From NCBI RefSeq assembly GCF_900258045.1, contig NZ_OGVD01000001.1, forward strand, positions 601,001-665,000: DNA of 64,000 nt. The letters are read 5' to 3'. The notes under the pieces were generated by a model. The model ran no database searches and was not told where the DNA came from. It saw only the letters and a list, made by a program, of their open reading frames with translations. Position numbers and translations under genes: made by a program. Source of the DNA: Sphingorhabdus sp. EL138. Lineage in GTDB: Bacteria > Pseudomonadota > Alphaproteobacteria > Sphingomonadales > Sphingomonadaceae. This document shows, piece after piece, positions 1 through 64,000 of the stretch. Position 1 is the stretch's first letter; each line of letters starts with the position of its first letter.

Positions 1-150
1 AACATCGCATTGAGCCGTTGCAGTCTCAACGAGCTTCATATGACCCGCGTGCAAGGCACCCATAGTTGGAACCAAACCCAATGTTGATTTTTCCTGCCGG
101 ATATTCTGCAAGGCGTTCCGCAGCGGGCCCAGTTCTCTGATGATTTGCAT
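1..150 (-). CDS. panC: Pantothenate synthetase, N-terminal part (runs off window start)
   Basis: The minus strand from the ATG at 150 stays open to the window edge and encodes the first 50 residues of pantothenate (pantoate-beta-alanine) ligase. The diagnostic stretch LVPTMGALHAGHMKLV is visible at residues 27-42. It contains the ATP-binding HxGH signature of this nucleotidyl-transferase family. The enzyme condenses pantoate and beta-alanine with ATP in the cytoplasm, the last step of pantothenate synthesis. Only the start of the gene is here. Its ATG lies 16 bases past the stop of tamB, so the two could share a transcript. Identity is confident from the motif; completeness cannot be judged. 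Confidence 0.9.
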   Translation of the reverse strand, partial: MQIIRELGPLRNALQNIRQEKSTLGLVPTMGALHAGHMKLVETATAQCDV

Positions 151-166
151 GCGATTATAAGCTTTC

Positions 167-3100
167 TCAATAATCTCTGGATATCTGAATATTCGCGCTC
201 TGTCGTCCCAATGTTGAGATGCTGGACAATATCGACAGCCAACGAGTGATCTGAAATTCCAGCCGCGTCGCACTATAACCCTGACCATCGGTTATCAGCT
301 CGACATAGGCCCGCCGGGTAATATATTTCCCCGCCGCGATGGAAGTGCTTTGACCGGTGGTGACATCTGCCGGCAATATGCGCAGGCGGTCGAGGCCGAC
401 AGCCTTGCGCAGCTGGTTTATGGGGTCGAGCCCGCCGCCGCTATTGAGAGAAGCAACGGCAGCGGCCAGTTGCACAGCCTCTGGTGCGGACAGGTCAGAT
501 ATCGAGGCGCCAAACAGAACGCGCGACAACAGCTCATCCTGCGGCAGAGCGGGTATGCTGTTAAAGGCGATTTCGGGGCGATTGCCGGTGCCGGTAACAT
601 TGATTGTGGCATTAAGGCCGGTCAGATCCGCCTCTGCTTCAATATCCAGCACCGGATTGGGGGGCTGATCCCCAACAAAACGAATGCGACCGCGTTCGAG
701 CTGAAAACGGCGACCAGCAAAAGTGTAGTTCCCGCGAATGAGGTTCGCGCTGCCAATCATCGCAAAATTATCGACGGGACCGGAAACTTTAAAATTGGCC
801 CGCCATTCACTGTCGAGGCCCAATCCCTCAACCTGCAGCCGATTGGGCGCGTTGGCATTGAGCGCAAACCGCCAGGGACGGCTGCTAACCACCCGGGGGC
901 GTTCATCGGCCCGGCGATTAATCTCGCGGACTTTGATTTGCGGCAAGGCTGCTGTTTCGCTGGCATTCCCAAATTGGAAGAAGCTGCGGTTGAGGGTTAC
1001 ATCACCAGATATCAGGCCGCCTTCGGCAGAACTGCGAATTTGAATTGGACCAGTTACCGTTGCGGCAAAATCATCCCGCGCTATCAAGCGCGCTTGTTGG
1101 GCGGTGAGGTCAAGCATGATACCAATGCCTTCACCCGGCGCGACCGCGAAGTTGAAATTGCCGTTGCCGCTTACCGATCCGCCACCCCTGGTAGTGCCCG
1201 TTATATTGGGCAGGACCAGCCGTGACCCGTCAAACCGCCCTTTTGCTGTAATACCGGAAATCACAGTTCCGGTCAGTCCGCTTTCCAGCCGTGCATTGGT
1301 GGTGTTAACGGTCCCGCGAATTTCCGGATTGGCAAGTGTGCCGCCGACATCAGCGCTCATGGCAACTGGACCGGTCAGATCAAATGTCTCTACCCCGGTT
1401 AGTCGCCAGAGCGCATCAGCCGCGCCGTTAAAACGCGCCTGCGCAAACAACGGACTGCGCAGCAATTCCTCTTTCCAATTGCCTTCGCCAAAGCCTGTTA
1501 TCCGGCCCTGAAGCCGGCCGATCGTCTTGGCCTGCGATTTAATAATCCCCCGTGCCGCTGCATTTCGTGCGGACACCGCGACATTGAGACCCAGATCTAC
1601 CGGGGTGGAAGTCAGAATAAGTCCTGAACGGGTCAGGCCGTTGATCGTCAGCTTGGCATCACCAACAGGCATTTGCGAGCCGGTCTGAGTCAGTTTGACA
1701 GTGCCATTGGCCTCTCCGCCCAGCTCCAGATCATCATTGACAATATCCACAAGCGATAGCGGCATTTTGGAAAGCGTCAGATCGAGCCGGGATGAGTCAC
1801 TGGCCCATATTCCCGAGAAACGGGCCGAACCCCGGCCATAGGTCAATATTGTCGGCGAAGCAGCCCAACCACCACTGACACGGCGCAGTTCAAGTGGACG
1901 GCGAAGCTTCAGAACCCGTCCTTCAAACAGACCTTGACCTGTCATCACATACCGGTCCGGGGTGATATCGGCCTTCGCCTGAAAATTGAACGTGCTGCCA
2001 CGCGTACCCGCAACTGAGAAGGTGGCGTTACCTGTCCCGTTTGTCAGTTTTGCATTCCCCGCGATCCGGCCCACCATCAGGTCGCCCTGACTAATTCCTT
2101 GTGCCCGCACGGTTGCGGTTATATCTGATCGACCCTCGACCAGAACGACATCGGCATCCAGCGCGCCTGTGCGGATGAATATCGGCGGCTCACCATCGAA
2201 GCGGGCATTTTTGGCGGTCAGCTTCGCCTGGATGAGTTGGCGATTGGCACCGGGTTCAAACAGGACATTCCCGTCTACGCCGCCGCCGCTAATCGCCAGA
2301 TTGCCGGCCAGGCCTGATGCGGTGGGCCGAATGGTGCCAGTTGCCAACGTGTCAGATACTTTCAGTCGTTCAACACGGACCAGCGTATCTTGTCCCGGCA
2401 GGGTAATAATCGCTCCATTGCCATCAAAAGAACCCAGCGTCGATCCGCCCGTAGCAGAGAATGCAAATCCATTGTCCACCGGGTCGAGATTGACTTGCAC
2501 CGCGGCAAGGCCCGCAGCAGGTAGCGGGCTATCAAGCAGGACTCCAATCTGCGGCCGGGCCAATGGTCCTTCAAGGTCAAGATCAAAGCGGCCATATTGG
2601 TCATGCATACCGCTGCCGGTAAACTCGAATATGGTCGCGGTTTGCTGCACCCCGCGGCCCTTGAAACCAAGCTTGGGTGCTTGAATATCAAGACCAGTGA
2701 AGCGTAGTTTCTTGTCATCGCCGATCGCCAGACCCGTTTTCACCACCGGCAGGCCGCCGCCCAATTCGCGCAGGAAGACATTGTCGAACCGCCGCAAATT
2801 GGCTGTGACATCGCCGTTCAGCGCAAGGCCGCCTGCACCGGGCTCCAACACAACTGTCGCTATGATATCCGCCACACCAACGCCTTGCACAGCAAATCCC
2901 GGCGCCTGTGCATCTATTGCAATTTGATATTTGCCGGTCGCTAAAGGGACCTCGATATCAGCCGTGCCTCGTGCGGTATCTGTAGTGATAACCGCATTGT
3001 CAGCATAGAGTCGTCCATTCTCCAACCGCAAAAAGGCCTTGCCATTAAACCCTGACAAAAGCCGTTTCAGGAGGTCACCATTGCCGATTAGTGAGCCGAC

Positions 3101-4348
3101 TGCCAATTCCACTGGTACATCAAAACCATTGGCATCGCGCTGCCCCTCGCCCGATGCATTGACATTACTCAGCAGCGTTTTGCCAAGTGCCAGCTGCGGT
3201 GCGGTCAGCAGATATTGGTAGCGCAGCTCCGAAAATTTGCCATTGAGCAGCGCTTTCAACTCCAGATCCTGCGCTTTCATATTCACAACCAATGCCCCGG
3301 GGTTGCCCACATCAAATTCGACCCGCAGCGCATCCAGAGCGTTGCGAGCAAGATCAATCCCCCCCACTGCGGTTACGGTTGCGGCATTGGAACGCGCCAT
3401 CAAATCAATCATGACAAGCCGATCCTCGATCGACGCATTGCCATTGATCGCCAGCTGCGGTGCGGTCAATCTTTGCCCCAATCCGGACGGCAGCAAGGCC
3501 GACGCGACACTACCATCATAGCCGAACAGTCCGTCGCGAGCCTCCAGCGTCATGTCAGCAAGCTGCTGGTCAGCACTGGTTACCGACAGATTGCCATCCC
3601 ATTTCGCCCAGTCACCATCACCAGCAAGCGTGATCGCATAATCCTGTTGAAACCCAAGATAACCAGCGATCGCGCCACCGGCCGGAGCCGTGATCTCGGC
3701 ATTCAGGTCAAGTTTCTCGCGCTCTGGCTCCGCGTTGAGAATCACGTTTATCTTGTCGCCGCTGCGCGTCGTCGCGGCATCGAGAGTGATCATCGCGCGC
3801 CCGGACCGGATATCAACGGCGCCGGCCAGATCAGCGCGCTGTTCTTCACCGGTAATGGCTCTACCGACAGCCAGATTATCCGCCCGAAAAGCACCCAGGT
3901 AGATGTCAAAACCAGGCAGCAGCGGGCCATCTTCCTGTGTATCAATAAGCTGTGGCAGTCGGTCCAGACGCGCTTTGGTAACCACCGCATTGGAAACGTT
4001 CAGCTCGTTAAAGATCCATGCCAGCGGATTCCAGTCGACCCCGACGCGGCCGGCCTGGAAAAACACACCCTGGGGATCAGATAGCTCAAGGTCGACGACC
4101 TCCATCTGTCCGTAAACCGACCCTTCAATAGCGCCAATACCGATGCGCAGGCCGTCTTCGGGCTCCAGTGCCTCGACCTTGTCGATGATGAAAGTGTGGC
4201 CGCTATCGCTGTCCAACCAATAAGCGGCACCAGCCAGAACGATGATACCGAACAGCAAAATCGATCCCAAAAACCCCCAGATGGCGCGGCGGACCCTGCG
4301 GCGAGGTTTGGCCGCCTCAACATCCAGGATGGGCTCTTCACTGTCCAT
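167..4348 (-). CDS. tamB: Translocation and assembly module protein TamB
   Basis: This 1393-residue protein has one N-terminal membrane anchor at about residues 24-46, preceded by a basic RRRVRR stretch. A very long beta-rich periplasmic region with repeated Gly/Asp/Asn-rich strands follows, and a conserved C-terminal TamB (DUF490) domain occupies about residues 1040-1393. The length and architecture match the family. TamB bridges the inner membrane to TamA and helps assemble outer-membrane proteins or move phospholipid across the periplasm; which of these applies here is not visible. Its ATG overlaps the tamA stop as TGATG, so the two are translationally coupled in the usual tamA-tamB order. 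Confidence 0.92.
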   Translation of the reverse strand: MDSEEPILDVEAAKPRRRVRRAIWGFLGSILLFGIIVLAGAAYWLDSDSGHTFIIDKVEALEPEDGLRIGIGAIEGSVYGQMEVVDLELSDPQGVFFQAGRVGVDWNPLAWIFNELNVSNAVVTKARLDRLPQLIDTQEDGPLLPGFDIYLGAFRADNLAVGRAITGEEQRADLAGAVDIRSGRAMITLDAATTRSGDKINVILNAEPEREKLDLNAEITAPAGGAIAGYLGFQQDYAITLAGDGDWAKWDGNLSVTSADQQLADMTLEARDGLFGYDGSVASALLPSGLGQRLTAPQLAINGNASIEDRLVMIDLMARSNAATVTAVGGIDLARNALDALRVEFDVGNPGALVVNMKAQDLELKALLNGKFSELRYQYLLTAPQLALGKTLLSNVNASGEGQRDANGFDVPVELAVGSLIGNGDLLKRLLSGFNGKAFLRLENGRLYADNAVITTDTARGTADIEVPLATGKYQIAIDAQAPGFAVQGVGVADIIATVVLEPGAGGLALNGDVTANLRRFDNVFLRELGGGLPVVKTGLAIGDDKKLRFTGLDIQAPKLGFKGRGVQQTATIFEFTGSGMHDQYGRFDLDLEGPLARPQIGVLLDSPLPAAGLAAVQVNLDPVDNGFAFSATGGSTLGSFDGNGAIITLPGQDTLVRVERLKVSDTLATGTIRPTASGLAGNLAISGGGVDGNVLFEPGANRQLIQAKLTAKNARFDGEPPIFIRTGALDADVVLVEGRSDITATVRAQGISQGDLMVGRIAGNAKLTNGTGNATFSVAGTRGSTFNFQAKADITPDRYVMTGQGLFEGRVLKLRRPLELRRVSGGWAASPTILTYGRGSARFSGIWASDSSRLDLTLSKMPLSLVDIVNDDLELGGEANGTVKLTQTGSQMPVGDAKLTINGLTRSGLILTSTPVDLGLNVAVSARNAAARGIIKSQAKTIGRLQGRITGFGEGNWKEELLRSPLFAQARFNGAADALWRLTGVETFDLTGPVAMSADVGGTLANPEIRGTVNTTNARLESGLTGTVISGITAKGRFDGSRLVLPNITGTTRGGGSVSGNGNFNFAVAPGEGIGIMLDLTAQQARLIARDDFAATVTGPIQIRSSAEGGLISGDVTLNRSFFQFGNASETAALPQIKVREINRRADERPRVVSSRPWRFALNANAPNRLQVEGLGLDSEWRANFKVSGPVDNFAMIGSANLIRGNYTFAGRRFQLERGRIRFVGDQPPNPVLDIEAEADLTGLNATINVTGTGNRPEIAFNSIPALPQDELLSRVLFGASISDLSAPEAVQLAAAVASLNSGGGLDPINQLRKAVGLDRLRILPADVTTGQSTSIAAGKYITRRAYVELITDGQGYSATRLEFQITRWLSILSSISTLGRQSANIQISRDY

Positions 4349-6537
4349 CAGAATGCCTGACCCAGCGATACATAGACGGCGATCCGGGAATCTCCTTCCT
4401 GCGGATTAATTGGCGTGCCGACATCCACCCTGATGGGCCCAAAGTCGCTATAGTAACGCACGCCCAACCCGGTACCGAAACGCAGCCCGGTAAAATCAGG
4501 CAGCGAGTTCGTATAAACATTGCCAGCATCAATAAAGGGCACGACGCCAAAATTGCCGCCAAATGCATCTACACGCACGCGCGCCTCCAGTGAAAATTCG
4601 ACCAGGGAGCGACCACCGGAAGGGTCGTTATTCACGTCGCGCGGACCGATCCGCTGAAAACCGAAACCGCGCACCGAACCGCCACCACCAGAATAGAGAC
4701 GGCGCGATGGAGCAATCCGGTTGCTGCCGGCACCGACAATCGAGCCCAATCTTGCCCGTCCGGCCAGAACAATTTTATCCGACACAGGATAATAGGCACT
4801 GCCATCAATCTGGCTGCGGGCATAAAAGAAACTGCCTGACTGCAATGAAGCCTCTGGTGCCAATCGCGCGCTCAGGCGAAAACCGTTGGTCGGATCCAGC
4901 AGATTGTCACTGCCATCATAAGCCAAAGTTAGGGGTAGGGAGCCGATGAAGAAGGTGTCCCGCGATGTTGTCTGAATATTGCCATCAATATCGCGTTCCT
5001 GCGATGCCAGCAGTTCAATCCCCGCTGACCAGTTCCATTTCTTTTGAAAAATGAGATTGCTTTGCCGCTCCAGACTGGCCGAGACAGAGAATGTGCGCGC
5101 TTCGAAGGCTGAGTTGTCAACATTGCTAAGCGCGACCTGACCGTTAAGAACATTGTCCCGGCGGCGGAAATTGTTACGCCGATAGGTTATGCTGCCCGAT
5201 TGTTCCTGTGTCGCCAAGACACCGGTCAGCCGGATCAGTCCTTCCGGCGGGAATAAGTTACGATGTTCCCAACTGACTTCCGAGCGCAGTCCTTCCCCCG
5301 TCCCATAGCCGATTGCACCCGATATTGTGCGCAGCGGTGCCGCCGTGACGCTGGCCGCGATATCCACGACACCTTCTTCATCACCTGCGGCTACGGGTTG
5401 AAGTGTGACCGTCGATACCAGTCCGGTGGCAATCAAGGCGCGCCTAAGATCCTCAACATCTGATTGTTGGTAGAGATCGCCTGCATCAAAACGCGCGATC
5501 AATTCGGCATGATCAGCGCTAAACAACTCGGTATCGTCCATCAGGATCGAACCGAAAACATACTTCTCACCAGGCGTAACGACGATATCAAGATCACCGC
5601 TACGCTCCGCATGGTCGACGGTCAGTTCCGGCTCCGCAGTTTCGGCAAAGGCATATCCGTTTTCAGCCATTTCCTCGTCCAGCCTGGCCCGTGCTTCCAT
5701 GATCCGGTCGCTATTGATGACGTCATCCGATTGCAGCCCGAAAGCATTGCGGAATTTTTCTGCATCACTGCCTCCCGCTTGCTCCAGACCGTTCAGCGTG
5801 ATTGCATCGAGCTGATATTGGGGGCCAGCCGTAACAGCAATTGTTACATCTATGTCAGTGCCCCGTCCCGCCGCAAAGCTGTTACGAACAATTGCATCAT
5901 AATAGCCTTCGATACGCAGCAAGCGCTCAACCAGTTCGCGATCTGTTTCCGCACGCCGCTTGATCTGGGCAAAATTTGCTTCATCGCCCCGATATTCCTC
6001 CAAGGCAGAAAGCGCTTGAAAGCGCTGGTTGAACATTGTGCTCAGATTGTCGGGCAATCCCGTGAATGCTATCGCGTAACGGCGCTCTGCCAAACTGTCA
6101 TCAGGCTGAAAACTGGCGGCAATGCCCTGCTCCAGCTCGGCTTCGGCCTCGGCCCTGATATCCTGATCTTCAATTTCAGAAATTTCTTCTTCGGCAAGGC
6201 GGCGATCCATCTCCACATCACGGGCCGTGTCCACAGCCGGTTCTTCCAGTGCCGGACTGTCGGATAACGGAGCGTCAAGTTCCGGCCATTCGACACCAAA
6301 GTCAGGCAACTCAGCCAGCGGCTTATCAGGATCCAATGGCTCCAGGTCGCTTGAAGTATCGGTATCGTTACCGCCGACCACGCCATCAGCCTGGCTTTCG
6401 GTTTCAGCTTTTTGTGCAAATGCCGGCGATGATACGACCGGTGACAAGGCCACCAGCATACAACCAACCAGCAACATGAAAAGGCAGTAACGATACGCGG
6501 TCAGGCCCATAGCCGGTGCTTTAGCCGTTCGGTTCAA
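4348..6537 (-). CDS. tamA: BamA/TamA family outer-membrane assembly protein
   Basis: A 729-residue Omp85-family protein. It has a signal peptide ending near SSPAFAQ (residue 42), an acidic low-complexity linker to about residue 140, POTRA-type domains over about 155-390, and a C-terminal 16-stranded-type barrel (surface antigen D15 domain). The barrel shows SGGGGSVRGFGFQRIGP, the usual lid-lock region, and the chain ends in Phe (LGQAF), the outer-membrane targeting signature. The acidic linker before the POTRA domains is longer than in enteric TamA. It sits immediately upstream of tamB, which fixes it as TamA rather than BamA. Transcription probably starts in the 224-base gap shared with the divergent gene at 6762. 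Confidence 0.92.
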   Translation of the reverse strand: MNRTAKAPAMGLTAYRYCLFMLLVGCMLVALSPVVSSPAFAQKAETESQADGVVGGNDTDTSSDLEPLDPDKPLAELPDFGVEWPELDAPLSDSPALEEPAVDTARDVEMDRRLAEEEISEIEDQDIRAEAEAELEQGIAASFQPDDSLAERRYAIAFTGLPDNLSTMFNQRFQALSALEEYRGDEANFAQIKRRAETDRELVERLLRIEGYYDAIVRNSFAAGRGTDIDVTIAVTAGPQYQLDAITLNGLEQAGGSDAEKFRNAFGLQSDDVINSDRIMEARARLDEEMAENGYAFAETAEPELTVDHAERSGDLDIVVTPGEKYVFGSILMDDTELFSADHAELIARFDAGDLYQQSDVEDLRRALIATGLVSTVTLQPVAAGDEEGVVDIAASVTAAPLRTISGAIGYGTGEGLRSEVSWEHRNLFPPEGLIRLTGVLATQEQSGSITYRRNNFRRRDNVLNGQVALSNVDNSAFEARTFSVSASLERQSNLIFQKKWNWSAGIELLASQERDIDGNIQTTSRDTFFIGSLPLTLAYDGSDNLLDPTNGFRLSARLAPEASLQSGSFFYARSQIDGSAYYPVSDKIVLAGRARLGSIVGAGSNRIAPSRRLYSGGGGSVRGFGFQRIGPRDVNNDPSGGRSLVEFSLEARVRVDAFGGNFGVVPFIDAGNVYTNSLPDFTGLRFGTGLGVRYYSDFGPIRVDVGTPINPQEGDSRIAVYVSLGQAF

Positions 6538-6761
6538 AGGAAGCTAATAAAATAGCTGAAATTTCCGGCAAGCCAATCAATTAGACGGACAATCTGCTAA
6601 ATGATTGCATAAACGGGTCGGCATGAGCCGCTGATCGCCTATCCATTCAGCATGTCCTGATGATTGATTTTAACCGGTTGTTAACCAAGTTCTACCATAT
6701 TCGGCGGGTGGATATGAGCGGCCCTGCGTATCGGGCCGCAGCAATGTGGGGATGTAAAATC

Positions 6762-7319
6762 ATGTCGAGTATAAAGACCTTGTTGATTGAAGCTATTCTT
6801 GTCGCCGGTATGTTGATGGCCGGTATCGCCACAGCACATGCCGCGCCATTGCAAGCTGCCATCCAGAGCGCTGATCTGCGTGCCAATGTAAAAATTGAAA
6901 GCGCAGTGCTCGTGGAGCGGACCGAACCGGATGCAACCGGACAGGAATCAACAAAATTATACAAGCCGACCGAGGTGAAGGTAATTCCCGGCGACAAGCT
7001 CGTTTTTGTAAACACATATCGTAACACTGGCGACGCAGCGGTGACGGGGTTCGTTGTCAACAATCCGGTTCACAAAGCCGTGACCTTTACCGGCGTCAAT
7101 GAGGATTGGGCCCTGGTGTCAGTAGACGGCGGCCAAAATTTTGGAAAATTAACCGAACTGACGGTAACAGATACGGCCAGCGAAAGTGCCGATGCCCCGG
7201 ACACCAGTGTTACCCGTGCCGCCCAGCCAAGTGATGTTACGCATATTCGCTGGACTTTCGATCAGGCGATTGCTTCGGGTGCGTCAGGCGAGCTGCGCTT
7301 TAGCGGTATCGTAAAATAG
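6762..7319 (+). CDS. Secreted protein of unknown function, DUF11-like
   Basis: A 185-residue protein with a clear Sec signal peptide (hydrophobic LLIEAILVAGMLMAGIATAHA at residues 6-26, cleavage after AHA). The mature part is a single beta-rich domain with KVIPGDKLVFVNTYRNTGDA. That phrase is typical of the DUF11 family of surface and envelope proteins, which carry repeated Ig-like modules. I chose the ATG at 6762 because it starts directly before the signal peptide and follows GGGGATG; an in-frame ATG at 6744 and a longer extension to 6660 are less likely. It lacks an anchor, so it is presumably periplasmic or exported. Function is unknown. Confidence 0.75.
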   Translation: MSSIKTLLIEAILVAGMLMAGIATAHAAPLQAAIQSADLRANVKIESAVLVERTEPDATGQESTKLYKPTEVKVIPGDKLVFVNTYRNTGDAAVTGFVVNNPVHKAVTFTGVNEDWALVSVDGGQNFGKLTELTVTDTASESADAPDTSVTRAAQPSDVTHIRWTFDQAIASGASGELRFSGIVK

Positions 7320-7328
7320 AGACCTGCT

Positions 7329-8525
7329 CTAGCGGCCTATCCGGCCGCAATGCCATTCGACACGATCGGCGTCGATCAACCGTGCCAGACGCGCCAGCTC
7401 GGCATCAAGCTTGCCAGCGCGATCATTGGTCCATTTTATCCCCTTTTCAGACCATATCTGAATGACCTTCAACAGGCCCGCTTTGCGGTCTGCTTTTAAC
7501 TCGATACGGCCAACAAACCGGTCCCGTTCCAGTAGCGGATAAACATAATAGCCCCAGCGCCGTTTGGCGGCGGGGACGAAAATTTCGATACGATAGTCAA
7601 AACCAAATAGCCGGCTAAGCCGGGTACGATCGCGCACCGCAGGATCAAAAGGGCTCAATATGCGCAGCCGCGATGTTGGCGGGGAAAGATTGGACAGCAA
7701 AATTTCAATGTCCGGCCGAGCGATCATGCTGACCCAGTCACCGCCGACGGTTTCCAGCTCGACTGGAACCAGATGATGAAAAGCCGTATCTGCCCATGCC
7801 CTGACTTCCCGGGCGTCGAGCGCCGCCCAGAATCTTTGTATATCGCCTAAGCTTCCAAAGCCCAGCCGGTCGAGCGCTGCCTTACAAAGCCAGTCCATCT
7901 GATGCGCGTCACTATGCTCCATTTGCCGATATGCAGGCGGAACCACGCGCTCGGCAAGGTCATAATATTTGACGAATTTATCCCGGTGCGATGTCGCAAG
8001 CTCCCCGGCATACCAGAGCTGATCCAGCGCCCGTTTATGCGGCGGCCGCGCCCACATTTCCTTTTTCCCAATGACCTTCGTGTCAAAGGCATGGGTTGAT
8101 AAAGGCCCTTCGTCCGCTATCCGCGCCTTGATCGCAGCGATATCTTCTTCCGCCATCACCTTATGCTTGCCCGCCCGTTCTCCCAGACGGCGAAACTGGC
8201 GCTGCCAGAGTGGATAAAATTCCATCGGCAATACCGATGCATCATGAGTGAAATGTTCGAAAACAGTGCGCTCATTTGCCAGCAGATTATTCAGCATCGG
8301 CTCGCGATAATTCTGGTTGCGGCTCCACAGGATATGATGATGGGCGCGCGTGACATTACGGATCGTATCGAGTTGAACAAAGCCGAGATCGGTGATGATT
8401 TGCAGCAGATCGAGCGAACCGGTTGGCGTACGGGCCAAACCCTGCCGGTCCAGCCACAGGCGGCGCGCATCACGGTTCTTGATTTTTAGCGGCACGGGGC
8501 CATCAGATTGCTGTCGTTTCAACAT
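7329..8525 (-). CDS. YcaQ-family winged-helix DNA glycosylase-like protein
   Basis: About 398 residues of the HTH_42 / YcaQ (AlkX, AlkZ-like) family, which unhooks interstrand DNA crosslinks or removes bulky alkyl adducts. The family signature VQLDTI with the catalytic-loop Q-x-D pattern is present, followed by EHFTHDASVLP, the usual conserved histidine block. Several winged-helix modules are predicted along the chain. The open frame continues upstream to a TTG at 8570, but the ATG at 8525 is preferred because MLKRQQ leads directly into the conserved N-terminus. It overlaps the end of the EamA gene by 23 bases, so it is likely the distal gene of that transcript. The exact lesion repaired is unknown. 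Confidence 0.85.
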   Translation of the reverse strand: MLKRQQSDGPVPLKIKNRDARRLWLDRQGLARTPTGSLDLLQIITDLGFVQLDTIRNVTRAHHHILWSRNQNYREPMLNNLLANERTVFEHFTHDASVLPMEFYPLWQRQFRRLGERAGKHKVMAEEDIAAIKARIADEGPLSTHAFDTKVIGKKEMWARPPHKRALDQLWYAGELATSHRDKFVKYYDLAERVVPPAYRQMEHSDAHQMDWLCKAALDRLGFGSLGDIQRFWAALDAREVRAWADTAFHHLVPVELETVGGDWVSMIARPDIEILLSNLSPPTSRLRILSPFDPAVRDRTRLSRLFGFDYRIEIFVPAAKRRWGYYVYPLLERDRFVGRIELKADRKAGLLKVIQIWSEKGIKWTNDRAGKLDAELARLARLIDADRVEWHCGRIGR

Positions 8526-9417
8526 GGGCAACGGGTCGCCCGCGACGGGTAGCCAATATACATCCTGCAACGATCAGCACCGTACCCAATATCGTCGGCA
8601 GCTTGACAGGTTCCGAAAAGAAAACCCATCCGAAAATCGCGGCCCAAACAAAGGCGCTATATTCCAGATTGATCAACACCTGGGCCTGCGCCCGCGCATA
8701 GCCCCAGGCGATGAACAGCGCAGAAATGATCGATAGCAAAGCGGCTGCCAGAAATTCCGGCGCATATTGGACATCCGGTACGACAGCCAGAAACGGAGCG
8801 ACCAGCCCATAGCTTACCCCGACCACAAGATTCTGGAAGAAGCTGATCTCGATCGGGTCTGCGAGTAAAGCCTGACTGCGCTGGATCACCAGATTGGCCG
8901 CATAAAGCAGCGCCGATAACAGGACGGCCCCGAAACCGAGCAGCTCTTCATCGGTATAATCGCCGCTCATTTTACCCCAGCCAATCACGACGACACCGGC
9001 AAGACCAAGAACAGACGCGAAAATTGCATTGCGGTGAATGGTTTCCCCTAGAAACACGGCCGCCAGATACAGCGCGATAATGGGCGCGATGAATGAAAGC
9101 GCCACCGCTTCGGCAATAGGGACATGTATCAATGCCCAGAAAAACAGGAAGGCCATGAAGACTGTTATGATTCCGCGCTGCAAATGGATTTTCAGCGTTG
9201 GGCCAGCTGGCATTTTCGGGCGGCGCGCCAGATATAATATGCTGACCAGGCCAAGCGCGAGCAGCACCCGCCACAATATCGCATTATAAGCGCCCAGCGA
9301 GATGCTGAGGCTTTTCATCGTGACGTCCATCAGGCAAAAAAAGGCCAAGCCCGTCAGCACGGATCCAATGGGCAGTATTGGTGCGCCTTGTGACGGGGAA
9401 TCGGAATGGACAGACAT
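8503..9417 (-). CDS. EamA/DMT-family inner-membrane transporter
   Basis: A 304-residue drug/metabolite transporter superfamily protein with about ten hydrophobic segments arranged as two EamA repeats. The repeats occupy roughly residues 15-145 and 160-290. Typical family phrases such as IAEAVALSFIAPIIALYLAAVFLGE and a conserved Pro/Glu pair at the end of each repeat are visible. Family members export amino acids, purines or other small metabolites across the cytoplasmic membrane; the substrate cannot be inferred. It is followed with overlap by the YcaQ-like gene. A 41-base gap separates its start from the acyl-CoA dehydrogenase stop. Confidence 0.88.
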   Translation of the reverse strand: MSVHSDSPSQGAPILPIGSVLTGLAFFCLMDVTMKSLSISLGAYNAILWRVLLALGLVSILYLARRPKMPAGPTLKIHLQRGIITVFMAFLFFWALIHVPIAEAVALSFIAPIIALYLAAVFLGETIHRNAIFASVLGLAGVVVIGWGKMSGDYTDEELLGFGAVLLSALLYAANLVIQRSQALLADPIEISFFQNLVVGVSYGLVAPFLAVVPDVQYAPEFLAAALLSIISALFIAWGYARAQAQVLINLEYSAFVWAAIFGWVFFSEPVKLPTILGTVLIVAGCILATRRGRPVAHVETTAI

Positions 9418-9458
9418 TGAAATGCTATCGGGCTGGCAAACAAAAAAGTCTAGCTGTG

Positions 9459-10601
9459 TTAAAGACCCATTTGCCGCACAGCCAGATCGCGCATAATTTC
9501 CTCTGATCCGCCGCCAATCGCCATGACTTTCACCTCGCGGTAAAAACGTTCGACGACATTACCCCGCAAATAGCCAGCGCCGCCCCAGATTTGCATCGCT
9601 TCGCTAGCACAATATTCCAGGTTCTTGGTGCTGAAAAACTTGGCTTTGCATATCTGGTCAACCGGCATTCGATCATTTTCTGCCAGAAAACAAATCTGAT
9701 TGACCCAAGCCTCAGTCGCATCAACCCGGGCTGACATCTCGGCAATCTTGTGACGGATAACCTGGTGCTGGCTCAGCGGTTTCCCGAAAGTTTCACGCTG
9801 TTGCGCATAGGTGATGGACTCTTCCAGCAAGACCCGCATCATCCCCAGGCACTGAGCAACCATGCCGAGCCGTTCATAGTTGAAATTGTGCATGATCTGG
9901 ATAAAACCGCGCCCTTCGTCGCCGAGCATATTGCCAGCGGGGACACGGACATCATCGAAATAGAGCGTTGCCTGATCCGACGCCCACCAGCCCATTTTCT
10001 TGTCTAGCGCGGTGCGGGAGAACCCCTCCATATCCGTCTCGACCAGAAAGAGCGAAATCCCGTTCAATCCCTCCCCACCGGTCCGGGCGCCGACGACAAA
10101 ATAATCCGATGTCATTCCGCCAGTAATAAAGGTTTTTGACCCGTTGATGACCCAGTGATTGCCATCTTGCCGCGCCGTCGTTTTCATGTTCGCCACATCA
10201 GAACCGCCGCCCGGTTCGGTTACACCTAGGCTGGAGCCAACCCGCCCTTGGACAATGTCCTTGAGAATACGGTCCTTGATGTCCTGAGAGGCCAGTTTCT
10301 CGATCGGGCCGATAGAGATACTGCGCCCGCCCAGCGCCGCCAATGTACCGCCATTATGGGCGCGCGCTGCCTCCTCTCCCCAGATGCAGCGCATGTACAT
10401 GTCGTCGAAGCCAAGCCCGCCATATTGCTCAGCGACACCAAAGCCCCAGGTGCCAAGCGCGCCTACTTTTTGATGGACTTCCCAGGGGATTTCTCCTGCT
10501 TCGTCCCACTCATCGGCATGAGGCTGCAACTCGGATTCGACAAAACGCCGGATCATGTCCCGAAACTGCTGGCGTTCTTCGGTATCAGCGGCGTGGCGCA
10601 T
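9459..10601 (-). CDS. Acyl-CoA dehydrogenase
   Basis: A 380-residue FAD-dependent acyl-CoA dehydrogenase of normal length. Seen are the FAD/substrate motif GVTEPGGGSDVANM (about 127-139), ITGGMTSDYFV, RETFGKPLSQHQ, and the C-terminal GGGSEEIMRDL that contacts FAD. A Glu at about 243 (NYERLGM) is at the position used as the catalytic base in isovaleryl/long-chain-type members. It introduces the alpha-beta double bond in acyl-CoA and passes electrons to ETF. An AAAGGA ribosome site lies six bases before the ATG and is part of the palindrome at 10611-10632, so translation or transcription may be controlled there. It probably forms an operon with the thioesterase and iron alcohol dehydrogenase upstream. 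Confidence 0.92.
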   Translation of the reverse strand: MRHAADTEERQQFRDMIRRFVESELQPHADEWDEAGEIPWEVHQKVGALGTWGFGVAEQYGGLGFDDMYMRCIWGEEAARAHNGGTLAALGGRSISIGPIEKLASQDIKDRILKDIVQGRVGSSLGVTEPGGGSDVANMKTTARQDGNHWVINGSKTFITGGMTSDYFVVGARTGGEGLNGISLFLVETDMEGFSRTALDKKMGWWASDQATLYFDDVRVPAGNMLGDEGRGFIQIMHNFNYERLGMVAQCLGMMRVLLEESITYAQQRETFGKPLSQHQVIRHKIAEMSARVDATEAWVNQICFLAENDRMPVDQICKAKFFSTKNLEYCASEAMQIWGGAGYLRGNVVERFYREVKVMAIGGGSEEIMRDLAVRQMGL

Positions 10602-10610
10602 GATGTTGGT

Positions 10611-10632
10611 CCTTTAACTGTTCAGTTAAAGG
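10611..10632. promoter_or_regulatory. Perfect 10-2-10 palindrome before acyl-CoA dehydrogenase
   Basis: Arms CCTTTAACTG and CAGTTAAAGG match perfectly around a two-base TT centre. The element straddles the thioesterase stop and the ribosome site of the acyl-CoA dehydrogenase at 10601. Size and symmetry suit a dimeric TetR/MarR-type operator; it could also fold as an RNA hairpin that hides the ribosome site. No T-run follows, so it is not a normal terminator. Confidence 0.6.
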
Positions 10633-11069
10633 GTTATCAATTCCAGCGCAGAACGCAAGGGCGCGGGCAGCGGCGTTGGTCGCCTGTTCTCCCGGTCCAC
10701 ATAGACATGAGTAAAGCTGCCTGCCGCCGATGCGGTCGTCTCATCGCCGCGAAACAAACCGACTCCATAGGTCACGCTGGTCCGACCGAGCTTCTCGACG
10801 CGGATGCGTGCCTCAACCAGATCGGGAAAGGCAATAGGCGCAAAATATTCGCAAGAAGTCTGGACCACCAGTCCGATGACATCGCTCTTTTCAATGTCGA
10901 GCGCACCTTGTTCGATCAAATAGCGATTCACCGCACTATCAAACCAGAAATAATAGACTGCATTGTTAACGTGACCATAAGGGTCATTGTCATTCCAGCG
11001 AGTGGTGATGGATGAACCAACGCGATAATCATCCCACACAGGTGGTGGGGTACGCTCTTTACCATGCAT
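10626..11069 (-). CDS. Acyl-CoA thioesterase, 4HBT hotdog fold
   Basis: About 147 residues of the 4-hydroxybenzoyl-CoA thioesterase/YbgC-like family. The N-terminal active-site motif TTRWNDNDPYGHVNNAVYYF is clear, with the catalytic Asp in the NDNDxxGHVNN block. A typical mid-strand VQTSCEYFAPIAFPDLVEARIRV follows. It hydrolyses acyl-CoA thioesters in the cytoplasm. The frame extends to 11090, but the ATG at 11069 is preferred since it sits inside the last codons of the upstream iron alcohol dehydrogenase (11-base overlap) and leaves a normal family length. Its position between an alcohol dehydrogenase and an acyl-CoA dehydrogenase points to acyl chain catabolism. Confidence 0.85.
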   Translation of the reverse strand: MHGKERTPPPVWDDYRVGSSITTRWNDNDPYGHVNNAVYYFWFDSAVNRYLIEQGALDIEKSDVIGLVVQTSCEYFAPIAFPDLVEARIRVEKLGRTSVTYGVGLFRGDETTASAAGSFTHVYVDRENRRPTPLPAPLRSALELITL

Positions 11070-12219
11070 CGGCGTAGATCCGCTTGGCATCGGCGAGGTC
11101 CAATTCTTTGGGATTGTTGATCAGCAATCTGGTCTGCAACATGGCGGCCTCAGCCAGCTCATCGACTGCGTCTTCAGCGATGCCGACTTCACGCAAGCGA
11201 CGGGGCGCGTTCACCTTCACAGCCAACCCTTCGAGATAGTCGATCAATTCCTGCGCCCGGGCTTCCGCGCTATTCGGACCCGTTTTTGGCACATCCAGCG
11301 CATCGGCCAATTCCGCATAGAGCGAGGCCGCTGCTTCCAGATTGAACTGCATGATATGCGGCATGACGAGCGCGTTGGAGAGGCCGTGCGGGATATGATA
11401 AATCCCGCCGAGCGGATAAGCAAGCGCATGGATCGCACCGACCGGCGAGTTTGCAAAAGCCTGTCCCGCCAGCATAGAGCCGCGCAACATGGCCTCGCGT
11501 GCGACCATGTTGGCGCCGTCCGAACAGGCGGTTTCAATATGGGCGGTGAGCAGTTTCAGTGCCTCAATCGCAAGCATATCGGACACCGGATTCTTCGCAT
11601 GACGGCCCGTATAAGCCTCTATCGCATGGACCATCGCATCTATACCCGTAGCTGCGGTCACGGCGGCTGGCAGACCAAGTGTTAGCGTGGGGTCGAGTAT
11701 GGCGGCGTCGGCAAACAGATGCGGCGACACGATTCCGGCCTTGGTCGTCTCACCCGTTGTCAGGATAGAGATGGCGGTCACTTCGGAACCCGTGCCCGAT
11801 GTCGTCGGGATTAATATCGTCGGTAAGCCTTTGCGTGCCAGTTGGCCCACACCATAAATGTCCGAAAGCACCTGCGCATTATCGACCGCCAGCGCTGCTA
11901 CAACTTTAGCGGTGTCCAGTGAACTACCGCCGCCCAGGCCAATGACAATATCGACATCAGCGCTCTCCGCTAAATCAATGGCTTGCTCGACCACCACTTC
12001 AGGCGGGTCGGCTATGACCGCATCAAATATATGCGCTGTCAGACCAGCATCGGACAGCGCTTGCTCTACAGGAGCGATAAGACCAGCGCCGATAATGCCC
12101 TTGTCGGTGACAATCAGCGGACGGGTTCCGCCAAGCGCAGCGACTTGATCAGCCAACATTGAAAGACAGCCCTCGCCAAAATGCAGGACCGGTACCGTTT
12201 GGAAACTATAGCTATTCAT
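11059..12219 (-). CDS. Iron-containing alcohol dehydrogenase
   Basis: About 386 residues of the group III Fe-ADH family (FucO/maleylacetate reductase fold). The N-terminal Rossmann-like part contains GLGGGSSLDTAK, the NAD(P) loop, then PTTSGTGSEVT. The metal site is complete: GIDAMVHAIEAY supplies Asp and His, and GAIHALAYPLGGIYHIPHG supplies the remaining two His. It oxidises an alcohol or reduces an aldehyde or ketone with NAD(P). The ATG at 12219 (MNSYSFQTV) is chosen over the longer frame at 12264 because the family begins just before FxFG-like residues. It is the first gene of a likely operon with the thioesterase and the acyl-CoA dehydrogenase. Confidence 0.9.
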   Translation of the reverse strand: MNSYSFQTVPVLHFGEGCLSMLADQVAALGGTRPLIVTDKGIIGAGLIAPVEQALSDAGLTAHIFDAVIADPPEVVVEQAIDLAESADVDIVIGLGGGSSLDTAKVVAALAVDNAQVLSDIYGVGQLARKGLPTILIPTTSGTGSEVTAISILTTGETTKAGIVSPHLFADAAILDPTLTLGLPAAVTAATGIDAMVHAIEAYTGRHAKNPVSDMLAIEALKLLTAHIETACSDGANMVAREAMLRGSMLAGQAFANSPVGAIHALAYPLGGIYHIPHGLSNALVMPHIMQFNLEAAASLYAELADALDVPKTGPNSAEARAQELIDYLEGLAVKVNAPRRLREVGIAEDAVDELAEAAMLQTRLLINNPKELDLADAKRIYADAW

Positions 12220-12270
12220 AGCCGGACTTTTGCACCGATCATCGCACTGCGCAACCGGCATCAACCGAGG

Positions 12271-12300
12271 TCAAAAAAAGGGGCCGGAAAACCGGCCCCT
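12271..12300 (-). terminator. Rho-independent terminator of the TonB receptor gene
   Basis: On the minus strand AGGGGCCGG and its complement CCGGCCCCT pair around a short AAAA/TTTT loop. They are followed by a T-run (seen as A7 at 12273-12279 on the plus strand). It lies 38 bases past the TonB receptor stop and before the iron alcohol dehydrogenase start. Confidence 0.85.
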
Positions 12301-12337
12301 CCTTGTGGTGACGAAATGCCCCCAAACTGTTTAATTC

Positions 12338-14932
12338 TTAGAATTTTCCGCGCAGGGTCAAACCGTACATGCGTGGTTCCTGAATGAAGGTCGAACGTGA
12401 ACCTGAACGCAGCACCGTGTTGAACGTAACACCGCGCGTCACTTCATTGGTCAGGTTGGTCACCCAGGCTTCAATGCCCCAAGCATCATCAATGTCGCCG
12501 ATACCAGCGCGCATGTTGATTTTGATCGTGCCATCCTGAACATCGAACGGATTGAGAGCCGCTGCATCAACAGCCGCCTGTACGCTGCCCGCCGCTGTAA
12601 TGGCTGCAGCATTGGGAACAACGATCGCCTGCGTTGATGTCCGACGATCACTTTCGATCCGAAGCTGACCATTGACGAAGAATTTCAGGCTGTCACCAAG
12701 GTCACGATCATAGGTTGCCCCCATGATACCCACCCATTTCGGAGCATTGGTCAGCGAGTTGCCGCACAGGCTCAGAACATTGGGAGAGGTTTGTGTACCA
12801 GCACAATCGCTCGGATATCTTGCATCCGTGTAGGTCAAACCGCCATTGATTGTGAAATTCTCATCCGGACGAATGACAGTCTCAATTTCAACGCCGGTTG
12901 ATTTCGCGCTGGGCACGTTGAACGTCGTAAACTGCGCTCCGGTAAATTCCAGAACCTGGAAGTTCGTGAATTCCTCGTGGAAACCGGCAACGTTCAGGGT
13001 CACCGCATCATCCAGGAATTTGGCTTTTAGACCAACCTCGTAGGCATCCACTTCTTCCGAAGCAAATCGCGGGTCTGCACCGCCGGCGGCAGCGGTCGAA
13101 TCCAGGTTGAACCCGCCTGACTTATAGCCGTGGGTGAAGCTTGCATAAACCGTTACCGGATCAGCAAATTCATAACTCACTTTACCGGTGTAGATCAGCT
13201 CCTCGTCATTAAACTCGCTGACGAAAGGCCGTGGCAGCGGGAATGCAATCGCATCTGACCCAATGGCTGGCGCCACAAATGCAAAACAGCCAAGGCCAAG
13301 TACCGTCGGAATAAGAGTCGGGTCTGGAACAATATTGCCCGCCGCAAATTGTCCCAATGTTGCCGGACAAACGTTGTTGGTGATCGCTGGTTGCGTGAAG
13401 GAGCCATCCTTGCTTTCATCCGAATAGCGCAGACCAACGGTGAGTTTCAGCCCTTGCGCCACTTCCAGCGTATTATGGGTGAAAATCGACCAACTCTTAC
13501 TGCTTTGCGTATAGGCATTGGTGGTTCGCACTGTCGAGGGATCAACACCAGTGAGATTTTGGAGTGGTGTCGCACCCAAGAAGGTCGCGCCGCCAGCATA
13601 AAGAGGGTCTGCCGGGTTCAATGTGGCTCCGCCAGAAGCAGCTGCCAGCAACGCACCGACCAACCGGTCATAATCCTGACCCAGTCCGAAATTGGTGGAC
13701 TGCGTAATATCCTCATCGGAATAATAACCGCCGACCAACCAACTCAACGCACCATCAAAGGCTTCGCCTTGAATACGTAGTTCATGCGTCATGGTATCAA
13801 TGGCCGTGTCGCTGCCTGGCAGGACGTTGAAGACATCCAGACCTGAGAAGTCAGAATCGTAAGCTTCTTCTGCCCGATATTCACGATAGGAACCGATGTA
13901 AATCACGTCAGCACTGTCGCTGATAGGAACTTCGACTTCCGCCGTAATGCCCCATTGATCGTTGGACGGGTCAGCCCGCTGGTCGGATGTTGCAATCCGA
14001 TTGTCCACGGCACGCTGTGCTGCCGTGACGTCGAACGGAGTCAGAGCAACATCTGGTCCGGCCATACCGCCGCGCGGACCAAGGCCCACTGCGTTGAATA
14101 ATCCTGCCGTTTCGATACCAGATTGCAGAACCTCAATCGCAGCACAGCAGCTCGCCGTGCTCTTGGAATAGTCAGCAATCAAGCGCGCCTGAATACCGCT
14201 ATCACTTTCAAAGCCCAACTGGCCACGGATCAGATATTGCTTCGTATCATTGGAATCACCAACACTTCCACCATTGCTGTCGATAATATCAACAAAACCG
14301 TCACGCTGGCGATAAGCGCCAGTCAAACGAAATGCGAGCGTATCCTCGATAATTGGTGCGTTAATGGCGCCCTGCACACTGATATGATCAAAATTGCCAT
14401 AGGTCGCGTTTACGAAGCCGCCAAATTCATCCAGGTCTGGACGCTTGTTGGTGATATTCAAAGCACCGGCCGAAGTGTTGCGTCCGAACAGGGTGCCTTG
14501 TGGGCCACGAAGGACTTCGACACGTTCGACGTCAACAAACTCACCAAGCGCGACGCCTGGGCGGGACTGATATGCGCCGTCGACAAAGATGCCGACCGCG
14601 GATTCAAAGCCGATATTGTTTGATGTGGTACCGACACCTCTTATGCGCAGCACAACCGTACCCGATGCGGTTTGCGCATTGGAGGTTGAGAAGCTTGGGG
14701 AAACGCTGCCGATATTCTGAACGTTGACAACGCCTTGTTGCTCCAACTGAACCGGGCTAACCGCCGTCACAGCAATCGGAATATCTTGCACGTCTTCGGC
14801 GCGGCGCGTCGCGGTCACGATGATGACATTATCATCAACTGTTTCTTCAGCACCTTGATCTTGCGCGTATGCCGGCGTGGTAATGGCTGTACTGCACATG
14901 ACAGCCATCAGTAACTTATTAAGATTTTTCAT
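12338..14932 (-). CDS. TonB-dependent outer-membrane receptor
   Basis: A 864-residue receptor with a signal peptide (MKNLNKLLMAVMCSTAITTPAYA), then a TonB-box-like NVIIVTATRRAEDVQ. A plug domain of about residues 40-165 contains VLRGPQGTLFGRNTSAGALN, and a 22-strand-type barrel ends in Phe (LTLRGKF). The ATG at 14932 is chosen because GGGAGA lies eight bases upstream and the signal peptide begins at once. The frame also runs to 14974. It belongs to the large sphingomonad receptor class that takes up hydrophobic or plant-derived organics, not only siderophores; the substrate is inferred only from the lipid-catabolic neighbours. The TetR gene at 14987 precedes it on the same strand. Confidence 0.92.
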   Translation of the reverse strand: MKNLNKLLMAVMCSTAITTPAYAQDQGAEETVDDNVIIVTATRRAEDVQDIPIAVTAVSPVQLEQQGVVNVQNIGSVSPSFSTSNAQTASGTVVLRIRGVGTTSNNIGFESAVGIFVDGAYQSRPGVALGEFVDVERVEVLRGPQGTLFGRNTSAGALNITNKRPDLDEFGGFVNATYGNFDHISVQGAINAPIIEDTLAFRLTGAYRQRDGFVDIIDSNGGSVGDSNDTKQYLIRGQLGFESDSGIQARLIADYSKSTASCCAAIEVLQSGIETAGLFNAVGLGPRGGMAGPDVALTPFDVTAAQRAVDNRIATSDQRADPSNDQWGITAEVEVPISDSADVIYIGSYREYRAEEAYDSDFSGLDVFNVLPGSDTAIDTMTHELRIQGEAFDGALSWLVGGYYSDEDITQSTNFGLGQDYDRLVGALLAAASGGATLNPADPLYAGGATFLGATPLQNLTGVDPSTVRTTNAYTQSSKSWSIFTHNTLEVAQGLKLTVGLRYSDESKDGSFTQPAITNNVCPATLGQFAAGNIVPDPTLIPTVLGLGCFAFVAPAIGSDAIAFPLPRPFVSEFNDEELIYTGKVSYEFADPVTVYASFTHGYKSGGFNLDSTAAAGGADPRFASEEVDAYEVGLKAKFLDDAVTLNVAGFHEEFTNFQVLEFTGAQFTTFNVPSAKSTGVEIETVIRPDENFTINGGLTYTDARYPSDCAGTQTSPNVLSLCGNSLTNAPKWVGIMGATYDRDLGDSLKFFVNGQLRIESDRRTSTQAIVVPNAAAITAAGSVQAAVDAAALNPFDVQDGTIKINMRAGIGDIDDAWGIEAWVTNLTNEVTRGVTFNTVLRSGSRSTFIQEPRMYGLTLRGKF

Positions 14933-14986
14933 TTTTGTTCTCCCTGACAAATGAAACTTGTTTTTATTATTCATTCCCGACTGGCA

Positions 14987-15649
14987 TTAACCGTTTGGTT
15001 TGGTTCCCCCATCCAGCAGTTTTTTGAGGACCATGGCGAAGGTCTGATGCACCAGCTCTAGCATCAGCTTTCGCTCGTCTTTGTCCGTCGACGGCACAGC
15101 CCCTGGTTCAAACTGAGCAGAAATCGAAATCAGATAAGACGCAGCAGTACGCAGATCAGCGTCGGCCCAATTGGACCCTGCCAATCGAAATGCACGGACA
15201 TAACGGTCGATCGTTTCCTCTTCATGCCAATCGAACAGATCCTGCAGACTATCATCTTGTCTAGCAGCGGCATTAAGTCCGGAATCATAAGCGGACCACA
15301 TGCCCTCGCTGCGCATATTTTGCAGATAGGTATCAATGAATTCGGGTAGCTTTGCTTCCGCCGGAATATTGGCAATCGTATGGTCAAATATGGCGAGTTG
15401 CAGCTTCAAACGCTCTTCCAGCAAAACTTGCAAAACCGATGTCTTGCTTGGAAAATAATCGTAAATCGTACTCAATCCGACGCTGGATGCGGCAGATATC
15501 CGACGCATGTTGAACTTTTCAATTCCACCTTGTGAAAGAATTTTCTTGGCGCCATCCAATATTCTGGAACGGCTTTCTTTGCCGCGCCCCTGTTGCGGGG
15601 TACGTCGCAAATCAACGGATTTTGGCATTTTCCTGACGATGCCTGACAT
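14987..15649 (-). CDS. TetR/AcrR-family transcriptional regulator
   Basis: A 220-residue regulator. The N-terminal helix-turn-helix (about residues 22-70) reads ILDGAKKILSQGGIEKFNMRRISAASSVGLSTIYDYFPSK, the standard TetR DNA-binding layout, here quoted by its ends ILDGAKKIL and DYFPSK. The C-terminal ligand domain is not assignable to a named subfamily. It lies between the TonB receptor (same strand, 54 bases downstream) and the divergent acyl-CoA dehydrogenase pair. It therefore probably represses both directions and responds to an acyl-CoA or the transported substrate. A matching palindrome sits at 15707-15720. Confidence 0.88.
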   Translation of the reverse strand: MSGIVRKMPKSVDLRRTPQQGRGKESRSRILDGAKKILSQGGIEKFNMRRISAASSVGLSTIYDYFPSKTSVLQVLLEERLKLQLAIFDHTIANIPAEAKLPEFIDTYLQNMRSEGMWSAYDSGLNAAARQDDSLQDLFDWHEEETIDRYVRAFRLAGSNWADADLRTAASYLISISAQFEPGAVPSTDKDERKLMLELVHQTFAMVLKKLLDGGTKPNG

Positions 15650-15706
15650 TAAATTCCCCCTCCCCGAACAGTGTCTTGACTCTGCAAATTTGCTTTGCTT
15701 AAAACA

Positions 15707-15720
15707 CGAACACTTGTTCG
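15707..15720. promoter_or_regulatory. Candidate TetR operator in divergent promoter
   Basis: A perfect 6-2-6 palindrome, CGAACA-CT-TGTTCG, lies in the 149-base gap between the TetR gene and the plus-strand acyl-CoA dehydrogenases. A second half-site CGAACA occurs at 15665-15670. Position and symmetry suit the neighbouring TetR protein. Binding is inference. Confidence 0.6.
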
Positions 15721-15798
15721 GGTTTCATTCTATGACGCGAGTCCTCTGATTTGTAAAGCCCAAAACCAGAACTTCGGCGCCAAGGGGATCATCACAAC

Positions 15799-16908
15799 AT
15801 GAGCCAGATTTCAGACAATGATCGCCAAGCGTTGCGAGACGGGTTTGCCAGATTTCTTGAAACCAACGCGAATGAGGAAAAACTGCGCCAGGGAATAGCG
15901 TCGGAACGCGGTTATGATGAAGGCATTTGGGGGCAGATGGCGGCAATGGGCCTGCTCGGTATTGCTGTCCCCGAAGATCTGGGTGGCATAGGCGGCGGTG
16001 CCGTTGACGTTGCGTTGGTGGCTGAGGAAATCGGCAAGAAACTTCTACCCGTGCCCTATGTTTCAACTTGCGTGGTGGCCGCAGAACTGATTGCGCGTTT
16101 CGCACCTGTTTCGGTACAACGGGAATTGCTCCCGAAAATTTCCGGCGGCACGCTTGTTGTTTCGGTCGGCGGAGCGGGTGATTGCATCCCTTATGCCGAT
16201 GACGAAAACAGCCTGTCGGCAACACATGGTAATGATGGCTGGGCGGTTAGTGGGGACGTTTCCTACGTGCCGCATGGCGGTCATGCCGACTATCATTTGC
16301 TTGGGACGATGGAAAACGGGTCACAAGCCCTCTATCTGATCAGCGCTTCTGAAAATGTGTCCGTTAGTCCCATGACCAGCAATGACCCGGCCCAGCGGCT
16401 CTCACGACTGCATCTAACAGATGCAAAAGCGGTTAAGCTGGAAGGCCTTGCACCCTCCGGCCTCGGGCAGGCGTCGATGCGAAGCATCGCAGCCGCAGCA
16501 GCCGAACAGGCGGGGGCGGCCCGCGCCATTTTCGACATCACGATGGAATATCTGCGCACGCGCTATCAATTTGGACGCCCGATTGGGTCCTTTCAGGCCA
16601 TGAAACATATGGCCGCGGAGCTGTTGGTGGAAGTCGAATCTGCCACGTCTGCAGCCCTAACTGCCGCGAGAATGATAGATGCTGGGTCTGTTGATGCTGC
16701 AAAGTTTGTCGCGCTTGCCGCTTTCACTTGCAAAGATGCCTTTCGCGCTGTTTCTGCGCAGGCCATCCAGATGCATGGCGGGATCGCCTATACTGAAGAG
16801 CATATTGCGCATCTCTATTGGCGCAGAGCGCGCGCGAGCATCCCTTTGTTCGGACATTCTGATCACTACCGGGAACAATATCTCAAAGCGCGGGAGGCAG
16901 CTTTATGA
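15799..16908 (+). CDS. Acyl-CoA dehydrogenase, smaller subunit of a pair
   Basis: A 369-residue acyl-CoA dehydrogenase homologue. It keeps the N-terminal helical domain (GLLGIAVPEDLGGIGGG), a shortened middle beta domain, and the FAD-binding RYQFGRPIGSFQAMKH. The C-terminal QMHGGIAYTEEHIAHLYWRRA is also present. The middle domain lacks a clean TEPxxGSD substrate/FAD loop, which is unusual. It overlaps the next acyl-CoA dehydrogenase by ATGA. Paired, overlapping genes of about 370 and 400 residues are known for heterotetrameric enzymes acting on steroid or branched side chains (ChsE-type). That comparison suggests one subunit here is non-standard and supports the partner. Confidence 0.88.
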   Translation: MSQISDNDRQALRDGFARFLETNANEEKLRQGIASERGYDEGIWGQMAAMGLLGIAVPEDLGGIGGGAVDVALVAEEIGKKLLPVPYVSTCVVAAELIARFAPVSVQRELLPKISGGTLVVSVGGAGDCIPYADDENSLSATHGNDGWAVSGDVSYVPHGGHADYHLLGTMENGSQALYLISASENVSVSPMTSNDPAQRLSRLHLTDAKAVKLEGLAPSGLGQASMRSIAAAAAEQAGAARAIFDITMEYLRTRYQFGRPIGSFQAMKHMAAELLVEVESATSAALTAARMIDAGSVDAAKFVALAAFTCKDAFRAVSAQAIQMHGGIAYTEEHIAHLYWRRARASIPLFGHSDHYREQYLKAREAAL

Positions 16909-18107
16909 CCATATGCGATAGAAACAGCTCGCCGGAAGAGATAGAAAATGCTGTCGATACATGGCTCGATGCGCATTGGGATTCAGATCGCCGCTGCGCA
17001 AAAGGCGATAGCAGCTATGACGAAGCAACATGGCTCAAAACAGTTTTCGAAGCAGGTTTCTGCGTGCCGACCTGGCCGACCGAATGGTTCGGACTGGGCC
17101 TTCGTCAAAAACAGGCCAGAATAATCGAAAAGGCTTTCGCAAAGTGCAAGGCGCCGGGCCATTCGCGTGACCGCTTTCATTTGGGTGCCATCACGGTGTT
17201 CAAGGTTGGCAGCGATGAATTGAAACGCGCGATGTTGCCAACACTGCTCACAGGCCCGATTTGCTGCCTGCTCTATTCAGAGCCCAATGCCGGTTCGGAC
17301 CTTGCAGGCGTTCGGACAAAAGCGATCCCGGATGGGGATGAGTTTGTCATCACCGGCCAGAAGATATGGACCTCGAACGCGCAGGAAGCCGAATATGGCA
17401 TGCTGTTGTCTCGGACAGATTGGGACGTGCCCAAGCATCGCGGCATCACGTTCTTTCTGTTCCCCATGAAGCAGGATGGTGTTGAGGTAAAGCCGATCAA
17501 CCAGATCACCGGGGAATCCGAATTTAACGAGGTTTTCATTACTGAAGCGCGCGTTCCCGCTTCGCATATTATCGGCAATCTCAATGAAGGCTGGACATCT
17601 TTCCAGACCGCCATTGCCTATGAACGACTGATCATGGGGCAAGGTATTACTGAGCGCCAGGGCAAGTCCAAGGCAGACAGTGAACCGCAGTTGATCAGAC
17701 TGGCGCGCAAATATGACAAATATGACGATCCAGCCGTCCGGCAGAAAATTGCTCAGGCGCTAGCCTATCGTGAGCTTAACAATTTGAACATGGAGCGGGC
17801 AAAGGAAGAGATACTGAAAAACGGATCATCGTCGCTCATGTCATTGGGGAAGCTTGCCATGTCGCGTATCCAGCATGGCGAAGCGGCCATAGCGACGGAT
17901 TTGATGGGCAACGAGGCATTGCTCGATGGTGAAGAAAGCCTGGACGCCGCTAATGTGAATTTCGACGCAGCCAAGGCCTATATGAACAGCATCGGCGGTG
18001 GCACTGACCAAATTCAGAAAAACATCATTGCCGAGCGGGTATTGAACCTGCCCAAGGGGCCGGATCTGGATCGCAACACTGCCTTTCGCGATGTGAAATC
18101 CAGCTAA
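16905..18107 (+). CDS. Acyl-CoA dehydrogenase, larger subunit of a pair
   Basis: A 400-residue acyl-CoA dehydrogenase. YSEPNAGSDLAGVRTKA (about 124-140) is the complete FAD/substrate loop missing from its partner. ITGQKIWTSNAQEAEYGMLL follows, then AYERLIMG with a Glu at about 240 in the base position. The C-terminal GGGTDQIQKNIIAERVLNLP closes the FAD site. The start overlaps the preceding gene by four bases, so equal expression of the two is likely. It introduces the alpha-beta double bond in an acyl-CoA and probably works as a mixed tetramer with the 15799 product; the substrate is unknown. Divergent TetR control from 15650 is inferred. Confidence 0.9.
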   Translation: MTICDRNSSPEEIENAVDTWLDAHWDSDRRCAKGDSSYDEATWLKTVFEAGFCVPTWPTEWFGLGLRQKQARIIEKAFAKCKAPGHSRDRFHLGAITVFKVGSDELKRAMLPTLLTGPICCLLYSEPNAGSDLAGVRTKAIPDGDEFVITGQKIWTSNAQEAEYGMLLSRTDWDVPKHRGITFFLFPMKQDGVEVKPINQITGESEFNEVFITEARVPASHIIGNLNEGWTSFQTAIAYERLIMGQGITERQGKSKADSEPQLIRLARKYDKYDDPAVRQKIAQALAYRELNNLNMERAKEEILKNGSSSLMSLGKLAMSRIQHGEAAIATDLMGNEALLDGEESLDAANVNFDAAKAYMNSIGGGTDQIQKNIIAERVLNLPKGPDLDRNTAFRDVKSS

Positions 18108-18139
18108 TAACATGACCATCCATATGGAAAGCCAAGTTT

Positions 18140-19387
18140 ATGAAGAATAGTCTAAAAATTGTAGCGATTGCCTCAAGCCTGCTGTTGGCCGGTTGTTCGA
18201 CCATGGACGAGACAGCATCAATGGTAAAGGCGGATAACCCACCTTCCAATATGACGCTGGGTGACAGCTATCTCTCAGATTTCTACAGCTATGACGGTGC
18301 CTTGGCAGCGCCGGGTATGCTCTTGAGAAAAGAACCGTTGAACGAGCAACAATCCAATCCCGGAGCGGGCGAGAATGTCCGCCTGCTGTATTCGTCAACC
18401 GATGGGCTGGATGGCGAGGCGCTATTGCCCGTTTCCGGCGTTCTGTTTTTGCCCGAAGGCGCTGCGCCAGCCGGCGGCTGGCCGCTTATGGCATGGACAC
18501 ATGGTACGGTCGGGATAGCGGACATCTGCGCTCCGTCTTGGAATGGAAGGCAGCAGCAGGATCGTGATCATCTCGAATTCTGGCTCAAGAATGGTTATGC
18601 TGTGGTTGCGTCCGACTATCAAGGCCTGGGAACCGCCGGAACGCATCCCTATCTTGCTACGCGCCCGGAAGCCTATAGTAATCTCGACATCATTCGGGCC
18701 GTCCAGTCATCCGAATTTCCGGTATCAGACAAGGTCGTTCTGTTCGGCCAATCGCAAGGCGCTGGTGCTGCCATAGCCACCGCGGCTTATGCCGAGGGAT
18801 ATGCACCGGATGTCAATATCGTCGGTGCGGTGGCAACCGGTGTGCCATTTTTCTCTCCCGAGGCCCTGATTGCTCTGCAAGAAAGCCGTCCGCGAGACCG
18901 GGTTGATCCGATGTTGGGATATAATCTGCTCGCCCTTTCGCTGGTTCAACGGATCAACAAGGAATTCAAACTGGGCGACTATGTATCCGATGAAGTCATG
19001 CCCATTGCCCAGTCCGTTCAAAATACCTGCCATAAAGACGTGAAAGCCAAGGTGATCGCAGAAAAACTAACTCATGATAGGGTGTTCAAACAGGCTCCGG
19101 ATGAGCATCTTTATTCGGCCTTTTCCCAAATGGGCTATCCAACACTCAAACTTCCCGTTCCGACATTTGTTGGCACGGGTGCAAAAGACAAGGACACCCC
19201 GCCACGCATGCAGTCGGCATTTGTCAAGCGCGCCTGCAAAGCAGGATCTAATATCGTATCGAAACTCTACCCTACGCTGGACCACCGCGCCGTTGTTCCA
19301 GGGTCAACTGGCGACACGTTATCCTTTGTCAAGGCGGCTTTCGCGGGAGATGAAATTGAAAGCAATTGTGGCGCCTTACCATTCTAA
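18140..19387 (+). CDS. Secretory-lipase-like alpha/beta hydrolase lipoprotein
   Basis: A 415-residue lipoprotein: MKNSLKIVAIASSLLLAGCS carries a lipobox LAGC with the lipidated Cys at 19. The catalytic region shows the oxyanion-side HGTVG at about 121 and the nucleophile elbow GQSQG with Ser at about 205. A C-terminal DHR stretch near residue 387 is a candidate for the His. Overall arrangement resembles the secretory lipase (LIP) family. It should sit on the outer or inner membrane facing the periplasm and split esters before uptake. It follows the acyl-CoA dehydrogenase pair by 32 bases on the same strand, which fits release of acyl groups that the pair then oxidises. Confidence 0.82.
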   Translation: MKNSLKIVAIASSLLLAGCSTMDETASMVKADNPPSNMTLGDSYLSDFYSYDGALAAPGMLLRKEPLNEQQSNPGAGENVRLLYSSTDGLDGEALLPVSGVLFLPEGAAPAGGWPLMAWTHGTVGIADICAPSWNGRQQQDRDHLEFWLKNGYAVVASDYQGLGTAGTHPYLATRPEAYSNLDIIRAVQSSEFPVSDKVVLFGQSQGAGAAIATAAYAEGYAPDVNIVGAVATGVPFFSPEALIALQESRPRDRVDPMLGYNLLALSLVQRINKEFKLGDYVSDEVMPIAQSVQNTCHKDVKAKVIAEKLTHDRVFKQAPDEHLYSAFSQMGYPTLKLPVPTFVGTGAKDKDTPPRMQSAFVKRACKAGSNIVSKLYPTLDHRAVVPGSTGDTLSFVKAAFAGDEIESNCGALPF

Positions 19388-19439
19388 CCAAGGACAATCG
19401 GACAGTTTCGTCCAGTAAATTGATCATGGTCGTAATAAT

Positions 19440-19463
19440 GTCCGCTTTGTCCCGGAAGCGGAC
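19440..19463. repeat. Dispersed GTCCGC inverted repeat, copy A
   Basis: GTCCGCTT and AAGCGGAC form a perfect eight-base inverted repeat around tgtcccgg. The rest of the 218-base gap 19388-19605 holds no supported gene. It is the first of seven copies or fragments of this motif family in the window. Confidence 0.7.
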
Positions 19464-19605
19464 TTTGGTTTTGAAAACGATTCCTCTGTTTGAGACTGCG
19501 GTAGGATTTCGGACTCAAAATCCGTGTTCAATCAGCGACAGTTGCTGAAGTACTGATCTGATTGCTGCTGGTCCATGAGTGAGGAACGGCCAATCATTCG
19601 GCCGC

Positions 19606-20004
19606 TTAAAGGATTTTGGCAAAGCCGGCGGTTCCAGCGGTTGGACAGCCACCTTTTTTGTGGAGCGTTTCAGGTGCTGCAGCTTCCAAGAGCTGCTGTT
19701 TATCAGGGTTATCTTTCAATATAACTTCCATGGTATTGACGCACAAACGCGCCGTATCATCGGCCAGCTCATACCAGATTTGCTTTCCATCCCGGCGCGT
19801 CTTCACAATTTCTGCTCGTCTAAGCGCGGCCAATTGCTGACTCAACGCGGGCTGCCCGATGCCCGTTGCATTGTCGATTTCACTGACCGTACTTTCTCCG
19901 CCAGCGAGAAATGACAGGATCATAAGCCTTTGCGGCTGTGCATAGGCTTTCAATTTTTCACTGGCGCGGTCTGCCAATTCCCGGCTTTCGAACAGTGCGC
20001 TCAT
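19606..20004 (-). CDS. ArsR-family repressor, BigR-like
   Basis: A 132-residue winged-helix regulator. The recognition segment GIGQPALSQQLAALRRAEIVKTRRDGKQIWY closely resembles the persulfide sensor BigR/SqrR, as I remember it. Those proteins sense persulfide with two cysteines (42 and 108 in BigR). Here the first position, in RLMILSFL, is Ser (residue 31), and the second is not Cys either. The only cysteines are at about 88 and in the C-terminal GGCPTAG at 120. The ATG overlaps the peroxiredoxin stop by four bases. Divergence from the sulfide-oxidation operon strongly suggests that it represses that operon; the inducing chemistry may differ from BigR. Confidence 0.88.
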   Translation of the reverse strand: MSALFESRELADRASEKLKAYAQPQRLMILSFLAGGESTVSEIDNATGIGQPALSQQLAALRRAEIVKTRRDGKQIWYELADDTARLCVNTMEVILKDNPDKQQLLEAAAPETLHKKGGCPTAGTAGFAKIL

Positions 20005-20633
20005 GCCGGGGTCACCTTTCGGCAGAACCAGTCTTCACTATCGTCAATATCCGCAACGGAGGCTGGGGGCACTGCAAGCAGGTCTTCGCCAGGCTGCCAC
20101 CCCTCTGGCGCAAGAGCTTCTCCGTCCGCAACTGTTTGCAAAGCGGTGAGCAGGCGGATCATTTCATCAACCGATCGCCCGACATTGTAGGGATAGCAGG
20201 TCGTTGCCCGAATGACTCCCTCGGGATCAATAAAATAGCTTGTGCGCATCGCAGTAGAGTCAGTCGCATTTTCATCGATCATGCCAAAGGCTTTGCCGAC
20301 GGCCATGCTGGGATCTTCTACGATCGGAAAGGATATCGCTGCCCCGTACTGTTCCTGAATGACGCGTACCCACGCCAGATGCGAATATAGACTGTCAACT
20401 GATAGACCGACCAGAGCGCAATCCAGTTTCTCAAAGGCATCCGCCTTGCTCGCGAGAGCGATGAATTCTGTCGTGCATACTGGCGTGAAATCAGCTGGAT
20501 GGGAGAAGAATATCAACCAACGGCCCCGATAATCGGACAGCTTGATCGGGCCATGTGTCGTACGGGCTTCAAAGTCGGGAATCGTATCGCCGACGCGCAG
20601 CATTGTTGGGATATTGGGTTGTTCTTCTGTCAT
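20001..20633 (-). CDS. Peroxiredoxin, Prx6/AhpC-TSA type
   Basis: About 210 residues. The peroxidatic site HPADFTPVCTTEF is intact with Cys at about 53. Further cysteines lie at about 72, 158 and near the C-terminus in DWFCRKVTPA, so a resolving Cys is possible. Lengths above 200 residues fit the Prx6 class. It reduces H2O2 or organic and sulfur peroxides in the cytoplasm. The ATG at 20633 is favoured by AGAGGAAG upstream; the longer frame to 20684 would run into the divergent promoter. It is co-transcribed with the ArsR regulator, which makes it part of the sulfide stress response by context. Confidence 0.88.
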   Translation of the reverse strand: MTEEQPNIPTMLRVGDTIPDFEARTTHGPIKLSDYRGRWLIFFSHPADFTPVCTTEFIALASKADAFEKLDCALVGLSVDSLYSHLAWVRVIQEQYGAAISFPIVEDPSMAVGKAFGMIDENATDSTAMRTSYFIDPEGVIRATTCYPYNVGRSVDEMIRLLTALQTVADGEALAPEGWQPGEDLLAVPPASVADIDDSEDWFCRKVTPA

Positions 20634-20693
20634 TCTGTCTTCCTCTGGCACCGGTTTGGCATCGCGATCCCATTGACGCAACATATATAATGT

Positions 20694-20712
20694 ATTACAC
20701 GATTTATGTAAT
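20694..20712. promoter_or_regulatory. AT-rich dyad in the divergent sulfide promoter
   Basis: ATTAC (20694-20698) and GTAAT (20708-20712) form an inverted repeat around ACGATTTAT. The surrounding sequence is strongly AT-rich, including TATATAATG. It lies between the peroxiredoxin/ArsR genes and the persulfide dioxygenase operon, where an ArsR-type operator overlapping both promoters is expected. Assignment is inference. Confidence 0.55.
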
Positions 20713-20734
20713 TATGAATGTAAGAGGATATCCC

Positions 20735-21652
20735 ATGACCGACTCGGTACTTACTCATGCCTCGAATCAAGTGTCTTCAGCGCAGCAAAACATCCCCATG
20801 ATCAAGGCATTTTTTGACCAACCGACATTCACAGTCACCTATGTGGTCCATGATGAAGAAACGAAAAAGGCAGCGATTGTAGACAGTGTTTTTGATTTTG
20901 ACCCCGCGTCTGGACGAACATCTTTCGAATCCGCAGACGATGTGATCCAGTATGTGGAGGATCAGGGCCTGGAGGTTGAATGGCTTCTGGAAACGCATGC
21001 CCATGCAGATCACCTTTCGGCGGCGCCCTATCTGCAGGAGAAGCTCGGCGGAAAAATTGCCATTGGCGAGCATATTGTCACCGTCCAGCAAGTGTTTGGC
21101 AAGCTGTTCAATGCAGGCACCGAATTTCAACGTGACGGGTCTGATTTCGATCATCTTTTTGCGGATGGCGACACGTTCAAAATTGGCAATATCGATGTGA
21201 CGGTAATGCATGTTCCGGGTCACACACCGGCCGACATAGCCTATGTGATCGGCGATGCGGTGTTTGTTGGCGACACCATGTTCATGCCCGACTACGGCTC
21301 TGCCCGGGCTGATTTTCCGGGCGGTGACGCGCGCCAGCTATTTCGTTCACTCCGCCGGATATTAGAGCTTCCCAAAACCACCCGTCTCTTCATGTGCCAC
21401 GACTATCTGCCGGAAGGTCGCGACCAATATGTCTGGGAAACTACGGTCGCTGCGCAGCGGGAAGGCAATATTCACGCCCATGACGGGATAAGCGAGGATG
21501 ACTTTGTCAGGATGCGAACCGCGCGTGACAAAACGCTTGATATGCCACGCCTGATCCTGCCATCGGTTCAGGTCAATATGCGTGCGGGTCATCTGCCGCC
21601 GGCCGAGGATAATGGTGTCCGCTATCTCAAACTGCCGTTGAACGGCGTCTGA
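20735..21652 (+). CDS. Persulfide dioxygenase-like metallo-beta-lactamase-fold protein
   Basis: A 305-residue MBL-fold protein of the ETHE1/Blh persulfide dioxygenase group. The metal motif is ETHAHADHLSAAPYL (His 88, His 90, Asp 92, His 93), then HVPGHTPADIAYVIGD and VGDTMFMPDYGSARADFPGG. Persulfide dioxygenases oxidise glutathione persulfide to sulfite with O2 and Fe(II) in the cytoplasm. The ATG at 20735 is preceded by AAGAGGA; the longer open frame from 20555 crosses the divergent promoter and is not believed. The stop overlaps the next ATG as TGATG. Blh is known in BigR operons, which supports the assignment. Confidence 0.9.
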   Translation: MTDSVLTHASNQVSSAQQNIPMIKAFFDQPTFTVTYVVHDEETKKAAIVDSVFDFDPASGRTSFESADDVIQYVEDQGLEVEWLLETHAHADHLSAAPYLQEKLGGKIAIGEHIVTVQQVFGKLFNAGTEFQRDGSDFDHLFADGDTFKIGNIDVTVMHVPGHTPADIAYVIGDAVFVGDTMFMPDYGSARADFPGGDARQLFRSLRRILELPKTTRLFMCHDYLPEGRDQYVWETTVAAQREGNIHAHDGISEDDFVRMRTARDKTLDMPRLILPSVQVNMRAGHLPPAEDNGVRYLKLPLNGV

Positions 21653-22092
21653 TGCTCGCCGCTTTTCCTCACGCGATGCCGGTTGAAGGCCTTATTGGCG
21701 GTCTGATGATCGGCGCTGCCGCAGCATTGATGCTGCTTGGCCTTGGGCGTATCGCCGGCGTTAGCGGACTTGCGGCGCGGGCGACGGCTATTGCAGATAG
21801 CGGCGCGCCACGAAGCATAGCGATCGCTTTCGTCATCGGCCTGCCCCTGGGAGCATTTTTGGTGTCCCTTGCAACCGGCGGTGTTGTAACGCGCTTTCCA
21901 CCATCGGTGGTCCCGATGATTGTCGGCGGCCTGCTCGTCGGGTTCGGTACGCGGCTCGGTTCAGGCTGCACCAGTGGGCATGGTGTCTGCGGCATGTCGA
22001 GGCTCTCGCGGCGTTCGCTCACCGCTACGGCAATCTTTATGGCAAGCGGCTTTGCGACGGTTGGGCTGATGCGCTTGGGTGGCTTGCTATGA
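21652..22092 (+). CDS. YeeE/YedE-family membrane protein, first half-transporter
   Basis: A 146-residue integral membrane protein with about four hydrophobic segments. It carries the family hallmark GFGTRLGSGCTSGHGVCGMSR, in which two cysteines line a thiosulfate/sulfur conduit in YeeE-type proteins. It overlaps the dioxygenase stop and its own stop overlaps the next gene by four bases. Proteins of this kind (PmpA-like) pair with a second half and are thought to move sulfur compounds across the inner membrane. The pair here is equivalent to one fused YeeE. Confidence 0.88.
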   Translation: MLAAFPHAMPVEGLIGGLMIGAAAALMLLGLGRIAGVSGLAARATAIADSGAPRSIAIAFVIGLPLGAFLVSLATGGVVTRFPPSVVPMIVGGLLVGFGTRLGSGCTSGHGVCGMSRLSRRSLTATAIFMASGFATVGLMRLGGLL

Positions 22093-22496
22093 TCCGCTTT
22101 TTTATCGCACTTGTTGCCGGTAGCATATTCGGCGCTGGCCTTGCCTATTCCGGCATGTCCGATCCCGCGCGCGTCCAGGGATTTCTCGATTTTTTTGGCA
22201 ATTGGGATCCCACGCTTGCCTTTGTCATGGGCGGCGCGATCATTCCGATGGCAATCGCATGGCTGGTCCAGCGGCGGATCGAAAAGCCATTTGCAGACGC
22301 CCATTTTTCCTTGCCGGGAACACAGAAATTGGATCGCAAGCTCGCGATCGGAGCGGTGCTGTTTGGTGCCGGCTGGGGCATAAGCGGTCTTTGCCCCGGT
22401 CCGGGATTGGCTGATTTAGCCATCAATCCCCTGCCCGCTTTGGTGTTCGTTGCAGCCATGTTGGCAGGAATGCTGGCCCACCGCGTTACAAACTGA
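22089..22496 (+). CDS. YeeE/YedE-family membrane protein, second half (DUF6691-like)
   Basis: A 135-residue membrane protein with about four hydrophobic helices. AGLAYSGMSDPARVQGFLDFFGNWDPTLAF is seen near the N-terminus (quoted by family-typical phrases), as is the motif GWGISGLCPGPGLADL with one conserved Cys. This is the PmpB-type partner of the preceding half-transporter, which it overlaps by ATGA. Together they probably import or release thiosulfate or reactive sulfur species in support of the sulfide oxidation enzymes around them. Direction of transport is not visible. Confidence 0.87.
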   Translation: MIRFFIALVAGSIFGAGLAYSGMSDPARVQGFLDFFGNWDPTLAFVMGGAIIPMAIAWLVQRRIEKPFADAHFSLPGTQKLDRKLAIGAVLFGAGWGISGLCPGPGLADLAINPLPALVFVAAMLAGMLAHRVTN

Positions 22497-22525
22497 TCCA
22501 TGCAAATCATCGGGAAGGATGTTCA

Positions 22526-23803
22526 ATGGCAAGTGATGGAAATATTAGAGGACCAGTCACGGCAAGTGAGCAAAGCAATTTTGATATTGTCATTGTCGGT
22601 GGCGGCTCGGCCGGCATTGCGACCGCTGCGAGTATATTCAAGCGCAACCAGAATGTTACACTGGCCATCATTGAGCCGTCTGACGTTCACTATTATCAAC
22701 CCGGCTGGACAATGGTTGGCGGCGGTGTGTTCTCTCTGGACTTCACCCGGCGTGAAGAAAGACGCCTGATCCCCAGCCGCGCCAAATGGATCAAGACCGC
22801 AGCCAAAACATTCGATCCAGAGAGCCAGCTTGTTCTGACGGCAGACGGTCAAAAAATCAGCTATGATGTGCTGATCGTCTGCCCTGGGATCAAATTAGAC
22901 TGGGACGCGATAGAAGGCCTGCCAGAGGCGCTTGGGACAAACGGCGTCACGTCCAATTACCGCTATGATCTTGCCCCCTACACAAATAGTCTGGTTCGGG
23001 ATTTGGGGAAGGGGCGCGCACTGTTCACACAGCCGCCCATGCCGATCAAATGTGCCGGTGCGCCGCAAAAGGCCATGTATTTGTCCTGCAGCCGGTGGGA
23101 AAAGGCAGGCATTTTGCAAAAAATTGATGTGCAATTTCACAATGCTGGCGAGGTGCTATTTGGTGTGCAGGACTATGTGCCGGCGCTGATGGAATATGTC
23201 GAGCGCTATGATGCGCATCTGAACTTTCAATCGACGCTTGTCGCCGTTGATGGCGATGCCAAAACCGCGACTTTCGAACAAAAAGACGGAGACAGGATCA
23301 AGCGCATACAGGAAGCATTTGACATGATCCATGTCGTCCCGCCCCAAAGCGCTCCCGATTTCATACGATCAAGCCCGCTCGCCGCAGAAAACGGTTTTGT
23401 CGATGTCGATCAGACAACATTGCGACATAGGACATACCCGAATATATTCTCGCTCGGCGACGCCTGTAGCGCACCCAACGCCAAAACCATGGCGGCCGCA
23501 CGCAAGCAGGCACCGGTGGTCGCAGTCAATGCGTTGGCCGCATTGGAAAGCAAGCCGCCAGTGGCCGACTATGATGGCTATGGCAGCTGCCCGCTGACAG
23601 TGGAAAGCGGCAAGATCATCCTCGCCGAATTCGGCTATGACGGAAAGCTGTTACCGAGCTTTCCCACATGGTTGATCAATGGCACGCGCCCCTCCCGGCT
23701 GGCATGGTTGCTGAAGGATACGATCCTGCCGCCGGTTTACTGGCATGGGATGCTCAAGGGGCGCGAATGGATGGTCAAACCGCATCATATTGGTGCGAAT
23801 TGA
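22526..23803 (+). CDS. Sulfide:quinone oxidoreductase-like flavoprotein
   Basis: A 425-residue FAD/NAD(P)-fold protein. The dinucleotide loop VIVGGGSAGIATAA is at about 22-36. Cysteines are at 119 (IVCPGI), 176 (PIKCAGAP), 188 and 314 (LGDACSAPNAKT). The last is in the FAD-contact GD motif, and 176/314 match the active-site pair of human-type (type II) SQR. The enzyme oxidises sulfide to a persulfide at the membrane and reduces quinone. It is placed 29 bases after the YeeE pair, before a SulP permease and downstream of a persulfide dioxygenase. That order matches a sulfide to sulfite route. Regulation by the ArsR protein at 20004 is inferred. Confidence 0.9.
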   Translation: MASDGNIRGPVTASEQSNFDIVIVGGGSAGIATAASIFKRNQNVTLAIIEPSDVHYYQPGWTMVGGGVFSLDFTRREERRLIPSRAKWIKTAAKTFDPESQLVLTADGQKISYDVLIVCPGIKLDWDAIEGLPEALGTNGVTSNYRYDLAPYTNSLVRDLGKGRALFTQPPMPIKCAGAPQKAMYLSCSRWEKAGILQKIDVQFHNAGEVLFGVQDYVPALMEYVERYDAHLNFQSTLVAVDGDAKTATFEQKDGDRIKRIQEAFDMIHVVPPQSAPDFIRSSPLAAENGFVDVDQTTLRHRTYPNIFSLGDACSAPNAKTMAAARKQAPVVAVNALAALESKPPVADYDGYGSCPLTVESGKIILAEFGYDGKLLPSFPTWLINGTRPSRLAWLLKDTILPPVYWHGMLKGREWMVKPHHIGAN

Positions 23804-23810
23804 CGTGCAA

Positions 23811-25580
23811 ATGAAGCTGTCGAGATATTTTCCGATCCTCGAATGGGGTCGAACCTATAATGCGACCACCCTTACCAACGACGGGGTTGCGGCCATAATT
23901 GTCACGATCATGCTGATCCCGCAAAGCCTGGCTTATGCCATGCTCGCAGGGTTACCGGCACAGATTGGGCTTTATGCGTCGATCATGCCGCTGATTGCCT
24001 ATGCGATATTTGGCACCAGCCGAACATTGGCGGTTGGTCCTGTTGCAGTTGTATCGCTTATGACCCTGACCGCCGCGAGTACCATCGCCCCGCCAGGAAG
24101 CGCTCAGTTTATCGCAGCCGCTTTGGTGCTTGCGCTGCTGTCAGGTTTATTCCTGTTGCTGATGGGATTGTTCAAACTCGGCTTTCTCACCAATTTGCTA
24201 TCGCATCCGGTAGTATCCGGGTTCATAACCGCCAGCGGTATCATCATCGCAACCAGTCAGTTAAAATCCATTCTTGGCGTCAAAGCCAGCGGCGCTGCGA
24301 TGCCTGAGCTCATAACAAGCCTGTTCGCGGCGATCGGCACAGTAAATGTCCCGACGCTTGTCATAGGCGTGCTGGCTACCGCCTTTCTGTTCTGGGTTCG
24401 AAAGGGATTGAAGCCGCTTCTCATACGCCTTGGGTTAAAACCCCGCGCTGCAGATCTGACTGCCAAAACCGGACCAATCACCGCCGTTGCGGTATCGACA
24501 ATTGCCACGATTGCGCTGGGGTTGGAGGCCAAAGGCGTACAAGTGGTTGGCGATATTCCACAGAGCCTGCCACCCTTTTCTGTACCATTGATTGATCTCG
24601 AGCTATGGCAGAAACTCGCCATTCCGGCCTTACTACTCAGCATTATCGGCTTTGTTGAATCAGTATCGGTCGGGCAGACTCTGGCTGCAAAACGGCGCCA
24701 GCGTATCGACCCGGATCAGGAACTGGTCGGTTTGGGCGCAGCCAATTTGTCCGCGGCATTTTCCGGTGGCTATCCAGTGACCGGTGGGTTTGCGCGATCA
24801 GTCGTCAATTTTGATGCCGGTGCTGAAACGCCAGCCGCTGGTGCTTTTACCGCCATCGGTATCGCTATCGCTGCTCTGTTTCTCACGCCATTTCTGGCTT
24901 CGCTACCGATCGCTACCCTAGCAGCAACCATCATTGTCGCGGTACTCAGTCTGGTTGATCTAAAAACACCGCGCACCATCTGGCTCTACTCCAAAACCGA
25001 TTTTGCTGCGATGGCAGCAACCATTGGCATTACTCTTCTTGCCGGGGTTGAACCCGGCGTTATCGCAGGCGTCGCTCTTAGCCTTGCGCTTTTTTTGTGG
25101 CGCAGCTCGCGGCCCCACGCCGCGATTGTCGGACGCGTGCCCGAAACAGAGCATTTTCGTAATATTGACCGCCATAAGGTGTTCACCGATCCGCGTATTT
25201 TGACAATCAGGATCGATGAAAGCCTAACCTATCTCAACGCGCGCTGGCTGGAAGAATTCATATTGGAACAGGTCGCTGACCACAAGGACGTCCGTCATGT
25301 GATCCTGATGTGCTCGGCCGTCAATGCTATTGATGCATCTGCGCTGGAAAGCATCGAAGCGGTCAATCACAGGCTTGATGACGCCAATATCCGTCTGCAT
25401 TTCTCCGAAGTGAAAGGGCCAGTTATGGACCGCCTGAAAAGATCGCACTTTCTTGATGAATTAACGGGCCAGGTTTTTCTGTCCCAAAACACCGCATGCA
25501 AGAAACTTATCGAAGCGAGCAACCACCAGGACGCGGCTGATAATGGTGAAGATATATGGCGCGAAAGGGGGCTGATATAA
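23811..25580 (+). CDS. SulP-family anion permease with STAS domain
   Basis: About 589 residues. MLIPQSLAYAMLAGLPAQIGLYAS is the SulP signature in the first membrane segments (quoted from conserved residues). Ten to fourteen hydrophobic helices run to about residue 430, and a cytosolic STAS domain covers about 460-560. The ATG at 23811 is seven bases after the SQR stop. The frame also runs to 23745, inside the SQR gene, but the family N-terminus begins at MKLSRYFPILEW. SulP proteins carry sulfate, bicarbonate or related anions; export of the sulfate/sulfite end product is the natural reading here. Confidence 0.9.
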   Translation: MKLSRYFPILEWGRTYNATTLTNDGVAAIIVTIMLIPQSLAYAMLAGLPAQIGLYASIMPLIAYAIFGTSRTLAVGPVAVVSLMTLTAASTIAPPGSAQFIAAALVLALLSGLFLLLMGLFKLGFLTNLLSHPVVSGFITASGIIIATSQLKSILGVKASGAAMPELITSLFAAIGTVNVPTLVIGVLATAFLFWVRKGLKPLLIRLGLKPRAADLTAKTGPITAVAVSTIATIALGLEAKGVQVVGDIPQSLPPFSVPLIDLELWQKLAIPALLLSIIGFVESVSVGQTLAAKRRQRIDPDQELVGLGAANLSAAFSGGYPVTGGFARSVVNFDAGAETPAAGAFTAIGIAIAALFLTPFLASLPIATLAATIIVAVLSLVDLKTPRTIWLYSKTDFAAMAATIGITLLAGVEPGVIAGVALSLALFLWRSSRPHAAIVGRVPETEHFRNIDRHKVFTDPRILTIRIDESLTYLNARWLEEFILEQVADHKDVRHVILMCSAVNAIDASALESIEAVNHRLDDANIRLHFSEVKGPVMDRLKRSHFLDELTGQVFLSQNTACKKLIEASNHQDAADNGEDIWRERGLI

Positions 25581-25714
25581 TCAAAAGAATTTGGCAATCG
25601 ATCCAGGTCAAACACCCTCGCTCCGAATAAATACGTAGAGACAGGAATGACCCGCCGGTGGAAACTGTGGTGCTCTGGTTCCGACCAGCAGTGCAGACTT
25701 GTGGGAGATTAATC

Positions 25715-26308
25715 ATGCCCTTATTGCGCTCCTTTGGCGCGCGCGCCCGGTCGATCCTGACCGTGATGCTGACGCTAATGCTGGTCGCCTGTGCCAGTGC
25801 AACGCCCTATCAGCCCAATCTCTTTGGCCAGAAAATTTCTGGCGGCTATTCAGACAAACGGTTGGCCGAAGATCGATATCGGGTCGGTTTCGCCGGAAAT
25901 ATTTTTACCTCGCGCGATCGCGTCGAGGGCTATCTGCTCTACCGCGCGGCAGAGCTTACCGACCAAAATGGCTATGAATGGTTCATGCTGATCGACCATC
26001 GGACCGAACGGGACCGGCGGACCTATGTTGATCGGTCGCCGCGCTATGACCCCTGGTATGGTTCGGGCTATCTCTATTGGCAGCCGCATTGGCGCTATTA
26101 TCGCGGAGGTGGTTGGACCACCTGGCATCCTCATGTCGGAAGCCGGTTTTGGACCTATGATGTTGATGTCCGGACAGTCGAAAAATTCGAAGCGCATACG
26201 GAGATAAAAATGGGCAGAGGGCCAATGCCGCAAGATGGCCAGAAGGTTTTCAATGCACGGCAAGTCATGGTCGATCTGGGGCCGACGATTGAATGGCCGA
26301 AACGCTGA
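25715..26308 (+). CDS. CC0125/CC1285-family lipoprotein
   Basis: A 197-residue lipoprotein. The signal segment SILTVMLTLMLVACAS has a lipobox LVAC. The mature protein contains GGYSDKRLAEDRYRVGFAGN and ends in a basic region after a Tyr/Trp/Arg/Gly-rich stretch (PRYDPWYGSGYLYWQPHW). This matches a poorly studied alphaproteobacterial lipoprotein family, remembered as CC0125/CC1285. The ATG at 25715 follows GTGGGAGA; the longer frame from 25658 is rejected. It is a monocistronic-looking gene between the SulP gene and a DUF883-like gene. Function is unknown. Confidence 0.78.
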   Translation: MPLLRSFGARARSILTVMLTLMLVACASATPYQPNLFGQKISGGYSDKRLAEDRYRVGFAGNIFTSRDRVEGYLLYRAAELTDQNGYEWFMLIDHRTERDRRTYVDRSPRYDPWYGSGYLYWQPHWRYYRGGGWTTWHPHVGSRFWTYDVDVRTVEKFEAHTEIKMGRGPMPQDGQKVFNARQVMVDLGPTIEWPKR

Positions 26309-26416
26309 TAACCGGATCCGCCGATCTAGTGGCTATTACGTAATGACCGGGTCATCCTGAGGGCATAATTTGCGCCACAGGTGTTACAATCAAACAAACA
26401 AGAAGGAACGATAGCC

Positions 26417-26779
26417 ATGAATGAAGAAGCAGTGGTAAGCCATCCCCAACATGATCACGACTATGGCAGTCAGATTGCTGTCATCCGCAGCGATCTGGAA
26501 CGCCTGCAAGAAGACATTCGCGGTTTGAAGGACGATCTCGCCGACGATGCATCCGAACGGATGCAGCAATGGACCGAAAGAGCTGCAGAAACGCTCAAGG
26601 AAAAAGGTGAGTTGTTGCGGGAACGCAGTGAACAGCTCCGCGAGGCTGGAGAACAGAGGAAAGACGCAATTACCAGTGAAGTGCAGCAACATCCCTTTGC
26701 AAGCATAGTGGCCGCAACGGGCGCAGGTCTCGCCATAGGTGCTTTGGCCATGTGGGCGCAAAATGGGGCCAAACCCTAG
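26417..26779 (+). CDS. DUF883-like (ElaB/YqjD) membrane-anchored helical protein
   Basis: A 120-residue protein with a long charged helix rich in Glu, Arg and Gln (about residues 25-90, probably coiled-coil). It ends in a hydrophobic glycine-rich segment FASIVAATGAGLAIGALAMW (about 95-115). Layout and composition match the ElaB/YqjD class that anchors ribosomes or stress factors at the inner membrane. Start at 26417 follows GAAGGAA at normal spacing. Such genes are often induced in stationary phase; no promoter motif was recognised here. Confidence 0.75.
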   Translation: MNEEAVVSHPQHDHDYGSQIAVIRSDLERLQEDIRGLKDDLADDASERMQQWTERAAETLKEKGELLRERSEQLREAGEQRKDAITSEVQQHPFASIVAATGAGLAIGALAMWAQNGAKP

Positions 26780-26825
26780 TCGATCGGTTGGACTGATCGT
26801 TTCATCGCTGTCATCGGGCTTTAGA

Positions 26826-27014
26826 TTAATCGGACAGTTCGTCAGGCACGGGATATTCCGGTGGCCGCTGGGGTGGTTGTTCTGGTTGGAGGGGCGGTGT
26901 TTCGGGTGATCCCGGATCGTCGATCCGGTCCGGTTCCAGTGGCGGGGTTTCGGATGGCGGCGAGGTCGGCAATTCGTTCGGGCGCCCCGGGTTTTGTTGC
27001 ACTATTTGAGCCAT
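26826..27014 (-). CDS. Small proline-rich acidic protein
   Basis: About 62 residues from the ATG at 27014, rich in Pro, Glu and Asp (for example SPPSETPPLEPDRIDD). It has no signal peptide or membrane segment. The frame runs on to 27059 with a less natural start. It could be a disordered cytoplasmic protein. It is listed because composition is strongly protein-like and nothing else explains the gap between the DUF883-like gene and the L,D-transpeptidase. No known family is recognised. Confidence 0.4.
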   Translation of the reverse strand: MAQIVQQNPGRPNELPTSPPSETPPLEPDRIDDPGSPETPPLQPEQPPQRPPEYPVPDELSD

Positions 27015-27080
27015 GACAATTCCGTTGAGACTAAAACCAAATTCACCTGCCGTGCTCAAGGATGCTATCCGCAGATATAC

Positions 27081-27707
27081 CTAAATCAGTGCAGTACCGA
27101 TTTCGTTTGAGCCCTTGTCAGCGAAAAGCATTCGCCCGGTGCCAAGCCGCTGCAGAATATGGTCCAAATCGGTTTCTGAAAAAGCGAAACAACCTTGGCT
27201 GCGCCCTACTTTTCCGTATTGTTTCACCATCTTGCTATCGACATACCACGCGCCGTGGATCACGATGGCGCGCTGATAAGCTAGGTCATTGCTTGGGTCC
27301 AGTCCGGCCAAACGGCGGGAACGGCCGTGTTTGCCAATATAAGCCTGCCCGGTTACATAGCTCCCACCCGAAGAAGCCTCTGAACCAGGTATGTTGGAAA
27401 ATTTTTGTAGCCAGCCAGTATGTCTTTTGTCCGATCCCCTACCATGCGCGACCAGAAATGATGTCGTACGACCGTTCATCAGGTCGACCAGATGAAAGCG
27501 GGGTTTGGCCGAATGCAATGCATAATCCGCAATCCCGATCACATCAGTGTGTTTGATCGGCAGATGATGTGTGTCCAGAGCCGCCTTGGCCTTTTTCAGC
27601 AAATTGGGATCAAGCAGTGACGGCGTTTTGGCGATAGCTGGCAGTGTAGGCGCTACCAAAGCACCAAATCCCAACAGGCCTGTTTTCAGTAATGTTCTGC
27701 GTTTCAT
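27081..27707 (-). CDS. L,D-transpeptidase catalytic-domain protein, Tat/Sec exported
   Basis: A 208-residue protein. The N-terminus MKRRTLLKTGLLGFGALVAP looks like a twin-arginine or Sec signal. The C-terminal catalytic domain resembles murein L,D-transpeptidase catalytic domain proteins of the short YkuD-related group. RAIVIHGAWY holds a catalytic His at about 151 and GRSQGCFAFSE the nucleophilic Cys at about 173. Such enzymes make 3-3 crosslinks in peptidoglycan or attach proteins to it. It stands head to head with a different L,D-transpeptidase at 27794, an 86-base gap holding both promoters. Confidence 0.85.
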   Translation of the reverse strand: MKRRTLLKTGLLGFGALVAPTLPAIAKTPSLLDPNLLKKAKAALDTHHLPIKHTDVIGIADYALHSAKPRFHLVDLMNGRTTSFLVAHGRGSDKRHTGWLQKFSNIPGSEASSGGSYVTGQAYIGKHGRSRRLAGLDPSNDLAYQRAIVIHGAWYVDSKMVKQYGKVGRSQGCFAFSETDLDHILQRLGTGRMLFADKGSNEIGTALI

Positions 27708-27793
27708 CTTAAAATTCTAACAGAATCCGGTATGCTTGGGATTAGGTAGATATACTGATTGTGGGGAGGAAGCGCGCCCGAAACAAGGGGAGA

Positions 27794-28894
27794 ATGAGAA
27801 AACTGCTTATTTTCATCGCTGTTCTATTCTCGGTTGAAACAGCTTCGGCTGAGCCACAAAATCGGATGCAATGGACTCCTGCTCAAGTCGTTCATTTGAA
27901 GGCGCTGATCAACGATATGCCGGCGGAAAGCCTTGGCGATTGCCAGATATCAAGTAATTTTCCTCTTGAAGACGGAAGTGCCGCAACTGCTGCCGCCATA
28001 CAGCTCGCACGAACATATCTGGATGGATGCCTTAAGGACTTGAGCCGCGCACAGTGGCATATCAAAAGCCGCGACCATCTGATTGACAATGAGAAGTTGA
28101 TAGCTCTGGCACTACGCAGGAACGAACTTGGGCCATTATACGACGCGTACAAACCGCAAAACCCTCATTATCAAGCACTTAAAAAAGCATTGAGAACGGA
28201 AACCGATTCACAGAAGCGTGCGCGAATAGCTCTGAATATGGAACGATGGCGCTGGATGCCGCATTATCTCGGTGAAACCTATCTGATAGTCAATGTCGCC
28301 AGCTTTGAAGTCACACTATGGGAAAATCATAGAAAAATACGCTCGTGGCCTGTTATTGTCGGCAAGACAGAGACACCGACACCGGTATTTGATGCCAAAG
28401 TCAGCGGTGTCATTTTCAATCCCTGGTGGGAAATCCCTTCTTCGATCGTGGCTGAAGGGATCGGCGCGATGGTTCGTAATCGTCCGGCAACCGCCCGCCG
28501 GAAAGGCTATGTTCTCCAAAACGGTCGCTATCGCCAGCAACCGGGGCCAGGCAATGCATTGGGGTTGATGAAATTGATCATGCCGAACGCTCATTCGGTC
28601 TATCTACACGATACGCCAAACAAGAAACTATTCGCCAACGATGTCAGAACCTACAGTCACGGATGTGTCAGGGTGGACGACGCCATCGGTTTTGCCAAAA
28701 CACTATTGGCAAATGATCATTCGGGTGAAGAAGTAGACGAAATATTGAATGCAGGTCACACCAAAGCGCTGAATATGGCTGAATCCATCCCGATTTATAT
28801 CGCTTATTTTACGGTGGAAGGGACCGACGATGCCAGTTTGATTTTTCACCCTGACATCTACCGCCGCGATACTCTTGTGTTCAAAAAACATTGA
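27794..28894 (+). CDS. L,D-transpeptidase, YkuD domain (LdtD/YcbB-like)
   Basis: A 366-residue secreted protein with signal peptide MRKLLIFIAVLFSVETASA and a large N-terminal helical region. A YkuD domain follows over about residues 160-320. The catalytic block YSHGCVRVDDAIGFAK has Cys at about 291, and His at about 272 lies in YLHDTPNKKLF. The long N-terminal part resembles LdtD/YcbB, shortened relative to the E. coli protein. It probably crosslinks peptidoglycan peptides 3-3 in the periplasm. GGGGAGA precedes the ATG at 27794. Two different L,D-transpeptidases facing each other suggests a shared envelope stress role. Confidence 0.87.
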   Translation: MRKLLIFIAVLFSVETASAEPQNRMQWTPAQVVHLKALINDMPAESLGDCQISSNFPLEDGSAATAAAIQLARTYLDGCLKDLSRAQWHIKSRDHLIDNEKLIALALRRNELGPLYDAYKPQNPHYQALKKALRTETDSQKRARIALNMERWRWMPHYLGETYLIVNVASFEVTLWENHRKIRSWPVIVGKTETPTPVFDAKVSGVIFNPWWEIPSSIVAEGIGAMVRNRPATARRKGYVLQNGRYRQQPGPGNALGLMKLIMPNAHSVYLHDTPNKKLFANDVRTYSHGCVRVDDAIGFAKTLLANDHSGEEVDEILNAGHTKALNMAESIPIYIAYFTVEGTDDASLIFHPDIYRRDTLVFKKH

Positions 28895-28928
28895 AGCTGT
28901 TGCTCAGTTTGGAAAAGCCGTTCCTGTG

Positions 28929-30155
28929 CTATCCACCGTCAGAGCCTTTTCTTAGTCTGATCCTTGTTCCGTCCTCAATCTTTTCACTCGGATGCAGTAT
29001 TACGGTTTCTCCTTCTTTCAAGCCTTCTGTGATCTGTGCGCGCTCATCATTCATTCGGCCGACCTTTACCCGAACCAGCCTTGCTTTCCCATTATCCATC
29101 ACAAAAGCAGACCAGTCTCCAGCGTCACGGAACAATGCACTAATCGGCACTTGGATAACATTGTCCCCAGACCATTCGACCGCCCGGACTATCACCCGAT
29201 AGCCATGGCCCAGGCGCTCCCTTGCCGTCTGAGGATCGACAAAGTCTATGATAACATTCACCCGCTGTTCCTCAACGCCGAGGGCCGAAATTTTGGTGAA
29301 GCCGAACGGTTCTATCCGCTGAACCTTGCCTTTGAGCGGACGCTCACCACCCCAATTGTCGATCAGCACATCGTTACCCGGCTTTATTTTAACCGCATCG
29401 CTGGATAAAAGATCGGTGACAATCTCAATATCAGCGGGATTACCCAGTTCCATTATTGTTGCTCCGGCGGCCAGCAGGGTTTCACTCTCTTGCGTTACCC
29501 GCAACACCGATCCGCTTTCGGGCGACGTAATGTTGAGTGCGTTGTCCCGGCCATTGCCAAAGGATGGACCCATCAGACTGGCCTGAGCGGCTTTAAGCTC
29601 GAATTGGGCGGTTTCGTGAGCTTGCAAAATTTCTGTCACTTGCGCGACGCTGCTGTCGCGCGCTGCCTTGGCTGCATCATGCTCGGTCTTCGTCGCAAAG
29701 CCGCGTTTGAATATGGCGTCGGTTCGCTCGAAATTGGCGGCTGCCAGTTTCCGATCCGCTTTGGCCTGGTTGATCCTTGCCGCAGACGATCGCACGGTGG
29801 CTTGCAGTGCCCTGATCTTTGCACGAATTTCGGCTTCGCTGCGCGGGTTCTGAAAATCGGGTTGCGCCGGCATCATGCGCGCGACCACCGTCTGGCTTGC
29901 CACGACCTCATCGCCTGCTTCCAGCTCCACCCGCAGCAACCGGCCATTAATCGGTGCGGTAACGATAAATATGTCGCGGACCCGCGTTTCGCCTTCGTCA
30001 TCGATCGTCACCAGCAGCGGGACTTCAACCACCTCTGCGGTATCGACATCAATCGGCGGAGTGCGGACGGCAAAGAAAATCGCAACCAATATCAGCAATA
30101 TGATTGCTCCGATCAGGATTTTTGGCCCCGGGCGGCGGAATTGTTTACTGGCCAT
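28929..30155 (-). CDS. HlyD/MacA-family efflux periplasmic adaptor
   Basis: A 408-residue adaptor with a single N-terminal membrane helix (KILIGAIILLILVAIFFAV, about 11-29). After it come a lipoyl-like region split around a coiled hairpin (about 95-200), a beta-barrel domain and a membrane-proximal domain. It connects an inner-membrane permease to an outer channel. It directly follows the ABC permease at 30160 by four bases, with GGGAA before its ATG. It thus forms a MacAB-like system whose adaptor is encoded last. No outer-membrane channel gene is adjacent; it may use a TolC-type protein elsewhere. Confidence 0.88.
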   Translation of the reverse strand: MASKQFRRPGPKILIGAIILLILVAIFFAVRTPPIDVDTAEVVEVPLLVTIDDEGETRVRDIFIVTAPINGRLLRVELEAGDEVVASQTVVARMMPAQPDFQNPRSEAEIRAKIRALQATVRSSAARINQAKADRKLAAANFERTDAIFKRGFATKTEHDAAKAARDSSVAQVTEILQAHETAQFELKAAQASLMGPSFGNGRDNALNITSPESGSVLRVTQESETLLAAGATIMELGNPADIEIVTDLLSSDAVKIKPGNDVLIDNWGGERPLKGKVQRIEPFGFTKISALGVEEQRVNVIIDFVDPQTARERLGHGYRVIVRAVEWSGDNVIQVPISALFRDAGDWSAFVMDNGKARLVRVKVGRMNDERAQITEGLKEGETVILHPSEKIEDGTRIRLRKGSDGG

Positions 30156-30159
30156 TACT

Positions 30160-32544
30160 TCATTCCCTCGTTTTCAACACGCTGACAAGATTAAGCCCGT
30201 CTAGCCGTCCCTTGACGAATATGGCTGACAATACGGCGGTTGCCAGCACAACCAATATTGCAAAAGCGACGGTGGCGGCCGAAAGGGCAAAGGGGATAAT
30301 GAAGAGATCCCCGCTGACAGCTTCGCTGATTTGCTTCGACAGATAATATCCGAACATCATGCCGAGTGGCAGTCCGGCCAATACGATGAGCGCAAGCTCG
30401 CCCAACAATATATAAGAAACTTCGGATCGACGATAGCCGAGCACGCGGAGCGAAACGAGATCACGGGCGCGCTCGGCGAGGCTTATCCGGGCGTTATTAT
30501 AGACTACGCCAAAGACGATAAGGCCGGAGAAAGCGACGTTGAACAGTTGGACGATACCCCTAGTTTCGGCAATCGTTTCCTCACTACCGCGCAGAGCGGC
30601 GGCTCGTTGAGAGAAACCGGCAATCATTGGCATGTCTTTCAGCCGCCGGTACAGCTTGTCGGTCTCGTTCGCGTCCACGCTCAGATAGGCGCCGGAAGAC
30701 AATGCTCCTTCCCGCATGATCGGGCCCAGATTTTTGAAATCGACATAGGCTGGACTGCTCACCGGACTGCTGAGTATGCTGGTCACCGGCATGGTGACAT
30801 GGGGTCGGCGTCCGTCAGTGATTTGAATATCCACCAGATCCCCTGGCCCGACATTTAGCTCGTTCGACAAGCTATAGGATATCATCAGACCCTGCATCGG
30901 CGGTTCGACAACGCCATTGTCCAAATCGACCAAGCGGTTAAGATCGTTAGCCGGTTTCATCCCCGTGATCGTTTCGGATTTGGAACGATGACCTGCGCTC
31001 AGTTTGGCACCGACATAGCGCACCGGTTCGACCCGCATCACACCGGGCAATCGCGCAAGTTCAAACAGAGCTCGATCATCGCGATCTTCAGAAAAGACCA
31101 CATTAACGTCCGCTCGATTGGCCTGATCGAACATCAGGTCAAACATCATGCGGACATTGTCCGTAGATCCGGCAGACGTGATATACAGACCTAGCGCAGC
31201 CGCGATGCCGACCGATCCCAGCATGGATCGCAAGGGCCGGCGAGCCACCCCTCGCAGGATGATTCGCGTCGGTTCATCCAGCCCTTTAATCCGTCCAACC
31301 AATCGGGCAAACCCGCCGGAATAATTGGGCGGCACCGGCGGACGCATGGCCTCGGCAGCGGTCAGCTTGCCAATCCGTCGGACGGTTTGCGCTGCACCCA
31401 GCAACACAACGAAAATCGCAACCATGCAGGAGATGAAAAACACGTCAAAGCCCGCACGGTAGGTGAGGAACGGGAAGACGAAAAAATCCTGGTACAGGCC
31501 GGCCAGTCCCCGACCCATCCATGAACCTAACAAGAGGCCGAGCACAAGCCCGGGGAGAGACAGCACCAGCGCCAGTTTGGCGTAGTGAAACATGATAGTC
31601 CGGCTGCGATAACCGAAGGCAGTCAGCAGGCCGATAATCTCCCGCTCCGATTCCACCAGTCGTGACAGGACCATATTTATCAGGAAGGCCGCGACGCCAA
31701 GAAATATCGGTGGAAGAATGGCGGTCATGCTGCTGAGCTGAGTCAGTTCATTCTCCAGAAAACGGTCAGAAAGCTGGTCTTTCCGCGGTGTGGCGCCACG
31801 TCCGCCATAGCGTTCGAGGATGACATCCACCCGGTCGATCACGTCCTGCACATTGCCACCGCGTTCCAACCGGATCAGGGCTTCATTGAAGCTGTTGGTC
31901 GAATCCAGCGCGGCGGAGAGATGCTCCTGTCCCATCCACAATATGCCAAAGCGGCGATTGTCCGGGAATATCTGGCCCGGGCCGATGGCATAGACATATT
32001 CGGGGGAGAGCACGGTCCCCACGATGCGAAATTTTTGCCTGGTCCCGTAGAGCAGCCCATCAATATCATCACCAATTCCTATGCGGGCGGCCTCGGCAAA
32101 CTTTTCACTGGCAAGCACTTCGTCTGGGCGGCCAGGATCCGGCAACCGACCGCTACGCAGGACCAGGGCATTAACAGCCGGCATGCCGGACTCAGGCAAA
32201 GAATGTATGCGCGCGGTTATCGGTTCGGATATCCCCGGAATGTCAAGCGTCGCGCCGCTGGTCAGGCGGCCCTCAACGACGCTGACGCCATCAATCGCGC
32301 GAATGTCCTCCAGCAGGCTATCGGGCACACGGACGGCAGATGCGAAAATGTCGGCGAAGCGGTAGCGGTCATAATAGGTATCGCGGCTGGCCTCGAGAGA
32401 GCGGAGCATGCCGAACGACATCACCACCATCCCGATCCCGGCGGCAATGACCAGTGCGATGGCCAGTGCCTGCGATCGCAGGCGCCAAATATCGCGCAGT
32501 AGTTTGCGGTCCAGCGACCCCAGCCAGGTTGGTGGGCTTACCAT
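30160..32544 (-). CDS. ABC transporter permease, double FtsX type
   Basis: A 794-residue permease with two FtsX/MacB_PCD blocks. A first transmembrane helix near residues 25-45 is followed by a large periplasmic part and three helices (about 265-390). The pattern repeats, with the final helices at about 665-785. This layout is that of large LolC/E or YbbP-like permeases rather than MacB, which has a fused ATPase. It overlaps the ATPase gene stop by seven bases and is followed four bases later by the HlyD-type adaptor. The three likely export a lipid, peptide or macrolide-like compound. Confidence 0.9.
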
Positions 32545-33275
32545 TGCATCGCCGACGGCGCGACGCGCTCCGTGTTGTCGCGATCTTCAACCAGCGCTCC
32601 ATCGGCAAAGCGCAGTAACCTGTCGGCCATATCGGCAATCACAACATTGTGCGTGATGAGCAACGTCGTGGTACCAAGCTCCCGGTTGACTTGATCCAGC
32701 GCCTCCAGAACCCTAACCCCGGTTTCGCTATCAAGCGCTCCTGTTGGTTCATCGCACAGCATGACTTTCGGCCGCTTGGCAATGGCACGGGCGATGGCAA
32801 CGCGTTGCTGCTCACCACCGGAAAGCTGGGACGGAAAATGATCGATACGGCTTTCCAGCCCCACCATGGCCAGTGCCTCTTCTGGCCTCATCGGGTCTTC
32901 GGCAATCTCCGTGATCAGCGCAACATTTTCCCGCGCGGTCAGAGAGGCGACCAGATTGTAGAATTGAAACACGAAGCTGACCGAATTGCGCCGATATTCG
33001 GTCAATGCAGACGGGTCGAACGCGGTCAGCTCCTGCCCCTCAAACATTACCGTTCCGGCGGTTGCTTCGTCCAGCCCGCCGATGATGTTGAGAAAGGTAG
33101 ACTTGCCCGACCCGCTTGCTCCGAGCAACACGACCATGGCGGATTTTGGCAGGTCCAGATCGACGCCGCGCAGAGCGGAAACCGCGGTTGGTCCTTCACC
33201 ATAGATTTTCGTCAGACCGCGGATGGAATAAAGGCTGTCGCGCTCTATCGTCGCGGATTCCAAAGGCAGGGACAT
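32538..33275 (-). CDS. ABC transporter ATP-binding protein, LolD/MacB-like
   Basis: About 245 residues. Walker A is [10 protein letters not shown]-loop [18 protein letters not shown], signature [14 protein letters not shown] and Walker [13 protein letters not shown], then a switch His in LLITHN. All catalytic motifs are present. The ATG at 33275 ([12 protein letters not shown]) is preferred; the open frame extends to 33404 without homology. Sequence type is the MacB/LolD/FtsE group, consistent with the FtsX-type permease encoded next. Confidence 0.92.
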
Positions 33276-33460
33276 TAGGCGCAGAAACCGGTCAGCTTTT
33301 TTGTGCTGACACTGACAACCTGCAAATTGTCCCCAAGTTTCAGCACGCTGATCTTCCCATAATTGCCTATAATTGATTGTGAGAATAGGGAATTTAGGCC
33401 GCAAGCGTCGCGTGAGCGATAAGTATTGTTACGGAATGGCCGCGCCGCTCACGATCGATA

Positions 33461-33478
33461 CTACGCGCAATTGCGTAG
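33461..33478. promoter_or_regulatory. Short dyad before the alcohol dehydrogenase gene
   Basis: CTACGC and GCGTAG flank GCAATT, giving an 18-base dyad 63 bases before the ATG at 33542. It could be an operator or a small hairpin. The remaining 266-base gap has no other recognisable signal. Confidence 0.35.
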
Positions 33479-33541
33479 AGACGCCTTCACTCATTTTCCT
33501 TAATTTTCCGGCCCATATCTGACATTGCTATGGAGCCCCCA

Positions 33542-34618
33542 ATGGAAAACCATATGAAAGCGGCGATTTTCATCGAGCCCGGCAGGATCATATTGGGTGA
33601 AAAGCCGATTCCCGACATTGGTCCGCTTGATGCGTTGATCCGAATTACGACGACGACCATTTGCGGAACGGATATCCATATATTGAAGGGTGAATATCCC
33701 GTGGAAAGCGGCCTCACCATTGGCCACGAACCAGTTGGAATCATTGAAAAAATGGGTTCCGCGGTTGAAGGGTTTACAGAAGGCCAGCGGGTGATCGCAG
33801 GGGCCATCACACCGACGGGGACGTCCTATGCCTCGATGTGCGGTTTTCATTCTCAATGCGGTGGTCAAGATGATCATGGCTGGAAAGCCGTAGGGGGTTG
33901 GCGGTTTGGCAATACAATTGACGGCGCACAGGCAGAATATCTCAAAGTGCCGGATGCGATGGCCAATCTTGCGCCGGTGCCGGATGGGTTGACCGACGAA
34001 CAGGTGTTGATGTGTCCCGATATCCTGTCGACCGGGTTTAGCGGGGCGGAATCGGGCAAGATTCAAATTGGCGACACGGTTGCGGTGTTCGCGCAAGGCC
34101 CCATCGGCCTTTGTGCAACGGCTGGCGCAAAAATGATGGGCGCCACTACTATCGTCGCGGTCGAATCAATTCCTGAACGGATGGACATTTCGCGAAGCAT
34201 GGGCGCGGATCATGTTATCGATTTCAGCAAGGTCGATCCCGTCGACGAAATCATGCGGATTACAGATGGTCGCGGAGTGGACGTATCGATAGAGGCCTTG
34301 GGTAAAACACAGACATTTGAAGGAGCACTCAGGGTATTGCGGCCTGGCGGGACACTGTCTTCGCTTGGCGTTTATTCCGAAGGCCTGACGATACCGCTAG
34401 ATGCTTTTTCGGCCGGTCTGGGGGACAACACCATTGTCAGCACGCTTTGTCCCGGCGGCAAGGAACGTATGCGCCGGTTGATGGATGTGATCGGGTCTGG
34501 CCGTGTCGATGCAAGCCCGCTGGTCACCCATCATTTTGCACTTGATGATATCGAAACAGCCTATGACCTGTTTGCCAATCAACGCGACGGCGTGCTGAAA
34601 ATCGCCGTGCAGCCCTGA
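33542..34618 (+). CDS. Zinc-dependent NAD(P) alcohol dehydrogenase
   Basis: A 358-residue medium-chain dehydrogenase. The catalytic zinc ligand region TTTICGTDIHILKGEYPV is followed by GLTIGHEPVGIIEKMG. A Rossmann domain of about 170-310 holds GPIGLCATAGAKMMGA. The structural-zinc Cys cluster is not intact: only CGFHSQCGGQ remains, as in the tetrameric secondary-alcohol dehydrogenases of Clostridium type. It oxidises a secondary or primary alcohol. The ATG at 33542 follows GGAGCCCCC; other in-frame ATGs at 33530 and 33554 remain possible. It is next to an acetyl-CoA hydrolase/transferase gene on the same strand. Confidence 0.85.
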   Translation: MENHMKAAIFIEPGRIILGEKPIPDIGPLDALIRITTTTICGTDIHILKGEYPVESGLTIGHEPVGIIEKMGSAVEGFTEGQRVIAGAITPTGTSYASMCGFHSQCGGQDDHGWKAVGGWRFGNTIDGAQAEYLKVPDAMANLAPVPDGLTDEQVLMCPDILSTGFSGAESGKIQIGDTVAVFAQGPIGLCATAGAKMMGATTIVAVESIPERMDISRSMGADHVIDFSKVDPVDEIMRITDGRGVDVSIEALGKTQTFEGALRVLRPGGTLSSLGVYSEGLTIPLDAFSAGLGDNTIVSTLCPGGKERMRRLMDVIGSGRVDASPLVTHHFALDDIETAYDLFANQRDGVLKIAVQP

Positions 34619-34628
34619 TCGCCAGTTG

Positions 34629-35930
34629 ATGGCTTTCGAAGAGCAATATGCGGCCAAGCTGACCAGCGCCGCCAAAGCCGTATATGGCATTCCATCAGGG
34701 TCCCATATCGCCATGGGCATGGCGGTTGCCGAACCGCCTGCTTTGCTGTCCGCTTTGGCGGCACGCGCGGAGGCAGGCGATCTGAGCGATCTCAAACTGT
34801 GGTATTTTCACTCCATGGCCCATGCCGGAAAAACCGTGCTGCGGCCCGGTCTATTGGCCCATGTCCGCCCGCATTGCATGTTCCTCAGTTCCATAGAACG
34901 GGCGCTGCTTAAAGATGCTTCCCGCAAAGGCATCCCGCCGGTTGAATTCGTGCCCGTCGCATTCAGCGATTCACCGCAATTGCTGAGAGACAAAGTCCCG
35001 CTCGACAGTTTTATCACAACCGTATCACCCATGGACCGCCACGGCTGGTTCACCTTTGGCACCAGCAACGACTATTCATCAACCGCAGCCCGAAGCGCGA
35101 AAAACCTGATCGTTGAGGTGAATGAGAAAATGCCCCGGGTTTTTGGAGAGTCACTGCTCCATATTTCTGAGGTTGATGCCATAGTTGAGAATAATGTCCC
35201 ACTCGGGGAGGAGACCTGCCCGGCGATCATCGCAGAGGAACAAAAGATTGCATCCACCATTGCGGGCATGATTGATGATCGCGCCTGTCTGCAAATGGGG
35301 ATCGGTACTTTGCCTAGTGCGGTTTGTGCGCTGCTGGAGGATCGCAAGGATCTGGGCATCCATACAGAATTGATGACCCCAGCCCTGGCGCGTCTGGCGG
35401 AATGCGGAGCGGCGACCAATCAGGCGAAGACCACTTATCATGGCCGTAGTGTCTTTACCTTCGCGATGGGAGATCGCGCCTTTTATGATTTTCTAGACGA
35501 TAATCCCACCATGCACAGCGCGCCGGTCGATATTGTCAACGACCCGCGCCATATTTCCAAGAATGACAATGTCGTGTCGGTGAATGCGACGCTGCAAGTC
35601 AATCTTGGTGGTGCCTGCAATTCGGAACATCTGATGGGCCGCCAATATAGCGGCGCGGGGGGACAGCTGGACTTTGTCCGCGGTGCCACGGCTTCGAAAG
35701 GCGGTAAATCCATCATCGCCTGCCGGTCCACGGCAAAGAACGGGACTGTGTCGCGGATCGTGCCAACGCTCGATGGTCCGGTCACGACGCCGCGCAATGA
35801 CACGCATATTGTCGTCACCGAATATGGCTTTGCCGACCTTAAAGGCAAATCATTGACTCAGCGGGCCGAGGCATTGATCGAATTGGCGCATCCGAAATTC
35901 CGCGCGCAATTGGCGGACACGATACGCTAA
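34629..35930 (+). CDS. Acetyl-CoA hydrolase/CoA-transferase family protein
   Basis: A 433-residue protein of the acetyl-CoA hydrolase/4-hydroxybutyrate CoA-transferase family. LQMGIGTLPSAVCALLEDRKDLGIHTELMTP (key residues around GIGxLP) and TEYGFADLKGKSLTQRAEALI mark the two CoA-binding lobes. The catalytic Glu is expected in the GIHTELMTP/TEYG region. It exchanges CoA between acyl donors and carboxylates. It follows the alcohol dehydrogenase by ten bases, which suggests alcohol-to-acid fermentation or detoxification with CoA recycling. The frame begins with TTG at 34626; the following ATG at 34629 is the likely start. Confidence 0.85.
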   Translation: MAFEEQYAAKLTSAAKAVYGIPSGSHIAMGMAVAEPPALLSALAARAEAGDLSDLKLWYFHSMAHAGKTVLRPGLLAHVRPHCMFLSSIERALLKDASRKGIPPVEFVPVAFSDSPQLLRDKVPLDSFITTVSPMDRHGWFTFGTSNDYSSTAARSAKNLIVEVNEKMPRVFGESLLHISEVDAIVENNVPLGEETCPAIIAEEQKIASTIAGMIDDRACLQMGIGTLPSAVCALLEDRKDLGIHTELMTPALARLAECGAATNQAKTTYHGRSVFTFAMGDRAFYDFLDDNPTMHSAPVDIVNDPRHISKNDNVVSVNATLQVNLGGACNSEHLMGRQYSGAGGQLDFVRGATASKGGKSIIACRSTAKNGTVSRIVPTLDGPVTTPRNDTHIVVTEYGFADLKGKSLTQRAEALIELAHPKFRAQLADTIR

Positions 35931-36203
35931 TGACTAAAGTCGCGATATTCAGCACCAGTAACTCATCACCCGGCAAGCCGGTATCTGGATCAAGAACTGC
36001 ACCCGGATTTAGTCGAATCAGAGCACAATGCCCTTGCTCAAAACTGTGGAGAGGTAGTTGCCAAACCCCAGCTATTTCGGTTTCTCGGAATCCTGCTGTA
36101 TTTGTGTCGATGGAAAACTGTCTGGTGTCATTCTCACTGAACTGATGAAGTTTAACGAATATGATATAACCATTGTCACTGTGAGGTTTGTGATCTGTAC
36201 CGA
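35931..36203. other. Gene-poor gap with decayed coding remnants
   Basis: No intact gene is supported. A short open frame beginning at 35930 lacks homology. A Cys-containing stretch near 36100-36125 hints at decayed ferredoxin-like coding sequence but is too short to assign. Confidence 0.4.
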
Positions 36204-36491
36204 TTGGATTTCGGACATATGTTCCGGCTGGATAGTCGCGATGCGCATCAGAATCTGCAAAAGGTAATCTACTACAGTCAGCCGTTGAAAAGCGACAACG
36301 AGGGTATCGAATTCGATGTTCCTGGACGGATCACGCCGGAAGGGTTGATCGGGCTGGGCGCAGGCCCCGACGCACACTACATGCTATGCGGCCCGACAGC
36401 ATTTCTCGCTACGATCCAATCAGGGTTGGAAGAACGCGGGGCACCTGCCGATCAAATCCATTTCGAAACCTTCGGGCCAAGCAGTCAGTGA
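36204..36491 (+). pseudogene. C-terminal remnant of flavohemoprotein-type NAD(P)H reductase
   Basis: About 95 residues remain. The end HYMLCGPTAFLATIQSGLEERGAPADQIHFETFG corresponds to the last part of a ferredoxin-NADP reductase module, as in Hmp-type nitric oxide dioxygenases. The key NAD-binding motif is YMLCGPTAF. IYYSQPL and GRITPEGL, upstream in the module, are also present. The globin and FAD parts are absent, so it cannot work as a complete reductase. The fragment sits at the boundary between the CoA-transferase gene and the accessory segment, next to repeat copy B, which marks a probable rearrangement point. Confidence 0.75.
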
Positions 36492-36618
36492 ATTCTCTTT
36501 AAGCGGTTTTTTGCGGGAGATGATGGTAGTACTCCAGAATTGTTTTTTGGGAACGGCTGCCATGCCTTGAGCTTCCGCTAGTTGCATATTTCTGACTGCC
36601 AAACTGGATAACAAAAAT

Positions 36619-36714
36619 GTCCGCTTTCGGGATACAACGGAGTCAATCTTGACGTCCGAGATTGGGGCGCAAAGCGGTCATAACGTTAGTGTCCGCTTTG
36701 GCGCAAAAGCGGAC
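36619..36714. repeat. Dispersed GTCCGC repeat, copy B
   Basis: The copy starts with GTCCGCTTTCGGGATA and continues through GACGTCCGAGATTGGGGCGCAAAG. It ends with a perfect nine-base inverted repeat GTCCGCTTT / AAAGCGGAC (36691-36699 and 36706-36714) around ggcgca. It ends eight bases before the 2-hydroxyacid dehydrogenase stop and could also act as a terminator-like hairpin. Confidence 0.75.
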
Positions 36715-36722
36715 GTTAAATT

Positions 36723-37661
36723 CTATAGCACGCTGCTCAGCAATGGCCTTTCATCCAGAAAATTCTCAATGTTGTTTTGAACCAGCTGGGCTTGAGCAAA
36801 TAGTGTCTGATATGTGGATCCGCCTTGATGAGGGGACAGGATGGCATTGGGCACATCTGTCCATCTGGAACCACTAGTTGGTTCAGGATCGAATACATCA
36901 AGACCTGCCCCACCTATGGATCTCGATTTCAACGCGGCGATCAACGCTGGTTCGTCGACCACACTGCCCCTTGAGACATTGACCAATATGCCGTCGCTAC
37001 CCAACCGATTAAGCAAACTCTCGTTGATAAGATGATAGGTCGACTGATCGGGCCGACAGCATATTATCAAACCGCGTGATTGTTCGGCCAGATCATCCAG
37101 AGATGCGACATAGGGAAGCTCGACATTTTCTTTCTTCCGCGGCCCCCACCATTTTAGTTCAACACCAAATGGTTCAAGACGTTTGACAACCTCTCTACCG
37201 ATTGAACCCAATCCAACGATACCTACCGACATACCCCGCAACGAGTGGCGAAGCGGACCAGCTTTGGTCACCCAGCTATCTGACATCACATAGTCGTGAT
37301 TCTGCGGAATTTTCAGAAGCAGGGATGTCATCATCGTCACGGCAACGTCCGCGACATCTCCGGAATTCATTCCGGGGGAATTTGTTACCTTGATACTTCT
37401 GGCTTTGCATTCATCGAGATCAATGTTGCTAAATCCAGCCGAGATCGAGGCGATCATTTTTAGGTTTGGAAAGCGGCCAAGCATATCTTTGTCGAGCTTT
37501 TCAATGCTGGCCGAGAGCAGAATTTCTACTGCATGCCCGTTATTGGAAATTACCTGATCAATGTCTTCGGACGTGTCGATAAATTCCCAGCGATCTGGCT
37601 TGTTGGGAAACAGCGTGTGCATTTCGGGATGCATCGCCAGTATTTTAGTCTGATCGGTCAT
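36723..37661 (-). CDS. D-2-hydroxyacid dehydrogenase, NAD(P)-dependent
   Basis: A 312-residue D-isomer-specific 2-hydroxyacid dehydrogenase. The nucleotide loop GIVGLGSIGREVVKRL starts at about 147. Catalytic Arg 231 (NVSRGSVVDE), Glu 260 (FDPEPT) and His 278 (LSPHQGG) are all present. It reduces a 2-ketoacid or oxidises a D-2-hydroxyacid. It lies 40 bases downstream of the phytanoyl-CoA dioxygenase-like gene on the same strand, so the two probably form one transcript in an oxidative catabolic pathway. Compared with common glyoxylate reductases the sequence is ordinary; the substrate is unknown. Confidence 0.9.
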   Translation of the reverse strand: MTDQTKILAMHPEMHTLFPNKPDRWEFIDTSEDIDQVISNNGHAVEILLSASIEKLDKDMLGRFPNLKMIASISAGFSNIDLDECKARSIKVTNSPGMNSGDVADVAVTMMTSLLLKIPQNHDYVMSDSWVTKAGPLRHSLRGMSVGIVGLGSIGREVVKRLEPFGVELKWWGPRKKENVELPYVASLDDLAEQSRGLIICCRPDQSTYHLINESLLNRLGSDGILVNVSRGSVVDEPALIAALKSRSIGGAGLDVFDPEPTSGSRWTDVPNAILSPHQGGSTYQTLFAQAQLVQNNIENFLDERPLLSSVL

Positions 37662-37701
37662 GTAAAACTTGCCTCGGAAAGCGAATTGAGAATGGGTGTC
37701 C

Positions 37702-38877
37702 CTAGATACTCAGATCGTACACATTATAGTCTTTGAGGCTGGCTTTCGCTTCGGGATTCCAAACATGGGTTTCACCCGATTCAAGAAAGGGTTTGTAAAC
37801 ATAAGGTTGTTCATCCGGATATTTCTTCCGTCGCGCATCGATCGCATATCCAATAACCTTTGATCGCTCGTTTATCAGATCTTGATCATAAGTCTCGACA
37901 GGGCAATGGATACCGGCACCTTTTACGTCCAGAACAGACGATCGTTTGTGAAATCCAAAATTAACCGTCAGGCGCTGTTCGAAGCCGGTATTGGCGAAAG
38001 AACCGTGAACAAGCTGCCTGTTGCATATAATCGCGTCACCCGGTGCGCAGACAATTGGTACTGCACCTTTCAGTCGCTCGCCGCCCGACTCCTCAACCAT
38101 CTTCTTGATGTCCATCTTTCCCAGTTTGTGTGTGCCAGGCACAACCCAGACGCCATTGACCGGCGTGCTCCCATACAGCTGTACCATGAAGTTGAAACCG
38201 TGGATGTTTTCATCAAAGTCCTGATGATCCCAATATGTGTCGCCATCTTGATGCCAGGAAACTGCTGCGCCTACTCCTGCATCCTTGATGAACAGAGATT
38301 CGTTAAAAGGTGCAAAATCCTCTCCATTAATGCATGCGGCAACTTTCAAAAGTTCAGGATGGCCATAGGTGCGAAGCGCGGCATCAGAAAACCTGAGGGA
38401 ACCCAGCAGAATGAATGGAGTGGCTTCAGGTGCATCATCCGCTGCATCGAGCTCTTTCAATTTTACCTGATGGCGACCATTGGCAAGTTGAGTGCCGCCA
38501 AGCGGATCGCTAAGTGGCTTGCTCCAGTTAAGGCCCGGCGCCTTGCTGTCCAAGCCGATCGCGGGACGCCCTTTTGAATCGACTTCTGATCCCGGATGGG
38601 TCGGAAACCTGCTTCGCAGGTCCTGCATATCTTTCTCGATATCTTTGAGTTCTTGTTCGTCAATCACCCCTTCAAAGACATAGAAACCATATTGTGAATA
38701 GGCATCAGCGATGTCTTGCGGAAGGGAGCCATCCTCATTGAAACGAATGGGACCACGGTTCGGCAAGGCAAGTGCTGCTTCCAGTCCCTCGTTCATATAG
38801 CTTCTTACCGCATCTGCTTCGTCACCATAATAGGAAGCGCAGGCTTCGATGGATTTGTTGAAATCGAACTTGGACAC
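37702..38877 (-). CDS. Phytanoyl-CoA dioxygenase-like Fe(II)/2-oxoglutarate oxygenase
   Basis: A 391-residue PhyH-family protein. The iron facial triad is complete: His 209 and Asp 211 in SWHQDGDTYW and His 291 in QLVHGSFANTG. 2-Oxoglutarate-binding Arg candidates lie shortly after (FEQRLTVNF). It hydroxylates an aliphatic or other small substrate with O2. The open frame reaches 38994, but the GTG at 38877 is preferred: AGGAG lies seven bases upstream, and a longer start would run through the twin operator. Downstream is the 2-hydroxyacid dehydrogenase. It is controlled by the divergent TetR gene at 38964, judging by the operators. Confidence 0.87.
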   Translation of the reverse strand: MSKFDFNKSIEACASYYGDEADAVRSYMNEGLEAALALPNRGPIRFNEDGSLPQDIADAYSQYGFYVFEGVIDEQELKDIEKDMQDLRSRFPTHPGSEVDSKGRPAIGLDSKAPGLNWSKPLSDPLGGTQLANGRHQVKLKELDAADDAPEATPFILLGSLRFSDAALRTYGHPELLKVAACINGEDFAPFNESLFIKDAGVGAAVSWHQDGDTYWDHQDFDENIHGFNFMVQLYGSTPVNGVWVVPGTHKLGKMDIKKMVEESGGERLKGAVPIVCAPGDAIICNRQLVHGSFANTGFEQRLTVNFGFHKRSSVLDVKGAGIHCPVETYDQDLINERSKVIGYAIDARRKKYPDEQPYVYKPFLESGETHVWNPEAKASLKDYNVYDLSI

Positions 38878-38891
38878 GAATCGTCTCCTCT

Positions 38892-38925
38892 TTTTAACGT
38901 TGTTAAAATATTTAACGCCGTTAAA
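38892..38925. promoter_or_regulatory. Twin palindromic operators for adjacent TetR regulator
   Basis: Two near-identical palindromes lie in tandem. TTTTAAC-GTT-GTTAAAA spans 38892-38908 and TTTAAC-GCC-GTTAAA spans 38911-38925, with centres 18 bases apart. They sit between the divergent PhyH-type and TetR genes, exactly where repressor sites for both promoters belong. The recurrence of the TTTAAC/GTTAAA half-site makes this one of the most convincing regulatory sites in the window. Confidence 0.8.
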
Positions 38926-38963
38926 ATCTTGAGTCAAGATCGAACACAGTTTATGGTGTCCAA

Positions 38964-39626
38964 ATGGAAACAACGGCACGCTCAGTACAACCATCTGCCC
39001 GCTCTACAAATAAACGAAAACGAAAGGAGCGCATTTTGGCAGCCGCGAGGCAGACCATCGCAAAAGAAGGCTTTGACGCTCTGAAATTGCGAGACCTTGC
39101 CACTAGCGCAGATGTGACCGTGCCAACCATATACAACCTGATCGGTGGAAAGCCGGACATACTGAACCTTATCATCGGCGATCTCCTGACCAAGATTGAC
39201 GAGGCGCAAGCAAATATTGATACAAGCGAGGTTGAGGCAGCGTTTGAAGCTCAGATCGACAGGCTTGCCGAACTTTTTGCAACTGATGAAGATTACTACC
39301 GAGCAGCATTTATTGCCGGCGATCGTAGCGGTTTGTTTGAGCATGACAGTGAAACAGGGGTTTTTGCAAAATTCGTTGCACAACCGATTGCGATCTGCCG
39401 CGATGCCAAAGCTAAAGGTCTTTTGCTGGGCGAGATTTCATCAGAACAATTGGGTGAGCATATCTATGGTAGCTACCGATTGGCCCGTCAGGATTGGTCG
39501 AATGGATATTTTGATCTGCCTCAGTTTCGCCGACAGTCAATTACCGGTGTCTACTTGTGCCTGGCCGCAGATGCGGCGCCTGATTTCAGGATCAGGTTGT
39601 TTCGAAAGATTTCAGCGCTGCAATGA
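38964..39626 (+). CDS. TetR/AcrR-family transcriptional regulator
   Basis: A 220-residue TetR protein. A basic N-terminus RSTNKRKRKERILAAAR is followed by the helix-turn-helix DALKLRDLATSADVTVPTIYNLIGGK (about 38-63), quoted by its ends. The C-terminal domain is unremarkable and its ligand is unknown. It is divergent from the phytanoyl-CoA dioxygenase-like gene and 87 bases from its GTG start. The twin operators between them suggest it represses that operon and itself. The Rieske oxygenase gene ends 125 bases beyond its stop. Confidence 0.87.
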   Translation: METTARSVQPSARSTNKRKRKERILAAARQTIAKEGFDALKLRDLATSADVTVPTIYNLIGGKPDILNLIIGDLLTKIDEAQANIDTSEVEAAFEAQIDRLAELFATDEDYYRAAFIAGDRSGLFEHDSETGVFAKFVAQPIAICRDAKAKGLLLGEISSEQLGEHIYGSYRLARQDWSNGYFDLPQFRRQSITGVYLCLAADAAPDFRIRLFRKISALQ

Positions 39627-39686
39627 TGCAGTCGCCCATATGCCTGCTGTAATTGGGGAAAAATGGAATTTATGGAACTGTCTAGC

Positions 39687-39710
39687 GTCCGCTTTCGGGA
39701 TATTGCGGAC
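39687..39710. repeat. Dispersed GTCCGC repeat, short copy C
   Basis: GTCCGC and GCGGAC flank TTTCGGGATATT. The inner bases match the start of copy B (GTCCGCTTTCGGGATA), so it belongs to the same family although short. It lies between the TetR stop and the Rieske gene stop. Confidence 0.6.
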
Positions 39711-39750
39711 ACAGATCACACTTGGAATTGGATGAACAATTTCAGCCTTG

Positions 39751-40914
39751 TTATGAGGCTAAGTTCGCTAGCTCTCCAGTTAGTGCCGCGTGAAATCGGC
39801 CAATGGCGCTTTCAAACAAACCAAATTCCAGAAATTCATTTGCGCCGCTTTTTAAGCCGCGCTGTGCGCCAAGAACTACCTCGCGATCTTCCATAGCGCC
39901 CGCTTTGGCAAATTCCTGTCCTTCTAAAATAGCGTGCAGTATTTTTCCCTCTTCCGCGCAATCGGACAACAGAAACATATGCTGGCGCGTCAATTCAAGT
40001 CCGAGTGGTTCCAAGATTACAACTTGCATGCAATCTGGGAAGGTTGAAATAATGATGTTGGGAAAGAGGTGATAAACAAAAGTTATCCTGCCGTTGGATG
40101 ACCAAGCTGATTTTGGTTTATCCCGTAATCCTTCAATGGCTTGATAGGGAAAAGCAATTCGGCTGTTCTGATCAAATGATTCAACTACTGTTAAATTGTC
40201 ATATTGAACCGGAAAGAAAGTTGTCTGGTGGGTTGAACGGATATGGTAGCCCTCTAAAGCGCTCTCCAGATGAAGCTTCCAATTCGCCTCAATTTCAAAT
40301 GTTTCCGATTTGATGACGCGACATCCGTCCGGGATTAAGTCGGGCAAATCGGTCTCATCTTTGACGCCATTGGTGCTCGGGCCTTGCTTTATGAACACCA
40401 GTCCATTTTTTTCCAAACAATCTACAGAAACTAGGCCGCGATTTTCCTTGTTCAAGTCAGGAAACCCTTCCTTATGGGGCACGCTGCGAAGTGCCCCATC
40501 ATTGCCATAGGACCAACCATGGTAAGGGCATACAAACACGTTGGTGCAACCCTGACCAGTGGCAATCTGGACGCCGCGATGCCGGCATGCGTTGCGAAAA
40601 GCTCTGACTTTTCCATCGCTTCCCCTGACTACGACCAATGGGATTCCAGCTGTATCCCTCGCGATATAGTCGCCTGATTTAGGCAATGCCGCAGAAGGAC
40701 AAAAGACGACCCAACGTGTACGTAACAATGCCAACTCTGCATCAAGTCGCTCGGCAGATTGATAGTTTTTTGTTGGCTCCTTCCAGCTGGATTGGCCAAC
40801 ATCGGTAGTTTTGTTGTCGATATGATCAAATATGCGCGCAATTATGTCTTGGTCTGACATCAACGCAGCCGAACTGCGACTTTCATCATGTTTGAAAACT
40901 TCCTGCGTCGCCAT
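39751..40914 (-). CDS. Rieske ring-hydroxylating oxygenase alpha subunit
   Basis: About 387 residues. The Rieske [2Fe-2S] site is complete: CRHRG (Cys 110, His 112) and CPYHGW (Cys 129, His 132). The catalytic domain carries the mononuclear-iron pair in EGYHIRSTHQTTFFP. An acidic ligand further on, and the C-terminal helix, complete a naphthalene-dioxygenase-type alpha subunit of normal length. It inserts O2 into an aromatic or a quaternary-ammonium-type compound. No beta subunit, ferredoxin or reductase is adjacent, so electrons must come from elsewhere; the decayed reductase at 36204 may be relevant. The start is uncertain among 40914, 40929 and further upstream. Confidence 0.86.
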   Translation of the reverse strand: MATQEVFKHDESRSSAALMSDQDIIARIFDHIDNKTTDVGQSSWKEPTKNYQSAERLDAELALLRTRWVVFCPSAALPKSGDYIARDTAGIPLVVVRGSDGKVRAFRNACRHRGVQIATGQGCTNVFVCPYHGWSYGNDGALRSVPHKEGFPDLNKENRGLVSVDCLEKNGLVFIKQGPSTNGVKDETDLPDLIPDGCRVIKSETFEIEANWKLHLESALEGYHIRSTHQTTFFPVQYDNLTVVESFDQNSRIAFPYQAIEGLRDKPKSAWSSNGRITFVYHLFPNIIISTFPDCMQVVILEPLGLELTRQHMFLLSDCAEEGKILHAILEGQEFAKAGAMEDREVVLGAQRGLKSGANEFLEFGLFESAIGRFHAALTGELANLAS

Positions 40915-41097
40915 AGACTTTGCTTTCATCGGAGATACTAAGTGACAGAGCGAATATTGGTAACGCAAGGGTCGCCGGATGACCATTATATGTTTTAGAT
41001 AGTTTGGCTGGCCGCAGATATTTACATTGCTGACCAACAGTAAACCAGGGGAACATTGGTTTACAGACCTCTTAGGCTCGAGTTATCATAAAGTCCT

Positions 41098-41179
41098 GAC
41101 GTCCGCTTTCAGGATATAGAAGACTCCATCGGAACGTCCGATATTGGGGCGCAAAGTGGACGGTCTGCTTTGCGCCCCA
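41098..41179. repeat. Dispersed GTCCGC repeat, copy D, upstream of integrase
   Basis: The copy begins GACGTCCGCTTTCAGGATA and contains GAACGTCCGATATTGGGGCGCAAAG. It carries a perfect 12-base inverted repeat TGGGGCGCAAAG (41145-41156) and CTTTGCGCCCCA (41168-41179) around 11 bases. It fills most of the 344-base gap before the recombinase gene; the gap otherwise holds no gene. Confidence 0.75.
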
Positions 41180-41258
41180 GTCTAAGACGTAGGTATTCGA
41201 TTTCTTAGCTCCTAGAAGCGGATGTTCTCCGAGGTCATTCCGACCAAGGAGAAAGCAA

Positions 41259-41891
41259 ATGACGTATTCACAATTTGATCCTGCTGCACAAAACCGCGTG
41301 CCATGGAATTTCGGCGCGAAGATTGGTCCCAAAAGACCGTTCAATCAAAAACAGATATGGGCGATCCGGTTCTTTCTTGATCGCGAAGAACGTATTCGCG
41401 ATCGTGCGCTCTTCGATCTTGCAATAGACAGCAAGCTAAGAGGTTGTGACCTCGTAGAGCTTAAGATCGGCGATCTAGTCAACGGTCCTGAAATACGAAA
41501 GCGAGCAGCAATTACGCAGCGCAAGACAGGGTGGCCAGTTCAATTTGAGATTGCATCTGATGCGCGTGAAAGTCTATTCAGTTGGTTGGAACGCAGAGGC
41601 GGGTCAGTCGAAGGCTTTGTTTTTCCAAGCCGCGTCGATCACTCAAGACATTTGAGCACACGCCAATACGCTAGGCTTGTTGATGAGTGGGTCGAGGCGA
41701 TTGGTTTGCGGCCTGAGGAATACGGAACGCATTCGCTTCGCCGGACGAAGGCTTCGATCATCTACAAGGCCACCGGAAACCTTAGGGCAATTCAGATCCT
41801 GCTCGGCCACTCCAAGCTAGAGAACACTGTTCGCTATCTAGGCGTCGATATCGAAGATGCGCTGATCTTAGCTGAGAAGACGGAGATTTGA
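41259..41891 (+). CDS. Small tyrosine-family site-specific recombinase
   Basis: A 210-residue phage-integrase-family protein that keeps the catalytic domain but nearly no N-terminal core-binding domain. All active-site residues are visible: Arg 61 (KLRGCDL), Lys 89 (RKTG), His 158 and Arg 161 (THSLRRT), His 184 (LLGHS), Tyr 193 (VRYLG). Usual integrases exceed 300 residues, so this is a minimal form found as stand-alone genes in alphaproteobacteria. It may still be active. Repeat copies D and E lie directly on either side, 79 bases before and 8 bases after, which suggests these are its recombination sites or a mobile cassette boundary. Confidence 0.88.
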   Translation: MTYSQFDPAAQNRVPWNFGAKIGPKRPFNQKQIWAIRFFLDREERIRDRALFDLAIDSKLRGCDLVELKIGDLVNGPEIRKRAAITQRKTGWPVQFEIASDARESLFSWLERRGGSVEGFVFPSRVDHSRHLSTRQYARLVDEWVEAIGLRPEEYGTHSLRRTKASIIYKATGNLRAIQILLGHSKLENTVRYLGVDIEDALILAEKTEI

Positions 41892-41899
41892 CCGATGCT

Positions 41900-41948
41900 G
41901 GACGCCAGCCCGTTTTCGACTGGCGTCCGCTTTTGAGTGAAAGCCGAC
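41900..41948. repeat. Dispersed GTCCGC repeat, copy E, downstream of integrase
   Basis: Two nested inverted repeats. GGACGCCAG / CTGGCGTCC (41900-41908 and 41920-41928) is perfect. GTCCGCTTT / AAAGCCGAC (41925-41933 and 41940-41948) has one mismatch. A terminator role after the recombinase is possible because TTTT follows the first hairpin. Confidence 0.6.
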
Positions 41949-41979
41949 ATAAAAATTGGAACTAAAAACTGGAGCTATT

Positions 41980-42168
41980 TCAAGGTACAGCTTTCCATTC
42001 ATTTGCTTTGACACCCATTACATTGGGGGCCCTTGAGACATCCTCTAGATCGATTGTGAAGCCGTTGCGCTCAGCAAGCTCAATCAGCTGATCTACATTC
42101 GTTACGCCCGCATAAAATTGTATGGGTTCTGCCCCACCGGTAATCTTCACCCACCAAACTTCTTTCAA
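41980..42168 (-). CDS. Small Nif11-like protein
   Basis: A 62-residue protein. VDQLIELAERNGFTIDLEDV matches the core of the Nif11 domain, in which an alpha-helix carries ELAxxxGF then acidic residues. Nif11-type segments are known as nitrogen-fixation-associated small proteins and as leader peptides in ribosomal peptide pathways, though no Gly-Gly cleavage motif or modification enzyme is nearby. No signal peptide or membrane helix. It lies between the integrase and the EAL protein, on the accessory edge. Assignment rests on a short stretch and should be treated as tentative. Confidence 0.5.
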   Translation of the reverse strand: MKEVWWVKITGGAEPIQFYAGVTNVDQLIELAERNGFTIDLEDVSRAPNVMGVKANEWKAVP

Positions 42169-42290
42169 TGACTTTGCCCCGTTGAAACGACTTTGAAATC
42201 TAACGGACGATCATTAACGAAAGCAACCGCCAGAAGTTAACCGATTAATCACCTAACCCATTAAACCAAAAGGCGAAAGGAAAAGGCGGT

Positions 42291-44615
42291 TTAAGCTGAT
42301 TTGCGCTCCTGAAGGGCTGTCGTTTCAAGCCAGGCGGCCCGGAAAATATCTGCAGTAACCGGTTTGGAGATGTGCCAACCTTGGCCGATATCGCATTTCA
42401 TTCTGGTCAACAGGTTCAAGCAATGCTCGTCCTCGATGCCCTCTGCAACGACTTTGAAGCCGAGGGCATGCGCCATTTCAATCGCTGACTTGACGATCAC
42501 CTGATTGGATTTTTCAGTGACTATGGTCTTCACAAAGCTTTGATCGATTTTGATTTCATCGGCCGGAAGACGCTGCAAGTAGCTCATCGTAGACTGTCCG
42601 GTACCATAGTCATCAATGGAAACCCTGATCCCCGCATCTCTGATGCGTTGCAAAGCCATTATGGATAAATCGGGATCTGCCAGCGTCGCCGTTTCGGTTA
42701 CTTCAAAGGTCACTTGCTGATTCGGGGCTTTGGAAGCCTCCACCAGCGCAATGGCTTTTTCAACAAACATGCTGTCGCCAAGCAATTGCGCTGAGATATT
42801 CACCGAACAACTCAAGCCGGGTCGGGCGTCTTCCCAGGAGGCCAGATCCAGCAATGCGGATTGCAGAACAAACAAGGTGATATCGTCGATCCGGCGGGCT
42901 TTTTCCAGCATTGGAATAAAGAGGTCCGGGCTGATTCTGCCGCGTTCCGCATGGTTCCAGCGCACGAGCGCCTCCGCTCCGGATAATCCGTCTTCCTTCA
43001 AGTCCCATTTGGGCTGATAGACAATATTGATATCGCCATTGGCCAGAGCCTGATCCAAATCGACGAGCAGGCTTTGCTTTTCGCCTACCGCGCTGGCTTT
43101 TACAGCATCGTGCCACATCCACCTTTTACCTGCATTGGCAGCCTGTTCGGAAGCTATTTTTGCTTTGTCGACTGATTCGTTGCTGATACCGAAACTGACA
43201 TCAAGTCGTACTTTTGAGCCGCCGGCGATGACCGGAGAATGAAAAAGCGTGGCCGCCGTGTCAAAATGGGCCGCAATGTCGTCACGATATTCGTCTTTGA
43301 CGATCCAGGAAAAAATATCGGAATCGAGATGATATACACAGCCGTCAACCGCCAGAAATTTGAGCCGTTCAGCAATATTTCCGAATAATTCAATCCGGGA
43401 CTCAACATCAGTAACCACCAACAGATCGCGAAATTCCGAAATTCGCAGCGTGGCGATATTGGCCCCGCCATTCTTTCTCAACCACTGTTGGAGAGCAGTT
43501 TCGTTGGGTAAATTGCTGGTTTCATTGTAAAATTGACTTTCATTCAAAGCCAATCGGGTCCGGGAGAATGTTTCAAGCACAAGAAAAATGAGCAGGAAAA
43601 AAAGCGCCGGCACATTCGAATAAGTCAGATAGCCATTTTTTTCGAACGCCAGGATACTGGCAAACAAAGCCAGTCCGATGATCCAGACTGCGCCGGTCAA
43701 CATCGTGTGAGAGCAGCGTCCCGACAGGACCAGTATCATGAGAAATGCAGAAGCGGCGATGAGGGGAGGCCATTTCCCCAAATTTGCCATGTCGGTAGAT
43801 TGCAACATTGTTTCTGCCGCCAACGCCTGGATCAAGACACCTGGCACCACGCCGAACCGGCTGATGGGGTAGCGGTCACCCAGCTCGATTGCAGTGGCGC
43901 CGACAAGGATTTTCTTTCCCTCTATAGACTGCGGAAGAACATTGCCTTCAAGCACATCGATAAAGCTGAGCCGGGGAATGGTGCTTGGGTCTATGGATTG
44001 ATCGATCGCGAAGCTTTTCTCAATATTGCCAGAGGAATCGGCGAGCATGCTGGCGAGCGATGGGCGGACAGTGCCATCGGTTACGGTGCCATAGCTGTAT
44101 GTGTTGAGTTGCCCATTATTATCGGGATGCACATTAACAGACGCCAGGAAAGCATGCGCGCGCAGTTCTTCGATTGGCAAGCTTTCGACATAGCGGCTTT
44201 GATCGGCGGCATCTTTCTGCCGGAATGTGGGAAGCACGACAGAGGCATCTGATCGTGCGATGGCTTCTGCAAATTCCTGGTCCTGCTCTGTCGTAGAGTG
44301 CGCAGAAAAATCGATATCGAACACAATCTGCTCGGCACCCAGGCCGGACAGCTTATCAATTGCTTCGGCATAATGGCTTCGCGGCCATGGCCAGCGATCA
44401 AGGGCCTGAAGCGACTTTGCATCAATCTCGACGAGCAGGAAGTCCCCCGAAGCAGGTTTTTCCAGGATCTCCGCGCGAAAAGTCTGAAAACGCTGCTCCA
44501 CATCGCCGCCGATACCCGCCATGACCAGCAACGCCGCCGAAAGCAATGCCAGTGCCCACGCAACCAAGAGCCGGTGCGCGGTCAACAGATCAACAAAAGG
44601 CAGTTTTCCGTTCAA
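42291..44615 (-). CDS. CHASE2 sensor with degenerate GGDEF and EAL domain
   Basis: A 774-residue membrane sensor. An N-terminal CHASE2 region (about residues 30-270, periplasmic, after one membrane helix) is followed by three helices near 280-350. A degenerate GGDEF region of about 370-510 lacks the GGDEF signature, and an EAL phosphodiesterase domain follows. The EAL motif is intact as EALVRWNH near residue 550. Later catalytic elements SIDDYGTGQS, DEIKIDQSFV and KVVAEGIE are also present. It probably lowers c-di-GMP in response to an extracytoplasmic signal. The start is TTG at 44615 after AGGGAGA. It lies beside a FecR-domain gene, a recurrent partner of CHASE2 proteins. Confidence 0.88.
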   Translation of the reverse strand: MNGKLPFVDLLTAHRLLVAWALALLSAALLVMAGIGGDVEQRFQTFRAEILEKPASGDFLLVEIDAKSLQALDRWPWPRSHYAEAIDKLSGLGAEQIVFDIDFSAHSTTEQDQEFAEAIARSDASVVLPTFRQKDAADQSRYVESLPIEELRAHAFLASVNVHPDNNGQLNTYSYGTVTDGTVRPSLASMLADSSGNIEKSFAIDQSIDPSTIPRLSFIDVLEGNVLPQSIEGKKILVGATAIELGDRYPISRFGVVPGVLIQALAAETMLQSTDMANLGKWPPLIAASAFLMILVLSGRCSHTMLTGAVWIIGLALFASILAFEKNGYLTYSNVPALFFLLIFLVLETFSRTRLALNESQFYNETSNLPNETALQQWLRKNGGANIATLRISEFRDLLVVTDVESRIELFGNIAERLKFLAVDGCVYHLDSDIFSWIVKDEYRDDIAAHFDTAATLFHSPVIAGGSKVRLDVSFGISNESVDKAKIASEQAANAGKRWMWHDAVKASAVGEKQSLLVDLDQALANGDINIVYQPKWDLKEDGLSGAEALVRWNHAERGRISPDLFIPMLEKARRIDDITLFVLQSALLDLASWEDARPGLSCSVNISAQLLGDSMFVEKAIALVEASKAPNQQVTFEVTETATLADPDLSIMALQRIRDAGIRVSIDDYGTGQSTMSYLQRLPADEIKIDQSFVKTIVTEKSNQVIVKSAIEMAHALGFKVVAEGIEDEHCLNLLTRMKCDIGQGWHISKPVTADIFRAAWLETTALQERKSA

Positions 44616-44740
44616 AACGGTCTCCCTGAAAACGAGAATCCCTCTTTAGAACAGATGGTTGTAATTTTAGTTAACTTGTCATCAACCGGACTGATGCTTG
44701 TTGGTCTCAGGCACTGTCAACGCGTCTGTCGCGTTAAGCC

Positions 44741-46093
44741 TTATTTCGAATGCCCGTTCGCCTTGCCGCTATTGCCGTTTCCGTTACCGCCGCCATTGGA
44801 ACCGCCATTGCCGTTGCCGTTGTTTCCGTTGCCGTTTCCGCCACCGTTGGCGTTGCCATTTCCGGCCGTATTGCCGTTGCTCGCATTGGCACTGCCGCCG
44901 CCTTTGGCGTTGCCATTACCGGCCGTGTTACCGTTACTCGCATTGGCACTGCCACCGCCATTGGCATTGCCATTGCCAGCCGTGTTACCGTTACTCGCAG
45001 TGGCGCTTCCGCCGCCATTGGCGTTGCCATTGCCAGCCGTGTTACCGTTGCTCGCATTGGCACTGCCGCCGCCTTTGGTGTTGCCATTACCGGCCGCGTT
45101 GCCGTTACTCGCAGTGGCGCTTCCGCCGCCATTGGTATTGCCATTGCCAGCCGTGTTGCCGTTACTCGCATTGGCACTGCGGCCGCCGTTACCATTGCCG
45201 CCTGCATTGCCATTATTGGCGTTGCCGCTGCTGTTGCCGTTGCCACCACCGTTGCCATTGCCAAATGTGCCGGGGACACCGTTCGTGCTCGCATTGGACA
45301 GCGCCAGATCAATCAGATTGGGCGCATTGACCGAAGCCATTTGCACATTGGCTTTTGTCGATGAACCGCTGTTCACCAGACCACCCGTCAATTCACTCAG
45401 CGATACCGGAGATTCACTGACCGGAGCCTCGATTATACCTTCGAAACCGCCAGTGGCGATGTCGCTGGCAATCACGTCTTCTGAGGCCGTTGTTCCCGAG
45501 CTTTCAGCTGGCCCGTTTGGCGAGATGATTGTTTTCTCTTCCGAACCTGTGATCGAAAGCCGGAATTGGTCACCATTTTTGACCATTCCGATCATACCGG
45601 GCGACAATAGCTGTGTTGCACCTCCGTCTAGCGTAGAAACCTGCACGGCACCCTCGGTAACCTGCACCGCGGAACCGGTTTCCGTCACCGTGACGCTAAA
45701 GGTCGTGCCTTTTACAACAGCCGCCAGATAAGGTGTTTTTACACCAAAATGTGGAGTGCCCTTCTTGTCGATCCGGAAAATGACGTTGCCCAGCTCCTCA
45801 AAGAACTGCATGACACCGCCGCTTTTCTTCGGCTCGCTAATCCGCAGCCGGCTATTTGGCGAAACCACCACATATTCCTGGCCACGGACCAGGACAGCAC
45901 GGCCCTTTTTCCCTGTGCGGATAACGTCACCGGGACGAAGATCGCCACCAGCAATGGCAATTTTCGATACGCCCGATCGCAATATGTTAACGGTTCCATT
46001 GCTTTCAGAAAGCTTCCATTCCGGAGTCGCGCCATGGGCGGTGGTTCCTGTTGCAAATGCTGCAATTGCTATGAATTTGGCCAGTTTATGCAT
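44741..46093 (-). CDS. FecR-domain protein with Gly/Asn-rich tandem repeats
   Basis: About 450 residues: a signal peptide at MHKLAKFIAIAAFATGTTAHG, then a FecR-type beta domain (about residues 35-150) with GDVIRTGKKGRAVLV and VVKGTTFSVTVTETGSAVQVTEGAV. A Gly/Asn/Ala/Ser-rich tail follows, of 19-residue repeats of the type SANASNGNTAGNGNANGGG. The start is ATG 46093, with GAGGAAAG upstream. FecR domains in this context sense envelope signals or bind sugars/peptidoglycan rather than iron. The tail is probably disordered and extended. It is divergent from the TpsB gene at 46271 and just upstream of the CHASE2-EAL gene, so all three may act together. Confidence 0.82.
   Translation of the reverse strand: MHKLAKFIAIAAFATGTTAHGATPEWKLSESNGTVNILRSGVSKIAIAGGDLRPGDVIRTGKKGRAVLVRGQEYVVVSPNSRLRISEPKKSGGVMQFFEELGNVIFRIDKKGTPHFGVKTPYLAAVVKGTTFSVTVTETGSAVQVTEGAVQVSTLDGGATQLLSPGMIGMVKNGDQFRLSITGSEEKTIISPNGPAESSGTTASEDVIASDIATGGFEGIIEAPVSESPVSLSELTGGLVNSGSSTKANVQMASVNAPNLIDLALSNASTNGVPGTFGNGNGGGNGNSSGNANNGNAGGNGNGGRSANASNGNTAGNGNTNGGGSATASNGNAAGNGNTKGGGSANASNGNTAGNGNANGGGSATASNGNTAGNGNANGGGSANASNGNTAGNGNAKGGGSANASNGNTAGNGNANGGGNGNGNNGNGNGGSNGGGNGNGNSGKANGHSK
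44823..45221. repeat. 57-bp tandem repeat within the FecR protein gene
   Basis: The word CTCGCA recurs at 44880, 44937, 44994, 45051, 45108 and 45165, exactly 57 bases apart. A degenerate seventh copy precedes at 44823. Copies differ in a few bases, and alternate units differ by SANAS/SATAS and NANGG/NAKGG. The period equals 19 residues, so copy number can change without frameshift. Confidence 0.85.
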
Positions 46094-46270
46094 CGATACT
46101 TTCCTCAAACAGGTGAGATAACTTTTCCCACTCGTTCAAGCTTTTAAGTAAGATGATCGAACTTCTCGTTTAGAAACACCCTGAATTTTTCATTAAACAG
46201 CTGTTTCGATAAGCTTTTCCTAAGACATTAGACGTAAACGGACCTTCGATTAGAATTGTCGGAGTGTACG

Positions 46271-47911
46271 TTGTTGCGTTTGGGGTGTCTTGTATTGGTG
46301 GCTGGCTTTGCCTGTTCCGGCACTGGTGCTTCTGCACAGCAAGCAGCCAATCCCTTTGAAAGCGTTGGCGATCAAAATAGCCAGCGCGCCGAGAATCCCC
46401 TGTCGGAACAATCGGTGTTGCCAGTGGCTCAAAATCGACAGGCAAACTCAGTAGTCGATGGGGATGCCATTATGATTGGTGCCATAAATATCGATAGCGA
46501 ACTGCCTATTGCCGCGGAAAGGCTCGCCTCGGGATATGAGCAATATATTGGGCAAAGCGCCACACAAGAAGTGCTGAAGTCACTGGCCAGCTCCGTGTCC
46601 GAGATGGCGCGCCAGGAAGGTTATATTTTTGCCAGTGCGTTTATACCTCCGCAATCGGTCGAAGTTGGCGTCGTAAAGGTCCGACTGGATCCGGGCGCCA
46701 TTGACGAAGTGCGGATCATTGGCTCGCGCAACAAAAAATTGCGCAGAATATTGCTGAAACTGAAATGCGAAGCCGCCCAATCAGAACTTGTCGAGCAACA
46801 GTTGCTACTCGCTGGTGATCTGCCAGATATTACAGTTCGAAATACAACCTATCTGCGGGAAGAAGGTCGCGGGGTGCTCGTCGTCACGGTCCGCGAACAG
46901 AAGGCTCGCGGCTATGCTGCGCTGGATAATTACGGGCCGGATGCTCTCGGCCCTGTCCGCGCCCGTTTGCAGCTCGATATAGCTGGCCTGCTAACCGACA
47001 GTGACGTGCTGACGAGCAGCGTCATCACCACTGTTGCCCAGCCCAAAGAGCTCAACTTCGTGAGTTTGAAATATGCCAACACAATTGGCGATGGCGATAC
47101 TGTTGTCGGTTTTTCCGTTTCCGCTGGGCGGACACAGTCGGGCGGCCGTTTACGGTCACTCGATTATACAGGTCGCAGTCGATTTGCGTCTATCTTCGCT
47201 AGCCAGTCGCTTAAACGCAGCAATGATTTCAATCTCTGGCTCAATGCAGAGCTCGCCTATCTTGAAGTTGAACAGTCGCAGGACGGTGTCCGGTTCCAGG
47301 ACGACAAGATCGCGACGGCTGCACTCAATTTTACCGGTAATCACAAAATCGGTTCTGGCCGCATTTACGGCGGCATCGGTGTGACCCGTGGGCTTGGCAT
47401 ATTGGGCGCGAGCCGCCGAGGCGACCCCCTGAACTCTCGGTTCAATGGCAGCGGCGAGTTCACAAAGGCGAATGCCTGGGTCAACGCCATTCTGGACTTT
47501 GGTCACGGCTTCGGAGCGCGTATCGCCGGAAATGGTCAAATCGCTTCGCGCCCTCTACTGTCTGCTAATGAGATAGCGATCGGCGGTCCCTATTTCGGCA
47601 AAGGTTATGATTTCAGCGAACGTTTTGGCGATGAAGGCATCATGGGCCTTGCGGAGTTGCGCAAAGGTTTTGACAACGTCACAAATTGGCTGGACTGGGT
47701 CCAGCTATACGGGTTTGTCGACGGCGGTTATGTTACCAATATCGACACCGGCTTTGGTGACGGATCCCTTTCATCTGCTGGCGGAGGTATCCGTACGCAG
47801 ATGGGGCCAGTGGACTTCAACATCGAAACCGCCATGCCAATCAATGAAGACCGTTTCGAAAGCGCTGACCGATCTCCCAAAATCAATGTCCAGGTCGGTG
47901 TGCGGTTCTGA
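46271..47911 (+). CDS. ShlB/FhaC-family two-partner secretion transporter (TpsB)
   Basis: About 546 residues. A hydrophobic signal (LRLGCLVLVAGFACSGTGASAQ) leads to two POTRA domains (about residues 65-200) with GAINIDSELPIAAERLASGY, then VRLDPGAIDEVRIIGS, then VRITVREQ-like strands. A 16-strand barrel of the Omp85/TpsB family follows, containing YAALDNYGPDALGPVRARLQ, and ends in Phe (VQVGVRF). It exports a large TpsA protein through the outer membrane. The start is a TTG: 46271 with GGAG six bases before it, or 46274. No haemagglutination-domain TpsA gene is in the window. The divergent FecR-repeat gene is an unusual possible partner. Confidence 0.87.
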   Translation: MLRLGCLVLVAGFACSGTGASAQQAANPFESVGDQNSQRAENPLSEQSVLPVAQNRQANSVVDGDAIMIGAINIDSELPIAAERLASGYEQYIGQSATQEVLKSLASSVSEMARQEGYIFASAFIPPQSVEVGVVKVRLDPGAIDEVRIIGSRNKKLRRILLKLKCEAAQSELVEQQLLLAGDLPDITVRNTTYLREEGRGVLVVTVREQKARGYAALDNYGPDALGPVRARLQLDIAGLLTDSDVLTSSVITTVAQPKELNFVSLKYANTIGDGDTVVGFSVSAGRTQSGGRLRSLDYTGRSRFASIFASQSLKRSNDFNLWLNAELAYLEVEQSQDGVRFQDDKIATAALNFTGNHKIGSGRIYGGIGVTRGLGILGASRRGDPLNSRFNGSGEFTKANAWVNAILDFGHGFGARIAGNGQIASRPLLSANEIAIGGPYFGKGYDFSERFGDEGIMGLAELRKGFDNVTNWLDWVQLYGFVDGGYVTNIDTGFGDGSLSSAGGGIRTQMGPVDFNIETAMPINEDRFESADRSPKINVQVGVRF

Positions 47912-47963
47912 CGAATTCCGGGGTTCGCTTTTTCGCACATGAAACGGATTCAAAAAATCACTT

Positions 47964-48032
47964 CCGCTTTGCGCCCCAAATCCAGACGTTTAGATGACGT
48001 CCGTTTGATCTCGAAAGCGGACGCTGGAAACG
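47964..48032. repeat. Dispersed GTCCGC repeat, copy F, inverted orientation
   Basis: Read on the minus strand it resembles copy D. On the plus strand CCGCTTTGCGCCCCAAAT is followed by ACGTTTAGATGACGTCCG and CTCGAAAGCGGACG. It lies just beyond the TpsB stop and ends 16 bases before the beta-barrel gene stop. Confidence 0.65.
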
Positions 48033-48047
48033 TCGCAAAAATACTCG

Positions 48048-48908
48048 CTAGAATTCCCATTGTACAAGGGCGAAGAGCTGTGCATCGGCATGGGAGTTCA
48101 GATCGAACGCACCACCCAGCCCGATGGATAGGTCATTGTCGAATTCATAGGTAATACCGGCAGACAGCAAGTGTTCGGATTCTGATTCTATAACGTCATT
48201 CTGTTTTTCGCGTTCGTTTTCCCACAGATATTCTGCGACCAGGAATAGTCCTTCTGTGGGGGAGTAAGCCAATCCAGCTCCGAGTGCATATTCACGCAAC
48301 GAAAAATCCTCACCATCCTGCCGGGCATTGGGAACCGCTTCATATTCTGCAAGCGCATGAACAAAAAAATCGGTGGTCAGCGCCTTGCTGAGCCGGGCGC
48401 TCAGTTGATATCCGACACCGCCATTACCCGGGCCACTATCATTTTCGCCGACTGGAACGGTCAGGGCTGCACCAATTGTAAATTCAGGAATATTGTCACC
48501 GTTATCCTTGAGCAGCGCGTAATCCAGCCCAATTTCGGGATCGCCAATGCCGCCGCTTCGGCTATCTCTGAGAGGCAGTTCCGCAAAAACTTGCAGGCGA
48601 TCGGTCAGACCATATTCGAGCTCGAACTCCCATTGTCTTTCATCCGCCCCTTCGAGTGCTTGGCCTAGCGATACACCGATCTGCCATTCTCCCTTTTCCT
48701 GCGTATAGGCTTCCTCAAGCAGGAAGAGCATTTCCTGTCCCCCAAATTCATTTTCCGTATCAGATGCACCGGCTTTTTGCGGGACAAGCATGATCGATCC
48801 GACTAGGCCAAGGGCAACGCATAAGCGGAGACCAGCATGGATCCGAGAGAGGCTTTCAGGCGATCCCGTTACTTCTTTCCCGGATGATATCGAAAAGGCC
48901 TCAGTCAC
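48048..48908 (-). CDS. Outer-membrane beta-barrel protein of unknown role
   Basis: About 287 residues. A signal segment (LRLCVALGLVGSIMLVPQKAGA) leads to a single beta-barrel-like domain with alternating strands (VGVSLGQAL, WEFELEYGLTDRLQVFAELP). The C-terminus is QWEF, an aromatic end typical of outer-membrane proteins. The layout is like MetA/phenol-pathway transporter (outer membrane channel) proteins, not clearly assignable. The GTG at 48908 is chosen because it overlaps the response regulator stop by eight bases and starts before the signal; the frame to 49016 lies inside the regulator. It is the last gene of the seven-gene operon. Confidence 0.72.
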   Translation of the reverse strand: MTEAFSISSGKEVTGSPESLSRIHAGLRLCVALGLVGSIMLVPQKAGASDTENEFGGQEMLFLLEEAYTQEKGEWQIGVSLGQALEGADERQWEFELEYGLTDRLQVFAELPLRDSRSGGIGDPEIGLDYALLKDNGDNIPEFTIGAALTVPVGENDSGPGNGGVGYQLSARLSKALTTDFFVHALAEYEAVPNARQDGEDFSLREYALGAGLAYSPTEGLFLVAEYLWENEREKQNDVIESESEHLLSAGITYEFDNDLSIGLGGAFDLNSHADAQLFALVQWEF

Positions 48909-49584
48909 ACGATTTCGAAAGCCGATAGCCGCGGCCACGCACAGTTTCGATATGAGGTGCTTTGGGATTGCAATCAATTTTCTTGCGCAGCTTGGCGATA
49001 TAAACATCCACAACATTGGTCAGTGGGTCGGTATCCATCCCCCAAACATTGCTCAATATCCGTTCGCGACTGAACAATTCCCCGGGTTTGCTCATCAGAA
49101 GCTCCAGAATTGCGAGCTCCTTGTCAGTCAAGGTCAGTTCTTTGTCGCAGCACCATACGCGCACGGCTTTGAGGTCAAATCTCAGATCATCGACCTCAAG
49201 TATGCTATTGCCCTCGCTATAGCCGATGGCGCGGCGTCCCAGCGCCTCTATCCTTGCAACCAGCTCGTCGAAAGAAAATGGCTTGGTCATATAATCATCA
49301 GCACCCATGCGGAGGCCGGTGATTTTGTCATTCATAGAATCCATGGCGGTCAACATCATAATCGGTGTCGAGACGCCTTCGCTGCGCAACGCTTGACAGA
49401 TTTGGGTTCCGGACATGTCCGGCAGCATCAAATCCAGAATAATGACTTCATATTCATTGGCTTGCGCATCCCGATATCCGGCCACGCCATTATCAATCAG
49501 CTTGACCACATAGCCTTCAGATTTCAGACCACGACTGATAAAGTCGCCCACGCGCAGATCATCCTCAACAATCAAAATTCTCAT
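48901..49584 (-). CDS. OmpR/PhoB-family response regulator
   Basis: A 227-residue two-component regulator. Phospho-acceptor Asp 51 is in VIILDLMLPDMSG; the switch residues MLTAMD and YMTKPF are intact. A C-terminal winged-helix OmpR DNA-binding domain follows (about 130-225: LTLTDKELAILELLMSKPGELFSRERIL, quoted by its ends). It overlaps the histidine kinase stop by ATGA, so the two are co-translated. Direct repeats spaced 11 bp at 56301-56327, upstream of the operon, have the geometry this regulator class binds. Probable target: its own operon. Confidence 0.9.
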   Translation of the reverse strand: MRILIVEDDLRVGDFISRGLKSEGYVVKLIDNGVAGYRDAQANEYEVIILDLMLPDMSGTQICQALRSEGVSTPIMMLTAMDSMNDKITGLRMGADDYMTKPFSFDELVARIEALGRRAIGYSEGNSILEVDDLRFDLKAVRVWCCDKELTLTDKELAILELLMSKPGELFSRERILSNVWGMDTDPLTNVVDVYIAKLRKKIDCNPKAPHIETVRGRGYRLSKSCD

Positions 49585-51230
49585 GACACGACCCTCATCT
49601 GCTTTTCTGCCGGGAGAACAACCGTCGCCGAGATGATGTCATTGTCCTTCTGCTCAATGGCGATGGTCCCATCATGAGCTTCGACAATAGCCTTCGCAAC
49701 CGGAAGCCCCAATCCAGTGCCTTCATCGATCTCTCCGGCATTGCCTCCGCGGTAAAAACGATTAAAAATATAGCGCATATCCTCCTCACTGACCGCGTCG
49801 GAAACGTTGTCGACGGTAATTGCAATCCCTCCGGGCGATCGATTCAAATAGATCAAAATCTCGCTGTCTAGAGGCGCATATCGAATGGCATTATCGAGTA
49901 AAATGGCAAGAACTTGGCCAATCCGGCCTTGATCCCCTGAAACGATTAGCCCGGATATATTCCGCTCCATCTCCATTGAGATATTCTTGCGGGCTGCGAG
50001 CGCTTCGAACGCGTGGTGTTTCTCTTCAACCAGCCGGACTATGTCCAGCGGCTTTCTGACCAGTTTCAATTCCCCGGCCTGAGAGCGTGCGACAAATAGC
50101 AAGTCATCGATCAAGCGCCCTGTGTGAATGGCCTGATCGACGATAAGCTGCAGGCTGGACTCATATTCTTCCGCCGTCTTCTTCTTTCCTCTCAGGCTGA
50201 TCTCGGCCTCTCCCCGGATGACAGTGAGTGGTGTTCGCAATTCATGGCTGATGTCGGCAAATAGCCTTTTCCGGCCCTCATCTTTCTCGACCAAAGATTT
50301 GTTGGCCTGTTCCAGCTCTTCGGTGCGCGAAGAAACTGTTGCCTCGAGATCGGCGTTGGCAGTCAGAAGCTTTTCCTGCGCAGATCCGATCTGCTCTGCC
50401 ATTCGGTGGAACCGGTGCCCCAAATAGTCAAATTCGCGCGCCGGCAAATGGGGTATTTTATAGTCAAAGCGGTTCTGGCCATAGTTATCCAGGCCTTCCT
50501 GCAGTTGGTTCATGGACCGGTTGAAGATATGCGCGAGCTGCAGCACTGCGGGCATGATAAAAAGCAATGCCAGTGCGATGATGATGCTGGCGAAAATCTT
50601 CAGTTGTTGCCCGAGAGCTTCGATATCGCGTTGTGCTTCATTGATTTCCGATCGTTCTTCCGCAAGCAGAGCGTTGATGGATTCCGAAAATTGGCTTTCA
50701 ATCTGGCTCGACAAAACGGCGATAAATCGTTCTTGGGCCATTTCCGTTTGGCCGGAATCTCGGAGCAGCAAAATCTCGTCAAACTGGTTGATTGCCCTAC
50801 CAATCAACCTTTCCAACCCTGCCAGCTCTTCCAGCTCCTGCGCTTCATCTTCGATTTTTCCGACCAGCTCCACTTCCTTGGCAATATTTTGCCGGGCCAT
50901 GTCGAGCTGGGTCTGGATCTGCAATTTTACTTCGGTGATGTGCGCAATCGAACTGTTCGGTGGTTGATAGACTGCCACGGTCATTTTTTTTACCAGTCGC
51001 TCGGTGAGCATTGCTGCTTCGCTGTAACTGTGGACGACATCGTTCGCGAGCTGGTTGCGTTCGAACAACAGACTGGATCGGGTGGTGCCGTAGAAATTTG
51101 CTATGCTGGCAGAAATTGCCAGCATCAGCAAGGCACCGAGCGTCGTAAACAACCGCACACGAAACGACATTTTCAATTTGCGCGAGTTAAAGAACATTTG
51201 CGGAAATCTTCCACTAAACGGGGGGTTCAT
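49581..51230 (-). CDS. Sensor histidine kinase with periplasmic helical sensor and HAMP
   Basis: About 549 residues. A first membrane helix is at about 25-45 (LFTTLGALLMLAISASIANF). A periplasmic four-helix-like sensor of about 46-205 follows, with charged EEVELVGKIEDEAQELEEL-type helices (paraphrased). A second helix (IFASIIIALALLFIMPAVLQLA) leads to HAMP, then the HisKA H-box DISHELRTPLTVIRGE, N-box VLAILLDNAIRYAP and G-box EGTGLGLPVAKAIVEAHDG. The ATG at 51230 follows GGAAGG; a GTG at 51239 is possible. The signal is probably extracytoplasmic. It lies 89 bases after the porin stop in the seven-gene operon. Confidence 0.9.
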   Translation of the reverse strand: MNPPFSGRFPQMFFNSRKLKMSFRVRLFTTLGALLMLAISASIANFYGTTRSSLLFERNQLANDVVHSYSEAAMLTERLVKKMTVAVYQPPNSSIAHITEVKLQIQTQLDMARQNIAKEVELVGKIEDEAQELEELAGLERLIGRAINQFDEILLLRDSGQTEMAQERFIAVLSSQIESQFSESINALLAEERSEINEAQRDIEALGQQLKIFASIIIALALLFIMPAVLQLAHIFNRSMNQLQEGLDNYGQNRFDYKIPHLPAREFDYLGHRFHRMAEQIGSAQEKLLTANADLEATVSSRTEELEQANKSLVEKDEGRKRLFADISHELRTPLTVIRGEAEISLRGKKKTAEEYESSLQLIVDQAIHTGRLIDDLLFVARSQAGELKLVRKPLDIVRLVEEKHHAFEALAARKNISMEMERNISGLIVSGDQGRIGQVLAILLDNAIRYAPLDSEILIYLNRSPGGIAITVDNVSDAVSEEDMRYIFNRFYRGGNAGEIDEGTGLGLPVAKAIVEAHDGTIAIEQKDNDIISATVVLPAEKQMRVVS

Positions 51231-51319
51231 GTTTGCCACCTTCCGGGATTCGCTCTGACCAGCATGTTAAAATAGGACTGTCCTGTGAATATGGCATGAC
51301 AAACACTCCTACCTCGTCT

Positions 51320-52483
51320 TTAAAAGGCCAACTGAAACCGAGTTGCCAAAGCATCAACGGATTCCGAAAATCCAAAGCGACCCGGATTGGCCCTTGCGTG
51401 CACATAGTTTAGCGCGATTTTCACATTTTTTCCCAGATACCAATTGGTGCCCATACTGATATTCATTTCCTTGCCGCCGGTTACTGGGCCGTCCTCAAGG
51501 TCCAGGAAGCTTATCCTTGCGGCCAGTTCCACCGCTCCCCATTTTCCGGATGGCCGTATTGTTCCGAAGCTTCCGCTCGACAGGCTGAACCGCTGCCGTT
51601 CGCCCGTCAGGACATAAGCAGCTTCAAGCGACCCGCCCGAGAATTCAGGATTGCCGAGATCGGTGGAATCATTGAATCGGTGCAAATATTGGCCTGTTAC
51701 AACAAACGGCCCCTGAGCGAATCCGGCCTCGACAGCGATATTTGTATAACCATCTACATTCCGAAGATTGCCGGTGTCGATCAGGCGGGTAAAGCTTAGG
51801 CCAAGTTCCGGCGTCGAACGCACGCGGGTTCGGGCTCCGGCGTTTAGATTGCGGTGATCAATGGCGGTGGCCGCAAATAGAGTTTTGCTGCGCTCTCTGA
51901 TCGGTGCCCAGACCAGTTTTCCGACCAGACTTGTTCCATCTTCCCTCGGCTGCCTGTCATCCCCGGCATCAATCGCATTGCCAAGATAGGCGACCGTTGC
52001 GGCGATATTGTCGCCGGCGTAGGTGGCCGAGGCTCCGGCACGAAAGTTCGGCGCCAGTGCGGCCGAAAGCGATCTTTCGAGGAACTTCAGATTGTTCGAG
52101 CTTTTTTGTCTTTCGCCGAGAAACGGCGTTGTAAAGTTTCCCGCACGGATCGTTAGATTGTCGATGCCGCTGTAGGAAAGCCAGACATTGCGCAAGCCGG
52201 TAGAGATGCCTCCAACATCTGTGTCAAATTTCGCACGCCAGTCATCGCCAATCTCGACCGTGGCATCCAAGCGCAAGCGGCGTATATCGACTTCATCCTC
52301 GATATTCGTGACGTCGCTGTCCGAAACCACTGCGTCAAGATGAAGTCGCCCTCCCAGGGTCAGGCGAAACTCTCCGGACTCCAGTTCAATACCGTCAGAG
52401 CCCGCGTTAATCTCCCCTGCCAAGGCAGAAGCCGGCAAGCAACTCGCAAGGCCGCCAACGAACACGCAGAGAACCTGTTTCAA
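51320..52483 (-). CDS. OprO/OprP-type phosphate-selective porin
   Basis: A 387-residue outer-membrane porin with signal peptide MKQVLCVFVGGLASCLPASALA. The family's conserved N-terminal strand LTLGGRLHLDAVVSD is seen, then VDIRRLRLDATVEIGDDWRAKFDTDVGG. The RAGNFTTPFLGERQKSSNNLKF block has the typical RxGxFxxPF pattern, and the C-terminus is FQLAF. In Pseudomonas, OprP and OprO form anion channels with phosphate or pyrophosphate selectivity; many relatives carry other anions, so the substrate is not fixed. It overlaps the hydrolase stop by four bases and is in the same operon as a kinase/regulator pair. Confidence 0.87.
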   Translation of the reverse strand: MKQVLCVFVGGLASCLPASALAGEINAGSDGIELESGEFRLTLGGRLHLDAVVSDSDVTNIEDEVDIRRLRLDATVEIGDDWRAKFDTDVGGISTGLRNVWLSYSGIDNLTIRAGNFTTPFLGERQKSSNNLKFLERSLSAALAPNFRAGASATYAGDNIAATVAYLGNAIDAGDDRQPREDGTSLVGKLVWAPIRERSKTLFAATAIDHRNLNAGARTRVRSTPELGLSFTRLIDTGNLRNVDGYTNIAVEAGFAQGPFVVTGQYLHRFNDSTDLGNPEFSGGSLEAAYVLTGERQRFSLSSGSFGTIRPSGKWGAVELAARISFLDLEDGPVTGGKEMNISMGTNWYLGKNVKIALNYVHARANPGRFGFSESVDALATRFQLAF

Positions 52484-53376
52484 GAGCTCTGGCTTTCATC
52501 AGTTTCCGGCGGTGCAGGGACTTCATCAAGCAATTGATCGAGAACGAGGCGACCATAGCCCTTGGTCTCAAAATTCCTGCGAAACCCATGACGCAGACCC
52601 TTCAACACCTGCAGTTTGATGCTGCAATCGGATGGGAGTTCCGCATTCATCGCCCTGACCCACGTCTGGGCTCTGATAACCCGAGTGCGACCTTGCAGAT
52701 AGTCGATCTGTTTGTCTTGATTCAGTGACGCGCTGCGACCGGTATCGTTATCACCGACCAATACCAGCACTTCGGCATTGCAAAATCCGTCCAGAGAAAG
52801 CGACCGATCTCCCAGGTTCTTGGACTGTCCAAACCCTAGCGGATAAGAGTAGCCGCCATAGGGCATCGTGTACCAACCAGGCGCGAAAAGAACTGCCCGG
52901 CCAACAATATCAGGATGCAGCATCATCAACCGATGAAGAAACTGGCCACCGCCAGAATAACCAACTGCACGGATCGTTGAAAGGTCAAGATCCTCGATTT
53001 CGCGCAGTTCATCTATCAGTTCCATCAACGCGATGTCGGGTGCAGGATTATGCCCATGTGACCGGACTTGCTGATAGCGGCGAAACTTCTTGCGGGTGAA
53101 ATGCGGGACGACGATGGTCATACCCTTTTCTTCCGCCAGTTCCTGTAAAACCACGGCATGCTGCAGCGCGTTGCGCGTATAGCCATGGATTGAAAAGATC
53201 ACCTTTTCAGCCTGCCCGAAAGTTTGCCGCGGTCGATAGATGAAATAGGAAAGCCCGCAAGGTCCTCGCGTAGTCAAGGCCATGATACGCCCGCGGATGT
53301 GTATTCGGTCCCTTATGTCCGGAGAGGGAATATCATCTTCTCTTACAGTTAGTTTCTCGAGATAAGCCATATCCAT
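52480..53376 (-). CDS. Cytoplasmic or exported alpha/beta hydrolase
   Basis: A 298-residue alpha/beta hydrolase. IFSIHGYTRNALQ is the oxyanion region, VGYSGGGQFLHR is the nucleophile elbow with Ser near residue 157, and LRHGFRRNF near residue 270 carries the likely catalytic His. LVLVGDNDTGRS holds the Asp. The chain has no obvious signal peptide. The style recalls depolymerase/feruloyl-esterase-like enzymes. It overlaps the ABC exporter gene by 44 bases and the porin by four, so it belongs to the operon and could hydrolyse a compound moved by the exporter or porin. The start could also be the third codon (53370). Confidence 0.85.
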   Translation of the reverse strand: MDMAYLEKLTVREDDIPSPDIRDRIHIRGRIMALTTRGPCGLSYFIYRPRQTFGQAEKVIFSIHGYTRNALQHAVVLQELAEEKGMTIVVPHFTRKKFRRYQQVRSHGHNPAPDIALMELIDELREIEDLDLSTIRAVGYSGGGQFLHRLMMLHPDIVGRAVLFAPGWYTMPYGGYSYPLGFGQSKNLGDRSLSLDGFCNAEVLVLVGDNDTGRSASLNQDKQIDYLQGRTRVIRAQTWVRAMNAELPSDCSIKLQVLKGLRHGFRRNFETKGYGRLVLDQLLDEVPAPPETDESQSS

Positions 53377-55069
53377 GTCTTTCTATTTTTGAAGGTTCGG
53401 CAAGGCCGGTTTGCGTTTGTTGATCATCCTTGTCGCGATCCAGCGCCGGGCCGCGTTGCTTGGCGAGGGTCCAGATGTCATCTGCCATGCCGAGCAGATG
53501 CTGATCATGGGTGGCCATTATGACCGTGCCTTCGAAAGTACTGATCACCCGTCGTAATGCTGCAATGCCAAGTTCATCCAGATTCTGCTCTGGTTCGTCC
53601 AACAACAGCACCCTGGGATTGCAGACGAGAGCACGGGCGAGAATGATGCGGGCGCGTTCTCCCGCGCTCAAATTCGTGCCCTGCTCATGCACTGCACGTT
53701 CCGAATGCAACGCGGCATAGGGATTATCGATTGCTATTCCGGCTCTATATGCTGCCCGGCGAATATCTTCCGGTGAGGCTTTAACGCATCCATAGGCGAT
53801 ATTCGACCAAATGGTGCCGCGCATCAGCGGCATCAGACTGGATGCAATCGAGATCGTTCTACGCAATTCGCCGGTGCGGACTGACAATATGTCACGGCCA
53901 TCCAGCCGGATAGAGCCAGCGTCAGGATCAATGAGACGCTGGGCCAATCTCAACAAAGTTGTTTTGCCACTACCGCTAATGCCTTTGACAGCAATCACTG
54001 CCCCCGGGCTGGCTGTGGCGGAGAACTCCCGGATGACCGTACCCGAGGAAACATTATCAAAGCGCAGCTCGCCTTTGACATTCTGCAAGGGCTTGCGGCT
54101 GGAGGAAGGAAAAATGGCTGGACCCCGTTGAAAGATCGAACCGATCTTTTCACGCGCAACGCCCGCATCTTTCCAATATTCGAACAATCGCCCAAATCCG
54201 CTCAGCGCCGGGGTTGCAAGCGTCAAAATCCCGAAAGCCGCCACAATTTCTCCCATGGTCGCCGTTGCGCTATATATTGCAAAGGCACCTACTCCCATCG
54301 CCGCGACCAGTGTCAGACTGGTAACCAGATAGGCCAGAGCGCGGACAAGTCCGGTCGCAGATGCCCGAGCCACCATAGCGTTTTTCAGGCTCTTTGATTG
54401 CCGGCGGAGCTTCTTGCGCTCTGTACGCCGTTGTCCGAAGGCCTGGATCATCACCATGTTGCCTAGTTTCTCTGCGATATTGCTAGCGATATTGCCTCGG
54501 CGGCGGCGCGCCTCGCGAATGGTATGATCCACATGTTTGCCGGTCAGTAAAATGGATGCAGCGCCCACAAACATCACAACCAGAGAAACCAGTCCGATCA
54601 TCGGATTGATAACGGTTAGAAATGCCAGCGCGCCCACCAAAATCGTCATGGCAACTATGGCGCTTGCGATACCCATGCTGATCCATTGGCGCAGAGCCGT
54701 CAGATCATTCACAAAACGCAGCATCACTACTCCTTTGCGGAGCTCCTCGATGCCCTGGGCGGACATGCTGCTGATATGACTAAAAATTCGCATCCGCGTT
54801 TCGAAGACATAGTCCTGACCAAGTCTTTCCATATCGATGCGTTCGCGCCATTTCAGAGCGGCAATGACCAACGCCAGGGCCGCCATGATAGCTGCTGGTG
54901 CAACCAAAGTGGTCAGACCGGAAGCTGCATGTTGCATCGCATCAAATTGGAACTTCAATGCTAGACCAATGCCACCTATGGCCGCCGCCTGCGCGAAACC
55001 ATTCAGGACCAATATGGTCAGGATGGTTCCGCGATTGCGGTTAACTAGCTGCGGTAAACCGGCTGTCAT
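53333..55069 (-). CDS. ABC exporter, fused transmembrane and ATPase domains
   Basis: A 578-residue half-exporter. Five to six helices cover about residues 15-310, then the ATPase domain. Walker A is GISGSGKTTLLRLA, the signature LSAGERARIILARAL, Walker B VLLLDEPEQNLDE and H-loop MATHDQHLL. LSAGE replaces the usual LSGGQ, which is a tolerated variant. AGGGAATATTCCG precedes the ATG at 55069 and supports that start over 55132, so it overlaps the P-loop gene by 29 bases. It exports a peptide, lipid or small molecule out of the cytoplasm, presumably the compound the rest of the operon makes or senses. Homodimeric form is assumed. Confidence 0.88.
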   Translation of the reverse strand: MTAGLPQLVNRNRGTILTILVLNGFAQAAAIGGIGLALKFQFDAMQHAASGLTTLVAPAAIMAALALVIAALKWRERIDMERLGQDYVFETRMRIFSHISSMSAQGIEELRKGVVMLRFVNDLTALRQWISMGIASAIVAMTILVGALAFLTVINPMIGLVSLVVMFVGAASILLTGKHVDHTIREARRRRGNIASNIAEKLGNMVMIQAFGQRRTERKKLRRQSKSLKNAMVARASATGLVRALAYLVTSLTLVAAMGVGAFAIYSATATMGEIVAAFGILTLATPALSGFGRLFEYWKDAGVAREKIGSIFQRGPAIFPSSSRKPLQNVKGELRFDNVSSGTVIREFSATASPGAVIAVKGISGSGKTTLLRLAQRLIDPDAGSIRLDGRDILSVRTGELRRTISIASSLMPLMRGTIWSNIAYGCVKASPEDIRRAAYRAGIAIDNPYAALHSERAVHEQGTNLSAGERARIILARALVCNPRVLLLDEPEQNLDELGIAALRRVISTFEGTVIMATHDQHLLGMADDIWTLAKQRGPALDRDKDDQQTQTGLAEPSKIERHGYGLSRETNCKRR

Positions 55070-56171
55070 CGGAATATTCCCTTGCAAGTCCAAAGCCTTC
55101 GACGGTTTCCACGGAAACCGGCGTTTTCGCAATTCGGGCGGGTTTCATGATTGTACTCAGGACCTGCTCATTTTGTGCGAACTCACTCAGCGTCAGCGCC
55201 GGCAAACCGGTGGCCTTTGCGGCTTCTTTCGCGGCCAGATCAGAGGCCGTCAGAGCACCCGATATGGCGCTGGGTATCAAACCCAATGCCCGAATGTGCC
55301 GAACACCGGCCAGTGCACCCATGGGATCGCCGCTGGCGAACAACACACTGTCAACCATCGCTTGGAATCTCGGCGACTTCATCAGCAGATCAGTTTCGGT
55401 CTGGAACAGTCCATCGGCGATTTCGGCGATGATGATGTCACAGGTTTTGCTGGCCTCGGCGTAGAGCTTTTGTGCGATTGTTTCGAGCTGAGCCAGAGTA
55501 AGGCCAACCGTTGCGGCATGGCCAGCATCGGTGAAATCGATCGTAACCTTGGCACCGGAGTCCTTATAAAACCAAAGATCGCCGCCAGCGCCTGTGCCGG
55601 TTATCTTGATCGCACCCACTTTAAGGCCGGCCTGTTTTGCTGCTCTGATAATGGCGGCAACGGTGGTGGTCTTACCGGCGTTCATACCGGATCCAACCAC
55701 AAGCGCCATATGAGGTCGGACCGCACGCCCGACGGCTGCCTGTTCAAGCGCATAGTCCATCACGTTCATGGCACTGCCGTCGGCCCTGCACAGAATTCCG
55801 AGCGGCTCGATAGCAGTTGGTTTTTTGGTGCTGCTGTGCCGTGAAATCAAGCTGGCGGCTATGCCACCGGCAGCTACCAAAGAACAAGGTTCAACGCTGT
55901 CCGGCACGCGGCCTTCGAACTGATCCGTCGCATAGCGGTTTGAATAGGCGACAATGATCATATCGCCAGGAAACATCCGCGCGCGCCGACCATCTGGCTG
56001 CTCTATACGCTGGTGATGCCCAATCTTGCTCACCCGAGCAACGCAAAGATCTCCATTTCGCGGTTTCAGGTCGCTGCGATAGCCTTTGGCATCACTGATG
56101 CGAACATTCCTTGTAACAAAAGCCCGCTTGGCGGTCTTGAAATTCATACTCTCCATCGTCTTGATACTCAT
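55041..56171 (-). CDS. P-loop NTPase with N-terminal beta domain, DUF1611-like
   Basis: About 376 residues. An N-terminal beta-rich part (about 15-150) leads to the nucleotide domain with Walker A LVVGSGMNAGKTTT (about 157-170). AIKITGTGAGGDLWFYKDSGA and the Mg/switch-like IIIAEIADGLFQTET follow. The last phrase resembles the DUF1611/DgcN and MobB-like classes, in which a nucleotide domain acts on an amide or peptide-like substrate. Function is unknown. It is the first gene of the seven-gene operon, and 29 bases of its end overlap the ABC exporter. The ATG at 56171 is preferred (AAAGGG upstream); 56192 is the longest frame. Confidence 0.75.
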   Translation of the reverse strand: MSIKTMESMNFKTAKRAFVTRNVRISDAKGYRSDLKPRNGDLCVARVSKIGHHQRIEQPDGRRARMFPGDMIIVAYSNRYATDQFEGRVPDSVEPCSLVAAGGIAASLISRHSSTKKPTAIEPLGILCRADGSAMNVMDYALEQAAVGRAVRPHMALVVGSGMNAGKTTTVAAIIRAAKQAGLKVGAIKITGTGAGGDLWFYKDSGAKVTIDFTDAGHAATVGLTLAQLETIAQKLYAEASKTCDIIIAEIADGLFQTETDLLMKSPRFQAMVDSVLFASGDPMGALAGVRHIRALGLIPSAISGALTASDLAAKEAAKATGLPALTLSEFAQNEQVLSTIMKPARIAKTPVSVETVEGFGLAREYSDDSRFTAAS

Positions 56172-56300
56172 GATAAAAACCCTTTCAGTCATGCAATCCG
56201 CTTTGACCCTGATGAGATCGCCGCTCAGTAATTGCCCCGCCCCCTGATCTTCGAAAAGTGACAGCAGTGTAAACGGGAGAAGGCGGCTTTTAAGTGCCCC

Positions 56301-56327
56301 TTCACTCTGGTTTCATGGAATTTTCAC
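56301..56327. promoter_or_regulatory. Three 11-bp-spaced direct repeats upstream of the seven-gene operon
   Basis: TTCAC (56301), TTCAT (56312) and TTCAC (56323) recur with exactly 11-base spacing; read on the operon strand they are GTGAA, ATGAA, GTGAA. OmpR/PhoB-family dimers bind head-to-tail repeats with this spacing. The block is 130-156 bases upstream of the ATG at 56171, where an activator site fits. Binding by the 48901 regulator is inference. Confidence 0.6.
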
Positions 56328-56454
56328 GTTGATGACGGCAGGCTGAACCATTGCGTGAACGGCAAATGAACTGCTGATTTTTGTTAACTGGGCAGCAAGA
56401 ATCCGCAAACTGATCCTCGTTGTCGAATCATATGATCCGACTCGATACCGTCCG

Positions 56455-56784
56455 ATGAAATCGAACAGATTTGAAAATTCCAATCGCTCGACGATTAATA
56501 CCGCAGCGGCCTCTAGAGAGCCCGATCCAATTCTACTTCGATTAGTTGCTCATGCATTTGCAGCTCAGGGTTTTCTGGTTCGTCGAGAACCATCCCCCAT
56601 GATTTCGGAATACAACCAAAGGCACATTCAACAGCTAGCTCGCATAAGCTATCTGGCACCTGATATTATCTCGGCAATAGTTGATGGTACTCAGCCCGTC
56701 GATTTGACTGGTCGCAAGATCTTGCGCATTGGCAATGTTCCGCTCTGCTGGAAAGCACAGCGCCAGCTCCTCGGTTTCAACTAG
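56455..56784 (+). pseudogene. C-terminal part of a large serine-recombinase-family protein
   Basis: A 109-residue frame. ISYLAPDIISAIVDGTQPVDLTGRKILR and LCWKAQRQLLGF resemble the conserved C-terminus of sphingomonad recombinase-family proteins, where LARLAYLAPDI, IxxGRQP and a WxxQRxxLGF end occur. No catalytic serine domain precedes it. It may be a decayed recombinase or a short independent protein; the remnant explanation is preferred because recombination debris surrounds it. AT-richer sequence begins about here. Confidence 0.55.
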
Positions 56785-57154
56785 AGCGCAAAACCGCCTA
56801 AATCCAAATGTGCATCTGGTGCCAGCGTTTTGGGCCATCGAGATAAATGGGCTTTTGTGGCAGTGTTCGGCGCTGACAAATGGTCTCTCTTCGACAGTAT
56901 AAAGCGGGCCCTATCGCTAACCTGCGGAAATATGGCTACTATTCATGCGCACAAACGCAAAATCCGGAGACAATGAAAACTTGGGAAAAAAGTGGTGCGC
57001 GGTGCAGTCTGTCGAGAACGGGTCTCGGTTGGAGTTTGCCTATTATTGGGTGCCAATAACAGGGAATTTTCAGTTTTTTTGGACAGGACTACAACGAATC
57101 CTCGGTCAACCATTTAGAATATATGGTTTTTTGACCAAATCTCCCGATTGATAT
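56785..57154. other. Gap without a supported gene
   Basis: Short open frames on both strands (for example 56945-57151) show no homology and no ribosome site. One stray CAGGGAA word lies at 57060. The sequence is AT-rich and seems to be non-coding mobile-element debris. Confidence 0.5.
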
Positions 57155-57242
57155 CAGGGAATCGTTTTTCCAGTATCAGGGAAGTTTGTGCGCTTGATCA
57201 GGGTAATCGCAACCTTGAACAGGGATTTCAGATTCCCTGTTC
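57155..57242. repeat. Iteron-like CAGGGAA array with terminal inverted repeat
   Basis: CAGGGAA at 57155 and 57177, CAGGGTAA at 57199 and CAGGGAT at 57220 are spaced 22, 22 and 21 bases, two helical turns. The last unit is part of a perfect nine-base inverted repeat GAACAGGGA / TCCCTGTTC (57217-57225 and 57234-57242). Such spacing places protein-binding sites on one DNA face. No replication gene is nearby, and no published function is known to me. Confidence 0.65.
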
Positions 57243-57332
57243 GAGATACCTTCCTTCTAAGGTTTTCCAGCTAATGAGCAGTTTGGTAGTGAGGGAACGG
57301 TGACATTGTACCGATTTCCAAAAACTACTGTT

Positions 57333-57405
57333 AATGTTCGTTTTCGAGATAAAGCAGCCGCAGCGCCAATGTCCGCTAAGGGCGCAAAAACGGGCAGCGG
57401 ATTCG
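57333..57405. repeat. Degenerate dispersed GTCCGC repeat, copy G
   Basis: AATGTTCGTTTTCGAGATA at the start echoes the opening of copy B. AATGTCCGCTAAGGGCGCA lies further on and GCTGCGCCCAAT at the end. It is the most decayed family member in this window. Confidence 0.45.
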
Positions 57406-57523
57406 GGCTGCGCCCAATCGAATCTCCAACATATAAGTCGATTACTTGGAAATCGGCCATAGATCGAAACTTTTCTCACCCACTCTCGTCTAATTGTTTC
57501 TGCCTACAATTTTACGGACAAAT

Positions 57524-58387
57524 ATGGATCAAGAATCATATCACAAAAAACGTAAAAACGTTGCTCTAGCTGAAGGCCTTGTTTCTTTTGTTTCGATGGG
57601 CGCTGGGCCGCCCGCAGTCTTTATTCATGGGTTGATGCTTAACAATGCTGTTTGGCGACCGCTGATAAATAAATTAAGGTTTGTTCGAGAATGCTTCGCA
57701 CCAGATTTACTAGCGCACGGCCGAACCCAAGCGGCTGAGGGTCAAGACCTTTCTCTGGATAGTCAGGCGGAAATGATAGCAAATTTTTGCCGAACTTTGG
57801 GTCATGACAAAGTTGACATTATCGCGAGCGATTTTGGAGGTGCAGTTGCGCAATTATTCGTGATCAAATACCCCAAAATGGTACGGAGTATGAGTCTAAC
57901 GAACTGCGACGTGCATTATAATCTCGGGCCACCCGCAGACCTGCGGCGTATTATTCCATTAGCAAAAGATGGACAATTGGGAAATCTCATAGCGTCAATG
58001 ATGTCCAATATTGATCTGGCTCGCAGTCAGTTTCCCGGACGCGGCTTTCAAAATCCCGAAAATCTGAAACAGGAAGATATCGCAGAACTGCTTGAACCGT
58101 GTTTTGGAAGCGAGAATGGAAGAAAGCAATTCGAACGGTTTATTTTGTCCCTGTCCGAAGATGAACTGGCAAAATATGAACCGCAACTAAAGGAACTGAA
58201 GACTCCATCCTTGCTCGTTTGGGGAACTGAAGACAGTTACTTCGGGCTTCCCTGGGCTTTCTGGTTACGTGACACTTTAGGCGGGAGCGTGACGTTAGTG
58301 GAAATTGAACGAGGAGGCTTGTTCATACAAATGGAACGCACGCATGAGGTGAGCGAGGCCATAAATTTGTTTTGGGAAAAACAATAA
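57524..58387 (+). CDS. Alpha/beta-hydrolase-fold protein with Asp nucleophile and no catalytic His
   Basis: A 287-residue alpha/beta hydrolase related to haloalkane-dehalogenase-type proteins. AVFIHGLMLNNAVW is the oxyanion region. IIASDFGGAVAQ has Asp 103 at the nucleophile elbow, as in haloalkane and fluoroacetate dehalogenases. LVWGTEDSYFG gives the acid Asp 237. At the place of the catalytic His, usually GGHF, the sequence reads GGLFIQME (Leu 266). A His at 274 (ERTHEV) is displaced by eight residues. It may be an inactive binding protein or use another base. The ATG at 57524 (MDQES) is preferred over 57494. It overlaps nothing but is followed 17 bases later by a membrane protein gene with a strong GGAGG. 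Confidence 0.85.
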   Translation: MDQESYHKKRKNVALAEGLVSFVSMGAGPPAVFIHGLMLNNAVWRPLINKLRFVRECFAPDLLAHGRTQAAEGQDLSLDSQAEMIANFCRTLGHDKVDIIASDFGGAVAQLFVIKYPKMVRSMSLTNCDVHYNLGPPADLRRIIPLAKDGQLGNLIASMMSNIDLARSQFPGRGFQNPENLKQEDIAELLEPCFGSENGRKQFERFILSLSEDELAKYEPQLKELKTPSLLVWGTEDSYFGLPWAFWLRDTLGGSVTLVEIERGGLFIQMERTHEVSEAINLFWEKQ

Positions 58388-58404
58388 CTCAGGAGGAAAA
58401 TAAC

Positions 58405-58740
58405 ATGGAACTATACGCTCTTATTGTATTTGGAATTGCGGCGCTAGGTGGAATCTACATGGCGGTTAAAATACTTGGTGGAAATCTAGCGCCTTGGAGC
58501 GTCTCACTTCTGCATGCAGGATTGGGCGCAGGAGGATTGCTGTTATTGATCGCAGCCTATTTGCAAGGATCTCCAGGTATAGTAACGCCACTAGCAATAT
58601 TGGTTGCCGCGGCACTTGGTGGCTTTTTACTTGCCTCCTATCATCTACGCAAAGCATTGCCTCCTAAAGCCATAGTGGTGGTGCATGCTCTGGCAGCGGT
58701 TGCAGGCGTACTGACTCTAATACCTCTGGCTCTGGGCTGA
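58405..58740 (+). CDS. Small four-helix membrane protein
   Basis: A 111-residue inner-membrane protein with four hydrophobic segments (about residues 3-23, 38-58, 65-85 and 90-110). GGNLAPWSVSLLHAGLGAGGLLLL contains a His in the second helix, and ALPPKAIVVVHALAAVAGVL one in the fourth, possible haem or metal ligands. No family is recognised. AGGAGG lies nine bases before the ATG. It is co-transcribed with the Asp-nucleophile hydrolase and followed by a DUF2231 protein. Confidence 0.8.
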   Translation: MELYALIVFGIAALGGIYMAVKILGGNLAPWSVSLLHAGLGAGGLLLLIAAYLQGSPGIVTPLAILVAAALGGFLLASYHLRKALPPKAIVVVHALAAVAGVLTLIPLALG

Positions 58741-58748
58741 TCGAAAGG

Positions 58749-59207
58749 ATGATAAAATTGCACCCATTGCATCCAGCGCTGGCGCATTTCCCGATCGGCG
58801 CCCTTGGCATTGGTACTGGTTTAGATGTTACAGCCGGCTTAGATATTCACTCTGAAACCTTGTGGCCAATTTCAACGCTTTTGCTGGTGATTGGCATTGC
58901 AACAGCAGTTCTTACAATTGCGGCTGGGATATGGGATTTTGGGAAACTGCTCAAAACACAATCAACTCTGTTTGACAATATCGTTCGACATGCTGCCATT
59001 ATGATATGCAGCTGGTGTATATATATTTTTGCCGTCATATTGAGGTTTGAGGACGGAGAATTGGGTTTTCTTACGGGCCTACCGGTGGGGCTTTCGGTTG
59101 CAGGTTTGGCAACTTTGATGATCGGAGGTTGGTACGGGGGTGATTTAGTCTATGGGCACAGCGCCAACGTGAACAGAGGAATATGTGAAAATATAGATAC
59201 GCCTTAA
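58749..59207 (+). CDS. DUF2231-family membrane protein
   Basis: A 152-residue membrane protein. LHPLHPALAHFPIGALG at the N-terminus is the DUF2231 hallmark, with paired His that could bind haem or metal. Four to five hydrophobic helices follow. The family is common beside cytochrome and ferritin-like genes and is thought to be redox related, but no function is proven. The ATG at 58749 and a TTG at 58758 are both possible; AAGGATG sits just before the TTG. It is the third gene of the 57.5 kb operon. Confidence 0.85.
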   Translation: MIKLHPLHPALAHFPIGALGIGTGLDVTAGLDIHSETLWPISTLLLVIGIATAVLTIAAGIWDFGKLLKTQSTLFDNIVRHAAIMICSWCIYIFAVILRFEDGELGFLTGLPVGLSVAGLATLMIGGWYGGDLVYGHSANVNRGICENIDTP

Positions 59208-59316
59208 TAGAACCGGAATAAAAATAGAACCTATCACTTTGTTCTTAGGTCATATATTGGACGTAAAAAGACTAGGCAAAAACCCGGCCAATTTACCGCG
59301 TCGTTTTCGATGATTT

Positions 59317-59817
59317 TTAGTTATTGATCGAAATATCCTTGGAGACAAATGCATTAATAAGCTGGCCAGGAACCATAACTGCTGATTTACCGGTAATGAT
59401 ACCTGAAACCAGAAGAGCAGCAGCAGTGTTACCACGTCCTTCCTGACGATGCTTTCCGCGCAAAGCATATTCAGTCCCATCGACTGCAACTTTGTCAAAG
59501 GTGATTTCAAACTTTGCTGATTTGCCAAAAATACCTTTGCCCGTGCGCCATGTTACGGTTCCTTCAACAGGAGCGTTGAGCGGAATAACAGTCACGCCAT
59601 TGCTAGTGACGGCTTCGGCAACACGGAAATTCCGCTTCGTTCCTTCTTTCATCTTTTTGGAAGTAATTTCCTCGATTGGCGTAACAACTACGATTGTATC
59701 GGCCGGAATTACAATTGTTCCGATAGCTAAAGCCTTCAAGCTCTGCTGCGCTTGCGCGAACGATACCCCAGACATTGCGATTGATGATGCTGCGATTAGG
59801 TTTAAAAACTGTTTCAT
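59317..59817 (-). CDS. Secreted protein of unknown function
   Basis: A 166-residue protein with signal peptide MKQFLNLIAASSIAMSGVSFAQA. The mature part is beta-rich: IVIPADTIVVVTPIEEI, then VEGTVTWRTGKGIFGKSAKFEITFDKVAVDG. The end is a Gly/Ala-rich helix VSGIITGKSAVMVPGQLINAFV. The layout recalls small periplasmic domain proteins of no named family. AGAGGAAC precedes the ATG at 59817. It is minus-strand and 71 bases past the folE stop, possibly co-transcribed. Function is unknown. Confidence 0.72.
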   Translation of the reverse strand: MKQFLNLIAASSIAMSGVSFAQAQQSLKALAIGTIVIPADTIVVVTPIEEITSKKMKEGTKRNFRVAEAVTSNGVTVIPLNAPVEGTVTWRTGKGIFGKSAKFEITFDKVAVDGTEYALRGKHRQEGRGNTAAALLVSGIITGKSAVMVPGQLINAFVSKDISINN

Positions 59818-59888
59818 ATTGTTCCTCTTACTCTGCGTTTCATCGTTTGGACCTGCGCCCGAACACGATTTCATCAAAAGTGGATCTG

Positions 59889-60512
59889 TTATCCAACAAG
59901 TTGAAAGAACCGATTTTGCAGACCCGTATCGGTTTCAAAACAACCCGTGAACCGGCTGGTGATTGTGTCAACATCATGTTTGTGCACACCTCGTGTAGAC
60001 ATGCATTGATGTTCCGCAGAAATCATAACTGCGACTCCTTTGGGTTTGAGAACCGCATCGAGCGTATTTGCGATTTGGGTCGTTAGTTTTTCCTGAATCT
60101 GCAAACGCTTGGAATAAACTTCCACCAATCTCGCCAATTTTGAGATGCCAACAACTCTTGAGTCAGGCTGATAGGCAACATGTGCTGTGCCAATAATTGG
60201 TGCCATATGATGCTCACAGTAACTTTCCAGGCGAACACCGCGCAGAAGAACAAGGTCGTTATAACCTTCAACCTCTTCAAAAGTCTTCGACAGGATCTCG
60301 GCTGGATCCTGATTATAACCAGAAAACCATTCTTCAAATGCTTTTACCACTCGCGCTGGCGTCTCTAGCAAGCCTTCTCGGTCTGGATTATCGCCGGCCC
60401 AACGGATTAGCTGTCGAACAGACAGTTCAGCTTCTGCGCGGGACACATGGCTTTCATCATTCTCGTTACTGCTATAAATTTGCGCAGGTGTTTTTAGTGC
60501 GGTTGGCGCCAC
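59889..60512 (-). CDS. folE: GTP cyclohydrolase I
   Basis: A 207-residue FolE. Zinc ligands are Cys 99 and His 102 in SYCEHHMAPI and Cys 170 in AEHQCMSTRG. Catalytic and substrate residues, HSK-like motif VGISKLARLVEVYSKRLQIQEKLT, GVHKH and TTSRFTG, follow the family. It converts GTP to dihydroneopterin triphosphate, the first step of folate and tetrahydropterin synthesis. The start is a GTG at 60512 with GGAG seven bases before it. Placement beside cytochrome and ferritin-like genes is unusual; the gene may be a second copy or a stress-induced one, which the window cannot decide. Confidence 0.93.
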   Translation of the reverse strand: MAPTALKTPAQIYSSNENDESHVSRAEAELSVRQLIRWAGDNPDREGLLETPARVVKAFEEWFSGYNQDPAEILSKTFEEVEGYNDLVLLRGVRLESYCEHHMAPIIGTAHVAYQPDSRVVGISKLARLVEVYSKRLQIQEKLTTQIANTLDAVLKPKGVAVMISAEHQCMSTRGVHKHDVDTITSRFTGCFETDTGLQNRFFQLVG

Positions 60513-60568
60513 ATCAAGTCTCCATATTTACACGTTGGGTCTTCTTATTCGCTAGCTCAATCCAACTT

Positions 60569-61057
60569 CTATTTGGCCTTGCGAGACACTGATTTTAGAT
60601 ATGCAATAATGGCTGAACGTTCATCCGCTTTGGTCAGACGAAAACCCATTGATGTTCCCGGCGCAAGCTTCGATGGGTTTGCTAGCCAAGCGTCAAGGTT
60701 TTTAGCCGTCCAAGTCAGTTTGGATTTTTTGAGCGCATTGCTGTATCTGAATCCGGATACAGTTCCGGCTCGTTTACCGACAATATTTCTGTGACGCGGA
60801 CCTACCCTATTTTTATCCAGCGAGTGGCACGCACCGCATTTGGCCTGATATAGTTTCTTTCCAGCAGCGGCATGATTGGACGCCGCAGCCATGGTGACCG
60901 GCAATGCAAGAGAAGGGATGGAGGGAGCTATCTCTGCTACATTGCCGGCCACATGGCGGGTTTGCTGCTGGGATTGCGACCCGTTAGCCAGCAATATTCC
61001 GCCAATCACTGTTGTTGTCAGTCCAATGCCGACCCAGGTGCTTGCTTTGGTACCCAT
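60569..61057 (-). CDS. Class I c-type cytochrome, membrane anchored
   Basis: A 162-residue cytochrome c. An N-terminal hydrophobic segment (WVGIGLTTTVIGGILLANG) serves as anchor or signal. CGACHSLDKNRVGPRHRNIVG gives the heme site (Cys 74, Cys 77, His 78). GTSMGFRLTKADERSAIIAYLK supplies the axial Met at about 137. It carries electrons in the periplasm. The sequence resembles mitochondrial-type cytochrome c2/c556 relatives with WTAKNLDAWLANP. It lies downstream of the ferritin-like gene by 35 bases and may be part of its transcript. Confidence 0.9.
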   Translation of the reverse strand: MGTKASTWVGIGLTTTVIGGILLANGSQSQQQTRHVAGNVAEIAPSIPSLALPVTMAAASNHAAAGKKLYQAKCGACHSLDKNRVGPRHRNIVGKRAGTVSGFRYSNALKKSKLTWTAKNLDAWLANPSKLAPGTSMGFRLTKADERSAIIAYLKSVSRKAK

Positions 61058-61092
61058 AGTTACTATTCCAAATTGCGCTAAAGTTCTGAAAG

Positions 61093-61674
61093 CTAGCCAA
61101 ACATAAGAGGGGCTTTGGGGATTGATTCCCCCAACGCACTCGCAAGAATAGCAGCATGAAATGCTTCATCTCCGGCCATTTGCGCTGCCACTTGGTGGAA
61201 GTCATTCCCGAGTGACGGTATCAGTCCAAGATAGGCGTTCGCTGCACCGCGCTCGAGTTTTAATGCAAGACGCAAAACATCCTCTTGATTTTTTAAAGAA
61301 GCAACGCCGAGAGCCTCTACATAATGATCTTGAGATTGCTCCTCTGTTGCTGTTCCGCCAAGCTGCTCCACCGCTTTGATAAGTAGGTCACGGTGGCCTT
61401 TGTGATGGCCTTGGAACGTAACTCCAATTTCAACAACCGCAGGTTGCAGTAAACCGCTTGTGGCAGCTATTTGATATGCCGCTATTCCTTCATGCTCCAA
61501 CGCTATTGCTGCATTCAGTATTTCGACATCCTGGCTTGTAGCACCTGCGCTGGTCGGCGCTGCGGCATATGAGCAACCGCTGACGATCATGGCCAGTCCG
61601 GCAACGGATAGCGTCTTGCTAGCCCCGCCAATTAATGCACGGCGCGAGGGCATTGTAAGTTCACTTGCAGTCAT
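61093..61674 (-). CDS. Tat-exported ferritin-like domain protein
   Basis: A 193-residue protein. SRRALIGGASKTLSVAGLAMIVSGCS is a twin-arginine signal (about 11-36), with a Cys just after it that may be lipidated. The mature part is a four-helix ferritin-like domain: ALEHEGIAAYQIA, VTFQGHHKGHRDLL, ALKLERGAANAYLG and MAGDEAFHAAIL. The repeated E(x6)H-like pairs would build a di-iron centre. It is probably periplasmic and related to DUF4439/ferritin-like stress proteins. Its ATG overlaps the sigma factor stop by four bases, so it is translationally coupled and regulated with it. Confidence 0.85.
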   Translation of the reverse strand: MTASELTMPSRRALIGGASKTLSVAGLAMIVSGCSYAAAPTSAGATSQDVEILNAAIALEHEGIAAYQIAATSGLLQPAVVEIGVTFQGHHKGHRDLLIKAVEQLGGTATEEQSQDHYVEALGVASLKNQEDVLRLALKLERGAANAYLGLIPSLGNDFHQVAAQMAGDEAFHAAILASALGESIPKAPLMFG

Positions 61675-62375
61675 TCTTCTTCTCCAGTTTTATGGGGGCA
61701 AATTTCACCGACAATTCGGGTGGTCATGGCCTCACAGTCGACTCCAGCAAACGTTATTGTATCGTCAAAAACGTCACCGAATTCTGCTTCGATGTCTTTT
61801 CGCAGCAAGCGTCTTGCACGAAACAGGCGGGTTTTTACTGTGGCAGGGGGAATTTCCATTACTTCAGCAGTTTCTGTAATGGACATGCCTTCAATATCCC
61901 TAAAAACAAAAACTGTCCGATACGGATCCGGCAAACGCCGAACGGCTGATTTCAAAAACTTTGACAGTTCAGCGCGGGCTAGCTGAGAACTTGGCAAATC
62001 ACTGGCCTCGCTATTGGATGAATAATTGGATCGATAGGCATCAATGATCGCGATATCCTGACTTTCGAGCGCCTTCATCTTACGATCGTTGGATCGCTTT
62101 CGATCGATTGCCGTGTTTAATACTATTCTCGTTAGCCATGTAGAAAGTGACGATTTTCCTTCAAATCTCTGCAATGAACGAAATGCCCTCAGATAAGATT
62201 CCTGGACCACATCTTCGGCATCAGCATGATTTCGCAAAACACTCCATGCCGCCCTAAACATACGTTGATTGTTACGCTTGGTAACCAATGTAACTGCAAT
62301 CTCATCGCGGAGAGCAGCACGCTGCGCCAGCTGGATATCACTCATCTCTTCATAGTCCTGCGCAACACTATTCAT
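61671..62375 (-). CDS. ECF RNA polymerase sigma factor
   Basis: About 234 residues of a sigma-70 family ECF factor. Region 2 contains ADAEDVVQESYLRAFRSLQRFEGKSSLSTWLTRIVLN (key: DVVQESYLRAF). Region 4 contains LPDPYRTVFVFRDIEGMSITETAEVMEIPPATVKTRLFRARRLLR, quoted by conserved pieces. A C-terminal extension carries CEAMTTRIVGEICPHKTGEEE with two Cys and one His. The frame extends to 62411, but AAGGA before 62375 and a promoter-like element covering 62404-62428 favour the shorter start. No anti-sigma gene follows; instead a ferritin-like gene overlaps it, so control may be unusual. Confidence 0.88.
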   Translation of the reverse strand: MNSVAQDYEEMSDIQLAQRAALRDEIAVTLVTKRNNQRMFRAAWSVLRNHADAEDVVQESYLRAFRSLQRFEGKSSLSTWLTRIVLNTAIDRKRSNDRKMKALESQDIAIIDAYRSNYSSNSEASDLPSSQLARAELSKFLKSAVRRLPDPYRTVFVFRDIEGMSITETAEVMEIPPATVKTRLFRARRLLRKDIEAEFGDVFDDTITFAGVDCEAMTTRIVGEICPHKTGEEE

Positions 62376-62403
62376 ATCGGCATCCTTTGTATTCACCCCG
62401 TTT

Positions 62404-62428
62404 GACGACATATGTTGTCAAAGGTTCC
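62404..62428 (-). promoter_or_regulatory. ECF/EcfG-like promoter of the sigma factor gene
   Basis: On the minus strand GGAAC (62428-62424) is followed after 16 bases by CGTC (62407-62404). This is close to the GGAAC-N16/17-CGTT promoter of alphaproteobacterial ECF and EcfG sigma factors. Transcription would begin near 62397, downstream of the ATG at 62411 but upstream of that at 62375. Confidence 0.6.
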
Positions 62429-62510
62429 CGAGTTTCCAAATTATCATGTCGCCGCCGAAAAGTACCTTGCAAAAAGACGGGTAGATCAGGTCTTTTACCA
62501 TACCGATCTT

Positions 62511-63644
62511 TTAGACCTTGGATTCACCAATTGACCTTTCATCAACAATTTTGACCAATTTATCGCGGCCACCAGCTTTGGTTTTTGAAAAAAACTGTGG
62601 AACAACCTTGCGCAATAGCGGCAGTCTACGTCGTTGTTCGAAATATATTATGAGATGGCCTTGGGTATTACTCATACCGAAGGGAAGAATGCGTTTGTCC
62701 GCTGGATCAAAGCCAGCTTTTTCGATTGCCTGTACCAGCCAGTAATCTTGCTCAGCCCAATCTTCATCGAGCCATTCAGTTCGCATATATTCCCACCGGT
62801 CCGACCAATCTAACGGCGCGAGCAGCGCATCTTGTGCGCTTACTGGTTTTCCATCGGAATATTCGAAAGCTATTGTTTCACCAGTGTCTTCTTCTATCCA
62901 AAAAAACGCTGGCTGATCTTCACATGCTGTCGGGTCCCATATAATATAGGCGATCCCATCGCCAACATTGACATAAACCACACGCACGCGATCATAAAAC
63001 GCACGGACGTCGGTGCCTTTCGCGGGAAGATATTCAGGGGGTGTTCCTTCAGCAATTTCTGCCTCAGTTACACTAGGCCATCTGGCGCTCTCTTTTTCCG
63101 ACTGCCACCTGCTAGCCGGGCCCTCATAGTAACTGTCGGTATTGACTATGGCCCTGCGTGTCACGAATGCCAAGAGTTCTGGTGGCACCGGTACACCTAA
63201 CTCCTTTGCAACGCGTGCAGCCATATCCCGGACAGGGAGCTCTCTGTGTTCGATTGTAAATTCATATGATGTAGAATTTGGCGAAAGTTTGGCGATGTTG
63301 CTTTGGTATCGGTCCAGCCGTGCGCCAAAATCCAACGTTCTATCGCGGAGAATTCCTGTCCACGGCGACAGATCGACCGGAACAAACGTGGCGTCAAAAT
63401 TACCAGTTCTGTTGACACTCTTTATCTGCCCTTTGACCCGTATAGGCATGGTGTCGCAAATTTCAATTTCACAGCCGGTGCTGATCATACTGCTTTGTTG
63501 ATCAATCACGTTGAGACCTTGATCAGCCAACAACTCCTCGCCTTGTGCAATTCTGATATGAAGCTGAAAAGGCGCGACCGCGCTCACAAAAAGTGGCACT
63601 TTGAATTGGTGCTCCGCTCGATCAGCTTTCAAACAAGAGTTCAT
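62511..63644 (-). CDS. Unrecognised protein with a weak SUKH-like region
   Basis: A 377-residue acidic and aromatic-rich protein without signal peptide or membrane helix. VAKELGVPVPPELLAFVTRRA followed by VVYVNVGDGIAYIIWDP and AFFWIEEDTGETIAFEYSDG has the shape of the SMI1/KNR4 (SUKH) immunity-type fold, but the match is by eye and weak. The N-terminal part of about 120 residues shows VSAVAPFQLHIRIAQGEELLADQG with no known family. If SUKH is right it could be a toxin-immunity or regulator protein. It is convergent with nothing and isolated at the window end. Confidence 0.6.
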   Translation of the reverse strand: MNSCLKADRAEHQFKVPLFVSAVAPFQLHIRIAQGEELLADQGLNVIDQQSSMISTGCEIEICDTMPIRVKGQIKSVNRTGNFDATFVPVDLSPWTGILRDRTLDFGARLDRYQSNIAKLSPNSTSYEFTIEHRELPVRDMAARVAKELGVPVPPELLAFVTRRAIVNTDSYYEGPASRWQSEKESARWPSVTEAEIAEGTPPEYLPAKGTDVRAFYDRVRVVYVNVGDGIAYIIWDPTACEDQPAFFWIEEDTGETIAFEYSDGKPVSAQDALLAPLDWSDRWEYMRTEWLDEDWAEQDYWLVQAIEKAGFDPADKRILPFGMSNTQGHLIIYFEQRRRLPLLRKVVPQFFSKTKAGGRDKLVKIVDERSIGESKV

Positions 63645-63866
63645 TCGGACAAATCCTAAAAGTTCTTCAGATGCTACAGGTTGGACGCGTAAAACTCCGA
63701 AAAGTTTCGTTTATTAGAAGGCGGTACTTCAATTTTATTCGATTGGGGTAATCACGATCAGAGTGAGCTAGGCGGAAAAACTGTGTTCGGATTACATCCA
63801 TTGCCGGGGATTGGTCTGAAACGCCCTGATTTCTGAAACGCTCTGATTATTGATAGGGCGCCAACA
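63645..63866. other. Intergenic stretch with no supported gene
   Basis: AT-rich and without recognisable signals except short stops in all frames. The possible upstream region of the open frame at 63867 starts here. Confidence 0.4.
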
Positions 63867-64000
63867 GTGTTTTCCAATCCGCTGGAACCTTTTCAAATTC
63901 TAGTCGTCAAACTTGAAACTGGAATTGAGCTCTTGATCAACGGTAAAAGCATGGAGATTAATGTAATGCGCGATACATTGCCGCGAATTTTATCCGTTTT
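63867..64000 (+). CDS. Possible start of a gene running off the window
   Basis: From a GTG at 63867 the plus strand stays open to the edge and encodes 44 residues beginning VFSNPLEPFQILVVKLETG and ending LPRILSV. AGGG is upstream at a loose spacing. No family is recognised. It is listed because nothing else explains the end of the window, but its reality is unproven. Confidence 0.35.
   Translation, partial: MFSNPLEPFQILVVKLETGIELLINGKSMEINVMRDTLPRILSV

Follow-up and report, generated by a model that had tools for sequence, protein, structure and literature searches.

A conserved gene cluster of a P-loop enzyme, transporter, hydrolase and channel in which the ABC-type carrier occurs with full, altered or absent ATPase domains

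Seven genes lying in succession on the minus strand of a 64,000-nucleotide stretch of Sphingorhabdus sp. EL138 DNA (hereafter the window) raise the question of what a P-loop enzyme, an ABC-exporter-type transporter, a hydrolase, outer-membrane proteins and a two-component system might do together, and which of them form a conserved unit.

Gene order and its conservation

All seven reading frames are open in the order given by an earlier note on this DNA, and the family names proposed there agree with family searches (Table 1). The P-loop gene, said to extend to position 56327, has its first in-frame start at ATG 56192, while homologues suggest ATG 56171 as the likely start. With the starts of the earlier note the six junctions are reproduced (-29, -44, -4, +89, -4 and -8 bases, in gene order), but three of them depend on the choice of start or are peculiar to this species. 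Specifically, the overlaps of 44 and 8 bases are replaced in the closely related L032 by gaps of 6 and 41 bases, respectively, and an ATG for the kinase, preceded by AGGAG, is found 19 bases past the porin stop in L033, L034, L035 and L176. Neither promoter-like motifs (5, against a mean of 7.4 in shuffled sequence) nor terminator-like motifs (11, against 10.8) occur in excess.

Table 1. Genes of the cluster, in gene order, with positions in the window
Product	Position	Strand	Features
P-loop enzyme	55041..56192	minus	383 aa as listed; N-terminal beta-rich domain and BioD/DUF1611-like P-loop domain
ABC-exporter-type transporter	53333..55069	minus	ATG 55069; membrane and ATPase domains (PF00664, PF00005); Walker A, signature, Walker B; without Q-loop glutamine
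Alpha/beta hydrolase, PahZ1/LpqC group	52480..53376	minus	Triad Ser141-Asp211-His263
Outer-membrane channel, Porin_O_P family	51320..52483	minus	TTG start; PF07396, 160.5 bits, cut-off 20.9
Sensor histidine kinase	49581..51230	minus	PF00512, PF02518; ATG start, GTG 51239 also possible
OmpR-type response regulator	48901..49584	minus	PF00072, PF00486
Beta-barrel outer-membrane protein, Phenol_MetA_deg-type	48048..48908	minus	PF13557

The complete set recurs in the same order in five close relatives (L032-L035, L176); the order is therefore beyond chance and the seven genes appear to behave as an operon, so that synteny backs the proposal of one operon joining exporter, hydrolase and channel. Wider conservation was surveyed at loci collected with the P-loop gene as query (the best 80 of 451, near relatives being favoured), and the resulting counts are silent on how often the carrier or the hydrolase occurs without that gene. 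At least five of the seven genes, the recurrence that the earlier note would take as support, are found at 13 of 76 well-flanked loci, provided that an outer-membrane channel of whatever family is accepted, and likewise whatever kinase and regulator lie nearby; apart from the window and its five close relatives, seven such loci remain, often with the regulators positioned differently. Beyond the window's clade the seven genes were rejected as a conserved unit, the terminal barrel profile (PF13557) matching, among the loci examined, only the window and the same five relatives. There the conserved unit is the P-loop enzyme, the ABC-type transporter, the alpha/beta hydrolase and the outer-membrane channel: the latter three all accompany the P-loop gene at 37 of the 76 loci, and this four-gene core forms a tight cluster in Pseudomonadota and occurs in shortened form in Cyanobacteria. 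A literature search, with most subscription journals outside its scope, found no description of the cassette.

The two-component system is an interchangeable add-on to this core. In many Alphaproteobacteria its place is taken by an ECF sigma factor, an anti-sigma-like protein and an S8 protease, and the 'private sensor' of the earlier note thus stands as a lineage feature: kinase and regulator matches lie near 18 of the 76 loci, ECF and anti-sigma matches near 21, both near one and neither near 38. While the ECF association is seen at 2/36 loci with an intact ATPase and at 18/31 with an altered or lost one, the link is not significant once relatedness is counted, only four independent pairs falling on well-supported branches. 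A search for an anti-sigma homologue in the window's own genome gave no match and, having been run without a positive control, is uninformative.

The transporter and the state of its ATPase domain

The window transporter matches both the exporter membrane domain (PF00664, 71.7 bits, cut-off 28) and the ATPase domain (PF00005, 85.9 bits, cut-off 25), and carries Walker A (GISGSGKT), signature (LSAGE) and Walker B with its glutamate (VLLLDEP); at the Q-loop position, ISIASSLMPLMRGT, the glutamine is missing. The survey of ABC genes took in 108 of the 109 distinct loci, leaving out L098, whose sequence ends 143 bases past the match and shows no ABC gene; at 20 of the 108 no cassette ABC gene is visible, in some cases owing to the end of the contig. 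Among the 86 untruncated cassette ABC proteins the basic ATPase motifs are present in 51, the window's included, at least one motif deviates in 25, L023 among them, and the ATPase domain is absent in 10, each from a distinct locus. Two further candidates for the last class, L068 and L103, were rejected as contig-end truncations and left out of the 86, and the tree of these proteins was built without L095. The Q-loop glutamine is missing from 50 of the 51 proteins with intact motifs, the sole exception being L100, which may belong to another subfamily. In one clade the transporter slot is filled by an MFS carrier, and the inner-membrane carrier accordingly varies from a full ABC protein, through altered or lost ATPase motifs, to a membrane domain alone or an MFS protein.

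Altered ATPase-like domains are under purifying selection (dN/dS 0.15-0.32), so that simple erosion does not describe them and a role other than catalysis may persist. The idea that the cassette ATPase domain evolves unusually fast relative to the membrane domain was rejected, as the NBD/TMD dN ratio of the cassette (1.36 to 4.5) falls within the range of three further groups of ABC exporters from the genus (0.12 to 8.0); what stands out is absolute NBD dN, which reaches 0.239 in the cassette versus at most 0.061 in those groups.

Among the ten ATPase-less proteins, the pairs compared are under purifying selection, and specific charged membrane residues are kept in all ten. The residues lost lie in the loops facing the ATPase domain; a check for loss of the coupling helices found R128 and E227 lost and D132 kept. 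For one such protein, L053 from Blastomonas, the predicted structure is that of an entire ABC-exporter membrane domain, with six main helices over all 306 residues, and PF00664 is its sole Pfam family at E 1e-4 or better; the SbmA/BacA family models gave no match to it at the same threshold, and SbmA is not among the 50 fold matches listed for the model, which excludes nothing. Other ABC matches in the flanks of the ten loci are one at L018, importer-ATPase-like by sequence, and one more at L055. The literature search, again with most subscription journals outside its scope, found no natural proteins consisting only of an ABC membrane domain besides the SLiPTs.

Several known systems bear comparison. 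SbmA/BacA (SLiPT) proteins are proposed to derive from full ABC transporters that lost the ATPase domain (PMC13316013), and L053-like members of the cassette likewise have an ABC-exporter-type membrane domain without it. The differences are that L053 is recognised by PF00664 but by none of the SbmA models, that its operon holds a P-loop gene and a hydrolase gene, and that the slot it occupies is filled in relatives by proteins with full or altered ATPase domains; the cassette parallels SbmA/BacA but apparently comes from another ABC branch. The engineered MsbA-MD and LmrA-MD show that an exporter membrane domain can work, proton-coupled, without its NBD (PMC4979069), but these are laboratory truncations, whereas that of the cassette is natural, found at 10 distinct loci, under selection in the compared pairs and known from sequence. 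With type IV ABC exporters (TmrAB, CydDC, MsbA) the L053 model shares the membrane-domain fold and the window protein the basic ATPase motifs, the missing Q-loop glutamine setting the cassette's intact-motif proteins apart.

The P-loop enzyme and the hydrolase

Fold searches give the P-loop protein a SIMIBI-type NTPase fold. ATP-dependent ligases (BioD, CTP synthase) are its best matches and DUF1611 proteins lie close to them; of the 50 entries listed, just 2g0t and 2obn extend clearly into its N-terminal part. The resemblance to dethiobiotin synthetase and to DUF1611/DgcN (DgcN being, we assume, a DUF1611 member) lies in the fold of the P-loop domain, and the window protein differs from DUF1611 in scoring below the Pfam cut-off (PF07755, 18.3 bits against 25). 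With the same model, 50 of the 69 family members give a match at E 0.1 or better, and it is a precomputed label on a few relatives. MobB (PF03205) is likewise missed, at 24.4 bits against 26.6, though the label is precomputed on many relatives, including the 96%-identical P0001. The family is widespread, with at least 1256 matches, and its members are mostly unlabelled or else labelled MobB or DUF1611.

The window hydrolase has no Pfam match and only weak NCBIfam esterase matches, while its profile matches 6ve6 at E 1.1e-49. Across 48 sequences Ser141 and His263 of the triad are invariant and Asp211 is at least 90% conserved. The nearest solved relatives are poly-aspartate hydrolases, and the cassette hydrolase shares sequence group and catalytic triad with poly(aspartic acid) hydrolase PahZ1 and LpqC, but is only remotely related, the likeness coming from sequence. 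The idea of an acidic peptide as substrate is weak because the group also holds LpqC and PHB-depolymerase-like proteins.

A putative transport-and-processing cassette

We consider it an even call that these genes form a cassette for transport and processing that carries regulators of its own, and in which the carrier's ATP hydrolysis is dispensable in some lineages. The earlier suggestion of uptake or handling of an anionic compound or peptide is compatible with the hydrolase's relatives and with conserved arginines, and the compound is probably small and acidic. In such a cassette the P-loop enzyme, with its BioD/CTP-synthase/DUF1611-like fold, would act in the cytoplasm to activate or modify a small compound of acidic character, perhaps resembling Asp/Glu or a peptide, the hydrolase would cleave compounds of that class, the ABC-fold protein would carry the compound over the inner membrane, the Porin_O_P channel would provide its path through the outer membrane, and the kinase/regulator pair would sense it and switch the operon. 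Some lineages, probably the window's among them, would benefit from ATP hydrolysis by the carrier; where it is dispensable, the membrane domain would probably act as an ion-driven carrier. The carrier itself is best read, from its sequences, as an exporter repeatedly losing its ATP motor within the cassette. Somewhat more tentatively, this may be a second, ongoing conversion of an exporter to a motor-less carrier, independent of SbmA/BacA and seen through its living intermediates: loss of the Q-loop glutamine would have come first, that of ATPase motifs second and that of the entire domain, in at least two deletions, last. The membrane domain, kept under selection in the same slot, would draw on an ion gradient or on the P-loop NTPase encoded next to it.

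Other explanations of the carrier were weighed. It could be an importer like YbtPQ or IrtAB in a two-component-regulated system of uptake and breakdown, the channel admitting an oligomer that the carrier imports and the hydrolase and P-loop enzyme catabolise; this is possible but rather unlikely, as exporters make up most of the fold and sequence matches listed and rank above YbtPQ/IrtAB, and the recurrent neighbour clusters include neither a binding protein nor a catabolic enzyme. Transport might instead remain ATP-driven, if the ATPase-less proteins find a partner encoded elsewhere, either a complete ABC half-transporter or a separate ATPase. Other full-length ABC exporters do occur in the same genomes, and heterodimers with one degenerate site are reportedly well known (PMC7756269), but in the available flanks of the ten loci no gene of the cassette's own ABC family is present as a partner, and the lost residues lie in loops facing the ATPase domain, making such pairing unlikely.

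Energisation of the membrane domain by the P-loop protein, as ArsA energises ArsB, would render the ABC ATPase domain redundant and could be read into the SIMIBI-type fold and into the position of the P-loop gene, just upstream of the carrier gene and overlapping it in the window and in L053; moreover, the ArsA/ArsB comparison has already been drawn for an NBD-less exporter (PMC4979069). We nevertheless find it very doubtful, given that the best fold matches are ligases, with DUF1611 proteins close to them, that the P-loop gene also stands beside MFS carriers or the hydrolase alone, and that its presence at every locus carries no weight, it being the search query. That the operon takes up phosphate or polyphosphate, which the OprO/P name and the porin's match to PF07396 might imply, is scarcely credible: Porin_4 or OprB channels replace the OprO/P channel in other lineages, no phosphate gene is among the annotated recurrent neighbours, and the window regulator scores under the cut-off of every PhoB model that it matches. 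The link to phosphate found no support and was dropped.

The question whether an ABC exporter can do without its ATPase domain has been argued from laboratory truncations and SbmA/BacA, and the accessible part of the SbmA/BacA report names no intermediate with a decayed ATPase domain (PMC13316013). As nature supplies this transporter in full, altered and deleted form at one and the same operon position, the cassette makes that question directly testable on natural proteins, and it marks out a widespread and mostly unlabelled family of P-loop enzymes.

Layout of the operon and its surroundings

Sequence reading together with family searches placed all seven genes on the minus strand at the positions reported in the earlier note, and within the families named there, with one correction: the P-loop gene, which had been extended to 56327, starts instead at 56192 or 56171. 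The complete set, in identical order, is present in five close relatives (loci L032, L033, L034, L035 and L176). The junction lengths originally described were reproduced in the window, but three of the six vary with the choice of start codon or differ in relatives. Specifically, the porin-kinase junction measures 89 bases in the window, but L033, L034, L035 and L176 offer an AGGAG-preceded ATG just 19 bases downstream of the porin stop codon, while in L032 a 6-base gap replaces the 44-base ABC-hydrolase overlap and a 41-base gap the 8-base regulator-barrel overlap. Consensus promoters and terminators remained at shuffled-sequence background, and an Rfam search of window 47500-57600 returned no family at threshold. 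Three neighbouring genes, encoding a FecR-domain protein, a ShlB-type transporter and a large protein resembling CHASE2 plus EAL, probably constitute a separate system.

Features in the window and near related cassettes
Sequence	Coordinates	Strand	Feature	Remarks
Window	42291-44615	-	Large protein	Beside FecR-domain protein
Window	44741-46108	-	FecR-domain protein, Gly/Asn-rich repeats	Beside ShlB-type transporter
Window	44763-45259		57- and 171-base tandem DNA units	Within FecR-domain gene
Window	46256-47911	+	ShlB-type two-partner secretion transporter	Family search
Window	56455-56784	+	Hypothetical ORF, 109 aa	Divergent from operon; no Pfam or NCBIfam match
L029 (G294)	8743-9968	-	P-loop gene	Broken across two frames
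L053	9032-9661		Acidic-residue-modifying enzyme
L053	13983-17154		ECF sigma factor, anti-sigma-like protein, S8 protease
L206	5476-6048		Acidic-residue-modifying enzyme
L207	9688-14924		Cassette and adjoining genes	Paracoccus liaowanqingii plasmid
L208	3338-4729		Acidic-residue-modifying enzyme

Distribution and composition of the cassette

The P-loop protein has at least 1256 database matches, and its gene is patchily distributed. With the window's own genome counted, the tallies of genomes carrying it are 16/296 for the order at E 1e-3 and, at E 1e-40, 18/397 for the family, 20/385 for the class and 3/398 for a phylum sample. Within the window's genus, five genomes carry the gene and five listed genomes lack it. 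Relatives are found on eight plasmid records, one plasmid being typed as conjugative, and horizontal movement is therefore plausible. In locus L029 the P-loop gene is disrupted and the next cassette genes are open. Distant relatives (L128-L131 and L134, in G611, G628, G324, G551 and G530), three of which come from very small genomes (1.4 Mb) within the same class, have AAA_26 or DUF1611 matches below cut-off, or no family.

Including the window, 124 loci held a P-loop match; setting aside six weak ones (score under 300) and ten taken for identical copies (L098 wrongly) left 108, and 76 of these were well flanked, with upstream sequence of 4 kb or more and downstream sequence of 6.5 kb or more. 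Among these 76, which were gathered through the P-loop gene and are silent on carriers without it, an ABC protein occurs in 67, an MFS carrier in three, a hydrolase in 53 and an outer-membrane channel (Porin_O_P, Porin_4 or, in cyanobacteria, OprB) in 40, with ABC protein, hydrolase and channel all present in 37. A hydrolase match is absent from six of eight cyanobacterial loci, and seven loci from a single supported group have an MFS carrier after the hydrolase in place of the ABC protein. Kinase and regulator accompany 18 of the 76 loci and ECF and anti-sigma proteins 21, one locus having both. Given these recurring parts and swapped channels, carriers and regulators, the core consists of two enzymes, a carrier in the inner membrane and a channel in the outer membrane, and its control varies.

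The ECF sigma factor, anti-sigma-like protein and S8 protease recur beside Alphaproteobacteria cassettes (L053, L018, L056, L059, L094 and others). S8 proteases, secreted-looking and in several cases with Gly/Asp repeats, lie near 24 of the 76 well-flanked cassettes, and an Asp/Asn beta-hydroxylase-like protein near 13. The genes tabulated for L053, L206 and L208 as acidic-residue-modifying enzymes include Asp/Asn beta-hydroxylase-like genes near the cassette and an HTTM-domain protein, carried by a Paracoccus plasmid, whose annotation is peptidyl-glutamic acid carboxylation. The L207 cassette adjoins genes annotated as a response regulator, an ATP-binding protein, a peptidase domain-containing ABC transporter and an HlyD-family adaptor.

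The window's P-loop copy falls under every Pfam and NCBIfam cut-off; precomputed labels of its relatives are MobB in many and DUF1611 in a few. Its predicted structure (pLDDT 93.1) has a C-terminal domain of BioD/CTP-synthase fold, and two DUF1611 structures also match, extending further into the N-terminal domain. The hydrolase family has a conserved catalytic triad, and its matches include structures of poly(Asp) hydrolase-1 (1.1e-49, 5.4e-49) and LpqC (1e-46). Pedobacter PahZ1 reportedly cleaves beta-amide bonds of poly(Asp) (PMC4456602). Taken together, these similarities hint that the substrate may be acidic and amide-linked.

Proposed graded loss of the ATPase domain

The cassette ABC gene is present in 88 of the 108 loci, two being cut by contig ends. 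Scored against simple motif patterns (Walker A, signature, Walker B), the remaining 86 proteins comprise 51 intact, 25 altered (at least one pattern failed) and 10 without an ATPase domain. Altered proteins are not uniform: Walker A is missing from 15 and kept in 10, and three of the latter (L161, L163 and L164) deviate solely in the last signature residue and may be active. Of the 51 intact proteins, one has the Q-loop glutamine (L100, perhaps another subfamily).

The ATPase-less members (L018, L019, L021, L022, L029, L044 of Novosphingobium sp. B1, L053 of Blastomonas sp. AAP53, L055 of Erythrobacter dokdonensis, L063 of Novosphingobium taihuense, and L179) have open frames of 322-366 residues, counted from about 20 residues ahead of the match. 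In L053 the start of the carrier gene and the stop of the P-loop gene share an ATGA, and the carrier's own stop overlaps a possible start codon in the hydrolase frame, leaving no space for an ATPase domain. A PF00664 search of eight genomes recovered one ATPase-less cassette copy (322 residues), the others being too divergent for the family model to reach threshold; all other matches lay in frames of at least 578 residues, bar three fragments, all from assembly G1252 (300 contigs).

A P-loop protein tree with 107 members, which omits L095, requires at least seven changes between intact and not intact and at least two between presence and absence of the domain. A 38-row tree holds a 16-row clade (99/97) of altered or ATPase-less members only. 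The altered L023 is sister to ATPase-less L044 and L063; forcing all ten ATPase-less rows together was rejected (AU p 0.023, a test picked after the first tree was seen). The simplest reading of these unrooted trees is that motif decay precedes domain deletion.

Transporters without this domain have precedents: engineered MsbA lacking it performs proton-coupled ethidium export (PMC4979069), and SbmA, which also lacks it, is a naturally occurring relative of ABC membrane domains for which descent from an early YddA ancestor has been proposed (PMC13316013). L053 has a match to PF00664 but to none of the SbmA models, and the cassette carriers are therefore read as a natural case of ATP-motor loss, separate and graded. 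Their conservation suggests that they would function without ATP, and the window's copy, which keeps the basic ATPase motifs, belongs to this series as its starting state.
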